64,000 nt of DNA from contig NW_027331831.1 in the NCBI RefSeq assembly GCF_033568475.1, positions 1,860,001 to 1,924,000 on the forward strand, written 5' to 3'. Every line of letters begins with the position of its first letter. The first letter of the stretch is position 1. Positions 1-64,000 of the stretch are shown here, one piece after another. The notes beneath the pieces were generated by a model. That model saw nothing but the letters and a program-made list of their open reading frames with translations, made no database searches and had not been told where the DNA came from. This DNA comes from Henckelia pumila. Lineage: Eukaryota > Streptophyta > Magnoliopsida > Lamiales > Gesneriaceae. A program made the position numbers and the translations under genes.

Positions 1-585
1 TGATATACCCCGGGTGGCTGGGACCCGGGGAATACCCCAGATGATGGTATAACCCGAAAGGTTTAGGTACCCGGGCCAGAGGCCCGGGAAACCCTGGAGA
101 TCCCGGGAAGACGAAAGAAGCCCGGATAAAAACAGGGGAGCCAGGAATCTAGGAATAACCCTTCGGAGGGTAGAAAAGGAAGGAAAGTTGGTGGGACCCG
201 AGCTTTTCTATTCTTAGGGCCAGGAAACAGCCACGTCTACTTAGAGTATGTCAGGTTCAAATCACAGACCAAATCATTACTAACCACGTTCCAACGGAGT
301 GGGCTCTTTCCGAAAATTACGGGGTGTCTAAATCACACGTGGTAACCATCTCATCCTCCTGCAGGCTGTCAGTGAGCCCATACCCGATAATCATTGAGGG
401 GCCTGACGAACGAGTATAAAAAACCTAGGGAGAATCTCTCGAGAGGCATCATCATAATTCCGCACGCACTCACTCACTCTCTCAAATATCCGTATAAACT
501 TCTTTTCCAAACCAACAAGGCACTCGCCTATCTTCTCATCTGGGAATTTACCCACTTCCGGGTACTCATTTTATGATAAACGCAT
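1..585 (+). mobile_element. Putative LTR remnant (Ty3/gypsy-like), cut by window edge
   Basis: This GC-richer block begins at the window edge and stands out from the AT-rich DNA after about 590. It contains a TATA-like motif (415-420), a pyrimidine-rich leader, and the general look of a plant LTR promoter with its R/U5 region. No gag or pol coding sequence follows, so it is a fossil: a solo or truncated LTR. Family assignment rests on general resemblance only. Confidence 0.45.
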
Positions 586-992
586 CAATAGTCATATTAT
601 CAACTTGAAATTACATTACACGAACCAAAATTATAAGATATAATGGTTCGTAAACAAAGCCATAAAATAGCAATTTCAAAAACACAATAAGCTAGCCTAA
701 GTAGCTGCACTTACCCTTTTGATATTATGACAAAAAATATGGTTTCATTAATATCAAAGACAAGTATTTTTAAAAAAAATCTTTTTTAAAGGCGCTTCAA
801 TTATAAAATAACCAGTATTCGAGGCATAAAAAAATTACGTGATGTAACATCATATATGAATATTAATTAATATATTTAAATACATCAATTCTCTCATGTA
901 TTTAAATACAAAATTTTAACGGTGATGCCAATTATTTTTTAAAATGTCTCCCATTATATAATATAGTAATAGATAATGATAATTAAAGTATA

Positions 993-1186
993 AATTGCTC
1001 AAAAATCCTCAATGCAAACATGTTTTGCTCTGCACTTTCTAGCCAGTTTTTTTTACCACAATTTTTGTTAAGTTGTACCACATCTTGTATGGTTTTGTAC
1101 CACATCTTGTATTGTTTTGTACCATATTTTATGACTAGGAACCCCAAAACAAAATATGTTTGCATTTGGAGATTTTTGAGCAAATT
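993..1186. mobile_element. MITE copy A (194 bp, inverted-repeat ends)
   Basis: The ends are inverted repeats: AATTGCTCAAAAATC at the left, and its near-exact reverse complement (GATTTTTGAGCAAATT type) at the right. The interior has repeated TTGTACCACAT motifs. A second copy of the same length and layout lies at 5849-6042, which supports a mobile non-autonomous DNA element. The superfamily is not determined. Open reading frames across it are by-products. Confidence 0.7.
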
Positions 1187-2682
1187 ACACATAATTAAAC
1201 TTTTAAAAAAAGGGACAAAAAGTAAGAAGGGGAGAGACATCACTGTGTGGGGTATAAAATGGCCGAGATAAAGTGGTACACTGGTCCAACACATGAAACC
1301 ATTCTTTTTGTTGTTTGAGACTTTAAATAGCCAATAGAAATATAGTTTCCATTTGCATAAAAAAATTAATAAATAAAGTTTTCATAAAGACGAACTTGAC
1401 CAATTCAATCGAAGTAGTCGCATTATTATTTGGACTTCCACAATTTTGACTATTTCTCACCAAGTTTTTATGTTTGAATCCATATTTTGTGTCAATCATA
1501 TGATGAAAGCAACATATTTATAAATTTTAAAATATGTTTTAACATCATTTTTTTGTCTTAAAATGCAAGTTCAGTCAAGTTTTGCATTTTGACTGGGAGA
1601 AATGGACCCCTTCGCTTTACATGACTACTCATTTGAAGTAACAACTATTCCAGTCTTTCTAGATTAGAGAATATTGTGACATCTACTTTTCCTTTCTTTA
1701 ATTTTTTTTTTTTAAAAAAATTGTTTTCCCTAAAAAAACTATTTTGATTTAGAGACATTGTGTGTGTTGCGATAGAGTTCGTTTCGCATAAGAAGTATTT
1801 TAGTTGAAAAAGTGTTTTTTTTTTTTAATTTGGATTTTTACGAGTGTTCTTAATTAAAGTTGTAATGATTTTGTGTTTGTATAGACAAATAATAAAATAT
1901 GTTCTTAACTTTCTTTTTTATGTTTCTAGGTTTTATTAATTGAGAAATCAATTTGAAATTTTATAAATGTGGGATTTAAAAATACTTATTTTAGCTTACC
2001 TAAGTGGTTTTAAAAAGCACTAGAACGTAAAAAACTCATGCAAATACATATAAAATAATAAGAACATCTTTTTTATGACTTGGAAATCTGCGGCCGTTAT
2101 CTTTCGATGGACGATGTGTATTGGATAAACCCTTGAAATAATATAACAACCTGCAAATTACGCTAGTCGGATAAAGTGCACTGGACAAATCTTATGCGAC
2201 AACCTAGTCCAAGAAGGTGTTGGCAGGAAAATCGAACTTCGAACTTCTGACCAAACGCTCACTCCACCAACTTAAACACCCCCTCGAAAGCTATAAAAAC
2301 AATTTTTAGTTTCCAGCTTTTTAATCCAACCATATTCAAAATCCTCTGAATCGCGAGATATTGTACCTAATGAGAACAAACCCCCTCGCCTTCAGTTGTA
2401 ATGAAAATTTTATATCGTTTCAGTTCTTAATTTAAGAAATTGAGGTGGACAATTTTTGGTGACCTCTTAATCCAATTTCTTATATCATATTGAATTTAGC
2501 ACTTTCTCGTTATATATTTATACTTCTGGAGATCAATATTTATTTGGTAATAATTTATTGAACACAAAAAACTTGCTAGATAATTTTATGGATCAATTTT
2601 ATGATACATGTTACATATTTGGTGATTTATAAATATGTATTACTTTCCATACTTTAAAAAAAGCTTTTTTAATTATTATAAA
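1187..2682. other. AT-rich intergenic spacer
   Basis: I see no coding sequence or clear element. The stretch 2085-2285 is less AT-rich and contains tRNA-like wording (ATCGAACTTCGAACTTCTGA at about 2231-2250), so it could be a decayed SINE, but no clear A box or tail supports that. Confidence 0.5.
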
Positions 2683-2918
2683 TCTATACTATATTATAAT
2701 ACTTGAGATTCTTATAAAAACTGTTTTTGGTATGGTGTGAGGACACCAAAATTTTCTTCCAATTTTGCCCCTTAATTGCAGCCAAATTTTCAGGTTTTCG
2801 TTTCTCCCATTTTCTTTTCAACTGAAAATCTAACTACTCACTTACATATATTTTCAAAACACAAAATTTTAATATTATATATTATATTCCACTCACAACA
2901 CATGTGCTACGTAACTAG
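2683..2918 (+). mobile_element. Short Helitron-like element (236 bp)
   Basis: It starts with TCTATACTATATTATAATAC directly after an A. It ends with a small hairpin (CACATGTG core, 2899-2906), a short spacer and CTAG followed by T. The 5' TC, the 3' hairpin plus CTRR end, and insertion between A and T are the standard Helitron terminal features. It has no coding capacity, so it is non-autonomous. Confidence 0.5.
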
Positions 2919-4329
2919 TATAAATAATCGACCGTTCTGAGAAACAAAATTCCGTGGAATTGTATTACAAGTTACTGACGTTTTCGAAACGCGGAAAGAT
3001 TACAATCGCACAATTGAAGCCAATTTAATAACCACGTGGACAAAATGTGTGACAGATTTGGTACAATTTAAATATTTTGTTGTTGCCCCATCATATATGT
3101 GGGCTCCTAAGTCCTAAATTAACCGGTTGGGCCTCATTTCCCGAAACATTGAATCTATGGGCCTCGTGTCCGACAATTGTTTAGGTCCAGTATCGTTAGA
3201 TATGACCCAAGTTACCTATACGATAACACGAGTCCTCGTCCATATTTTAGCCATTTTTATGACCTACTTACTCCAAGCCCATATTCTTCACAGTTAAATG
3301 ATTTTATTTATTCAACCAGCCAGTCAGTGCCAATGATTTATAACTAATATTGATTTTAAAGTCTCAATTTTCAAACGAAGTTATAAAAAAATTAGACAAA
3401 TTCCTTCTAATAAAAAAAATTAAAACATTTGTCCTCTTAAGATATCGTTTGGAGCAGATGATAAAATATTTATTCGTTAATCATACTTGTTTTGTCTGAT
3501 GTTTGGATGAAATTCTATAAAAGATTAGTGACATGCATTATTATCTTATCCAAATATATTGCTATGATATTTATATTATGCATAATGTATCATCTTATCC
3601 ACGAGCCAAGTCGTGCATAGTAGATTAAAAATCACATATTCCCAATTAAAACTCTAGTTTAATTTCCCCAGTTTACGTTTGGATTATGGATCTCAAATCC
3701 ATTGATTTTGATTATAATTTTATTGTTTTTAAAAAAATCAAATCTTAAATTTACACCTTATTTATTTACTCGCTAGCTAATAATACAAAATAAAATAAAT
3801 TTCAAATAACACCATTACTGGATGAACTTACAATCTTATCTAATCATTATGAATGTTTTTAATTCTCTAAACAATAAAATAAATTTAAAATACATTAATC
3901 CAAACGCGACTTTACATTTTCACACTACCTCGTGTTTACTTTAATGTTTTTCCGTGAGAGTTGAAACACATCATCATAATAATTCGAGGGTGCCTTTATA
4001 GATGAGTGGGGACGTCCAACTTGGCGTTTAAATAAGTCAAATTTTTGACTGCTTAGAGTGTAATTTTGTCATTTAATTTTGATAAATAAGGAGTTTGAAA
4101 AAAAAAACATAGAGATCGTAATAAATTTTATGAGTATATTATTACTTAAATGAAATGGAAAAGATCAAAGACAGTCAACTCATTGAACTCAAACACATTT
4201 CCTCAAAGTCGTAAGAAATCAATGATCCTTCCCGATTTTATTAGCCTTTCCGATAAACTAAATGTCTATCTATTTAAAAACTATATAAAATAAACATAAA
4301 ATCAAATTTCATTAGAAGATATATGACAT
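2919..4329. other. AT-rich intergenic spacer with two GGGCC boxes
   Basis: No gene is visible. Two TGGGCC motifs (3128-3133 and 3158-3163) resemble site II promoter elements, but no reading frame follows on either strand. They may be left over from a lost promoter. Confidence 0.4.
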
Positions 4330-4331
4330 AT

Positions 4332-4850
4332 TGTAAGGCCCGAAAAATATTAAATTATTAATTACAAAATTTAAAATTTAAATTCCGAATATGAGAAAAT
4401 ATTAATTTGAAGAAATCAAGAAATTAGAAATTTCGGGTTGAAAATATTTAATTTGAGGATTTTCGGATTTTCAGATCTTAATATCCAGAATTCTTAACTT
4501 AAAAGAATAAATATTTGAATTAAATATTTACATATTTTGGGTAAGGGTATGTGTACCCTACTGTTTCAGAATGTGTTTAGACTAATGAAGACACAGACCC
4601 CGTGCATGCCCCGTGCCAAGGTCCGTGTAGCCTACTGTTTTGGCAACCTCTTTATTGTTGATTTCAGCCTTGGGCACGGACCCGTGTCCAGAAAATGCAC
4701 GGACCCCGGCATGGTCCGAACCAAGGTCCGTGTGGGTGGCTGTTCTAAAAAAAATATTATTAAGCAGACGTGTTTTTGCGTCGCCAAATGTAAGGTTTTG
4801 CGTCGCCAAATATTCTGATGTATGTTTTTATTATTAAGCAGACTAGTATT
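4332..4850 (+). mobile_element. Possible LTR fragment
   Basis: The block opens with TGTAAGGCCCGAAAA, a start typical of some plant Ty3/gypsy LTRs. It continues with an unusual GC-richer section (4580-4740) in which ACGGACCC/GGTCCGTG motifs recur in both orientations. No coding parts are present. It is a fossil, and both the boundaries and the family are uncertain. Confidence 0.3.
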
Positions 4851-5848
4851 CATATTGAATATTTATAGTTATTAATCGCTACATTAATGATGTGTAATGT
4901 ATACTTTGCCTTAAAATAAAATTAGCAACCCGATGTCTCCACACATATTCTCTTGAATTATTTATTTCCATCGTTTTTTAAATCCAAGTTTTGACAAGGT
5001 AAGGTCTCACTCATTTTAAGTATATAGGAAAAGTTTTTGTATAATTTTCTAAGTTTTTATTTTGAAAGTTTTTATGTATTTATTTTTTAAATGTGCCAAA
5101 AATTGATTTTTTTTATAACATTGAAATTGATCGGAAGATTTTTTTTTATATAAAGTTGAAATGTCAAAGACTAGCTTATCTTATTGTCCTTGGGGATAAT
5201 TTAGAAAGAGACATAGGTGATTATTTAGTTTAAATGGAACAATTCAATATAACATTTTGAGTTGTCAATTAATGGAGCAATTACTCATCTCCACACAAGC
5301 TTAGTCAACTCGCAGCGGACGCTTCTTATCTAAAACTAAAACAAAAGAAAAATGGTATTTTATTTTTGGGCAACATCGAATTGTTTATAAATAATTAAAT
5401 ACACACAATTATATCACTTTCAAATATATATATTTTTCTTAATTCTTATACATGCATCGAGTGACATGCATTTTTACCAGAAAACTGCTTGATATGATAC
5501 AACTCTTTGTTAATTGTTATTAATAATAGTCACGATTCAGTATAATGTACTGTTTTTTTTATCACTCGTATTACATATTTATATTATTTGATTATCTTAT
5601 CCAATGTATCAATCAATATTTTATTTTTTTCTCATTATTAACAATTTTTTAAATTTACTGAAATATAATTTGTGGCTGTATTACATTCACGTATGCAAAC
5701 TTTTATAAATTACATGAAATTACTCTACCATTTTATTTCGTATAAAAAAAACCATAATAAACATTTCATATTAATGCACTTACATCGAGTACGAGTCTAC
5801 GGCCATCGTTTAATACTGTTTTATCATGTTTTGGACTTTTTATTCGGT
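4851..5848. other. AT-rich intergenic spacer
   Basis: I see no gene, tRNA or clear element here. Confidence 0.5.
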
Positions 5849-6042
5849 AAATTGCTGAAAAATCCTCAATCCAAACATGCTTTGCTTTGCACTTTTTAAC
5901 CACTTTTTTGTACCACAATTTTTGTTAATTTGTACCACATCTTATATGGTTTTGTACCACATGATGTATGATTGTGTACCACATTTTATGACTAGGGACC
6001 CCAAAGCAAAATATATTTGCATTTGGGGATTTTCAGCAAATT
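5849..6042. mobile_element. MITE copy B (194 bp)
   Basis: Second member of the family at 993-1186. It has the same length, terminal inverted repeats (AATTGCTGAAAAATCC against GGATTTTCAGCAAATT) and internal TTGTACCACAT repeats, with scattered substitutions. The two copies differ in their flanks, so they arose by separate insertions and not by local duplication. Confidence 0.7.
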
Positions 6043-6118
6043 GCCCCTTTTTATTTGCTGTAGTAATCGCTTTCCAATCAAAATTTTATTATTATTACAT
6101 TATAATAATTTTAATATT

Positions 6119-6355
6119 TTTTTTTGACGGAAAATCCCTTGTAATTTATTGAAAAGAGAAGTCATTCAATACAAGGTCATTCAGCCAATTAGAAAAATTT
6201 TCCGGCTCCCAAATAAATTGAAATAAGAAAGAAATGACAAAAGTAGCGATCGAATGAGCTACCGAATTAGCTGATCTCCTTACATGAGTAATAATAATTT
6301 TAATATTAATCACACTAATTACAAAACATATTGCACATAGACATGATAACATGTG
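6119..6355 (-). mobile_element. LINE 3' fragment: RNase H-like tail
   Basis: On the minus strand the sequence reads as the end of a plant LINE-type RNase H domain (RVT_3). The characteristic block VRRSANSVAHSIA is followed about 20 residues later by WLNDLVLNDFS, then a stop. A T-run at its left end (6117-6125) is the poly(A) tail seen from the plus strand. This is a 5'-truncated insertion, as is usual for LINEs. The upstream RNase H core and reverse transcriptase are absent. Confidence 0.65.
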
Positions 6356-6888
6356 TCAAAATTGTTGTTGTATTGTGAATCAATATTTTTAGGCAGAACC
6401 AGTCGAGCAATTAATAATTGCACTCGTTGCAATGAGAATCGAACTTATGACTTTGACTCTGATGTTAATGATAGGATCGAACGTTTGTCGATTTATCAAA
6501 AGATATTGCTGGTGGTAATTGTGTAACTCAAATCTTTTAAACAGCACAACAATTCAAACGCAATGATTCGATCGTTCTACCCATAATAGACAATTATTGT
6601 ACTTAAGCAATTGCTAATGCCTTGATCGATATATTTTCATTTCTTAAAATTATATAGCTCTGATAATAATATTAATCAAAATTTTAATTTATGAAAAAAT
6701 ATATATAAAAAAACAGCTACTACTATTATGTTTTTTAATGACGTAAAAATACAGTCATTCCGCCGTCTTTCACCGTACATTGCATAAACTTTCGAAAATG
6801 TGCAAATTAAGTTAATCAAACAAATTGTAATATTCGAAAAATTATTGATAGAAAAAATCAAATTTGTCGCACCAAAATAAAAATGTAT

Positions 6889-7333
6889 GACCTACGTGGG
6901 ATTATTCTATCTACACCTTGAGTACTTCTTCCCCCATGACGTGATCAAATATCAACCATTGGATCATCAACACATATGTCAATTTTCATAAAAATATATG
7001 AGTCCCACATGATCTAATAATATCGAAATAAGGGAAAAAAAACTCCCGATTTAATATAGACTAATCCACCTACGTGCTATGGGTAAAAAATGGCAGAAAA
7101 AGGAGCGTAGATATACAAGGCCACGCCGCCCCACTTGACCCCACGGTGGATGGAAAATCTGGTCAGTGTGGCGGTTTGAAATTCGATTCTCAAGCCCAAA
7201 ATTTCTGTATCCGAAAAATCTTCATTTGAAGTTTAATTCAAATTTCAATTACATTTGCATTTGCATTTCAAATTGGAACCAGTAAGAAACAGAAGGGGTG
7301 TGAAGCTGGTCCCCACATATTATGGAGATTGAC
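6889..7333 (+). promoter_or_regulatory. Upstream regulatory motifs of the CCCH gene
   Basis: Upstream of the zinc-finger gene are two ACGT-core motifs (CTACGTGGG at about 6892-6900, TGACGTGATC at 6937-6946), which bZIP factors bind. There are also W-box-type TTGAC cores (7135-7140 and the pair TTGACTTTGAC at 7329-7339), which WRKY factors bind. This combination fits a gene induced by salt, ABA or defence signals, as known for SZF1/OXS2-type genes. The motifs are short, so use at this locus is inferred. Confidence 0.35.
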
Positions 7334-7544
7334 TTTGACGCAGTTCAAATATGATTTTATTATAGAAAAAAAAAAAGAGAAGATAATGCTCATACCCAAA
7401 CAAACCAAAAAATAAAAAAATGAAAAATGAAAAAGCAAGAAAGAAAAGTTAAAAAGAAAATAAAAGAAAGGATCAAGAAGAAAAGTCACACTTTCCTTCT
7501 CCCTTCCTCTCATCACACTCGTGCCTTCAGTACTCTATTGAACA

Positions 7545-8476
7545 ATATATATACACCTCTTAGACTTGGCCTTTCCCAAAAATATACTGACAAAAAAATC
7601 ATTATATATTATTTCAATTTGTTTAGGTCTTTGCGAATTCAAAGAGTTTGCAAAGCACTCATCTTTTCATCGCAGGTATGCTTGTTTGTTTGTTTGTTTG
7701 TTTTTTTTTTATGGCTGGACTTAAATCAGGAATGTTTTTTGTTTGGGAAGGATTTGTGGGTATTCGTATGTTATTTTTGTGTCAAAGATTTGGTTTTTAT
7801 GTCACAGTCTGTGATTTGTGACCTTCTTTTGTGTGTGTGTGTGTGTGTGTGTGTTTTTTTTTTTGAAAAAAATTAAAATCTAATAAAGGGTTTTATTCAC
7901 TTCTGTTTGTAGCGCTTTTTGGTGGTGTGGTTTTTGAGAGGCTCTAAGCTTTTGATGGGTTTTTTGGTTTGGATGCTTTACATCTCAAAGATTCATTTTT
8001 TTTAAGATGAGGGTCGGGATTTGTGAGGGATGAGCCTTTTTCTTTGATATCTTGAACTAAACACTAGTTTTTTGTATGTTCTATTCACTTCTTTTGGTCA
8101 TATCTGGCGGTATTTGAGGTGTTTTTACAAGTTTGACAATCGGTCTCGATGTTTCATAGCTCGAAGAGCTTTTATGTCGTGAGGATTTTAACCTAGTTTT
8201 GATTGATGATTTAGGTTTCTTGTTTTAATGTTGTTCTAAACTTTGTTCAAATTGTTACTTTTGATGACACGGTGTCTATGGTGGAATCATTCATCGATTT
8301 TTTAAGACAAAAAAATTTCTTAGGAGATTCCGGCAAAGACAGCTGTACTATTGGGGGAATTAATAGAATTAATAAATTATTCTGAAGAGTTGTTTATAGT
8401 TTTACTTGTATGTAATGATGCGTGGAGCTTATCATTGATTCATGAATCTAATTTTCTTTCTTTTCTTATGCTCTAG
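7545..8476 (+). promoter_or_regulatory. Core promoter, 5' leader exon and leader intron of the CCCH gene
   Basis: A TATATATA box at 7545-7552 precedes a leader exon ending in CGCAG at 7675. A GTATG donor (7676) and a CTCTAG acceptor (8475-8476) define an intron of about 801 bp lying wholly in the 5' UTR, 6 bp upstream of the start codon. The intron is T-rich and contains the (GT)12 run at 7831-7854. Leader introns of this kind often raise expression in plants. Confidence 0.65.
7831..7854. repeat. (GT)12 microsatellite in leader intron
   Basis: A pure GT dinucleotide run followed by a T-run, inside the 5' UTR intron of the CCCH gene. Confidence 0.9.
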
Positions 8477-8482
8477 GGTGTT

Positions 8483-10468
8483 ATGTGCAGTGGTTCGAAG
8501 GACAATCTTTCCCCTTTTGATCTGAAAATGGAGTCCAAGTCCCAGGAGAATAACAGAGGGGTTGGTTTCAAAAATTGCTCAAAGTTGCTCGAACTAGCTG
8601 CTACAGATGATTTGGCTGGTTTTATTCATGAGGTAGAAGAGATGGGCTGTGATATTGATGAGGCTAGCTTTTGGTATGGTAGAAGCTTTGGTTCAAAGAA
8701 GATGGGTTTCGAGGAGAGAACTCCGGTTATGATTGCTTCTTTATATGGAAGCATAGAGGTTTTGAGGTATATTATTGGGACTGGAAAAGTTGATGTCAAT
8801 AGAGCATGTGGGCATGATGGCGCTACGCCCCTTCATTGTGCTTCTGCTGGGGGTTCATGGACCTCGGTTGAGGTTGTCGGGATTTTGATAGATGCCTCAG
8901 GCGATGTTAATGCTGTGGATGTTGAAGGGAAGAAGCCAAGTGATTTGATTGCTCATTGTGTTAAGTCTTCAAGAAATTCGAAGAGGAAGATGTTGGAGAT
9001 GATGTTGAAAGGATTTAGAGTTGAGGCAAGCGACGATGAGTGGCAAGAAGGGAGCAAGATGCCTCTAGTGGGGAAAGAAAGTGTGGAAAGGAAGGAGTAT
9101 CCAATCGACGTGCCTTTACCAGATATAAACAATGGGATTTATGGGAGTGATGAGTTTAGGATGTATAGTTTCAAGGTGAAACCATGCTCAAGGGCGTATT
9201 CTCATGACTGGACGGAGTGCCCTTTTGTACACCCGGGTGAGAATGCCAGGCGGCGTGATCTGAGGAAGTTTAACTACACTTGTGTCCCATGCCCCGAGTT
9301 CAAGAAAGGAAGCTGTGTGAAGGGCGACACATGTGAATATGCCCATGGAGTTTTTGAATCTTGGCTACATCCTGCTCAATATAAGACTCGCCTTTGCAAG
9401 GAAGAGATGGCTTGCGTGAGGAAAGTGTGCTTCTTTGCACACAAACCTGAAGAGTTGCGCCCCGTGTATCATTCTACTGGTTCAGCAATGCCTTCTCCCA
9501 AGTCTGGTTCTGTTAATCCGATGGATGTGACAAACTTGAGCTCGTTGTCGCCTTCTGTGACTTGTTCATCTCCAATGGGTGGAAGCGCGTGGCAGAACAA
9601 GATGAATCTTTTGACACCTCCTGCTCTGCAGCTTCCTGGAAGCCGGCTCAAGACCACGTTCAGTGCACGAGATGTTGACTTGGAAATGGAATTTCTAGGA
9701 TTGGAGCAAATCCGAACTCAGAAGCAGCAGCAGCAGCGGCAGCAGTTAGTCGAGGAGATGGCTAGCTTGTCATCTCCGTATCCAAGAATTGGTGATCTAA
9801 AGCCTACCAACCTCGAAGACATTTTTGGATCACACGACTCTAAGTTATTATCTCAGCTGCAGGCTCTCTCGCCTAATATTAACAACACCAGCAGCAGCTC
9901 CCAACTGCTGCACTCGCCTACGAGTCACCAAATTCGCCAAAACACGAGCCAACTCCGAGCCAGCTACCCTTCGAACTTCTCATCGTCACCAGCAAGAAAG
10001 CCCTCTTCTTATGGGTTCGACTCTTCTGCTGCAGTTGCTGCAGCAATGATGAATTCACGATCAGCTGCCTTCGCGAAACGTAGTCAAAGCTTTATTGACC
10101 GCACTGGAGTCAGCTATCAACCCAGCCTTTCGGGTTCTGCCAATTTCGCAGGCCAAACACAATCAAAAGGTCTTGATTGGAGCTCGCCAGATGGGAAGCT
10201 TGACTGGGGATTCAACGTCGACGAGGCGAACAAACTTAGAAAGTCTGCCTCTTTTGGTTTCCGCAGCAACAATGGCAATGCATCGGCGGCTCTGACTCCA
10301 TCTTATGTAGATGAACCAGATGTTTCTTGGGTCGGTTCATTGGTGAAAGACGTACCTTCCGGTACTGTTGGGCTACACAGTTCAGCTCAGCTCAACGGCG
10401 GATTCCACGACGCCACACCGTACTGGGCCGATCATATGTACATAGAGCAGGAGCAGGTGGTGGCTTGA
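8483..10468 (+). CDS. CCCH tandem zinc finger protein with ankyrin repeats (RR-TZF, SZF1/OXS2 type)
   Basis: Complete 661-residue protein. The start MCSGSKDN matches the family's usual N-terminus and lies 6 bp after the leader intron. Residues about 75-160 form two ankyrin repeats ([27 protein letters not shown]). Residues about 245-330 hold the plant arginine-rich region and the tandem CCCH fingers ([20 protein letters not shown], then [20 protein letters not shown], and a third degenerate CysHis unit ending [13 protein letters not shown]). A leucine-rich segment near [14 protein letters not shown] may be a nuclear export signal. The C-terminus ([27 protein letters not shown]) is the conserved family tail. 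These proteins bind AU-rich RNA or DNA, move between nucleus and cytoplasmic granules, and act in salt, ABA, cold or oxidative stress and defence. The coding region has no intron, as in relatives. The family is certain; the exact orthologue (SZF1/2, C3H30 or C3H66 type) is not. Confidence 0.95.
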
Positions 10469-10705
10469 TCAGTTCACCTTGGCAATTTAGTTGAGATCAT
10501 TCTTTAAGATTTTTATCTATACGTTATGTCTTTTTAGGAGTATTTTCTAACAAAATGGTTGGTAGCATATATGTTACTTCATGATCTTAAAGATTAGATA
10601 AGAGGCAGAAATTTTTTAATTTTTAATTTTTTTTTTGGCTCGCATTTAGTATTCTTCCTTTGCGGTTGTGTATGTGGGATCCGAGAACTTGTTGTAATGA
10701 GCTTT

Positions 10706-10711
10706 AATAAA
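10706..10711 (+). terminator. Poly(A) signal of the CCCH gene
   Basis: AATAAA about 240 bp after the stop codon, preceded by TTGTAATGAG (UGUA-type far-upstream element) and followed by T-rich sequence. This is a normal plant polyadenylation arrangement. Confidence 0.5.
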
Positions 10712-10904
10712 TTGGAATTGTTTATTGTTATTTTCCATATTATTGGGAATTTGGGATTGTTGATTCTTCTATCCTTGGTGGCCTCTTGTTCGTGAAAGAT
10801 ATATTATATTGTTCGTTTTGGGAGTTGGCCACTTGGGTAGTGGCATGGAATCATGGAACTTTACGATCTTAGAAAATATGCCTACCAAAAGCGTGCAAGC
10901 AGAT

Positions 10905-11028
10905 TTTGGTAATGTTTGGAAAAACTTATTGAAATTATTTTTTAATTTTTTCTTAACAAAATTTTAAAATTTTGTTAAGAAAAAATTGAAAAATGCTTCT
11001 TGTAATTTTTTTTCAAACACTACCTTTG
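10905..11028. mobile_element. Foldback MITE with 44-bp perfect palindrome core
   Basis: The outer ends are inverted repeats (TTTGGTAATGTTTGGAAAAA against its counterpart TTTTTTCAAACACTACC). The centre, 10944-10987, is a perfect palindrome whose arms meet between 10965 and 10966. The transcript or single strand would form a near-complete hairpin. There is no coding capacity. Confidence 0.65.
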
Positions 11029-14000
11029 CATTTATTTTAGTAGTTTTCAATATAAAAACTTGTTATTCACTATAATGCTGGTTAAGTTAGTTAAAGGGAA
11101 TGGCGACCTAAAATTTGTGGTGTTTGAATTGAAAGAAACCTAATAAAATCATTATGCCCGTGTGTGGTGCTAGATATTTTTGGAACGAATCCGAAGTGTT
11201 CGATTCTTTAGTGGATGCCATTTGTTTGATTTTAACGAAATTTTGAGGCTATAGTCGAATATCTTAGATATTTAAATCCCCTAATTGGCACGTTATGCGT
11301 GTACCTGAATTCGTCGTGTTAGCGGATGATTTTTAATTAATAGTGCATCTGATATTCTGACATGGAGGTTCTAAATCTGTAACAAATAAGTTGAAAAAAA
11401 AATTAAATTGTAACGAACTACTTTTCTAACTCAAAAGTTTTAAAAATAAAAAAGATTTATGTTAGGTCGCAATCTTATAGCCCAAGTGTGACCTCCGAGA
11501 TTGATAAGAGAGTGTGACACTCGAGTTTGATAAGAGAAAATGATCGTCGGTATCAAGAGATTGTACAGATAATGAGCTCTTTCTGACAGGTTTTTAGACG
11601 AAGTTAAACATGAATGAACCGATTTTATATCGGAATGAAAGAGATTTCAAGACTGTGCAGACTTAATAATTGAGGATGTCTAAAATGTTTGATAGATATT
11701 ACGTATATCAACATGTTGCATATTCGTTTTGGGATCTCATCACATGAGTACTGGAAAGTTAACTATATTTGATTTGGGACATAATTGTGGGATAAGTTAG
11801 TTTGGGATCTCACTACATCATTGATGGGCATGGTAGTGGGCATGATAGGTGGACACTTGAAAGAAACTCTATATATATTTGAGCACAAGTAAATCGGATA
11901 TCAAATTATATCAAATTGTAACACTAAACACGCTAAAAATCCATATGATTAGTACAATAAAAACAATCGTTGAATATACAATCTTACATCGAGTAACACC
12001 TATATTATATTTGAAGAGAGAGTTCACGTGTTCAAGACATTCTAAGTTTCTAACCCCTCCCATGTCCTAAAGGAAAAAATAAATAACAAAAAAAAAATCA
12101 TGGTAGAATATTATTTGCCGTTATTGTTAGAATAATGATTGTTTTTGTTACTTTATTTTATTTTATTAAGCAACGGCAATACTTTTGCTTTTACCCTTGC
12201 ATGTATAAAACTATTTTTTTTTTTGGGTTGAGTTCAACTATTTTCTCCTTTTGTTGGCTTTGTATTATGGTGAAGATTTCTCAGAGTAAAGATTGTCGAA
12301 AGGGACTTTTCACCTTGCGAACTGTGTGGAAACTGACGATTATCATATGTGAATGATAAAAAAAAATATTTCCACGAAGATTATATAAAAAAGGCTTGTG
12401 ATAATAACGGTGAATTGTTTTGGAAACAATATAAGCACGTGAGTATTTAAAACAATATAAAGAGTGATATTTTATGATTTTTACGTACGATGGATTCGTA
12501 ATTGTCTATATAAATTGGATCTCTTTCTTTTGCATTATTATTATTATAATGTTTTTATACACAACGTTGATGAAGATAATAGATTTATTAAACTCAATAA
12601 CTCATGAATATTGGGGTTTTTTTTAGGAAAGGGTTTTATATTTTTCAGTAGACGAATTATTATTATTATTGTTTTGAGACTTCTCATTCAGTTATTTAAA
12701 ATATTGAAATCAAAAGAGAAGGAAAGCACCTAAAAGGATAGGTCATAGGCGTGTATTTTTGACTTGGGGGGGTCAGAAAATGCATGATTGCTCATTCAAC
12801 CCCATACATCAATCAATGAACATTATTATATTATTGAATTTTCTACTCTTTGTTTCAAACGTGTGAGGCCCACTTTTAGAATTCAATAATTAATTCATTC
12901 CATTTTTTAATTATTGGTACTTTATTGGGAGAGCCAACCTAAGAATATTATTCTCTCACCTCCTCCATAAATAAATAATATCGGATGCTCCATTAGTCCA
13001 TTATCACTTTGGTTCTTGCCCATGAATATGATAATAATTAAATCAGATCTTTTTTTTTTTAAAAAAAAATAGTTGAAGTAGAGAATTGTTACAAGTAGAC
13101 CGTGATATCAAATCTCAAATTTGAAATTTTGATATGAGATAAGTTATAAATTATCGATGAGATTTCAGTGAATAAATGACGGTAGACTTGTAAAGGAGGA
13201 TCCGATTTTAGTTAGGCTCACATGCTAAATTAATCTTTATATACAAATACAAATGAGCATTTTCAAAAAAGAAAAAGGCACTTGGAGCTCTACTTGTTAA
13301 AACTTTCAAGCTCAAATTGAATTGATTTTACCTGATATCCCATTGCAGATGGAATGAATTTATATGTACGATAATATGTTCAAATAGATGTTACCAAATG
13401 GAAATCAAGACCACTATATATTTTCATTTGGACTTATTTCAATTTGTTTGGATAGATAAAACTCATGTATTTTAATGGAACCATTTGAGATGATATATTT
13501 GAATTCTTTGAATGGCTCTTCTACAAAATTTAATTGAATTTTTAAATTCGTTGTATTTCAAGTTAAACAATTTCAATACTAAATATGGTTGATTTCAAAT
13601 GTACGAGTGTCATTTGAAATTCATGTTTCATATATCAAATCATTTCTTAAATCAACTATTATTTCTCCAAAATCAACACGAGACATCGATCTAAGCTAAG
13701 CACGATTCATCTGAATTTCAAATCCATCCTACACCAAATTAATCATTTTAATTAATAATTATGATGGATTTGAAATACATCTATGATTTTTTTTTTCCAA
13801 ATACTTTTTCGAAACAAAGATTTTTCATATAAATGCGACGTAATGTTTTCTATTCATGTATAATTTTCTACAACTCTTGTGGTGGGCAACTGACCGTTGC
13901 GATGGACAGATCAAGATGTTAATGTTCCTCTTGGGCCCAAGAGTTAGGGAGTGTGTCTGACTTCTTGGGCTATATTTTGGCCCAAACCATCTGTACAAAT

Positions 14001-14149
14001 GAAGTTGACTCCAATCAAAACAAGTCTGGGCCTAATTCTACACAACTAATGTTTGGTCCTGTTTGGATTTTTACCTGGAAACCCAATAGTTGTTTGATTT
14101 CATTCAATTTCAATATTTTCACTCACAGCCACATTCACAACCATTTTTT
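11029..14149. other. AT-rich intergenic spacer
   Basis: No gene is recognised on either strand. A palindromic CTTGGGCCCAAG (about 13931-13942) and a second TTGGGCT/TTTGGCCC cluster to 13985 resemble site II promoter boxes, but no coding sequence follows. Confidence 0.45.
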
Positions 14150-14560
14150 TTGTTAACAGAAACTCAATATATTAAACCAAATCATTGAGAATTACATCAT
14201 AAATAACATAAGACGAAGGCACCACTCAGTCTAGAGACCAGACAAAGAACCAGCTTTTCTAGCTAACGCATGAGCAACATAATTCGTTGGTCTACGGACA
14301 AAAACAAAAGAGATTGATTGGATATCCAAAGCAAAGATTTTGCAATCTTCAATAATAAGACCAATCGTAGAGGAATCCGGTGTTGTAGAGTTTAAAGCTT
14401 CAACAATCAAAAGATCATCGAATTCGACAATGATTTACGATAAGTTCAAATCCTTAATCCAGCTCAAAGCTTCCCAAATACCCAGCGCTTCTCCGACCGA
14501 AGGATTGGTAATGCGAGTAGATACACAGTCATACGAATTTTTATTTGTAAGACGGGTCAA
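14150..14560 (-). mobile_element. LINE 3' fragment: RNase H-like domain
   Basis: On the minus strand, frames read as the C-terminal half of a plant LINE RNase H domain (RVT_3). Visible blocks are GIWEALSWIKDLNLS, IIVEFDDLLIVEALNS, LIIEDCKIFALDIQSISFVF and VRRPTNYVAHALARKAGSLS, ending near the plus-strand T-run at 14144-14151 (the poly(A) tail). At least one frame change or stop breaks it. It is longer than the fragment at 6119-6355 and differs in sequence, so it is a separate insertion. Confidence 0.65.
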
Positions 14561-14644
14561 TTATGTTTATGTTTATAAAAAAATAATATTTTTTAATGAA
14601 TAACTTCAATAAAACATATGTCTCACAAAATTGATCCGTAAACC

Positions 14645-15397
14645 TAGGGGTGATTACGGTGCGGTTTGACGGTTTTTCATAAGAAATTCAAACCGAATTG
14701 TCAATTGTGGTTCGGTTATATTTTATTTTTTTGTTGCGGTTTTATATGTAAAATCGTTTTCGCGGTTTTCGGCGGTTTTAAGCGGTTGCGGTCGGTTCAC
14801 GGTTTTTTTTAATGATAGGTAAAATAAAAAAAAAAAACTATTCAAATTATTAGAATAATTAATGAAAACTATAATAAACAAAATAAAACAAAATAAAATA
14901 ACTATCAAACGACAAAATAAAATTAATCAACTATAATATGTTTAGGCAAGGTTGAAGATTAATATTTGTATAGAGAAGTAGTAAATAGATTATGAAGAGA
15001 GAAAGAGAAAATTTTTTTTTGAAGAAGTGTTGGGAGAGAAGAGAGTGGAGGCGGCATAGAATCGAATCTACTGTGTATAATGTATATATAATGTGCTATA
15101 AATATAACTCTAGTTAAGTACCACTATACACGGTGGGACTGGGCGGTTTGAGCCAAAAATTATAACCGAACCATGGCGGCAATGGCGGACCCAGGATTTT
15201 TAGTCTATCCGAACTAAAATTCTAAGCTCCTGCATCCTTTAATATTTTGAATTAAACTACCCGGGCTACCACCAAATTAAACCAAAATTATTCAAAAATT
15301 TTATATACAAAATTTTAAAAAAATTCGGGCCCACCCAATTGCATGGCGGCGAGGCGGTCAGTTCGAGCGGTTTTTGAAAAAAATGTGATCACCCCTA
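14645..15397. mobile_element. hAT-type non-autonomous element with 8-bp target duplication
   Basis: The ends are TAGGGGTGAT and ATCACCCCTA. Both sides are flanked by an identical 8-bp target duplication, CGTAAACC (14637-14644 and 15398-15405), the size expected for hAT elements. Subterminal GCGGTTT motifs recur at both ends (about 14660-14820 and 15140-15380), another hAT trait. The 753-bp interior has no transposase. A segment about 15180-15345 interrupts the GCGGTTT-rich right arm and may be a nested insertion. Confidence 0.75.
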
Positions 15398-15405
15398 CGT
15401 AAACC

Positions 15406-16433
15406 CATCTCACAAATAATATTTGTGAAGTAACACATACAAAATCGAATCGGAGGACCTGATTATTTGCCTTGCCTCGAATTAAAATGTTAGGTCAGAT
15501 AGTTGGGTTGATGGATTATATAATATATTGTAGTTGTAATTGTAATTTTAAAATATGTGAGTAGCTAAGATGTAGAATAATGCTGAATAAACAATGACTT
15601 AATTTAAATTGGTATAAGATAATAAATTATAATTTTGGTATTTTTTAACGGTTAATGAATATAAATAAAATATATAAAAACCATAATATATATATTTTTA
15701 AAAAAATAAGTGCTTTGCCTTAATTTGATGGATGTGAGTAACTAACTAACGATCTCAATCAATATGAGATAAATGATCAATCGCAACAAAAAAAAAATAC
15801 TATTGGACTGTATTTTACTCATCGAGATTCCAGCTAACAAAACAAGACCTAACCATGGTGATAGAAATATTGATACACAATATATTCTCAAATATTTATC
15901 TTGGTTCACTCGTATACATTTATCAAATATTTGGTTTGAGTTAAAAGTTTCAAATAAAAATTTCCAAATTAACTCTCTCTGAGGATTTCATGATGTTATC
16001 AAGTAATCGAAGATTTAATGTTCGTAAATCGTAATAATTTATTTAGGGTTTCCAAACTTCTGACCAATAAAGTATTTGGAAATTATATATAGGAAGCGGA
16101 AAAAGAATTTAAATAAATTCTTGAAAACACTAACAAGTACGAGCATACCAATCAATACGGACTACATTTATTGTGGATAAATATTTACATAATGATTTGG
16201 TTAAGAGGGTAGATTAGAGTTTAAACGATGTGATTATAAGGCCTTATTTTTTCTAGAACTGTGTGCAGTTACAACCCCGGAAACAAGATATACCCACCAG
16301 GCACAATTTCCTGCAAGCATGGGAACAGCCTGCCATTAATAATCAAATTTTTTTCCCCTAAAGAATAAAGTTAATCATTTTTAAGCTAATTTGTGAAGAA
16401 GAATATTTTGGCATAATAAAAATTAAAATAATA

Positions 16434-16511
<78 letters not shown>

Positions 16512-18302
16512 TAAACACAATTTTCAATAATTAAACTTTGGCCATCCACGAAGCACGACAATTATTGTTGAACTCAAGTTTTTGGTTTTTTTTTTGGGAG
16601 CAATAATGCAGTTTATTATAGACAATTGGAGTTGATCATATAGATTATTTTATCTTTTGTTCGAATTTGGTTAATTAAAATTTAAAAGTTTTACTTCCTC
16701 CATTTTGTATACTACATTTATGTTAATACGTTTTCTCCTAAATCTAGATCCCCTTTTATATTTATTTATTTTTGGTTGGTTTTATCATTTTCTAACTCCA
16801 ACAAGTAGTTCTCTCTCTCTCTTTGTTTATTGATGTGTCAAACCATCCTTTAAGTTTCAACTAAACAAAAAACGTTACAATATAAACTGCATAAATCAAC
16901 AATATGGATTATAATATTATATTTTATGATAAAAATATATTTTATCAAAAGATATAACTAATAATAACGACGTAGGTTGAGTTTCTTGGATTGTAAAATA
17001 ACTCCAACACAATAAATTATTACTTTCCGACATGTATGGTGACTACAACTTTATTGAAGTATAAAATGTGTACATTATATGTTCCGAAGACATATATCAA
17101 AATGTAAAGAAAAAAATTAAAACGACACAAAACTGATTTTGAAAAAGGTACTCTTCCGGTGAATGGAACAAAATCGCACGAGCAGGATTTGGAGTCCCTA
17201 CAAAATAATGAATTTTAAATAATCGTCTCATAAAATGCGAAAATGTCAGTGTCGTAACTTGGTCACAAAAATTCAAAAAAAAAAATTATTCGCAAAAATC
17301 CCAAGCGTTTATCAAACTTAATTAATTTTGTACATAAATGAATATCATGGTTATACTATGATTAGTTCATAATTTTTCAAGGTATTATATTTCTATCAAC
17401 AATTCTCGTACAAATATCAGTAAATATATACTATGATTAACTGAATACACTCACTTGTTATTGTTGTTCTCGGCATAATATAATTTCTAATATATTATCT
17501 ATTGCAATTATAAAGCAAGACCAGTGAATACGTAGGAATTACTTTGATGCTTTTAGGTATAGTTTGGTACATTTGATAAGTTAGTGATTAATAAATTATT
17601 TTCTCTCATCCATACATTTTTAAAAAGCACATCATGATAATTCAATGAGCCCGTGATAAATGTTTCTACAAGTGGACTATGTATCCCTTTAATTTGGTGT
17701 GATAAATTTAATAAAAGGAAAAAAAATATTACAAAAATCCAAATTTAATTATTACAAGTATGCATGTGCAAGATCTTGAATAAAAATAAAAAATAAAATT
17801 TATTATGGTAAGGTTAATTTCATCGTTACAATCCAATATATAAATTTAATCACTCTTATTAAAACCATACCAAACATTTAATCGATTATCTGTTTATTGT
17901 TTAAAATATAGGTGAAAATTAACTTCCATTTATTTTAAAATAAAAGTTCCTATCAAGTAAAAACCAGCAGCTCATATTTAATTTTTCGAAAACCTATTTC
18001 AACAACAATCATAAAAATATTTGATAGTCATTCTCAAATAGATGATCCCATAATTTAATGTATTTGGTTCACGCATTGACTCTGTGGAATCACTTGTTTA
18101 AATCAACTGCTGATATAATTTTCAATTGTAGCTCACAAATATCAGTGATTACTTATTTAACTTGGCCTACGTACCATGCATGTAATAAAAATAAATGAAT
18201 TGCAGCAAGAGGCCTATTCCCATAATATCTTCATCAAATATTTCGTGATTATAAATTCATGCCTAACACACATATGCCATTATAAAATATATGATTTCAA
18301 TT
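15406..18302. other. AT-rich intergenic spacer
   Basis: No coding sequence is recognised. Apart from the microsatellite at 16437-16511, I see no element with defined ends. Confidence 0.45.
16437..16511. repeat. Compound (TA)n(GA)n microsatellite
   Basis: A TA run of about 54 bp to 16490 runs directly into a GA run of about 21 bp. Probably length-polymorphic. Confidence 0.95.
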
Positions 18303-19127
18303 ACTAAATATTTATGAATAAATTCTAAAAAAAATTATATAAATAAATCGAATTTTAAATCTAATTCTTTATAAATGTTTGCCAAAAAAAATTACAAAGA
18401 TAAATTCATTGAGTAATACATTAATACAAGAAAATTTCCTTTAAAGAACATTTGTCGGTAATACGCCAAATAAACGGAAAAAAATTCTCCAGCAATTACT
18501 GCTGGTTTTACATATATACATATAAATCGACGAAGCAAATTCATGTAAGGCTCTTACACACACAAAATCAATCACTAATATTTATGAATAAATTATAGAA
18601 ACAAACATATATAAGAATTGAATTTTAAATCTACACAAAAACGGTTTCACGAGTCAATTTCGTGAGACGAATCTTTTCTTTAGGTCGACAGAGATGTAGG
18701 AAAATGTGAGCACTTGACCAAAGGTCACGAGTTCGATTCCCCTTACCAACATCTTTTTGAACTAGTTTATTGCGGTTTACCTGACTGACGTAGTTTGTAG
18801 GCTATTGTGTTAGTCTAGATATTTACCCATTGTGATCGGTTGCAGCCCAGGTTCATACGTCATAAAAAAATATTATACTTTTAGTGTAAAAAAGAATTTA
18901 ACATTATCATAGATGATTCAATTAGGAGATCCGTGTTATAAAATTTTTTAATGAAAACGTCTCAAATGAGTTTTCGTGTACATAAAAATTTCTTTTAAAA
19001 AATATTTGTGGGTAATACGCCAAATAAACGCAAAGAATTCTCCAGCAATTACTGCTACTGTTTTTACATGTACATATAAATCCACGAAGCAATTTCATGT
19101 AAGGCTCTTACACACCAAAAATCCATC
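18303..19127 (+). promoter_or_regulatory. Duplicated proximal promoter of the oxygenase-like gene
   Basis: The last 143 bp before the start codon (18985-19127) recur with high similarity at 18431-18574. They include GGTAATACGCCAAATAAACG, a TATAAA box (19075-19080), CATGTAAGGCTCTTACACAC and the leader. The preceding A-rich block also recurs (18303-18362 and 18573-18636). This is a tandem duplication of about 270 bp, with about 280 bp inserted in the second copy. The distal copy lacks the start codon. Confidence 0.7.
18640..18984. mobile_element. Inserted element(s) between the duplicated promoters (MITE/SINE-like)
   Basis: This DNA is missing from the upstream copy of the duplicated promoter block, so it is an insertion. 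It carries a GTTTCACGAGTC..CGTGAGACGAATC inverted arrangement at the left, and a Pol III B-box-like GAGTTCGATTCCCC (18729-18742) as in tRNA-derived SINEs. No A box or clear tail is visible, so the class is uncertain. Confidence 0.35.
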
Positions 19128-21148
19128 ATGGCATCCTCCGCCGAGGAATCCCAAAACCACCGCCATCAATCCAATCCATACGCTACCACGGCGGCGCCAC
19201 CGCCAACCCCATCCGTCAACACCAACCCCGCCTCATCCATCTCCACCTCCGACGCTCTTTCCGCTCTCCTCCACCGCCTCCCGCCGACCCTCTCCCTCTC
19301 CCTACCTCCCGGCCGCCGCTCCTCCACCAACGCCCCTCTACTATCTCTCTCCGATCCTATCCCTGCTCTCCACCCAAACCTCCTGTCGGCCTCCACAAAA
19401 CTCGGCTTCTTCCACCTCAAACACCGAACCATCTGTCCCGCCGCCGAGTCCCTTTTCGAACTCCCGCACCAGAAAAAGCAACTCCTATTCCCGAACAACT
19501 GGCCTCTCGGGTACGACGAAGATGATGATGATGATCATGACGAATCTTTTTGCCTCGACTTCACAAAGAAAGTAGATGATTTGAATTTGGATTTGGATTT
19601 GGATTTGGATTTGGATTCTTTGCGTGAATTTACACGAGAAATGGAGACGCTGGGCTTGAGGTTGATTCAAGAACTGGCTTCTGTAATCGGGTTTGAGAAT
19701 CCGATCGCAGAGGAGCTGTGCTCTCTGTTGTGGATATCTGATAATGGGTCGAGCAAACCGGGTCGGGTTTACCCGTATGTAGTCGGGTTGCATTATGTAC
19801 CCAGGTGTCAGAAGTGGTCTTTGTGCTCGGATTCGGGTTGGGTCAATGTGTCGGGTCAGGAGGATTCTCTGCTGATCACACTTGGAGACATTGCTCAGGT
19901 GAGAATTTTACCAACTCTGTTTGGTTTCAAACAAAATAAATAAATAAAATATTTATGTTCTTACGTAATTTATTTAATAATTTGGTGGTTGGGTATTACT
20001 AGACTACTAGTAATGGGTGCTGATATATGCAATAGAAATAGAACAATATTGTTAGTTTATCTTAATAATAATTAATTATGAATTGTACAAACCCTTAAAT
20101 TAATTATCATAATTTTGAGACGACTATATTTTTTTTAATATATAAATAAATATAAAAGTCTACCATAATTGAATGTTAAGTTATTTGCGAATTAAGTTCA
20201 GGATACTTCTTTAACATTTGATTTATTCGCAAATATTAAAATTAATTCAAACCTCAATCGAGGGAAAAAAATAATTTAATTAATACGACAAGCTGGTTCA
20301 ATCTAATCCAGTTGTGTGGGGAAGGGAAATTGGGATTTTGGAATCTTGATAATTTTAGTTTAACACGAAATTAGGATTGAATTTGCATTTAATCACATAT
20401 ATTAATTGACTAGCTGGAAATGCAAATGGAAATGGAAAGGCTCTACTTAATTATACGTCGACATTTTCCAACAAATGTTATCAAATTAATGATGGTTTTG
20501 GACTTGTGATTTGTCAACATTGGTAGACACAATTTTGTGGAATATATTATTCAATTTTAATTGTGTAATTGTGTTAACATTGTTCTTTTTTTCCCCAGTC
20601 AATTCGAATTCTTTTATACTATCAAAAATAAATTTTTTTTTATCTAGTACCAATTCAAACTTTCTTGAACCAAAGCAAGAACAAAATGGCATGATAGAAT
20701 TGGGTCTTGATATCAAATAAAATTATTGAAGTTTTAAGCGTATTATATATGTAAAGTCCTGAAAACAATAATTGAAACCTCCATTCTTTCTGTTCAAAAG
20801 AATATATACATTATGTGGTTTGTAACATGACAGGTCTGGAGCAATGGGAGATCGAAGAAAGTTAGAGGAAGACCGATACCATGTTCGGGCGACGATTTAG
20901 GTCGCGTAACAATGTCTCTACTGGTTACCCTCCCGATGGAAAGCATGGTGTCCCCTCGACCAGCTCCAAAAGTAGCCATTGAAGGTGGACACGATGGCAA
21001 TGATGAAGAAAACGACCGCGACATCGAAGACAAAGACGCCGAGACTGAACCACAAGTGTTCCATTCGTTTCCTTTTGAAGATTACGCTTGGAAAGTATAT
21101 CACGAACGTATTCTGTTCAAAGACCCACTCCTCAGATATAGAATTTAA
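19128..21148 (+). CDS. 2-oxoglutarate/Fe(II) oxygenase-like protein, two exons (19128-19898, 20834-21148)
   Basis: The start codon at 19128 lies 48 bp after a TATA box. Exon 1 encodes 257 residues and ends GDIAQ before a GTGAGA donor. The intron of 935 bp ends in ACATGACAG. Exon 2 encodes VWSNGRSKKVRGRP onward to LLRYRI and a stop, giving 361 residues with phase 0 kept. The N-terminus is low-complexity (Pro/Ser/Thr). The middle resembles the DIOX_N fold (LSASTKLGFFHLKH, PQKKQLLFPNNWPLG), followed by an acidic run (DEDDDDDHDE) and an LD repeat. The segment SLCSDSGWV..LGDIAQVWSNG..KKVRGRP aligns with the catalytic core of plant 2OG oxygenases, but the HxD and distal His positions are not conserved. 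This fits a known plant subfamily of oxygenase-like proteins of unclear activity. Exon 1 lies mostly outside the array. Only the last 16 bp of exon 1, the intron and exon 2 are duplicated later. Confidence 0.8.
19579..19620 (+). repeat. In-frame hexanucleotide repeat encoding Leu-Asp
   Basis: TTGGAT (with one AATTTG variant) is repeated in exon 1 of the oxygenase-like gene, giving an LDLDLDLDLD tract. Six-base steps keep the frame, so length change would be tolerated. Confidence 0.85.
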
Positions 21149-22433
21149 TTGATCAGTGCCATTGATGATAATTGGTGTGGCCTTGTTGTATTCAGTGCCC
21201 AATGGATGTCTTATTTTTTTAGTACATTTTTTGGTACATTGGTTAAACATGCATGAGATGGAGAGTACGTCCACTTCCAATTTTTGGATTATATAGACTT
21301 TTTGTCAATGCACTGAATAAATTTTTTTTTCCAAAAGAACTCAAATAAAAAATCTAATAATAAATCATATCGAATAAATTAATAATAAGAATAATGTTTA
21401 AAAATTTAAAATTTAACAACAGTCCAATTTGTTATTTTCGTTAAATCAAAGTTTTGTTATAATACCATTATTTGGTTTTTTAATTGTCATCGTAAACTTC
21501 ATTACTTAATTTTGTCAATATTATTTATTGTTGTTTGGATTCGTTATAATCACCAAAGCATATAAGTTATAGCCAAAAAAATTTCAAACCAAACAGACGA
21601 TAAACAAAGCACCACCCAATAATATAATGCATTCCTTATTATAACGTGTACGCTTAACATTTTCCTAGGGATAAATTTTCGTATGGATATACAAGTAACG
21701 ACACGACGAGTGTCCTGTGTACGTCGTCCTTATGATCGGGTTGAATGACTTCTTGTGTTGGTGGGATTTCTGCAGGCAATAGTGTAGTTATATTCTCCGA
21801 ATAAATGGCTCGTACAGTGATTTTATTTGTAATTCAATCTATACAAGTTTTATACGAAATTTCTATGTATCACAACCGACGTTTTGAGATCCTTAGAATC
21901 TGCTTGAGGTCTAGTACGGGGAGTTTAGCAATATTTATCAAACATTAGAAGCCAATTATGTGATATCTACGTGTTAAAAGATTGAAAAAAATTATCTAAT
22001 CGAGGGTATACAACGCCAAAAGCAAATAAGGGGTGGGCTTTCTTCTGCCAGGTGCAAAACATAAGCAACACGACAAAGTTCATGTATAAGCCACGGCTTC
22101 GATGCAAACAATACAACAATAGACGTGCCAAAACAGAGTCGAATCCAAGAATTTGGGAGGGGGTGGTTCGACGAGATTGTGCATTAGCTAGATTTTTTGC
22201 GATGAAACTTTACTTTCTAAGACAAATTAAAACATAAAATGGGACAACAAAGATATATAGATTCAAATATAACTTTAAATCTTGCATACGTTAGCCAAAA
22301 TTTAAAAATATAACAGGAAAACATGGGTAAAATGACAATACATTTGTTCAAATTGTATTTGGAGATAGGGTGAACAAAATTGTTTAAATTAACAAGTACT
22401 CTCACACAGGTACGAATAAGAAAGAAGAAATAT
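21149..22433. other. Spacer with unit-1-specific replacement block
   Basis: Homology to units 2 and 3 stops near 21672 (after ACGCTTAACATTTTC) and resumes near 22061 (ATAAGCAACACGAC). The block between is unique in this window and shows no coding sequence. The rest is eIF2alpha 3' flank. Confidence 0.75.
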
Positions 22434-24882
22434 CTAATCTGTTATCCCAGATCCCGTGTTCTCCAGATCTATGTCTCCCATCCCTGTATCTTCCTCCGCT
22501 TCACTATCTTCATCTCCACTAATCTCCTCGTTCTCGCGACCAAGCTTAGCCATATGCTCTGCGAGCAGTTTATCTTCTCGTTCACTCACCTAAATAAAAC
22601 CAAACGAATTAAATGGTGGTGGCCATGATGAATATTCAATCAAGGTGAAAATTTTGAAACCGTAACAGAACATGCAAATGGAAACGATTTTTAGCGACAA
22701 TCTGATGTGATATGGGAAAGTTGAAATTCTAATTTTGATAAATATAGTCATCCTCACCGCTCTAGGTGCTTCTTTGACAGTAAGTTTTCCTGAGTGTCGT
22801 GCAATCTCTTCTGTGCAAGCTTCAATGGCCTTGTTAAGTACAGATATACCTTGTTCCTGCAATGCAAAAATGAAACTAATTTTATTGGTGACAGCTTTTT
22901 GAATCATCTCAAATATAAAGTAAAATATAGGAAAATACAGGAAATGATGATAACAAGGCACCTTAACATTCACCAATGGCAAAAGCAAATTTTATGTCAT
23001 TCGCTGGTGATGTACACCAGTTGCATTGCTTAACAAACTTTGATGCTTACCATAGGATCGTGAGTATCAATATTGATCCAGAACTCATTGCTGCCCATGC
23101 ATAAGGCAATATCAGATTATTAAGCGTAACATGCTTGTCTAGTAATTTACCTTGTCAAGAGTCTGGGTGTTGAGAACATATGCTGGAGGAGCAACAAGTT
23201 TAATTTTAACAGGGCAATCCTTGTTTCCTGCAGCTTCAGCTTTTCGCATCGCGTCCTGAAAAGCATTTGGGAGATATCAGTGGTACATAACACCAAAGAG
23301 AGATCCCAGTAATGCTACTAACCACGATAATAATAAAGTTTTAAAAAAAAAATAAAAACAAAAAAAAAAGAGTCAGATGATTAATCATGGGAGTGAACCT
23401 TTATGTGCAGAACACCATCAAATTGAAAGCACTTCATTTCAATATCTGCACGAATTTTTAAAGGCTGTGGTGTCATTCTTCTCCTAATATTTTTAACTAA
23501 AGAGTCTTTTACATCCTCCGATAAAGCAGGAACAACCTTAGTTATCTGCAGGATTTCCAGATGGAAAATAATCATATACATTGATCTCGTGAAGAATATG
23601 AGATTGAAATGAAAATGTATACTACCTCTTGTCCGTTAGGTCCGACTTCTTTTACTTCACGAGTAAGAGAGTCAAGCACGGAATCAGGATCATTGACAAC
23701 TACTTTAAACGCCTGTAATTTAGAAATCAGTAAAACGTTTGTTACGGAATTAAATATTAAGTTGGCGCAAATATACAACATATACTATATTGATTGAACT
23801 TCTGAGCATCTCACCTCAAATGCATGACCATATTTCCTGTATAAAGGCCAGCCCACATGAATATAGAGGTCCTGCAACAAAAAATCATCTAAGCAAAGCT
23901 CATAATAGATTGTAAAATTAGTTCACTAGTCAAATAGTTCATTAATCGGGTAGCGCAACAAGCAGTATTAGCAAATCGTTTTGAGTTAATTGGTCAGTTG
24001 GCATAATTGATGCTCACACCTTTAAAAAGTACAGTGAGACCTTAACAACTCTACAAGTAACCAAAGGTAACCACAATTTAGTTCCATTGACCAATACCGA
24101 GCTCAAAATTCACAAAGTTGCAATTGGTCCTATTCAACAATAACAAGACAACCATATTCAGATTCAAATACCAAAAGCTATTCCCAGGAGATGTGTTAAA
24201 CAGAGTGAAGCCTAGATCTAGTAAGTAGCCTACAAAGCTCTTCTAGAAAAGCTTCAAACTACCCATAACTGCATCCATATAAGTGTTGAATGTTCTCTGA
24301 CAGTTCCTTGTAGTTTTTTTCTTCCCTTTCTTCTCTTTCACCATTTTTTTTACAAGTTTCACGGCATACTTTGCCTATAAATAGCTACTTACACCTATTT
24401 CGTTGGGATAAAATTTACAAATCACAAGCATGCTGCCAAAGGCAAAATCAAGTTAATTATTTGGAGTCAAGCAACATATCAGTAGAAGTAGCAAACAAAC
24501 ATGAGACTAAAATAGAAAATGCAAAACACAAACTCCCTAACCGATGTTTATTAGCAAGGAAAATAACAACAAAAAATGATACAAAAACATAGAACATTCC
24601 CCAATGGACTCGTTGGCAGTATTTCAAAAGCACTGAGCTAAAATCAATTTAAAGGTGCATCTTTTTATTCAAATAAGAAAACAAAAGAATAGAAATGAAA
24701 AGGAAAACTTTGAAATAAAAATTTCAACAGATACAATCCAATTTAAAGATAACCTCAAGATCAATCTTCATTGTCTCCGCCACATGTCGCATTATGGAAT
24801 GGACAAGCTTGCTCTTGTTAAATCTCTCCTCGCACGCCTGGATATCCTCTTCAGAAACTCGCCTCTTGCTGAGATCAATGTA
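22434..24882 (-). pseudogene. eIF2alpha: eIF2alpha, 5'-truncated, unit 1 (all remaining exons intact)
   Basis: Seven minus-strand exons encode the C-terminal 259 residues of translation initiation factor 2 subunit alpha: 24754-24882 ([14 protein letters not shown]..), 23815-23871 (DLYIHVGWPLYRKYGHAFE), 23626-23712 (AFKVVVNDPDSV..), 23399-23545 (ITKVVPALSEDVKD..), 23151-23255 (DAMRKAEAAGNKDCPV..), 22758-22856 (EQGISVLNKAIEA..) and 22434-22589 (VSEREDKLLAEHM..SGITD stop). All have GT/AG borders and all are whole-codon lengths, so the frame is open throughout. Introns show that this is a genomic copy and not a retrocopy. Missing are roughly the first 84 residues: most of the S1 domain and the regulatory Ser51-type site phosphorylated by GCN2. 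In normal cells eIF2alpha is part of the complex that brings initiator tRNA to the ribosome. Here exon 1 is replaced by a DOG1 fragment in the same frame. Without the S1 part it is unlikely to work as eIF2alpha. Confidence 0.9.
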
Positions 24883-24984
24883 ACGTTCTTGATCGATCAA
24901 CCAATGTTCGAAAAACAGCTGGAATGACTGAGCATCCGAGGTGTTTGAATATGATCCAAGAGAGACATGATTCCCGGAGGCCAA
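24880..24984 (-). pseudogene. DOG1-domain gene, N-terminal piece, unit 1
   Basis: Reads (L)[18 protein letters not shown], then [16 protein letters not shown] on the minus strand. The motif SFQxFFExWLxxQ is the opening of the DOG1 (seed dormancy control) domain found in DOG1-like proteins and TGA bZIP factors. The position expected for the start codon (24982-24984) is TTG, and a TAA lies directly upstream, so no normal start remains. At the Tyr codon the frame passes without a break into eIF2alpha (IDLSKRR), making a chimera of 34 + 259 codons. The last 27 bp of the DOG1 part (24880-24906) recur at 28679-28705, where the DOG1 sequence continues. I infer the family from the motif and from the other two pieces nearby. 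Confidence 0.65.
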
Positions 24985-25367
24985 TTAGGATATGGATTTG
25001 GGCAAAACTTTGAGAAGACGGGATGCTTCGGAATATGGGCATCCGAAGCTGGGTTTTCGAAGGGTGGGATCAAGAAACGGTGGATTTCGAAGGTTTACAA
25101 GTCGGTTGCAAAAGGGTTGATGGAAGCGTAGAAGATTATTAATTATGAGCGGCGGCGGAGGAGAATTGTGGGGGAAGAACTGCAAGCACTGTGAATTGAT
25201 GGGGGAAGAACGGAATTATGCGGTGGAATTATGCGGTGGCCGCCTCAATTTAATTTTTGAAGCTATCTTTATTTAAACATAATATTTATAACCATATACT
25301 TGTTCCCACATCTAGAATTCAATAAATAATTTGTTATTTATAAATCACTTTTCACAATTGTTTGTTT
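24985..25367. other. Flank upstream of the DOG1 N-terminal piece
   Basis: This is probably the former leader or promoter of the DOG1-like gene on the minus strand. Open frames on either strand (24967-25131 plus; 24985-25185 minus, with no ATG) match nothing I recognise. Confidence 0.35.
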
Positions 25368-25607
25368 GCCGGGCTCAGTCGCGAGGGCCTGTAACCATAG
25401 CTGGGGCAATAAAGTGGAGGTGAATGAAGCCGTGCCCACTATCTTCAAAGAAGAACCTTGAGCCCAGACTTGACCGCTGATAGCTGGCGACAGAGCGCAT
25501 AGGAGGTACTCCTCTTTAGTTGCCGGCTTGACAGAGCAGCGACAGTATATCGGTTTCTAAATTGGGCTTATAAGATGGTGTTTCCACCTCATTCGAACCC
25601 CCAAACT
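25368..25607. other. GC-richer island, possibly organelle-derived, unit 1
   Basis: About 240 bp of balanced base composition lies abruptly within AT-rich DNA. Phrases such as GCTGATAGCTGGCGACAGAG and GACAGAGCAGCGACAGTATA recall plant mitochondrial spacer sequence, and the block may be a nuclear copy of organelle DNA (NUMT). No coding frame or target duplication is visible. Origin is a guess from texture. Confidence 0.35.
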
Positions 25608-25726
25608 TTTTTTGATTTATAAATTAAACACACATTTTTTAATTAAAAACATTATACAATTTTTTTTAATTTTTTTCAACTCTTCCCGATGTCACACTCC
25701 TATCTCCCTCCCAAAAACTTCCCTAA

Positions 25727-27739
25727 CTAGTATTCCCACCTGTGCGATGCGCAGAATGATATTTTTGTGTAATTATTGACATAATATGAGTGCTTGAATA
25801 AATAATTAAAATATAAATAAATTAAGGTTGAAGTGGATTAAAAAATTTGAAATATACGGATATAAATATATCTTCATTGCTTATATAACTTTTTTTAAAA
25901 ATTCAACTTGATATTTATTAAACCACAATTGAAGTCATCACAACGGATTTCAAATCCTTAGATTATTGGAATCAATTTAAATTCATTGTAGTTGGAGTGG
26001 TTTGTGACAGAGTTTAATATTTTTGTAAATTTCTTTGGAAAATTTTTTAGAAAACAGTTTTAAGCAAATGAAATAAGTTATTTGACATCTTCTAATATGT
26101 TTATAGATATATAAATATATAAGGTTTTCCGCCCCTATTTTTTTCATAAATTTCTTATTTTAATATTTTAATTTTCATATTATATTTTTATTAAAAAATT
26201 TGTTATTTTCTAAGGGATTTATTTACCCAATAATTATAAATTTGATGCATGCAATATTTGTATTCTATACAAAAGAAAAATATAATTTTTTTAAATTTTA
26301 AAATTTCAAAGTTGAAATATAAAAATATAAAATATAAAATATAAAAATAAATATAATAAAATATAGATACATAATATTTTAATAATATAAGTTACATTAA
26401 ACTTTTTACAATTAGTATAAAATGTTTTTTATATAAACAAAAAATTAATATATAAATTATATAAAATTAAATAAACAAAAAATTTAATTATTATAACAAA
26501 AAAAATTTAAATTAAATCGTAAATTTGTCTATATTTTAAAAAACTTTAATCAAATAATATATCACTCAAATCAAAATAATATTTTCTTGAATATCCTATA
26601 TAATCTCTATCTATAGTTTTAAACTCAATCATATCTTATTTGAATTTTTAAGTTTGATGATAATGTGTTCACTATTTTCAAAAATAATTTTTCGGTTGAA
26701 AATATTATAGTTTCTATTTTAGAAATCTTTTCATCTTATATATATATATAAACAAAAATAAATTTTTTTTTATCACAAAAAAAAATTTAATTTAGTTTAA
26801 CTTCAGGAATATTTTTATCTATGTTCTAAAATTTTATATTAAATAATATATCACTCATAACATCATATTTTTTTGAATATTTTTGTTGTGTATATCTACA
26901 TATGCATATAGACAAATCAATCATCATATTAAAAATAATATTAAATTTTATTTGATAAAAATAATATTTTAAATTTTTTCAATCGTATTTTGAAGTATAT
27001 TTATAATTTCTAGATTAAATATAATATCACTAATTTTTATTAAATTTTGTTTAATAATGAAATTTTTTTTATCAAACTTTTATTAAATTTTGTTTAATAA
27101 TGAAAAATATTTTTTTTAAAAAAAATCTGTCGGATTTTTATAAAAAGAGGAAGAATTTAAATTTTTTAGAAGACTATTTTGAATTTTGTTTTTAATTAAA
27201 TCATATTTTTTACTTATATTTTAAAAATTTTAGTTTAAATATTTGCATATAAGTTTTATGTTTTTATATATAAAAATTGCTAAAGGTATAACAAATATCA
27301 TATACAATGATATCTAAAATATTAATATCTTGAAATTTTTCTATTTTATCGCGATATTTTGTATCTAATTTATCATGATATTTTTGTATATTAAATTCCT
27401 GTATAATTTTTTGTGTTGTAAAATTTGGTGTACAAATTTTGTTTTATTGAGCAAAACAACCAACGTCAAAAGCAAAAATTAAATTTTTTTTATCAAGATA
27501 AATTATATTTTAATTTTTTAAAATTAAATTATATTTTTATCTATATTTTAAAATTTTTATGTCAAATATTTTATCATTTATAATTCATCTTATTTTTTGA
27601 ATATTCAATATTTTCTCTATCTATAATTTTAAATTAAATAATATTTTTTTTATTTTTTAATTTTATGATATCTTTAATATTTTTGAAAATATCTTTTGGG
27701 CTTGAAAATTTGTTTTATTTCTATTTATGTCACTTTTTT

Positions 27740-27781
<42 letters not shown>

Positions 27782-28422
27782 TAAACAACCACATTAAAAA
27801 AAAATTGTTTGATCACTATAAATAGTACTTTAATTTTTTTTAAATTAAATCATATTTATATATATATATATTTTAAAATTTTTAAATCAAATATTTTATC
27901 ACTAATAATATTATTTTTTTAAACTTCAATATTATCTCTATCTATACTTTTAAATTTAACCATATTTATTTTCAAATTTAATGATTAATGATAATGTTTT
28001 TACTATTTTTATAAATTACTTTTGAACGAAAAACTATTTTTAGCAGACTTTTATTCTTTTATATAGATATAGATTAATAATATTATTTTTAAATCTTTGT
28101 TGTGTATATACATAATTGATAGTCAAAACACCGGCTATAAGAAAAATTTCAATTTTGTTAAATCAAGAAAAATAATTTTTTTAATTTTTTTTTTAAAAAA
28201 TCACTCGTATTTTAAATATATTTTAAAATTTTTGGATAATATACTTTATCACTTATAATATAATATTTGTTTTATTTTGAATATTATCTTTACCTAGTTT
28301 AAATTCAACAATATCTTTATTTTATCTATGCAATATTTTTACTAATTTTAGAATAAACTTTAGGCGGGAAAATATTTGTTTTCTTTTTTTAGCATACTTT
28401 CTTGTTTTTATATATATATAGA
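25727..28422 (-). mobile_element. Helitron-like cluster with repeated 5' ends, unit 1
   Basis: At the left, on the minus strand, a hairpin (CTGCGCATCGCACAG) is followed by GGTGGGAATA and CTAG, then T: a Helitron 3' end. At the right, two Helitron-like 5' ends face the same way (TCTATATCTATATAAAAG from 28073 and TCTATATATATATAAAAAC from 28422), each preceded by A. Between them lies very AT-rich DNA with at least four decayed repeats of about 300-400 bp. Each repeat contains ATATCACT/TTATCACT then ..TTGAATATT..TCTATCTAT.. and ends near a TATATA run (about 26560, 27565, 27890, 28245). This suggests repeated insertion of, or duplication at, 5' ends. No Rep/helicase coding sequence is seen. Confidence 0.45.
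27738..27780. repeat. (TA)n microsatellite, unit 1
   Basis: A TA run of about 42 bp within the AT-rich cluster. The equivalent runs in units 2 (43216-43256) and 3 (58720-58760) differ slightly in length. Confidence 0.9.
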
Positions 28423-28609
28423 TTTCTGTTCTTCCTCCCATCGTCTTGCTCGCTTCCTTCTACGCCAAAAATCGTCGCCCAACACCAGCTCTATCATCCT
28501 CCAATCTCGTCTCGTCTGCTTTCCTTTTTCTACGTTGATCGAAATTATAAGTACGTGCATTTGTTTTTTTTTTTTCTGGTTATTTAATTGCGATTTCTTT
28601 GTCGTGACC

Positions 28610-28705
28610 GAATTGTTCAAACCTCTGTTCTTCTTCGTCGTTGCCCCCACATTCGATTACCCGAACAAGTTCTCGGAGGTAACGTTCTTGATCGATCAAC
28701 CAATG
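28610..28705 (-). pseudogene. DOG1-domain gene, middle piece, unit 1
   Basis: The minus strand reads [20 protein letters not shown] then GNDEEEQRFEQ, the continuation expected after the DOG1 opening motif (FFExWLxxQxxxLxEL). It starts exactly at the 27-bp segment shared with 24880-24906 and is preceded on its 5' side by a poly(A)-like run (plus-strand T-run 28707-28720). It then degrades and stops. In gene order it should follow the N-terminal piece on its left; instead it lies 3.8 kb to the right of it. Confidence 0.55.
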
Positions 28706-28860
28706 CTTTTTTTTTTTTTTTGAAAAAATAAATGAATAAATTTTCAAAAAAAGAAGAGAAAAACAACATAATAGGCTTGGTTGGTTTTAGGAGGTGGATT
28801 TCTCGGCCCCCTGTGTTAAACTTTACTTGTTGGATAGAGCCTGAGCTTCATTAATTCATT

Positions 28861-28888
28861 TGGGCCCAGAAGAATTTAGATGGCCCAT
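28861..28888 (+). promoter_or_regulatory. Site II-type promoter boxes of the PPR gene, unit 1
   Basis: TGGGCCCA (28861-28868) and TGGCCCAT (28881-28888) lie 120-150 bp before the PPR start codon. TGGGCY site II boxes are common in plant promoters of organelle-biogenesis genes, including PPR genes. The same boxes occur in units 2 (about 44335-44362) and 3 (about 59837-59864). Confidence 0.5.
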
Positions 28889-29007
28889 ATTATTATGGAC
28901 ATAACCCAATTTATTCGGGTGGTCCACAATTAAGCAGCCAATAAAGCGCCGGTCGGATTTGTGGCTCAGCATCCACCAATGTCTTGCAGCACCAAAAACT
29001 CGCGAGA

Positions 29008-31636
29008 ATGGAGAACATAGTTCTTCCATGTAAAACTATACCCCTTGGAATCCCTGAAACTTTGCGATTTCCGCACAAGATCTCTTTCAGAAGGCCCAGT
29101 TCAGCTGAAGATTTCGAATTGAAGCAGCTCTGCAAGCAAGGACGCCTCGGTGAAGCTATTGCCTATTTGGATTCCATTGCTTTATCATGGTCGAAGGTAC
29201 GACACAACACTTTATCGTACTTGATTCAATCGTGCATTCATTCTCGTTCAATAAGGCTATGTTCCGAGCTGTATGCCCGTGTCAGGGAATGGCTAAAACG
29301 AAAACCTGACCCGTTTCTTGAAGGCAAGTTAGTTGGCATGTTTGCGAAGTGTGGTTCCCTAGATGATGCATTTCAAGTATTTGATGAAATGGTTGAAAGG
29401 AATTTGTATGCGTGGTCTGCTGCCATTGGCGCCTGTTCAAGAGAGAAGAGGTGGGGTGAAGTGTTGGACCTATTTTATTCGATGATGATTGAGGGTGATG
29501 CGTTTTCTGATAATTTCTTGTTTCCCAAAATTTTACAGGCGTGTGGAAAGTGTGGGGATGTCGATACAGGGAGATTGATACATGCTATGACAATTAAACT
29601 TGGGATGAGTAGAGAACTGCATGTGAGTAATTCTATTATTGCTGTCTACGCGAAATGTGGATGGTTGAGCTGTGCTGAGAAGTTTTTTGGAAGATCAGAA
29701 GTGAATGATATAGTTTCTTGGAATGCAATAATTACAGGGTATTGCCTGCAGGGAAAGATGGATGATGCACTTAGATTTTTTAACTTGATGTGCAAAGATG
29801 GTGTTGAGCCGGGGATGATCACTTGGAATATAATGATTTCAAGCTATAACAATGCAGGAAAGTGTGATGAAGCGATTGAAATGATGAATGAGATGGAGAG
29901 TTATGGTCTCATGCCCGATGTTTTCACTTGGACTAGTATGATTTCTGGACTTGCGCAGAATGATAAGGGGGCGGAGGCATTACGTTTGTTTCAAAAGATG
30001 CTTTCATCAAGAGTTGAACCAAATGGGGTTACTCTATTGAGTGCCATATCAGCATGTTCATCTTCAAAAGATCTTAGGAAAGGAAAGGAAGTTCATTTAC
30101 TTGCCATCAAGTTGGGATATGCTGAAGATGTGTGGGGAATTCCCTCGTTGACATGTATTCCAAGAGTGGAAAACTTCGGGCAGCTCGCCAGGTTTTTGAT
30201 ATGATATCAGAAAAAGATGTGTATTCGTGGAACACAATGATAAGAGGATATTGCCAAGCTGGATACTGTGGTGTAGCACATGAGCTCTTTAAAAGAATGC
30301 AAGAATCAAGCATAAAGCCCAACGTAATTACGTGGAATGTGATGATCACGGGTTACATTCATAATGGAGATGTGGATCAGGCCGTGGATCTTTTCCAGAA
30401 GATGGAAAAGGATGGGGGAATTCATCGGGACACTGCATCTTGGAATGCTCTTATTACTGGTTTCTTGCACAATGGCTTGAAAAATAGAGCACTGCAGATT
30501 TTCCGGATGATGCAGTCTGTTGGTTACAAACCCAATTCAGTTACTATTTTGAGCATCTTGCCGGCATGTGCAAATTTGGTTTTTGTGAAAAAGTTGAAAG
30601 AGATCCATGGTTGTGCTTTGAGGAGAAATATAGACTCTGATGGTTCGGTTGTGAATTCTCTCATAGACACTTACTCGAAATCGGGGATGTTGAAATATGT
30701 GGAAGTCATATTCGATGGAAAGTCATCAAAAGATATTGTGACGTGGAACACAATGATTGCTAGTTATTTTGCGCATGGGCGTTTTATGAAATCAATTGAG
30801 CTCTTTGAAATGATGTTGCAACAGCAATACAGACCTAACAGAGGTACATTAGGGGGTGTGATTTCGGCTTATGGTCGTGCCAAAATGGTTGATGAAGGGT
30901 TGCTAGTCTTCTTGAAGATGAGTGAAGATTATCAGGTTTTACAAAGTTTAGACCTTTACATGGCTGTGGTAAATTTATATGGTCGTTCAGGGATGCTCGA
31001 TGATGCATTGAACTTTATCAGGGGAATGCCCATAGAGCCTGATGTCTCTATTTGGTCTGCTTTTTTTGCTGCCTGCCGGGCACATGGGAATGTTAAGTTG
31101 GCAATTTACGCAGGAGAGAGGTTACTTGAACTTGAACCAGGAAATGCTTTCATTCACAGGGTAGTCGTACACCTATATAACTTGGTTGGAATTTCCAAGG
31201 ATTCTTCCTATATAAAAGCATTCGAAATTAGGAAAGATTCAACAGAACCTATGGGTCTGAGCTGGATCGAAGATAAAAACACGGTTCATATGTTTAGTTC
31301 TGGTAATCTTGGCCAACTTGATGATAAATCTATACTTTCTTGGATAAAAAAGGAAGAATTAAGAACCAAGGGGACAAAATACTATGACGTGGGGAAGAAG
31401 AAAAAAAAGAAATGAATGGAGTTCACAGTGAGAAACTTGCATTAGCTTTTGCTCTCATCAAATCTGCTCAAAGGTCTCGAAGTATAAGGATAGTCAAGAA
31501 CTTGAGGACGTGTGAGCAATGCCATGGATTTGCCAAATCAGTTTCTGAAACGCATGGGTGTGAAATATACTTAAGTGATCCAAAATTCTTGCACCATTTC
31601 GAAAACGGGGTCTGTTCGTGTGGCGATTACTGGTAG
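29008..31636 (+). pseudogene. DYW7-like: DYW-class PPR gene (At1g19720/DYW7-like), unit 1, broken
   Basis: Intronless gene from MENIVLPCK to CSCGDYW, homologous along its whole length to Arabidopsis At1g19720 (DYW7), an organelle-targeted PLS-class PPR protein. The mended length would be about 880 codons against about 890. PLS repeats are clear (for example VSWNAIITGYCLQGKMDDAL, TWNIMISSYNNAGKCDEAI), followed by E/E+ and a DYW deaminase region (HSEKLALAFAL, CEQCHGF, CSCGDYW). A frameshift near 30130-30137 (a 4-bp loss relative to ..DDVLVGNSLVDMYSK) splits it into frames 29008-30204 and 30132-31415. It is shared with the other two units. Private to unit 1 are a net 10-bp loss near 31389, which detaches the DYW domain, and a Cys-to-Phe change in DPKFLHHF. 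It would normally bind organelle RNA for C-to-U editing. A working copy must be elsewhere, if one exists. Confidence 0.93.
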
Positions 31637-32189
31637 ATTGATCATATAGGACCGTACACCTTCACCCACTGCTGTTCCGCAAGAAGCACTCTCGATGAGG
31701 TAAATATGTATATATTTTGCATTGTAAATTGAGGAGGCTTGTAGATAAAACTGTACCCAAAGTTTTGTCTATGGCTCCTAGGCTTTCCATGAAAATACAG
31801 TGGTGTAATGGCACTGGCTAAGTATGTTGTTTTTGAATGTAGCTTTTCTTTGTAGATAAGAAATGAATGCATAATGTTATAACTATTGTAAGCAAAGCAA
31901 TAATTTTTCTTTTTTGTGAGAATGAATGATAATACAAAGGCTTGAGCCGAGGCACAAAGAGGCACCAAATGGATTATTGAACAAATATATGTGCTATTAA
32001 TTTACATTTACTCGTATTTTGTTCAGATAATTTATAAATGTAATCATGCTGACGGATCTAGCTTAGGCCAATCCTAGGCTGTAGCCCACCCCAAATTCTT
32101 TTTTATTACATATATAAGTTGTTTTACTTAATCCAATAAAATTTATTTTTTACACCGGAAGCCTATGTGCACAACTTTTTGGGTGGAAA
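31637..32189. other. PPR 3' flank
   Basis: Downstream sequence of the PPR gene. I see no second gene. The minus-strand frame 31642-31968 has no recognisable features. Confidence 0.5.
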
Positions 32190-32490
32190 ATTGCATTGTA
32201 GTCCTGCATATTTGTCATTTTACGATTTTTATTCTCTGTGTTAGGAAATTTCAGTTTTAGTCACTCAATTTTTTTGGTATTCTAGTCTTTTTTTATTGGA
32301 AGTGCTAATGTGGCAATATACACTCCAGTGTTAGCAGTACTGCATTGTTTCCATGTCAGAGCCAAGTCGGAACAAAGATGAAAGTTGCAAAAAAAAAAAA
32401 CAAAGATAACAGATTAAAATTGAAATTTGACAACATAGAGGATCAAAATCCTAAAGACAAACATATAGGATTAAAAACACAATTTGTCTA
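32190..32490. mobile_element. MITE with ~70-bp inverted ends, unit 1
   Basis: The left end (AATTGCATTGTAGTCCTGCA, then ATTTGTCATTTTACGATTTT) pairs with the reverse complement of the right end (AATTGTGTTTTTAATCCTAT, then GTTTGTCTTTAGGATTTTGATCC). The inverted repeats are long and imperfect. No coding capacity. Confidence 0.6.
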
Positions 32491-32529
32491 TTTTTTGTGA
32501 GTAGTACAATGTAATGACTTTTTTTTATA

Positions 32530-33641
32530 CTACCTACGTCCCAATTATATTGTCCACGTTTTTTTTGTTTGTCCCAAATATATAGTAATATATCATATTT
32601 AGTAATATTTTTTTACACTTCTTTACTAATATACCCTTATTAACTACACCTTGAAAATTGTGCAATCATTTTTTAATGAGAGAATTTTTAAAATAGCCTT
32701 CTACAAGTATCTATAATCAATTTTGGCCTTAATTTAGCTATTTTTTCAAATTAGACTTTTAATCATCCCAAGTTACAGATTTATCCCTTAAACCCTATTA
32801 TCACTTATTATCACCGATTTATCATTCTTATTTTTTTCTCTTTGTTGCCACCAACAAAACATTAAATCCAAGATACGAAATCTCATGTTTTGTGGTTTTG
32901 ATTTTTTATTTATTCTTATATTTTATTTTAGTTTATTGAAAAAGTCACAAATTTCATTATATTATCTTCTCCCTCTCCCGGACTCTCACCGCCAACCATC
33001 AAATCAAATCAAGGGAGGTAATCTCTTTTTCTTTTTGCATCATTTTTTATGTGTTTTTATATCATGTTTTAATGTATTGAAAATTCATGATGAATATCAG
33101 ATTATATAATTTTTTATGTAATATTGATAAGTATATCACACAAAGCTAATTGTTAGAGTAATGTTATCTACGTGCAGTAACTAGTAATTAGATAGTAGAG
33201 ACTGATACATTGATATAGTTGTGGGGTTTGGCTCTATTAGCGGTGTTGAATCATATGCATATTGTGAAAAATATTGTGTTAATTTAAAATACATTTTAAA
33301 CAATATTTTTACGAGCCAATTTTTTTTCTTCCAAATATAGTGTTGTAAATCTCTCTTAATTTATTGAGTGAGTTATAGTAATAGAATCTACTAATTTAGA
33401 AAATGTTTAAAAGGATATTTTAGGATTTTAAGTTTATGGAAAGGCTATACTGCAAAATATTTGATGAACAAGGCTATTTTTAAAAATATGGTTTGGAAGT
33501 AGGCTAGAATCCTTAAATTCTCTTTTTTAATATATTACATATGGATAAAATAGGAAGTTTATATAAAATTTACTTTCCCAATAAATTTTTCTTAATCTGT
33601 GTGAAAAACAAAATAGGAGAATGTATTTGGAACAGAGAGAG
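32530..33641. mobile_element. Stowaway-like MITE split by a nested element, unit 1
   Basis: The left terminus CTACCTACGTCCCAATTATA and the reverse complement of the right terminus (CTCTCTCTGTTCCAAATACA) match the CTCCCTCCGTCCC-type inverted repeats of plant mariner/Stowaway elements. Both sides are flanked by TA. Without the inner insertion it would be about 260 bp. Confidence 0.7.
32678..33522. mobile_element. MULE-type element nested in the Stowaway, unit 1
   Basis: An 845-bp insert flanked by a perfect 9-bp target duplication TTTTTTAAT (32669-32677 and 33523-33531), the length typical of Mutator-like elements. The inverted ends are GAGAGAATTTTTAAAATAGC against GAGAATTTAAGGATTCTAGC. The interior (32840-33020) includes a C-rich, leader-like stretch ending GGGAGGTAATC, which could be a captured exon/donor. 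No transposase is visible. Confidence 0.7.
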
Positions 33642-33917
33642 TAATATATAATTCATTGATTAAGTTCAACCCACCCCAACTCTAATTTATGAATCCGTCC
33701 CTGATCATGCATTTAAATATTCGTTTGCAATAATTAAGAGAAATGTGAAAATTTGGTTGAGTTGAGTGCTTGTGATTATTATTTTTAAGTTGACCATTGA
33801 AAATAAGTAATGTATTTTTTCAATAAGAAGAATATATGTTGATTTTGATTAGTACTTGGAGATCTATAATTTGAAGTCTAATATGGTATCATTCGAATAA
33901 AATATTCTTCTCAATTC

Positions 33918-34741
33918 CATGTCTCCCATGAAAGAGTGGGTGCTCGGTGAGCCAACTTGTGGCTAAGGGCTTTGATGACTCTTTGTATAAATAATCTTTT
34001 GTTTAATATAATTTACACTTTTATTAATGGCAATGACTTTATCTTTCTTCATATTGTTATATTGTGATATACTATTGTTGTTTTGATAAAGACCTTGAAT
34101 ATACTATAATGTATGTAAGATGTGGTAGTGCATGGGGATGACTATCATGAAACACATCTTATAGTCACTGTATATTCTAAACAGTTCCTAGTCGATTGAG
34201 CCGTCCGTTAATAAGGATAAGGATCGCTCGAGATTGAGACTAGCATTTGCGATGCCGAGTACCACGTTTCATTGGTATGGAACATAGAGATGTTCAAAGC
34301 ATGCAAATGGATATTCATACGATGAATGATCGAACTACCCTATCCGGACTTTCCAAGTGGTTATCACTTATCGAGTGGATAAAGTCCGCGGTTTTGGTTG
34401 TACACCATTAGTCCTTACTACTTGAAACATCATTGAGACTTTATATGCTAGTACTGTACTTTGACTCGTTTACCGACTCTATTGGGGTCATCAGGTGTCG
34501 GGATTGGGTATAATTACGACACATATAGGAGTCGATGCTTTGTTGTCAAGGATTCACCACATACTTGCTAGTGTGGATATCCTATGCAATCTGAGGAGAT
34601 ATTAGTGTGACGAATCTCTGGTCAGAGTACATGATGTGTTTTAAGAAATAGTTTCTTAGTAGCACATGCGATGTCACTATTTGATCTTCAAGATGTATTG
34701 CATAGTTATCGAATCTCGAACGACTCTCGATTTACCAATTA
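33918..34741. mobile_element. LTR-retrotransposon-like fragment at end of unit 1
   Basis: The composition turns less AT-rich here. The block resembles recurrent non-coding sequence of plant LTR retrotransposons, without recognisable coding domains. It is a fossil truncated at least at its right end, where it joins the 3' end of oxygenase exon 1 of the next unit. The family is not settled. Confidence 0.4.
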
Positions 34742-36003
34742 TGGAGACATTGCTCAGGTGAGAATTTTACCAACTCTGTTTGGTTTCAAACAAAATAAAT
34801 AAATAAAATATTTATGTTCTTACGTAATTTATTTAATAATTTGGTGGTTGGGTATTACTAGACTACTAGTAATGGGTGCTGATATATGCAATAGAAATAG
34901 AACAATATTGTTAGTTTATCTTAATAATAATTAATTATGAATTGTACAAACCCTTAAATTAATTATCATAATTTTGAGACGACTATATTTTTTTAATATA
35001 TAAATAAATATAAAAGTCTACCATAATTGAATGTTAAGTTATTTGCGAAGTTCAGGATACTTCTTTAAGATTTGATTTATTCGCAAATGTTAAAATTAAT
35101 TCAAACCTCAATCGAGGGGAAAAAATAATTTAATTAATACGACAAGCTGGTTCAATCTAATCCAGTTGTGTGGGGAAGGGAAATTGGGATTTTGGAATCT
35201 TGATAATTTTAGTTTAACACGAAATTAGGATTGAATTTGCATTTAATCACATATATTAATTGACTAGCTAGAAATGCAAATGGAAATGGAAAGGCTCTAC
35301 TTAATTATACGTCGACATTTTCCAACAAATGTTATCAAATTAATGATGGTTTTGGACTTGTGATTTGTCAACATTGGTAGACACAATTTTGTGGAATATA
35401 TTATTCAATTTTAATTGTGTAATTGTGTTAACATTGCTCTTTTTTTCCCCCAGTCAATTCGAATTCTTTTATACTATCAAAAATAAATTTTTTTTTATCT
35501 AGTACCAATTCAAACTTTCTTGAACCAAAGCAAGAACAAAATGGCATGATAGAATTGGGTCTTGATATCAAATAAAATTATTGAAGTTTTAAGCGTATTA
35601 TATGTGTAAAGTCCTGAAAACAATAATTGAAACCTCCATTCTTTCTGTTCAAAAGAATATATACATTATGTGGTTTGTAACATGACAGGTCTGGAGCAAT
35701 GGGAGATCGAAGAAAGTTAGAGGAAGACCGATACCATGTTCGGGCGACGATTTAGGTCGCGTAACAATGTCTCTACTGGTTACCCTCCCGGTGGAAAGCA
35801 TGGTGTCCCCTCGACCAGCTCCAAAAGTAGCCATTGAAGGTGGACACGATGGCAATGATGAAGAAAACGACCGCGACATCGAAGACGAAGACGCCGAGAC
35901 TGAACCACAAGTGTTCCATTCGTTTCCTTTTGAAGATTACGCTTGGAAAGTATATCATGAACGTATTCTGCTCAAAGACCCACTCCTCAGATATAGAATT
36001 TAA
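34742..36003 (+). pseudogene. Oxygenase-like gene, promoterless 3' part, unit 2
   Basis: Contains the last 16 bp of exon 1 (codons for GDIAQ), the intron with intact donor and acceptor, and complete exon 2 (35689-36003, VWSNGRSKK.. to LLRYRI). Exon 1 and the promoter are absent, replaced upstream by the LTR-like fragment. Exon 2 itself is undamaged and differs from the complete gene by a few replacements (VESM for MESM, EDED for EDKD). Confidence 0.9.
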
Positions 36004-36986
36004 TTGATCAGTGTCATTGATGATAATTGGTGTGGTGTGGTGTGGCCTTGTTGTATTTAGTACCCAATGGATGTCTTATTATTTTAGTACATTTTTTGGT
36101 ACATTGGTTAAACATGCATGAGATGGAGAGTACGTCCACTTCCAATTTTTGGATTATATAGACTTTTTGTCAATGCAAAATTTATTGGAAAAATAAATGA
36201 ATTTATATTATATTTATTTAATTTATTAAAAAATTGTAGGGTTTTTTTTTTTGAAGAGATTAAAAATAGGGATATATTAGTAAATTATTAATTTTTTTTT
36301 TACTAAATATGAAACAAGTTTATATATTTTAGACAAACGAAGAGGAAAATTTAGGAGCATATATAAATTGTTAAATATAGAAACTGAATATAATGCAGTA
36401 GAGATCATTTGAAACCCCGTGCCGGCCTACTTCTAATATTTTTTTAAAAAGAACTCAAATAAAAAATCTAATAATAAATCATATCGAATAAATTAATACT
36501 ATGAATAATGTTTAAAAATTTAAAATTTAACAACAGTCCAATTTGTTATTTTCGTTAAATCAAAGTTTTGTTATAATACCATTATTTGCTTTTTTAATTG
36601 TCATCGTAAACTTCATTACTTAATTTTGTCAATATTATTTATTGTTGTTTGGATTCGTTATAACCACCAAAGCATATAAGTTATAGCCAAAAAAATTTCA
36701 AACCAAACAGACGATAAACAAAGCATGTACGCTTAACATTTTCGTAGGGACCAAACGGAAATGTAAATATTTTTCTTCTACGTTTTGACCAAATTAACCA
36801 TCGAGTGTGACTCCCATCATCGTAGCGTTTGACATAGTTTTTAATAATGAGGAAATACTTGTCAGCTTCGGCTTAAAAAAAACCGAGAATTGTTACGTAC
36901 GAAAAGTACCTATAACAAACAAGCTGCAGTAGCCATTAGCTAAGCCTCTGGAACGTTTTGGGCATCACTTAATTTGCATCCCCCAG
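36004..36986. other. Spacer, unit 2
   Basis: AT-rich. Includes the segment 36177-36446 that is missing from unit 1. No gene seen. Confidence 0.6.
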
Positions 36987-37535
36987 CTACGGATCTTGAG
37001 CCGCCAAGAACCGGACGGTTTGAGCCGGTTTAAGCGTCTCCACAATCTTGATCACGGTTCTTTTCCTCAAAAAATCGGCACATTGCAGTAGACCCACCGT
37101 CCATGGAAGCAGCTAAATGTTCCATAGCCGAATCGAAGTTAGCCTCGTCCCCGTTACGTGGCCTTCCCACTGTCCTAGCCAATTCCACCATTGTTGGAGA
37201 CACCTATATATATATGGTCACAAGCAACATTAATAATAATTTAAATATTCATGGATATATATATTAGAATGAATGAATGAATAATATTAATATTATACCA
37301 ACTCTAGCAAGTTCGTTCTTTTTCCTCTTGTTTGATCTGTGTCATCAAGTTGCATGTGTCAAATCCAACACATTGCTGATCACAATCCGAATAGCCAATC
37401 CCGGCCTGAATCCACAGATAGGTTCTCTCCAAGGAGCTAAACCAAGCCGGTGCGAACACCAGGAAAACATCCTCACCCGCAACTCTTCCCTTGGCTTCGT
37501 AATATTGGTTCCAATGAGCCATGACTTGTTGGATA
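36987..37535 (-). pseudogene. DOG1-domain gene, C-terminal piece, unit 2
   Basis: The minus strand reads LIQQVMAHWNQYYEAKGRVA, EDVFLVFAPAWFSSLERTYLWI, then in a shifted frame FRPGLAIRIVISNVLDL. After a probable intron (about 37206-37305) come SPTMVELARTVGRPRNGDEA and, shifted again, ADFLRKRTVIKIVETLKPAQTV..FLAAQDP and a stop. This is the conserved course of the DOG1 domain (HYxxYYxxK, SSLExxxLWIGGFRP, ADxLRxxTL..QTVRFLAA). At least two frame changes and the loss of its N-terminal part make it a pseudogene. DOG1-like proteins act in dormancy and hormone signalling, and the domain also occurs in TGA factors. The N-terminal and middle parts lie further right, in the wrong order. The piece is absent from unit 1. 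Confidence 0.8.
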
Positions 37536-37905
37536 AGCAACACGACAAAGTTCATGTATAAGCCACGGCTTCGATGCAAACAATACAACAATAGACGTGC
37601 CAAAACAGAGTCGAATCCAAGAATTTGGAAGGGGGTGGTTCGACGAGATTGTGCATTAGCTAGATTTTTTGCGATGAAACTTTACTTTCTAAGACAAATT
37701 AAAACATAAAATGGGACAACAAAGATATATAGATTCAAATATAACATTAAATCTTGCATACGTTAGCCAAAATTTAAAAATATAACAGGAAAACATGGGT
37801 AAAATGACAATACATTTGTTCAAATTGTATTTGGGGATAGGGTGAACAAAATTGTTTAAATTAACAAGTACTCTCACACAGGTACGAATAAGAAAGAAGA
37901 AATAT

Positions 37906-40355
37906 CTAATCTGTTATCCCAGATCCCGTGTTCTCCAGATCTATGTCTCCCATCCCTGTATCTTCCTCCGCTTCACTATCTTCATCTCCACTAATCTCCT
38001 CGTTCTCGCGACCAAGCTTAGCCATATGCTCTGCGAGCAGTTTATCTTCTCGTTCACTCACCTAAATAAAACCAAACGAATTAAATGGTGGTGGCCATGA
38101 TGAATATTCAATCAAGGTGAAAATTTTGAAACCGTAACAGAACATGCAAATGGAAACGATTTTTAGCGACAATCTGATGTGATATGGGAAAGTTGAAATT
38201 CTAATTTTGATAAATATAGTCATCCTCACCGCTCTAGGTGCTTCTTTGACAGTAAGTTTTCCTGAGTGTCGTGCAATCTCTTCTGTGCAAGCTTCAATGG
38301 CCTTGTTAAGTACAGATATATACCTTGTTCCTGCAATGCAAAAATGAAACTAATTTTATTGGTGACAGCTTTTTGAATCATCTCAAACATAAAGTTAAAT
38401 ATAGGGAAATACAGGAATTGATGATAACAAGGCACCTTAACATTCACCAATGGCAAAAGCAAATTTTATGTCATTCGCTGGTGATGTACACCAGTTGCAT
38501 TGCTTAACAAACTTTGATGCTTACCATAGGATCGTGAGTATCAATATTGATCCAGAACTCATTGCTGCCCATGCATAAGGCAATATCAGATTATTAAGCG
38601 TAACATGCTTGTCTAGTAATTTACCTTGTCAAGAGTCTGGGTGTTGAGAACATATGCTGGAGGAGCAACAAGTTTAATTTTAACAGGGCAATCCTTGTTT
38701 CCTGCAGCTTCAGCTTTTCGCATCGCGTCCTGAAAAGCATTTGGGAGATATCAGTGGTACATAACACCAAAGAGAGATCCCAGTAATGCTACTAACCACG
38801 ATAATAATAAAGTTTAAAAAAAAATTAAAAACAAAAAAAAAAGAGTCAGATGATTAATCATGGGAGTGAACCTTTATGTGCAGAACACCATCAAATTGAA
38901 AGCACTTCATTTCAATATCTGCACGAATTTTTAAAGGCTGTGGTGTCATTCTTCTCCTAATATTTTTAACTAAAGAGTCTTTTACATCCTCCGATAAAGC
39001 AGGAACAACCTTAGTTATCTGCAGGATTTCCAGATGGAAAATAATCATATACGTTGATCTCGTGAAGAATATGAGATTGAAATGAAAATGTATACTACCT
39101 CTTGTCCGTTAGGTCCGACTTCTTTTACTTCACGAGTAAGAGAGTCAAGCACGGAATCAGGATCATTGACAACTACTTTAAACGCCTGTAATTTAGAAAT
39201 CAGTAAAACGTTTGTTACGGAATTAAATATTAAGTTGGCGCAAATATACAACATATACTATATTGATTGAACTTCTGAGCATCTCACCTCAAATGCATGA
39301 CCATATTTCCTGTATAAAGGCCAGCCCACATGAATATAGAGGTCCTGCAACAAAAAATCATCTAAGCAAAGCTCATAATAGATTGTAAAATTAGTTCACT
39401 AGTCAAATAGTTCATTAATCGGGTAGCGCAACAAGCAGTATTAGCAAATCGTTTTGAGTTAATTGGTCAGTTGGCATAATTGATGCTCACACCTTTAAAA
39501 AGTACAGTGAGACCTTAACAACTCTACAAGTAACCAAAGGTAACCACAATTTAGTTCCATTGACCAATACCGAGCTCAAAATTCACAAAGTTGCAATTGG
39601 TCCTATTCAACAATAACAAGACAACCATATTCAGATTCAAATACCAAAAGCTATTCCCAGGAGATGTGTTAAACAGAGTGAAGCCTAGATCTAGTAAGTA
39701 GCCTACAAAGCTCTTCTAGAAAAGCTTCAAACTACCCATAACTGCATCCATATAAGTGTTGAATGTTCTCTGACAGTTCCTTGTAGTTTTTTTCTTCCCT
39801 TTCTTCTCTTTCACCATTTTTTTTACAAGTTTCACGGCATACTTTGCCTATAAATAGCTACTTACACCTATTTCGTTGGGATAAAATTTACAAATCACAA
39901 GCATGCTGCCAAAGGCAAAATCAAGTTAATTATTTGGAGTCAAGCAACATATCAGTAGAAGTAGCAAACAAACATGAGACTAAAATAGAAAATGCAAAAC
40001 ACAAACTCCCTAACCGATGTTTATTAGCAAGGAAAATAACAACAAAAAATGATACAAAAACATAGAACATTCCCCAATGGACTCGTTGGCAGTATTTCAA
40101 AAGCACTGAGCTAAAATCAATTTAAAGGTGCATCTTTTTATTCAAATAAGAAAACAAAAGAATAGAAATGAAAAGGAAAACTTTGAAATAAAAATTTCAA
40201 CAGATACAATCCAATTTAAAGATAACCTCAAGATCAATCTTCATTGTCTCCGCCACATGTCGCATTATGGAATGGACAAGCTTGCTCTTGTTAAATCTCT
40301 CCTCGCACGCCTGGATATCCTCTTCAGAAACTCGCCTCTTGCTGAGATCAATGTA
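37906..40355 (-). pseudogene. eIF2alpha: eIF2alpha, 5'-truncated, unit 2 (frameshifted)
   Basis: Same seven-exon remnant as in unit 1, ending SGITD at 37906-37908, but the penultimate exon has an extra TA (about 38316-38322). This changes EQGISVLNK to EQGIYLYLT and destroys the frame of that exon. The insertion lies in a short TA tract, so slippage is the likely cause. It is shared with unit 3. The other exons look intact by eye. The S1/Ser51 part is missing here too. Confidence 0.9.
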
Positions 40356-40457
40356 ACGTTCTTGATCGATCAACCAATGTTCGAAAAACAGCTGGAATGA
40401 CTGAGCATCCGAGGTGTTTGAATATGATCCAAGAGAGACATGATTCCCGGAGGCCAA
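40353..40457 (-). pseudogene. DOG1-domain gene, N-terminal piece, unit 2
   Basis: Same [16 protein letters not shown] piece, fused in frame to eIF2alpha, with TTG (40455-40457) at the start position. The 27-bp repeated segment is 40353-40379; its partner is 44152-44178. Confidence 0.65.
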
Positions 40458-40840
40458 TTAGGATATGGATTTGGGCAAAACTTTGAGAAGACGGGATGCT
40501 TCGGAATATGGGCATCCGAAGCTGGGTTTTCGAAGGGTGGGATCAAGAAACGGTGGATTTCGAAGGTTTACAAGTCGGTTGCAAAAGGGTTGATGGAAGC
40601 GTAGAAGATTATTAATTATGAGCGGCGGCGGAGGAGAATTGTGGGGGAAGAACTGCAAGCACTGTGAATTGATGGGGGAAGAACGGAATTATGCGGTGGA
40701 ATTATGCGGTGGCCGCCTCAATTTAATTTTTGAAGCTATCTTTATTTAAACATAATATTTATAACCATATACTTGTTCCCACATCTAGAATTCAATAAAT
40801 AATTTGTTATTTATAAATCACTTTTCACAATTGTTTGTTT

Positions 40841-41080
40841 GCCGGGCTCAGTCGCGAGGGCCTGTAACCATAGCTGGGGCAATAAAGTGGAGGTGAATGA
40901 AGCCGTGCCCACTATCTTCAAAGAAGAACCTTGAGCCCAGACTTGACCGCTGATAGCTGGCGACAGAGCGCATAGGAGGTACTCCTCTTTAGTTGCCGGC
41001 TTGACAGAGCAGCGACAGTATATCGGTTTCTAAATTGGGCTTATAAGATGGTGTTTCCACCTCATTCGAACCCCCAAACT
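40841..41080. other. GC-richer island, possibly organelle-derived, unit 2
   Basis: Near-identical to 25368-25607. Confidence 0.35.
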
Positions 41081-41199
41081 TTTTTTGATTTATAAATTAA
41101 ACACACATTTTTTAATTAAAAACATTATACAATTTTTTTTAATTTTTTTCAACTCTTCCCGATGTCACACTCCTATCTCCCTCCCAAAAACTTCCCTAA

Positions 41200-43211
41200 C
41201 TAGTATTCCCACCTGTGCGATGCGCAGAATGATATTTTTGTGTAATTATTGACATAATATGAGTGCTTGAATAAATAATTAAAATATAAATAAATTAAGG
41301 TTGAAGTGGATTAAAAAATTTGAAATATACGGATATAAATATATCTTCATTGCTTATATAACTTTTTTTAAAAATTCAACTTGATATTTATTAAACCACA
41401 ATTGAAGTCATCACAACGGATTTCAAATCCTTAGATTATTGGAATCAATTTAAATTCATTGTAGTTGGAGTGGTTTGTGACAGAGTTTAATATTTTTGTA
41501 AATTTCTTTGGAAAATTTTTTAGAAAACAGTTTTAAGCAAATGAAATAAGTTATTTGACATCTTCTAATATGTTTATAGATATATAAATATATAAGGTTT
41601 TCCGCCCCTATTTTTTTCATAAATTTCTTATTTTAATATTTTAATTTTCATATTATATTTTTATTAAAAAATTTGTTATTTTCTAAGGGATTTATTTACC
41701 CAATAATTATAAATTTGATGCATGCAATATTTGTATTCTATACAAAAGAAAAATATAATTTTTTTAAATTTTAAAATTTCAAAGTTGAAATATAAAAATA
41801 TAAAATATAAAATATAAAAATAAATATAATAAAATATAGATACATAATATTTTAATAATATAAGTTACATTAAACTTTTTACAATTAGTATAAAATGTTT
41901 TTTATATAAACAAAAAATTAATATATAAATTATATAAAATTAAATAAACAAAAAATTTAATTATTATAACAAAAAAAATTTAAATTAAATCGTAAATTTG
42001 TCTATATTTTAAAAAACTTTAATCAAATAATATATCACTCAAATCAAAATAATATTTTCTTGAATATCCTATATAATCTCTATCTATAGTTTTAAACTCA
42101 ATCATATCTTATTTGAATTTTTAAGTTTGATGATAATGTGTTCACTATTTTCAAAAATAATTTTTCGGTTGAAAATATTATAGTTTCTATTTTAGAAATC
42201 TTTTCATCTTATATATATATATAAACAAAAATAAATTTTTTTTTATCACAAAAAAAAATTTAATTTAGTTTAACTTCAGGAATATTTTTATCTATGTTCT
42301 AAAATTTTATATTAAATAATATATCACTCATAACATCATATTTTTTTGAATATTTTTGTTGTGTATATCTACATATGCATATAGACAAATCAATCATCAT
42401 ATTAAAAATAATATTAAATTTTATTTGATAAAAATAATATTTTAAATTTTTTCAATCGTATTTTGAAGTATATTTATAATTTCTAGATTAAATATAATAT
42501 CACTAATTTTTATTAAATTTTGTTTAATAATGAAATTTTTTTATCAAACTTTTATTAAATTTTGTTTAATAATGAAAAATATTTTTTTAAAAAAAATCTG
42601 TCGGATTTTTATAAAAAGAGGAAGAATTTAAATTTTTTAGAAGACTATTTTGAATTTTGTTTTTAATTAAATCATATTTTTTACTTATATTTTAAAAATT
42701 TTAGTTTAAATATTTGCATATGAGTTTTATGTTTTTATATATAAAAATTGCTAAAGGTATAACAAATATCATATACAATGATATCTAAAATATTAATATC
42801 TTGAAATTTTTCTATTTTATCGCGATATTTTGTATCTAATTTATCATGATATTTTTATATATTAAATTCCTGTATAATTTTTTGTGTTGTAAAATTTGGT
42901 GTACAAATTTTGTTTTATTGAGCAAAACAACCAACGTCAAAAGCAAAAATTAAATTTTTTTTATCAAGATAAATTATATTTTAATTTTTTAAAATTAAAT
43001 TATATTTTTATCTATATTTTAAAATTTTTATGTCAAATATTTTATCATTTATAATATCATCTTATTTTTTGAATATTCAATATTTTCTCTATCTATAATT
43101 TTAAATTAAATAATATTTTTTTTATTTTTTAATTTTATGATATCTTTAATATTTTTGAAAATATCTTTTGGGCTTGAAAATTTGTTTTATTTCTATTTAT
43201 GTCACTTTTTT

Positions 43212-43257
<46 letters not shown>

Positions 43258-43896
43258 TAAACAACCACATTAAAAAAAAATTGTTTGATCACTATAAATA
43301 GTACTTTAATTTTTTTTAAATTAAATCATATTTATATATATATATATTTTAAAATTTTTAAATCAAATATTTTATCACTAATAATATTATTTTTTTAAAC
43401 TTCAATATTATCTCTATCTATACTTTTAAATTTAACCATATTTATTTTCAAATTTAATGATTAATGATAATGTTTTTACTATTTTTATAAATTACTTTTG
43501 AACGAAAAACTATTTTTAGCAGACTTTTATTCTTTTATATAGATATAGATTAATAATATTATTTTTAAATCTTTGTTGTGTATATACATAATTGATAGTC
43601 AAAACACCGGCTATAAGAAAAATTTCAATTTTGTTAAATCAAGAAAAATAATTTTTTTAATTTTTTTTAAAAAATCACTCGTATTTTAAATATATTTTAA
43701 AATTTTTGGATAATATACTTTATCACTTATAATATAATATTTGTTTTATTTTGAATATTATCTTTACCTAGTTTAAATTCAACAATATCTTTATTTTATC
43801 TATGCAATATTTTTACTAATTTTAGAATAAACTTTAGGCGGGAAAATGTTTGTTTTCTTTTTTTAGCATACTTTCTTGTTTTTATATATATATAGA
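41200..43896 (-). mobile_element. Helitron-like cluster, unit 2
   Basis: CTAG end at 41200-41203 and minus-strand 5' TC at 43896, with the same internal repeats as unit 1. Differences are mostly homopolymer and TA-run lengths, plus a short ATC insertion near 43054. Confidence 0.45.
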
Positions 43897-44082
43897 TTTC
43901 TGTTCTTCCTCCCATCGTCTTGCTCGCTTCCTTCTACGCCAAAAATCGTTGCCCAACACCAGCTCTATCATCCTCCAATCTCGTCTCGTCTGCTTTCCTT
44001 TTTCTACGTTGATCGAAATTATAAGTACGTGCATTTGTTTTTTTTTTTATGGTTATTTAATTGCGATTTCTTTGTCGTGACC

Positions 44083-44178
44083 GAATTGTTCAAACCTCTG
44101 TTCTTCTTCGTCGTTGCCCCCGCATTCGATTACCCGAACAAGTTCTCGGAGGTAACGTTCTTGATCGATCAACCAATG
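44083..44178 (-). pseudogene. DOG1-domain gene, middle piece, unit 2
   Basis: Minus-strand [20 protein letters not shown] and onward, beginning at the 27-bp segment 44152-44178. It has one substitution relative to unit 1 (GCATTCG for ACATTCG on the plus strand). Confidence 0.55.
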
Positions 44179-44481
44179 CTTTTTTTTTTTTTTTTGAAAA
44201 AATAAATGAATAAATTTTCAAAAAAAGAAGAGAAAAACAACATAATAGGCTTGGTTGGTTTTAGGAGGTGGATTTCTCGGCCCCCTGTGTTAAACTTTAC
44301 TTGTTGGATAGAGCCTGAGCTTCATTAATTCATTTGGGCCCAGAAGAATTTAGATGGCCCATATTATTATGGACATAACCCAATTTATTCGGGTGGTCCA
44401 CAATTAAGCAGCCAATAAAGCGCCGGTCGGATTTGTGGCTCAGCATCCACCAATGTTTTGCAGCACCAAAAACTCGCGAGA

Positions 44482-47119
44482 ATGGAGAACATAGTTCTTC
44501 CATGTAAAACTATACCCCTTGGAATACCTGAAACTTTGCGATTTCCGCACAAGATCTCTTTCAGAAGGCCCAGTTCAGCTGAAGATTTCGAATTGAAGCA
44601 GCTCTGCAAGCAAGGACGCCTCGGTGAAGCTATTGCCTATTTGGATTCCATTGCTTTATCATGGTCGAAGGTACGACACAACACTTTATCGTACTTGATT
44701 CAATCGTGCATTCATTCTCGTTCAATAAGGCTATGTTCCGAGCTGTATGCCCGTGTCAGGGAATGGCTAAAACGAAAACCTGACCCGTTTCTTGAAGGCA
44801 AGTTAGTTGGCATGTTTGCGAAGTGTGGTTCCCTAGATGATGCATTTCAAGTATTTGATGAAATGGTTGAAAGGAATTTGTATGCGTGGTCTGCTGCCAT
44901 TGGCGCCTGTTCAAGAGAGAAGAGGTGGGGTGAAGTGTTGGACCTATTTTATTCGATGATGATTGAGGGTGATGCGTTTCCTGATAATTTCTTGTTTCCC
45001 AAAATTTTACAGGCGTGTGGAAAGTGTGGGGATGTCGATACAGGGAGATTGATACATGCTATGACAATTAAACTTGGGATGAGTAGAGAACTGCATGTGA
45101 GTAATTCTATTATTGCTGTCTACGCGAAATGTGGATGGTTGAGCTGTGCTGAGAAGTTTTTTGGAAGATCAGAAGTGAATGATATAGTTTCTTGGAATGC
45201 AATAATTACAGGGTATTGCCTGCAGGGAAAGATGGATGATGCACTTAGATTTTTTAACTTGATGTGCAAAGATGGTGTTGAGCCGGGGATGATCACTTGG
45301 AATATAATGATTTCAAGCTATAACAATGCAGGAAAGTGTGATGAAGCGATTGAAATGATGAATGAGATGGAGAGTTATGGTCTTATGCCCGATGTTTTCA
45401 CTTGGACTAGTATGATTTCTGGACTTGCGCAGAATGATAAGGGGGCGGAGGCATTACGTTTGTTTCAGAAGATGCTTTCATCAAGAGTTGAACCAAATGG
45501 GGTTACTCTATTGAGTGCCATATCAGCATGTTCATCTTCAAAAGATCTTAGGAAAGGAAAGGAAGTTCATTTACTTGCCATCAAGTTGGGATATGCTGAA
45601 GATGTGTGGGGAATTCCCTCGTTGACATGTATTCCAAGAGTGGAAAACTTCGGGCAGCTCGCCAGGTTTTTGATATGATATCAGAAAAAGATGTGTATTC
45701 GTGGAACACAATGATAAGAGGATATTGCCAAGCTGGATACTGTGGTGTAGCACATGAGCTCTTTAAAAGAATGCAAGAATCAAGCATAAAGCCCAACGTA
45801 ATTACGTGGAATGTGATGATCACGGGTTACATTCATAATGGAGATGTGGATCAGGCCGTGGATCTTTTCCAGAAGATGGAAAAGGATGGGGGAATTCATC
45901 GGGACACTGCATCTTGGAATGCTCTTATTACTGGTTTCTTGCACAATGGCTTGAAAAATAGAGCACTGCAGATTTTCCGGATGATGCAGTCTGTTGGTTA
46001 CAAACCCAATTCAGTTACTATTTTGAGCATCTTGCCGGCATGTGCAAATTTGGTTTTTGTGAAAAAGTTGAAAGAGATCCATGGTTGTGCTTTGAGGAGA
46101 AATATAGACTCTGATGGTTCGGTTGTGAATTCTCTCATAGACACTTACTCGAAATCGGGGATGTTGAAATATGCGGAAGTCATATTCGATGGAAAGTCAT
46201 CAAAAGATATTGTGACGTGGAACACAATGATTGCTAGTTATTTTGCGCATGGGCGTTTTATGAAATCAATTGAGCTCTTTGAAATGATGTTGCAACAGCA
46301 ATACAGACCTAACAGAGGTACATTAGGGGGTGTGATTTCGGCTTATGGTCGTGCCAAAATGGTTGATGAAGGGTTGCTAGTCTTCTTGAAGATGAGTGAA
46401 GATTATCAGGTTTTACAAAGTTTAGACCTTTACATGGCTGTGGTAAATTTATATGGTCGTTCAGGGATGCTCGATGATGCATTGAACTTTATCAGGGGAA
46501 TGCCCATAGAGCCTGATGTCTCTATTTGGTCTGCTTTTTTTGCTGCCTGCCGGGCACATGGGAATGTTAAGTTGGCAATTTACGCAGGAGAGAGGTTACT
46601 TGAACTTGAACCAGGAAATGCTTTCATTCACAGGGTAGTCGTACACCTATATAACTTGGTTGGAATTTCCAAGGATTCTTCCTATATAAAAGCATCCGAA
46701 ATTAGGAAAGATTCAACGAACCTATGGGTCTGAGCTAGATCGAAGATAAAAACACGGTTCATATGTTTAGTTCTGGTAATCTTGGCCAACTTGATGATAA
46801 ATCTATACTTTCTTGGATAAAAAAGGAAGAATTAAGAACCAAGGGGACAAAATACTATGACGTGCTCGTCATTCCGGAAGAAGAAAAAAAAGAAATGAAT
46901 GGAGTTCACAGTGAGAAACTTGCATTAGCTTTTGCTCTCATCAAATCTGCTCAAAGGTCTCGAAGTATAAGGATAGTCAAGAACTTGAGGACGTGTGAGC
47001 AATGCCATGGATTTGCCAAATCAGTTTCTGAAACGCATGGGTGTGAAATATACTTAAGTGATCCAAAATGCTTGCACCATTTCGAAAACGGGGTCTGTTC
47101 GTGTGGCGATTACTGGTAG
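44482..47119 (+). pseudogene. DYW7-like: DYW-class PPR gene, unit 2, broken
   Basis: Same gene as at 29008-31636. It keeps the shared frameshift (near 45604-45610). In addition a 1-bp loss (AACGAACC, about 46717) shifts the frame just before the E+/DYW region, and TAG replaces the Trp codon of GLSW (46736-46738); the TAG is also in unit 3. The DYW region is intact in sequence, including DPKCLHHF and CSCGDYW, and remains open as a separate 118-codon frame from an ATG at 46763. This copy keeps the VLVIPEEEKK segment that unit 1 has lost. Confidence 0.93.
46763..47119 (+). CDS. Possible stand-alone DYW-domain ORF, unit 2
   Basis: A 118-residue frame, MFSSGNLGQLDD to CSCGDYW, left open downstream of the breaks in the PPR gene. 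It holds the HSEKLA zinc/catalytic HxE motif, CEQCH and the CSCxDYW end. It is most likely just the remnant of the parent gene. Short separate DYW proteins do act in trans in plant organelle editing, but no promoter or targeting peptide is visible here. Confidence 0.25.
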   Translation: MFSSGNLGQLDDKSILSWIKKEELRTKGTKYYDVLVIPEEEKKEMNGVHSEKLALAFALIKSAQRSRSIRIVKNLRTCEQCHGFAKSVSETHGCEIYLSDPKCLHHFENGVCSCGDYW

Positions 47120-47669
47120 ATTGATCATATAGGACCGTACACCTTCACCCACTGCTGTTCCGCAAGAAGCACTCTCGATGAGGTAAATATGTATATATTT
47201 TGCATTGTAAATTGAGGAGGCTTGTAGATAAAACTGTACCCAAAGTTTTGTCTATGGCTCCTAGGCTTTCCATGAAAATACAGTGGTGTAATGGCACTGG
47301 CTAAGTATGTTGTTTCTGAATGTAGCTTTTCTTTGTAGATAAGAAATGAATGCATAATGTTATAACTGTTGTAAGCAAAGCAATAATTTTTCTTTTTTGT
47401 GAGGATGAATGATAATACAAAGGCTTGAGCCGAGGCACAAAGAGGCACCAAATGGATTATTGAACAAATATATGTGCTATTAATTTACATTTACTCGTAT
47501 TTTGTTCAGATAATTTATAAATGTAATCATGCTGACGGATCTAGCTTAGGCCAATCCTAGGCTACAGCCCACCCCAAATTCTTTTTTATTACATATATAA
47601 GTTGTTTTACTTAATCCAATAAAATTTACTTTTTACACCGGAAGCCTATGTGCACAACTTCATTTTTGG

Positions 47670-47976
47670 GTGGAAAATTGCATTGTAGTCCTGCATATTT
47701 GTCATTTTACGATTTTTATTCTCTGTGTTAGGAAATTTCAGTTTTAGTCACTCAATTTTTTTGGTATTCTAGTCTTTTTTTATTGGAAGTGCTAATGTGG
47801 CAATATACACTCCAGTGTTAGCAGTACTGCATTGTTTCCATGTCAGAGCCAAGTCGGAACAAAGATGAAAGTTGCAAAAAAAAAATCAAAGATAACAGAT
47901 TAAAATTGAAATTTGACAACATAGAGGATCAAAATCCTAAAGACAAACATATAGGATTAAAAACACAATTTGTCTA
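47670..47976. mobile_element. MITE with long inverted ends, unit 2
   Basis: Counterpart of 32190-32490. It has four or more additional bases just outside the left end (CATTTTTGGG against TTTTTGGG). Confidence 0.6.
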
Positions 47977-48015
47977 TTTTTTGTGAGTAGTACAATGTAA
48001 TGACTTTTTTTTATA

Positions 48016-49128
48016 CTACCTACGTCCCAATTATATTGTCCACGTTTTTTTTTGTTTGTCCCAAATATATAGTAATATACCATATTTAGTAATATTTTTT
48101 TACACTTCTTTACTAATATACCCTTATTAACTACACCTTGAAAATTGTGCAATCATTTTTTAATGAGAGAATTTTTAAAATAGCCTTATACAAGTATCTA
48201 TAATCAATTTTGGCCTTAATTTAGCTATTTTTTCAAATTAGACTTTTAATCATCCCAAGTTACAGATTTATCCCTTAAACCCTATTATCACTTATTATCA
48301 CCGATTTATCATTCTTATTTTTTTCTCTTTGTTGCCACCAACAAAAAATTAAATCCAAGATACGAAATCTCATGTTTTGTGGTTTTGATTTTTTATTTAT
48401 TCTTATATTTTATTTTAGTTTATTGAAAAAGTCACAAATTTCATTATATTATCTTCTCCCTCTCCCGGACTCTCACCGCCAACCATCAAATCAAATCAAG
48501 GGAGGTAATCTCTTTTTCTTTTTGCATCATTTTTTATGTGTTTTTATATCATGTTTTAATGTATTGAAAATTCATGATGAATATCAGATTATATAATTTT
48601 TTATGTAATATTGATAAGTATATGACACAAAGCTAATTGTTAGAGTAATGTTATCTACGTGCAGTAACTAGTAATTAGATAGTAGAGACTGATACATTGA
48701 TATAGTTGTGGGGTTCGGCTCTATTAGCGGTGTTGAATCATATGCATATTGTGAAAAATATTGTGTTAATTTAAAATACATTTTAAACAATATTTTTACG
48801 AGCCAATTTTTTTTCTTCCAAATATAGTGTTGTAAATCTCTCTTAATTTATTGAGTGAGTTATAGTAATAGAATCTACTAATTTATAAAATGTTTAAAAG
48901 GATATTTTAGGATTTTAAGTATATGGAAAGGCTATACTGCAAAATATTTGATGAACAAGGCTATTTTTAAAAATATGGTTTGGAAGTAGGCTAGAATCCT
49001 TAAATTCTCTTTTTTAATATATTACATATGGATAAAATAGGAAGTTTATATAAAATTTACTTTCCCAATAAATTTTTCTTAATCTGTGTGAAAAACAAAA
49101 TAGGAGAATGTATTTGGAACAGAGAGAG
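48016..49128. mobile_element. Stowaway-like MITE with nested MULE, unit 2
   Basis: Outer element flanked by TA. The inner MULE-type element is 48165-49009 (845 bp, as in unit 1) with target duplications TTTTTTAAT at 48156-48164 and 49010-49018. The identical nesting shows that both insertions predate the array. Confidence 0.7.
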
Positions 49129-49403
49129 TAATATATAATTCATTGATTAAGTTCAACCCACCCCAACTCTAATTTATGAATCCGTCCCTGATCATGCATT
49201 TAAATATTCGTTTGCAATAATTAAGAGAAATGTGAAAATTTGGTTGAGTTGAGTGCTTGTGATTATTATTTTTAAGTTGACCATTGAAAATAAGTAATGT
49301 ATTTTTTCAATAAGAAGAATATATGTTGATTTTGATTAGTACTTGGAGATCTATAATTTGAAGTCTAATATGGTATCATTCGAATAAAATATTCTTCTCA
49401 ATT

Positions 49404-50228
49404 CCATGTCTCCCATGAAAGAGTGGGTGCTCGGTGAGCCAACTTGTGGCTAAGGGCTTTGATGACTCTTTGTATAAATAATCTTTTGTTTAATATAATT
49501 TACACTTTTATTAATGGCAATGACTTTATCTTTCTTCATATTGTTATATTGTGATATACTATTGTTGTTTTGATAAAGACCTTGAATATACTATAGTGTA
49601 TGTAAGATGTGGTAGTGCATGGGGATGACTATCATGAAACACATCTTATAGTCACTGTATATTCTAAACAGTTCCTAGTCGATTGAGCCGTCCGTTAATA
49701 AGGATAAGGATCGCTCGAGATTGAGACTAGCATTTGCGATGCCGAGTACCACGTTTCATTGGTATGGAACATAGAGATGTTCAAAGCATGCAAATGGATA
49801 TTCATACGATGAATGATCGAACTACCCTATCCGGACTTTCCAAGTGGTTATCACTTATCGAGTGGATAAAGTCCGCGGTTTTGGTTGTACACCATTAGTC
49901 CTTACTACTTGAAACATCATTGAGACTTTATATGCTAGTACTGTACTTTGACTCGTTTACCGACTCTATTGGGGTCATCAGGTGTCGGGATTGGGTACAA
50001 TTACGACACATATAGGAGTCGATGCTTTGTTGTCAAGGATTCACCACATACTTGCTAGTGTGGATATCCTATGCAATCTGAGGAGATATTAGTGTGACGA
50101 ATCTCTGGCCAGAGTACATGATGTGTTTTAAGAAATAGTTTCTTAGTAGCACATGCGATGTCACTATTTGATCTTCAAGATGTATTGCATAGTTATCGAA
50201 TCTCGAACGACTCTCGATTTACCAATTA
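49404..50228. mobile_element. LTR-retrotransposon-like fragment at end of unit 2
   Basis: Same fragment and same right-hand truncation point as in unit 1, joined to oxygenase exon 1 sequence of unit 3. Fossil, no coding domains seen. Confidence 0.4.
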
Positions 50229-51490
50229 TGGAGACATTGCTCAGGTGAGAATTTTACCAACTCTGTTTGGTTTCAAACAAAATAAATAAATAAAATATTT
50301 ATGTTCTTACGTAATTTATTTAATAATTTGGTGGTTGGGTATTACTAGACTACTAGTAATGGGTGCTGATATATGCAATAGAAATAGAACAATATTGTTA
50401 GTTTATCTTAATAATAATTAATTATGAATTGTACAAAACCTTAAATTAATTATCATAATTTTGAGACGACTATATTTTTTTAATATATAAATAAATATAA
50501 AAGTCTACCATAATTGAATGTTAAGTTATTTGCGAAGTTCAGGATACTTCTTTAACATTTGATTTATTCGCAAATATTAAAATTAATTCAAACCTCAATC
50601 GAGGGGAAAAAATAATTTAATTAATACGACAAGCTGGTTCAATCTAATCCAGTTGTGTGGGGAAGGGAAATTGGGATTTTGTAATCTTGATAATTTTAGT
50701 TTAACACGAAATTAGGATTGAATTTGCATTTAATCACATATATTAATTGACTAGCTGGAAATGCAAATGGAAATGGAAAGGCTCTACTTAATTATACGTC
50801 GACATTTTCCAACAAATGTTATCAAATTAATGATGGTTTTGGACTTGTGATTTGTCAACATTGGTAGACACAATTTTGTGGAATATATTATTCAATTTTA
50901 ATTGTGTAATTGTGTTAACATTGCTCTTTTTTTCCCCCAGTCAATTCGAATTCTTTTATACTATCAAAAATAAATTTTTTTTTATCTAGTACCAATTCAA
51001 ACTTTCTTGAACCAAAGCAAGAACAAAATGGCATGATAGAATTGGGTCTTGATATCAAATAAAATTATTGAAGTTTTAAGCGTATTATATGTGTAAAGTC
51101 CTGAAAATAATAATTGAAACCTCCATTCTTTCTGTTCAAAAGAATATATACATTATGTGGTTTGTAACATGACAGGTCTGGAGCAATGGGAGATCGAAGA
51201 AAGTTAGAGGAAGACCGATACCATGTTCGGGCGACGATTTAGGTCGCGTAACAATGTCTCTACTGGTTACCCTCCCGGTGGAAAGCATGGTGTCCCCTCG
51301 ACCAGCTCCAAAAGTAGCCATTGAAGGTGGACACGATGGCAATGATGAAGAAAACGACCGCGACATCGAAGACGAAGACGCCGAGACTGAACCACAAGTG
51401 TTCCATTCGTTTCCTTTTGAAGATTACGCTTGGAAAGTATATCATGAACGTATTCTGCTCAAAGACCCACTCCTCAGATATAGAATTTAA
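50229..51490 (+). pseudogene. Oxygenase-like gene, promoterless 3' part, unit 3
   Basis: The last 16 bp of exon 1, the intron, and exon 2 at 51176-51490, whose coding sequence equals that of unit 2. No exon 1 or promoter. Confidence 0.9.
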
Positions 51491-52473
51491 TTGATCAGTG
51501 TCATTGATGATAATTGGTGTGGTGTGGTGTGGCCTTGTTGTATTTAGTACCCAATGGATGTCTTATTATTTTAGTACATTTTTTGGTACATTGGTTAAAC
51601 ATGCATGAGATGGAGAGTACGTCCACTTTCAATTTTTGGATTATATAGACTTTTTGTCAATGCAAAATTTATTGGAAAATAAATGAATTTATATTATATT
51701 TATTTAATTTATTAAAAAATTGTAGGGTTTTTTTTTTTGAAGAGATTAAAAATAGGGATATATTAGTAAATTATTAATTTTTTTTTTACTAAATATGAAA
51801 CAAGTTTATATATTTTAGACAAACGAAGAGGAAAATTTAGGAGCATATAAATTGTTAAATATAGAAACTGAATATAATGCAGTAGAGATCATTTGAAACC
51901 CCGTGCCGGCCTACTTCTAATATTTTTTTAAAAAGAACTCAAATAAAAAATCTAATAATAAATCATATCGAATAAATTAATACTATGAATAATGTTTAAA
52001 AATTTAAAATTTAACAACAGTCCAATTTGTTATTTTCGTTAAATCAAAGTTTTGTTATAATACCATTATTTGCTTTTTTAATTGTCATCGTAAACTTCAT
52101 TACTTAATTTTGTCAATATTATTTATTGTTGTTTGGATTCGTTATAACCACCAAAGCATATAAGTTATAGCCAAAAAAATTTCAAACCAAACAGACGATA
52201 AACAAAGCATGTACGCTTAACATTTTCGTAGGGACCAAACGGAAATGTAAATATTTTTCTTCTACGTTTTGACCAAATTAACCATCGAGTGTGACTCCCA
52301 TCATCGTAGCGTTTGACATAGTTTTTAATAATGAGGAAATACTTGTCAGCTTCGGCTTAAAAAAAACCGAGAATTGTTACGTACGAAAAGTACCTATAAC
52401 AAACAAGCTGCAGTAGCCATTAGCTAAGCCTCTGGAACGTTTTGGGCATCACTTAATTTGCATCCCCCAGCAG
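51491..52473. other. Spacer, unit 3
   Basis: AT-rich and without genes; matches 36004-36986 with small indels. Confidence 0.6.
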
Positions 52474-53020
52474 CTACGGATCTTGAGCCGCCAAGAACCG
52501 GACGGTTTGAGCCGGTTTAAGCGTCTCCACAATCTTGATCACGGTTCTTTTCCTCAAAAAATCGGCACATTGCAGTAGACCCACCGTCCATGGAAGCAGC
52601 TAAATGTTCCATAGCCGAATCGAAGTTAGCCTCGTCCCCGTTACGTGGCCTTCCCACTGTCCTAGCCAATTCCACCATTGTTGGAGACACCTATATATAT
52701 GGTCACAAGCAACATTAATAATAATTTAAATATTCATGGATATATATATTAGAATGAATGAATGAATAATATTAATATTATACCAACTCTAGCAAGTTCG
52801 TTCTTTTTCCTCTTGTTTGATCTGTGTCATCAAGTTGCATGTGTCAAATCCAACACATTGCTGATCACAATCCGAATAGCCAATCCCGGCCTGAATCCAC
52901 AGATAGGTTCTCTCCAAGGAGCTAAACCAAGCCGGTGCGAACACCAGGAAAACATCCTCACCCGCAACTCTTCCCTTGGCTTCGTAATATTGGTTCCAAT
53001 GAGCCATGACTTGTTGGATA
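52474..53020 (-). pseudogene. DOG1-domain gene, C-terminal piece, unit 3
   Basis: Same VMAHWNQYYEAK..SSLERTYLWI and ADFLRKRT..FLAAQDP sequence with the same frame changes as unit 2, so the damage predates the split of these two units. Confidence 0.8.
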
Positions 53021-53390
53021 AGCAACACGACAAAGTTCATGTATAAGCCACGGCTTCGATGCAAACAATACAACAATAGACGTGCCAAAACAGAGTCGAA
53101 TCCAAGAATTTGGAAGGGGGTGGTTCGACGAGATTGTGCATTAGCTAGATTTTTTGCGATGAAACTTTACTTTCTAAGACAAATTAAAACATAAAATGGG
53201 ACAACAAAGATATATAGATTCAAATATAACATTAAATCTTGCATACGTTAGCCAAAATTTAAAAATATAACAGGAAAACATGGGTAAAATGACAATACAT
53301 TTGTTCAAATTGTATTTGGGGATAGGGTGAACAAAATTGTTTAAATTAACAAGTACTCTCACACAGGTACGAATAAGAAAGAAGAAATAT

Positions 53391-55841
53391 CTAATCTGTT
53401 ATCCCAGATCCCGTGTTCTCCAGATCTATGTCTCCCATCCCTGTATCTTCCTCCGCTTCACTATCTTCATCTCCACTAATCTCCTCGTTCTCGCGACCAA
53501 GCTTAGCCATATGCTCTGCGAGCAGTTTATCTTCTCGTTCACTCACCTAAATAAAACCAAACGAATTAAATGGTGGTGGCCATGATGAATATTCAATCAA
53601 GGTGAAAATTTTGAAACCGTAACAGAACATGCAAATGGAAACGATTTTTAGCGACAATCTGATGTGATATGGGAAAGTTGAAATTCTAATTTTGATAAAT
53701 ATAGTCATCCTCACCGCTCTAGGTGCTTCTTTGACAGTAAGTTTTCCTGAGTGTCGTGCAATCTCTTCTGTGCAAGCTTCAATGGCCTTGTTAAGTACAG
53801 ATATATACCTTGTTCCTGCAATGCAAAAATGAAACTAATTTTATTGGTGACAGCTTTTTGAATCATCTCAAACATAAAGTTAAATATAGGGAAATACAGG
53901 AATTGATGATAACAAGGCACCTTAACATTCACCAATGGCAAAAGCAAATTTTATGTCATTCGCTGGTGATGTACACCAGTTGCATTGCTTAACAAACTTT
54001 GATGCTTACCATAGGATCGTGAGTATCAATATTGATCCAGAACTCATTGCTGCCCATGCATAAGGCAATATCAGATTATTAAGCGTAACATGCTTGTCTA
54101 GTAATTTACCTTGTCAAGAGTCTGGGTGTTGAGAACATATGCTGGAGGAGCAACAAGTTTAATTTTAACAGGGCAATCCTTGTTTCCTGCAGCTTCAGCT
54201 TTTCGCATCGCGTCCTGAAAAGCATTTGGGAGATATCAGTGGTACATAACACCAAAGAGAGATCCCAGTAATGCTACTAACCACGATAATAATAAAGTTT
54301 TAAAAAAAATTAAAAACAAAAAAAAAAGAGTCAGATGATTAATCATGGGAGTGAACCTTTATGTGCAGAACACCATCAAATTGAAAGCACTTCATTTCAA
54401 TATCTGCACGAATTTTTAAAGGCTGTGGTGTCATTCTTCTCCTAATATTTTTAACTAAAGAGTCTTTTACATCCTCCGATAAAGCAGGAACAACCTTAGT
54501 TATCTGCAGGATTTCCAGATGGAAAATAATCATATACGTTGATCTCGTGAAGAATATGAGATTGAAATGAAAATGTATACTACCTCTTGTCCGTTAGGTC
54601 CGACTTCTTTTACTTCACGAGTAAGAGAGTCAAGCACGGAATCAGGATCATTGACAACTACTTTAAACGCCTGTAATTTAGAAATCAGTAAAACGTTTGT
54701 TACGGAATTAAATATTAAGTTGGCGCAAATATACAACATATACTATATTGATTGAACTTCTGAGCATCTCACCTCAAATGCATGACCATATTTCCTGTAT
54801 AAAGGCCAGCCCACATGAATATAGAGGTCCTGCAACAAAAAATCATCTAAGCAAAGCTCATAATAGATTGTAAAATTAGTTCACTAGTCAAATAGTTCAT
54901 TAATCGGGTAGCGCAACAAGCAGTATTAGCAAATCGTTTTGAGTTAATTGGTCAGTTGGCATAATTGATGCTCACACCTTTAAAAAGTACAGTGAGACCT
55001 TAACAACTCTACAAGTAACCAAAGGTAACCACAATTTAGTTCCATTGACCAATACCGAGCTCAAAATTCACAAAGTTGCAATTGGTCCTATTCAACAATA
55101 ACAAGACAACCATATTCAGATTCAAATACCAAAAGCTATTCCCAGGAGATGTGTTAAACAGAGTGAAGCCTAGATCTAGTAAGTAGCCTACAAAGCTCTT
55201 CTAGAAAAGCTTCAAACTACCCATAACTGCATCCATATAAGTGTTGAATGTTCTCTGACAGTTCCTTGTAGTTTTTTTTCTTCCCTTTCTTCTCTTTCAC
55301 CATTTTTTTTACAAGTTTCACGGCATACTTTGCCTATAAATAGCTACTTACACCTATTTCGTTGGGATAAAATTTACAAATCACAAGCATGCTGCCAAAG
55401 GCAAAATCAAGTTAATTATTTGGAGTCAAGCAACATATCAGTAGAAGTAGCAAACAAACATGAGACTAAAATAGAAAATGCAAAACACAAACTCCCTAAC
55501 CGATGTTTATTAGCAAGGAAAATAACAACAAAAAATGATACAAAAACATAGAACATTCCCCAATGGACTCGTTGGCAGTATTTCAAAAGCACTGAGCTAA
55601 AATCAATTTAAAGGTGCATCTTTTTATTCAAATAAGAAAACAAAAGAATAGAAATGAAAAGGAAAACTTTGAAATAAAAATTTCAACAGATACAATCCAA
55701 TTTAAAGATAACCTCAAGATCAATCTTCATTGTCTCCGCCACATGTCGCATTATGGAATGGACAAGCTTGCTCTTGTTAAATCTCTCCTCGCACGCCTGG
55801 ATATCCTCTTCAGAAACTCGCCTCTTGCTGAGATCAATGTA
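53391..55841 (-). pseudogene. eIF2alpha: eIF2alpha, 5'-truncated, unit 3 (frameshifted)
   Basis: Seven exons with the same 2-bp TA insertion (about 53801-53807) in the EQGI exon as unit 2. The final exon (VSEREDK..SGITD) and upstream exons are unchanged. Confidence 0.9.
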
Positions 55842-55943
55842 ACGTTCTTGATCGATCAACCAATGTTCGAAAAACAGCTGGAATGACTGAGCATCCGAGG
55901 TGTTTGAATATGATCCAAGAGAGACATGATTCCCGGAGGCCAA
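55839..55943 (-). pseudogene. DOG1-domain gene, N-terminal piece, unit 3
   Basis: TTG again at the start position (55941-55943). The 27-bp segment is 55839-55865, with its partner at 59653-59679. Confidence 0.65.
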
Positions 55944-56326
55944 TTAGGATATGGATTTGGGCAAAACTTTGAGAAGACGGGATGCTTCGGAATATGGGCA
56001 TCCGAAGCTGGGTTTTCGAAGGGTGGGATCAAGAAACGGTGGATTTCGAAGGTTTACAAGTCGGTTGCAAAAGGGTTGATGGAAGCGTAGAAGATTATTA
56101 ATTATGAGCGGCGGCGGAGGAGAATTGTGGGGGAAGAACTGCAAGCACTGTGAATTGATGGGGGAAGAACGGAATTATGCGGTGGAATTATGCGGTGGCC
56201 GCCTCAATTTAATTTTTGAAGCTATCTTTATTTAAACATAATATTTATAACCATATACTTGTTCCCACATCTAGAATTCAATAAATAATTTGTTATTTAT
56301 AAATCACTTTTCACAATTGTTTGTTT

Positions 56327-56580
56327 GCCGGGCTCAGTCGCGAGGGCCTGTAACCATAGCTGGGGCAATAAAGTGGAGGTGAATGAAGCCGTGCCCACTA
56401 TCTTCAAAGAAGAACCTTGAGCCCAGACTTGACCGCTGATAGCTGGCGACAGAGCGCAAGGAGGTACTCCTCTTTACTTGCACTCCTCTTTAGTTGCCGG
56501 CTTGACAGAGCAGCGACAGTATATCGGTTTCTAAATTTGGCTTATAAGATGGTGTTTCCACCTCATTCGAACCCCCAAAC
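56327..56580. other. GC-richer island, possibly organelle-derived, unit 3
   Basis: Longer than the other two because CTCCTCTTTA is duplicated with a small spacer (about 56465-56493). Confidence 0.35.
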
Positions 56581-56700
56581 TTTTTTTGATTTATAAATTA
56601 AACACACATTTTTTAATTAAAAACATTATACAATTTTTTTTAATTTTTTTCAACTCTTCCCGATGTCACACTCCTATCTCCCTCCCAAAAACTTCCCTAA

Positions 56701-58718
56701 CTAGTATTCCCACCTGTGCGATGCGCAGAATGATATTTTTTGTGTAATTATTGACATAATATGAGTGCTTGAATAAATAATTAAAATATAAATAAATTAA
56801 GGTTGAAGTGGATTAAAAAATTTGAAATATACGGATATAAATATATCTTCATTGCTTATATAACTTTTTTTAAAAATTCAACTTGATATTTATTAAACCA
56901 CAATTGAAGTCATCACAACGGATTTCAAATCCTTAGATTATTGGAATCAATTTAAATTCATTGTAGTTGGAGTGGTTTGTGACAGAGTTTAATATTTTTG
57001 TAAATTTCTTTGGAAAATTTTTTAGAAAACAGTTTTAAGCAAATGAAATAAGTTATTTGACATCTTCTAATATGTTTATAGATATATAAATATATAAGGT
57101 TTTCCGCCCCTATTTTTTTCATAAATTTCTTATTTTAATATTTTAATTTTCATATTATATTTTTATTAAAAAATTTGTTATTTTCTAAGGGATTTATTTA
57201 CCCAATAATTATAAATTTGATGCATGCAATATTTGTATTCTATACAAAAGAAAAATATAATTTTTTTAAATTTTAAAAATTTCAAAGTTGAAATATAAAA
57301 ATATAAAATATAAAATATAAAAATAAATATAATAAAATATAGATACATAATATTTTAATAATATAAGTTACATTAAACTTTTTACAATTAGTATAAAATG
57401 TTTTTTATATAAACAAAAAATTAATATATAAATTATATAAAATTAAATAAACAAAAAATTTAATTATTATAACAAAAAAAATTTAAATTAAATCGTAAAT
57501 TTGTCTATATTTTAAAAAACTTTAATCAAATAATATATCACTCAAATCAAAATAATATTTTCTTGAATATCCTATATAATCTCTATCTATAGTTTTAAAC
57601 TCAATCATATCTTATTTGAATTTTTAAGTTTGATGATAATGTGTTCACTATTTTCAAAAATAATTTTTCGGTTGAAAATATTATAGTTTCTATTTTAGAA
57701 ATCTTTTCATCTTATATATATATATATATAAACAAAAATAAATTTTTTTTATCACAAAAAAAAATTTAATTTAGTTTAACTTCAGGAATATTTTTATCTA
57801 TGTTCTAAAATTTTATATTAAATAATATATCACTCATAACATCATATTTTTTTGAATATTTTTGTTGTGTATATCTACATATGCATATAGACAAATCAAT
57901 CATCATATTAAAAATAATATTAAATTTTATTTGATAAAAATAATATTTTAAATTTTTTCAATCGTATTTTGAAGTATATTTATAATTTCTAGATTAAATA
58001 TAATATCACTAATTTTTATTAAATTTTGTTTAATAATGAAATTTTTTTATCAAACTTTTATTAAATTTTGTTTAATAATGAAAAATATTTTTTTTTAAAA
58101 AAATCTGTCGGATTTTTATAAAAAGAGGAAGAATTTAAATTTTTTAGAAGACTATTTTGAATTTTGTTTTTAATTAAATCATATTTTTTACTTATATTTT
58201 AAAAATTTTAGTTTAAATATTTGCATATGAGTTTTATGTTTTTATATATAAAAATTGCTAAAGGTATAACAAATATCATATACAATGATATCTAAAATAT
58301 TAATATCTTGAAATTTTTCTATTTTATCGCGATATTTTGTATCTAATTTATCATGATATTTTTATATATTAAATTCCTGTATAATTTTTTGTGTTGTAAA
58401 ATTTGGTGTACAAATTTTGTTTTATTGAGCAAAACAACCAACGTCAAAAGCAAAAATTAAATTTTTTTTATCAAGATAAATTATATTTTAATTTTTTAAA
58501 ATTAAATTATATTTTTATCTATATTTTAAAATTTTTATGTCAAATATTTTATCATTTATAATATCATCTTATTTTTTGAATATTCAATATTTTCTCTATC
58601 TATAATTTTAAATTAAATAATATTTTTTTTATTTTTTAATTTTATGATATCTTTAATATTTTTGAAAATATCTTTTGGGCTTGAAAATTTGTTTTATTTC
58701 TATTTATGTCACTTTTTT

Positions 58719-58762
<44 letters not shown>

Positions 58763-59397
58763 TAAACAACCACATTAAAAAAAAATTGTTTGATCACTAT
58801 AAATAGTACTTTAATTTTTTTTAAATTAAATCATATTTATATATATATATATTTTAAAATTTTTAAATCAAATATTTTATCACTAATAATATTATTTTTT
58901 TAAACTTCAATATTATCTCTATCTATACTTTTAAATTTAACCATATTTATTTTCAAATTTAATGATTAATGATAATGTTTTTACTATTTTTATAAATTAC
59001 TTTTGAACGAAAAACTATTTTTAGCAGACTTTTATTCTTTTATAGATATAGATTAATAATATTATTTTTAAATCTTTGTTGTTTATATACATAATTGATA
59101 GTCAAAACACCGGCTATAAGAAAAATTTCAATTTTGTTAAATCAAGAAAAATAATTTTTTTAATTTTTTTTAAAAAATCACTCGTATTTTAAATATATTT
59201 TAAAATTTTTGGATAATATACTTTATCACTTATAATATAATATTTGTTTTATTTTGAATATTATCTTTACCTAGTTTAAATTCAACAATATCTTTATTTT
59301 ATCTATGCAATATTTTTACTAATTTTAGAATAAACTTTAGGCGGGAAAATGTTTGTTTTCTTTTTTTAGCATACTTTCTTGTTTTTATATATATAGA
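56701..59397 (-). mobile_element. Helitron-like cluster, unit 3
   Basis: CTAG end at 56701-56704; minus-strand 5' TC at 59397. Slightly different TA-run lengths from unit 2 (for example near 57715-57730). Confidence 0.45.
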
Positions 59398-59583
59398 TTT
59401 CTGTTCTTCCTCCCATCGTCTTGCTCGCTTCCTTCTACGCCAAAAATCGTTGCCCAACACCAGCTCTATCATCCTCCAATCTCGTCTCGTCTGCTTTCCT
59501 TTTTCTACGTTGATCGAAATTATAAGTACGTGCATTTGTTTTTTTTTTTATGGTTATTTAATTGCGATTTCTTTGTCGTGACC

Positions 59584-59679
59584 GAATTGTTCAAACCTCT
59601 GTTCTTCTTCGTCGTTGCCCCCGCATTCGATTACCCGAACAAGTTCTCGGAGGTAACGTTCTTGATCGATCAACCAATG
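59584..59679 (-). pseudogene. DOG1-domain gene, middle piece, unit 3
   Basis: Same LRELVRVIECG piece with a longer T-run directly to its right (59681-59697). Confidence 0.55.
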
Positions 59680-59983
59680 CTTTTTTTTTTTTTTTTTGAA
59701 AAAATAAATGAATAAATTTTCAAAAAAAGAAGAGAAAAACAACATAATAGGCTTGGTTGGTTTTAGGAGGTGGATTTCTCGGCCCCCTGTGTTAAACTTT
59801 ACTTGTTGGATAGAGCCTGAGCTTCATTAATTCATTTGGGCCCAGAAGAATTTAGATGGCCCATATTATTATGGACATAACCCAATTTATTCGGGTGGTC
59901 CACAATTAAGCAGCCAATAAAGCGCCGGTCGGATTTGTGGCTCAGCATCCACCAATGTTTTGCAGCACCAAAAACTCGCGAGA

Positions 59984-62622
59984 ATGGAGAACATAGTTCT
60001 TCCATGTAAAACTATACCCCTTGGAATACCTGAAACTTTGCGATTTCCGCACAAGATCTCTTTCAGAAGGCCCAGTTCAGCTGAAGATTTCGAATTGAAG
60101 CAGCTCTGCAAGCAAGGACGCCTCGGTGAAGCTATTGCCTATTTGGATTCCATTGCTTTATCATGGTCGAAGGTACGACACAACACTTTATCGTACTTGA
60201 TTCAATCGTGCATTCATTCTCGTTCAATAAGGCTATGTTCCGAGCTGTATGCCCGTGTCAGGGAATGGCTAAAACGAAAACCTGACCCGTTTCTTGAAGG
60301 CAAGTTAGTTGGCATGTTTGCGAAGTGTGGTTCCCTAGATGATGCATTTCAAGTATTTGATGAAATGGTTGAAAGGAATTTGTATGCGTGGTCTGCTGCC
60401 ATTGGCGCCTGTTCAAGAGAGAAGAGGTGGGGTGAAGTGTTGGACCTATTTTATTCGATGATGATTGAGGGTGATGCGTTTCCTGATAATTTCTTGTTTC
60501 CCAAAATTTTACAGGCGTGTGGAAAGTGTGGGGATGTCGATACAGGGAGATTGATACATGCTATGACAATTAAACTTGGGATGAGTAGAGAACTGCATGT
60601 GAGTAATTCTATTATTGCTGTCTACGCGAAATGTGGATGGTTGAGCTGTGCTGAGAAGTTTTTTGGAAGATCAGAAGTGAATGATATAGTTTCTTGGAAT
60701 GCAATAATTACAGGGTATTGCCTGCAGGGAAAGATGGATGATGCACTTAGATTTTTTAACTTGATGTGCAAAGATGGTGTTGAGCCGGGGATGATCACTT
60801 GGAATATAATGATTTCAAGCTATAACAATGCAGGAAAGTGTGATGAAGCGATTGAAATGATGAATGAGATGGAGAGTTATGGTCTTATGCCCGATGTTTT
60901 CACTTGGACTAGTATGATTTCTGGACTTGCGCAGAATGATAAGGGGGCGGAGGCATTACGTTTGTTTCAGAAGATGCTTTCATCAAGAGTTGAACCAAAT
61001 GGGGTTACTCTATTGAGTGCCATATCAGCATGTTCATCTTCAAAAGATCTTAGGAAAGGAAAGGAAGTTCATTTACTTGCCATCAAGTTGGGATATGCTG
61101 AAGATGTGTGGGGAATTCCCTCGTTGACATGTATTCCAAGAGTGGAAAACTTCGGGCAGCTCGCCAGGTTTTTGATATGATATCAGAAAAAGATGTGTAT
61201 TCGTGGAACACAATGATAAGAGGATATTGCCAAGCTGGATACTGTGGTGTAGCACATGAGCTCTTTAAAAGAATGCAAGAATCAAGCATAAAGCCCAACG
61301 TAATTACGTGGAATGTGATGATCACGGGTTACATTCATAATGGAGATGTGGATCAGGCCGTGGATCTTTTCCAGAAGATGGAAAAGGATGGGGGAATTCA
61401 TCGGGACACTGCATCTTGGAATGCTCTTATTACTGGTTTCTTGCACAATGGCTTGAAAAATAGAGCACTGCAGATTTTCCGGATGATGCAGTCTGTTGGT
61501 TACAAACCCAATTCAGTTACTATTTTGAGCATCTTGCCGGCATGTGCAAATTTGGTTTTTGTGAAAAAGTTGAAAGAGATCCATGGTTGTGCTTTGAGGA
61601 GAAATATAGACTCTGATGGTTCGGTTGTGAATTCTCTCATAGACACTTACTCGAAATCGGGGATGTTGAAATATGCGGAAGTCATATTCGATGGAAAGTC
61701 ATCAAAAGATATTGTGACGTGGAACACAATGATTGCTAGTTATTTTGCGCATGGGCGTTTTATGAAATCAATTGAGCTCTTTGAAATGATGTTGCAACAG
61801 CAATACAGACCTAACAGAGGTACATTAGGGGGTGTGATTTCGGCTTATGGTCGTGCCAAAATGGTTGATGAAGGGTTGCTAGTCTTCTTGAAGATGAGTG
61901 AAGATTATCAGGTTTTACAAAGTTTAGACCTTTACATGGCTGTGGTAAATTTATATGGTCGTTCAGGGATGCTCGATGATGCATTGAACTTTATCAGGGG
62001 AATGCCCATAGAGCCTGATGTCTCTATTTGGTCTGCTTTTTTTGCTGCCTGCCGGGCACATGGGAATGTTAAGTTGGCAATTTACGCAGGAGAGAGGTTA
62101 CTTGAACTTGAACCAGGAAATGCTTTCATTCACAGGGTAGTCGTACACCTATATAACTTGGTTGGAATTTCCAAGGATTCTTCCTATATAAAAGCATCCG
62201 AAATTAGGAAAGATTCAACGGAACCTATGGGTCTGAGCTAGATCGAAGATAAAAACACGGTTCATATGTTTAGTTCTGGTAATCTTGGCCAACTTGATGA
62301 TAAATCTATACTTTCTTGGATAAAAAAGGAAGAATTAAGAACCAAGGGGACAAAATACTATGACGTGCTCGTCATTCCGGAAGAAGAAAAAAAAGAAATG
62401 AATGGAGTTCACAGTGAGAAACTTGCATTAGCTTTTGCTCTCATCAAATCTGCTCAAAGGTCTCGAAGTATAAGGATAGTCAAGAACTTGAGGACGTGTG
62501 AGCAATGCCATGGATTTGCCAAATCAGTTTCTGAAACGCATGGGTGTGAAATATACTTAAGTGATCCAAAATGCTTGCACCATTTCGAAAACGGGGTCTG
62601 TTCGTGTGGCGATTACTGGTAG
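59984..62622 (+). pseudogene. DYW7-like: DYW-class PPR gene, unit 3, broken
   Basis: The least damaged copy. It carries only the shared frameshift (near 61105-61112) and the TAG in GLSW (62239-62241). The second frame runs 61108-62241, and the DYW part (62266-62622) stays in the same frame after the stop. At 2639 bp it is the longest of the three and gives the best view of the parent gene. Confidence 0.93.
62266..62622 (+). CDS. Possible stand-alone DYW-domain ORF, unit 3
   Basis: 118-residue frame with the same sequence as 46763-47119. It begins at an ATG 24 bp after the TAG and contains HSEKLA, CEQCH and CSCGDYW. Its use as a gene is unsupported beyond being open. Confidence 0.25.
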   Translation: MFSSGNLGQLDDKSILSWIKKEELRTKGTKYYDVLVIPEEEKKEMNGVHSEKLALAFALIKSAQRSRSIRIVKNLRTCEQCHGFAKSVSETHGCEIYLSDPKCLHHFENGVCSCGDYW

Positions 62623-63170
62623 ATTGATCATATAGGACCGTACACCTTCACCCACTGCTGTTCCGCAAGAAGCACTCTCGATGAGGTAAATATGTATATA
62701 TTTTGCATTGTAAATTGAGGAGGCTTGTAGATAAAACTGTACCCAAAGTTTTGTCTATGGCTCCTAGGCTTTCCATGAAAATACAGTGGTGTAATGGCAC
62801 TGGCTAAGTATGTTGTTTCTGAATGTAGCTTTTCTTTGTAGATAAGAAATGAATGCATAATGTTATAACTGTTGTAAGCAAAGCAATAATTTTTCTTTTT
62901 TGTGAGGATGAATGATAATACAAAGGCTTGAGCCGAGGCACAAAGAGGCACCAAATGGATTATTGAACAAATATATGTGCTATTAATTTACATTTACTCG
63001 TATTTTGTTCAGATAATTTATAAATGTAATCATGCTGACGGATCTAGCTTAGGCCAATCCTAGGCTACAGCCCACCCCAAATTCTTTTTTATTACATATA
63101 TAAGTTGTTTTACTTAATCCAATAAAATTTACTTTTTACACCGGAAGCCTATGTGCACAACTTCATTTTT

Positions 63171-63479
63171 GGGTGGAAAATTGCATTGTAGTCCTGCATA
63201 TTTGTCATTTTACGATTTTTATTCTCTGTGTTAGGAAATTTCAGTTTTAGTCACTCAATTTTTTTGGTATTCTAGTCTTTTTTTATTGGAAGTGCTAATG
63301 TGGCAATATACACTCCAGTGTTAGCAGTACTGCATTGTTTCCATGTCAGAGCCAAGTCGGAACAAAGATGAAAGTTGCAAAAAAAAAATCAAAGATAACA
63401 GATTAAAATTGAAATTTGACAACATAGAGGATCAAAATCCTAAAGACAAACATATAGGATTAAAAACACAATTTGTCTA
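63171..63479. mobile_element. MITE with long inverted ends, unit 3
   Basis: Counterpart of 47670-47976. Confidence 0.6.
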
Positions 63480-63518
63480 TTTTTTGTGAGTAGTACAATG
63501 TAATGACTTTTTTTTATA

Positions 63519-64000
63519 CTACCTACGTCCCAATTATATTGTCCACGTTTTTTTTGTTTGTCCCAAATATATAGTAATATACCATATTTAGTAATATTTT
63601 TTTACACTTCTTTACTAATATACCCTTATTAACTACACCTTGAAAATTGTGCAATCATTTTTTAATGAGAGAATTTTTAAAATAGCCTTATACAAGTATC
63701 TATAATCAATTTTGGCCTTAATTTAGCTATTTTTTCAAATTAGACTTTTAATCATCCCAAGTTACAGATTTATCCCTTAAACCCTATTATCACTTATTAT
63801 CACCGATTTATCATTCTTATTTTTTTCTCTTTGTTGCCACCAACAAAAAATTAAATCCAAGATACGAAATCTCATGTTTTGTGGTTTTGATTTTTTATTT
63901 ATTCTTATATTTTATTTTAGTTTATTGAAAAAGTCACAAATTTCATTATATTATCTTCTCCCTCTCCCGGACTCTCACCGCCAACCATCAAATCAAATCA
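63519..64000. mobile_element. Stowaway-like MITE with nested MULE, unit 3 (partial)
   Basis: The left terminus is at 63519 after TA. The nested MULE starts at 63667 after TTTTTTAAT (63658-63666). Both run off the window. Confidence 0.65.

Follow-up and report, generated by a model that had tools for sequence, protein, structure and literature searches.

The window analysed here, a stretch of 64,000 nucleotides from Henckelia pumila, contains a tandem array of three units of approximately 15.5 kb each, which start at positions 19883, 34742 and 50229; unit 3 extends past the window end. The limits of unit 1 (19883–34741, unstranded) were taken from self-BLAST and from the junction sequences. 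Self-BLAST of the window aligned 22061–48498 with 37533–64000 at 99.5% identity over 26,490 columns. The left edge of the array falls within a plus-strand open reading frame (19128–19943), and the bases preceding it end in ..CACACT, whilst those preceding the joints between units end in ..CAATTA. Unit 1 is the most diverged, with 46 of the 68 unit-specific differences counted over 22061–33011 and its copies in units 2 and 3; unit 3 has 18 of these and unit 2 only 4. An Rfam search gave no matches at the gathering threshold.

The minus strand of the array carries three pieces of a DOG1-type gene, of the plant seed-dormancy class (N-terminal, middle and C-terminal; hereafter N, M and C), a 5′-truncated gene for the translation factor eIF2-alpha and a Helitron-like element. 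In unit 1 the N piece lies at 24880–24984 and encodes 35 residues (LASGNHV...), with copies at 40353–40457 and 55839–55943 in units 2 and 3. Its first codon is TTG, immediately behind an in-frame TAA, and it contains no ATG. The 35 residues are all that lies between that stop codon and the joint; an upstream exon with a bZIP region may have existed, so the gene may have been of either the DOG1-like or the TGA bZIP type. The M piece is 93 bp long (28613–28705 in unit 1; 44086–44178 and 59587–59679 in units 2 and 3). Unit 2 has its C piece at approximately 36987–37537, in more than one frame, namely 37537–37307 (LIQQVMAHW...), followed by 37203–37033 and 37112–36990; in unit 3 tblastn placed it from 53022 down to approximately 52472, and in unit 1 tblastn found no match to C. 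The first-pass annotation had read an order C-M-N spanning two units, but the C piece concerned belongs to unit 2, and units 2 and 3 are both arranged as M, N, eIF2-alpha, C. Since N, M and the eIF2-alpha and Helitron-like parts are common to all three units, the array is probably younger than the rearrangements that produced them.

The C piece alone passes the PF14144 model, scoring 49.6 to 52.8 bits against a cut-off of 27 (E = 4.5e-13 for its first part); its two later parts gave no Pfam match and are named the DOG1 tail from features of the family. Joining M to C raised the PF14144 score from 52.8 to 60.3 bits, a gain of 7.5 bits, compared with 54.2 bits for N+C without M, 53.6 bits for the pieces in their genomic order M-N-C, and 53.0, 54.3 and 53.9 bits for three constructs in which M was shuffled. 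Adding N to M+C leaves the Pfam score unchanged at 60.3 bits; against TGA7 (chain 8gyz) the score rises from 15.8 bits for C to 25.3 for M+C and 35.2 for N+M+C, so that N adds approximately 10 bits. The earlier assignment of the pieces to DOG1 is in this way upheld by Pfam for C, and for M when it is joined to C, and is without Pfam support for N. Neither N nor M alone matched Pfam, N alone matched nothing in the PDB, M alone matched only designed helical proteins there, and N+M matched TGA7 at E = 0.32, amid unrelated matches. Designed proteins also matched the M part in the PDB searches with M+C and N+M+C (best E approximately 0.003), hence part of the gain from M may reflect general helix composition.

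Because the matches of N or M alone are weak or absent, both are identified by their collinearity with C. Jointly the three pieces span the DOG1 domain once and are collinear in the order N-M-C, which bears out the first-pass proposal of a single broken DOG1-type gene with permuted pieces. The locus holds no DOG1 reading frame able to make protein: N has no ATG and stands behind a stop codon, C is spread over several frames and the order is permuted. The DOG1 gene is dead at this locus, and no DOG1 function is expected of it.

The N and M pieces share 27 bp exactly (24880–24906 = 28679–28705), as had been noted before, and they do so in each unit. On the minus strand this 27-mer occurs at six places in the window, two per unit; the copies of unit 2 lie at 40353–40379 and 44152–44178, and those of unit 3 at 55839–55865 and 59653–59679. 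One copy ends N, where it is fused to eIF2-alpha, whilst the other opens M, directly behind a stretch of A and a single G. Either side of the 27-mer, the flanks in N and M differ from the first base. When the ends of the 3.8-kb segment between the two copies are joined at the 27-mer, the N-M reading described earlier indeed results. Unit 1 contains 69 exact direct repeats that are 14 bp or longer, four of which (27, 16, 15 and 14 bp) survive a filter on complexity and GC content, and the 27-mer thus far exceeds the second-longest complex direct repeat (16 bp). N and M may yet derive from two DOG1 paralogues, since the pieces overlap only in the 27-mer, though identity at 27 of 27 bases favours one gene. 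The run of A before the second copy could hint at a retroposition step, and counts against the end-joining reading given below.

Past 24880, N runs in frame into the truncated eIF2-alpha gene (22434–24879 in unit 1), which is present from approximately residue 80 on, the first 80 or so residues being missing; the frame is kept across this junction in all three units. This in-frame fusion, like the Helitron-like element between M and N, was absent from the first-pass annotation. The exons, which we placed by hand, are separated by GT/AG introns, and these argue against a spliced retrocopy. The fragment matches the eIF2-alpha domain PF07541 (E = 1.2e-34) and, in the PDB, chain 9hd7_W (E = 8.1e-82; query residues 30–288 on 76–328). 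As that match begins at residue 76, the N-terminal S1 domain is absent from the fragment. Nor was an eIF2-alpha N-terminus found elsewhere in the window, where the only strong matches to a human N-terminal query begin at its residue 76 and the rest have E values of at least 2.7. The last residues of N, IDQERY, resemble VDKEKGY of eIF2-alpha, so neither the N/eIF2-alpha joint nor the DOG1 share of the 27 bp can be fixed to the base. A single scan of viral contigs for eIF2-alpha relatives gave three stretches that fit the pattern, none of them a true relative.

The opposite end of the eIF2-alpha fragment is where unit 1 parts from the others. In units 2 and 3 the C piece begins at CTTAT, right behind the eIF2-alpha flank; in unit 1 its position is taken by approximately 390 bp of unit-specific sequence (21672–22060, minus strand; from a three-unit alignment and BLAST), possibly the native downstream flank of eIF2-alpha. 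The last bases common to all units are CTTAT (22061–22065, minus strand), which is also the CTT-AT that opens C (37533–37537), and may represent a 5-bp microhomology at the eIF2-alpha/C joint. The divergence of unit 1 from units 2 and 3 starts exactly at this joint, which may for that reason be younger than the rest. Either C was lost in unit 1, for example when the native eIF2-alpha flank was copied in, or the flank was lost in units 2 and 3. Pfam had no match for two reading frames taken from the unit-1-specific region, nor for two short ones from a GC-richer stretch upstream.

Non-autonomous plant Helitrons begin with TC behind a host A, carry a short hairpin and end in CTAG before a host T. 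An AT-rich insertion of 2,696 bp between M and N (25727–28422, minus strand) looks like such an element: its ends conform to the terminal rule of a 5′ TC after a host A and a 3′ CTRR before a host T (A/TC at 28422, CTAG/T at 25727), with the candidate hairpin CTGCGCATCGCACAG ahead of the 3′ end, although the naming leans on the likeness to plant Helitron ends, and the hairpin-plus-CTRR rule is not specific, given that the window yields 27 minus-strand and 20 plus-strand candidates. The hairpin, CTGCG-CATCG-CACAG, has one mismatch and is weak in folding energy, with z = -0.60 and 56 of 200 shuffles being as good. All three units have this 3′ end; unlike in known elements, no gene cargo was recognised, and within the window the 3′-end pattern occurs only in these three units, such that mobility is putative. 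The element takes up 2.7 kb of the 3.8-kb segment, and the distance between M and N without it is 931 bp.

We put at roughly one half the probability that an eIF2-alpha fragment was caught between N and C by end joining, which also moved the 93-bp M piece some 0.9 kb upstream, with Helitron-like insertion and tandem amplification following. The ancestral state, as inferred from the locus itself, would have been a DOG1-type gene on the minus strand. Breaks at the 27-mer and approximately 66 bp further on would have been repaired by end joining, the gap between N and C being filled by the intron-bearing eIF2-alpha piece; the fusion and the introns are observed, whilst the route is presumed. A staggered, filled-in break would have left M with its own copy of these 27 bp on the left, and the displaced M would have joined into a third break approximately 0.9 kb upstream, a distance that excludes the Helitron-like element. 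That element, being present in all units, would then have landed between M and N, and the last step would have been the tandem amplification of the neighbourhood to at least three copies, the copies themselves being observed. The difference of unit 1 at C would reflect either the loss of C there or a change in units 2 and 3.

This reading draws support from the ends of M. The left end of M and the end of N have 27 bp in common, and the right end of M (..RFEQ) continues directly into C (LIQQV..) in the alignment to TGA7. The continuity of M and C was judged from this protein alignment, which is gapless at the M/C joint but shows a gap of three residues within M, located three residues ahead of that joint; this counts against the reading, as do the likeness of the N end to eIF2-alpha and the parting of unit 1 at the eIF2-alpha/C joint. 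As both ends of M coincide with both ends of the gap filled by eIF2-alpha, the place of M is tied to the eIF2-alpha insertion. Further points in favour are the in-frame N/eIF2-alpha junction of all three units, the retained GT/AG introns, the CTTAT at the other joint and the failure to find an eIF2-alpha N-terminus elsewhere in the window.

The main rival to a move by end joining, which we consider distinctly less probable, is that the 93 bp of M were copied as filler from the then-intact DOG1 gene into a break approximately 0.9 kb upstream, and that eIF2-alpha replaced the original M later. Such a copy accounts for the 27-bp overlap without a staggered break, but it makes coincidences of the right end of M lying at the first codon of C and of its left end lying no more than 27 bp from where N stops. 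Maize offers a precedent for short filler from sites near the break, and also for the end-joining reading: the passages of Goettel and Messing (2009; PMC2686159) drawn on here describe how end joining at the p locus produced a chimeric gene next to a tandem array, together with 50 bp of filler from nearby sites, and quote filler lengths of 8, 1–131 and 31–84 bp at other maize loci. The present locus resembles p2/p1 at the edge of the P1-wr array, as portrayed in those passages, in its end-joined chimera, the short filler of nearby origin and the tandem array of a gene-sized unit. It differs in that p2/p1 involves one gene family with a reconstructed ancestral state (PMC2686159), whereas here two unrelated genes are joined, a fragment from the middle has been displaced and amplification has extended to the scar itself.

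The first-pass annotation had proposed, as one of two routes, the insertion of a circular DNA opened within the gene. Put in full, upstream DNA with N, the 27-mer and M would have been cut out as a circle, which would have opened again at the 27-mer and been reinserted beside C together with eIF2-alpha DNA. This does yield the observed order and overlap; a local three-break shuffle, however, yields the identical sequence in one step fewer, so the 27-mer junction does not single out a circle, and the end-joining reading is favoured as needing the fewest steps. Since C directly follows the insert in both unit 2 and unit 3, the circle would also have had to return to its own excision site, and we regard it as improbable. 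For the translocation at the cattle KIT locus, circular intermediates in which segments were reordered have been described (Durkin 2012, as reported in PMC3927395); the permuted segment order is common to both, but the cattle case, as summarised there, is inter-chromosomal and involves hundreds of kb, compared with 0.1–3 kb, a local setting and a hypothetical circle at the present locus.

The annotation's other suggestion, that part of DOG1 was locally duplicated in tandem and losses then followed, fares worse. Tandem duplication did occur in the region, as the three 15.5-kb units testify, but this route requires two losses that end at both edges of the same 27 bp, with no residual homology beyond them on either side, and is very improbable. 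In both the circle and the duplication versions, the eIF2-alpha fragment between N and C is left unaccounted for. The earlier observation is partly confirmed and its interpretation partly supported.

We hold it to be just as doubtful that a transposon, either a TIR element or a Helitron, carried in the eIF2-alpha fragment or the whole stretch from M to C. Gene capture by Helitrons and Pack-elements is described in PMC13317346, though the present reading does not call on it. A Helitron-like element does lie between M and N; the DOG1 and eIF2-alpha pieces, however, lie outside its ends. A 10-bp inverted match, CACGACAAAG and its inverse, is found just inside the M and C ends, but it does not extend, and a TIR element spanning M to C was rejected as no target-site duplication was seen by eye around it. 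The match, noticed post hoc, is unexplained and counts against the end-joining reading; when 20,000 pairs were taken at random from unit 1 minus the Helitron-like part, 18 reached 10 bp. LINE-like retroposition, suggested by the layout of a 27-mer beside a 5′-truncated gene and a run of A beside a 27-mer, was rejected since the halves are wrongly ordered within a unit, eIF2-alpha retains its introns and the A run precedes M rather than ending the eIF2-alpha piece; a reading across neighbouring units, in which N of unit 2 is paired with M of unit 1, was likewise rejected, since the insert would then include a PPR gene and a tandem junction.

Schiml in 2016 and Vaughn and Bennetzen in 2014 are said to have described plant tandem duplications that follow adjacent single-strand breaks. 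Duplications at adjacent nicks are cited in the parts of PMC7464560 and PMC5730883 consulted here. As far as those parts go, the end-joining reading agrees with them in that a short direct duplication is expected at a staggered break, and departs from them in that the copies are here separated by other sequence and the type of break is inferred. The locus shows no new mechanism: the proposed one is ordinary and a circle is not required. It clearly exemplifies the everyday wear and tear of a genome, and is a well-preserved case in which plant break repair most likely fused unrelated genes, shifted a short exon fragment and duplicated a few bases, with the scar kept in three near-identical copies; as such it bears on the origin of chimeric genes.

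The missing S1 part of eIF2-alpha would presumably include Ser51, the phosphorylation site. We give the least credence of all to the idea that the unit 1 fusion is expressed from the DOG1 promoter, through a non-ATG or internal start, to yield an eIF2-alpha without this site, and that the array grew around a working new gene of which only the later copies decayed. The DOG1-derived start of the fragment contains no in-frame ATG. In unit 1 the eIF2-alpha frame is open from YIDLSKRR to GSGITD and the stop codon at 22434; in units 2 and 3 exon 6 is broken by a common 2-bp insertion.

Across the stretch compared among the three units of the tandem array (22061-33011 in unit 1, and its copies), 46 differences are specific to unit 1, whereas none falls within the 3.5 kb from 23581 to 27062. 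The divergent copy in this interval is unit 3, a pattern suggestive of conversion involving units 1 and 2. A second difference between units lies near the C piece of the broken DOG1-type gene, where a segment of approximately 250 bp is present in units 2 and 3 and absent from unit 1 (21312-21320 in unit 1, compared with 36177-36435).

A 10-bp inverted match, read on the minus strand, adjoins both the end of the M piece (28597-28606; CACGACAAAG) and, at the unit 1 position of the eIF2-alpha/C junction of units 2 and 3, the C joint (22069-22078; the inverse of CACGACAAAG); it was equalled by 18 of 20,000 random pairs.

The Helitron-like element between the M and N pieces contains internal repeated blocks of approximately 80 bp, spaced roughly 290-720 bp apart, with ten copies over two units (26506-28272 and 41979-43746). 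Between its end and the N piece, the region at approximately 25360-25560 has raised GC and a foreign appearance; a Pfam search of two short frames from it gave no match.

Each unit also carries a plus-strand PPR gene (28984-31636 in unit 1), the reading of which is split over successive frames. The switch from the first to the second frame occurs at an identical position in all three units, with second frames of 427, 375 and 377 residues in units 1, 2 and 3, respectively; in unit 1 a third frame is present, ending in ..CGDYW.

Outside the array, a plus-strand open reading frame of 661 residues (8483-10468) encodes an AtC3H23-like protein with ankyrin and CCCH zinc-finger regions. The left start of the array, at 19883, falls within another plus-strand open reading frame (19128-19943), the sole match of which is a weak one to the non-haem dioxygenase N-terminal domain (E=0.24).
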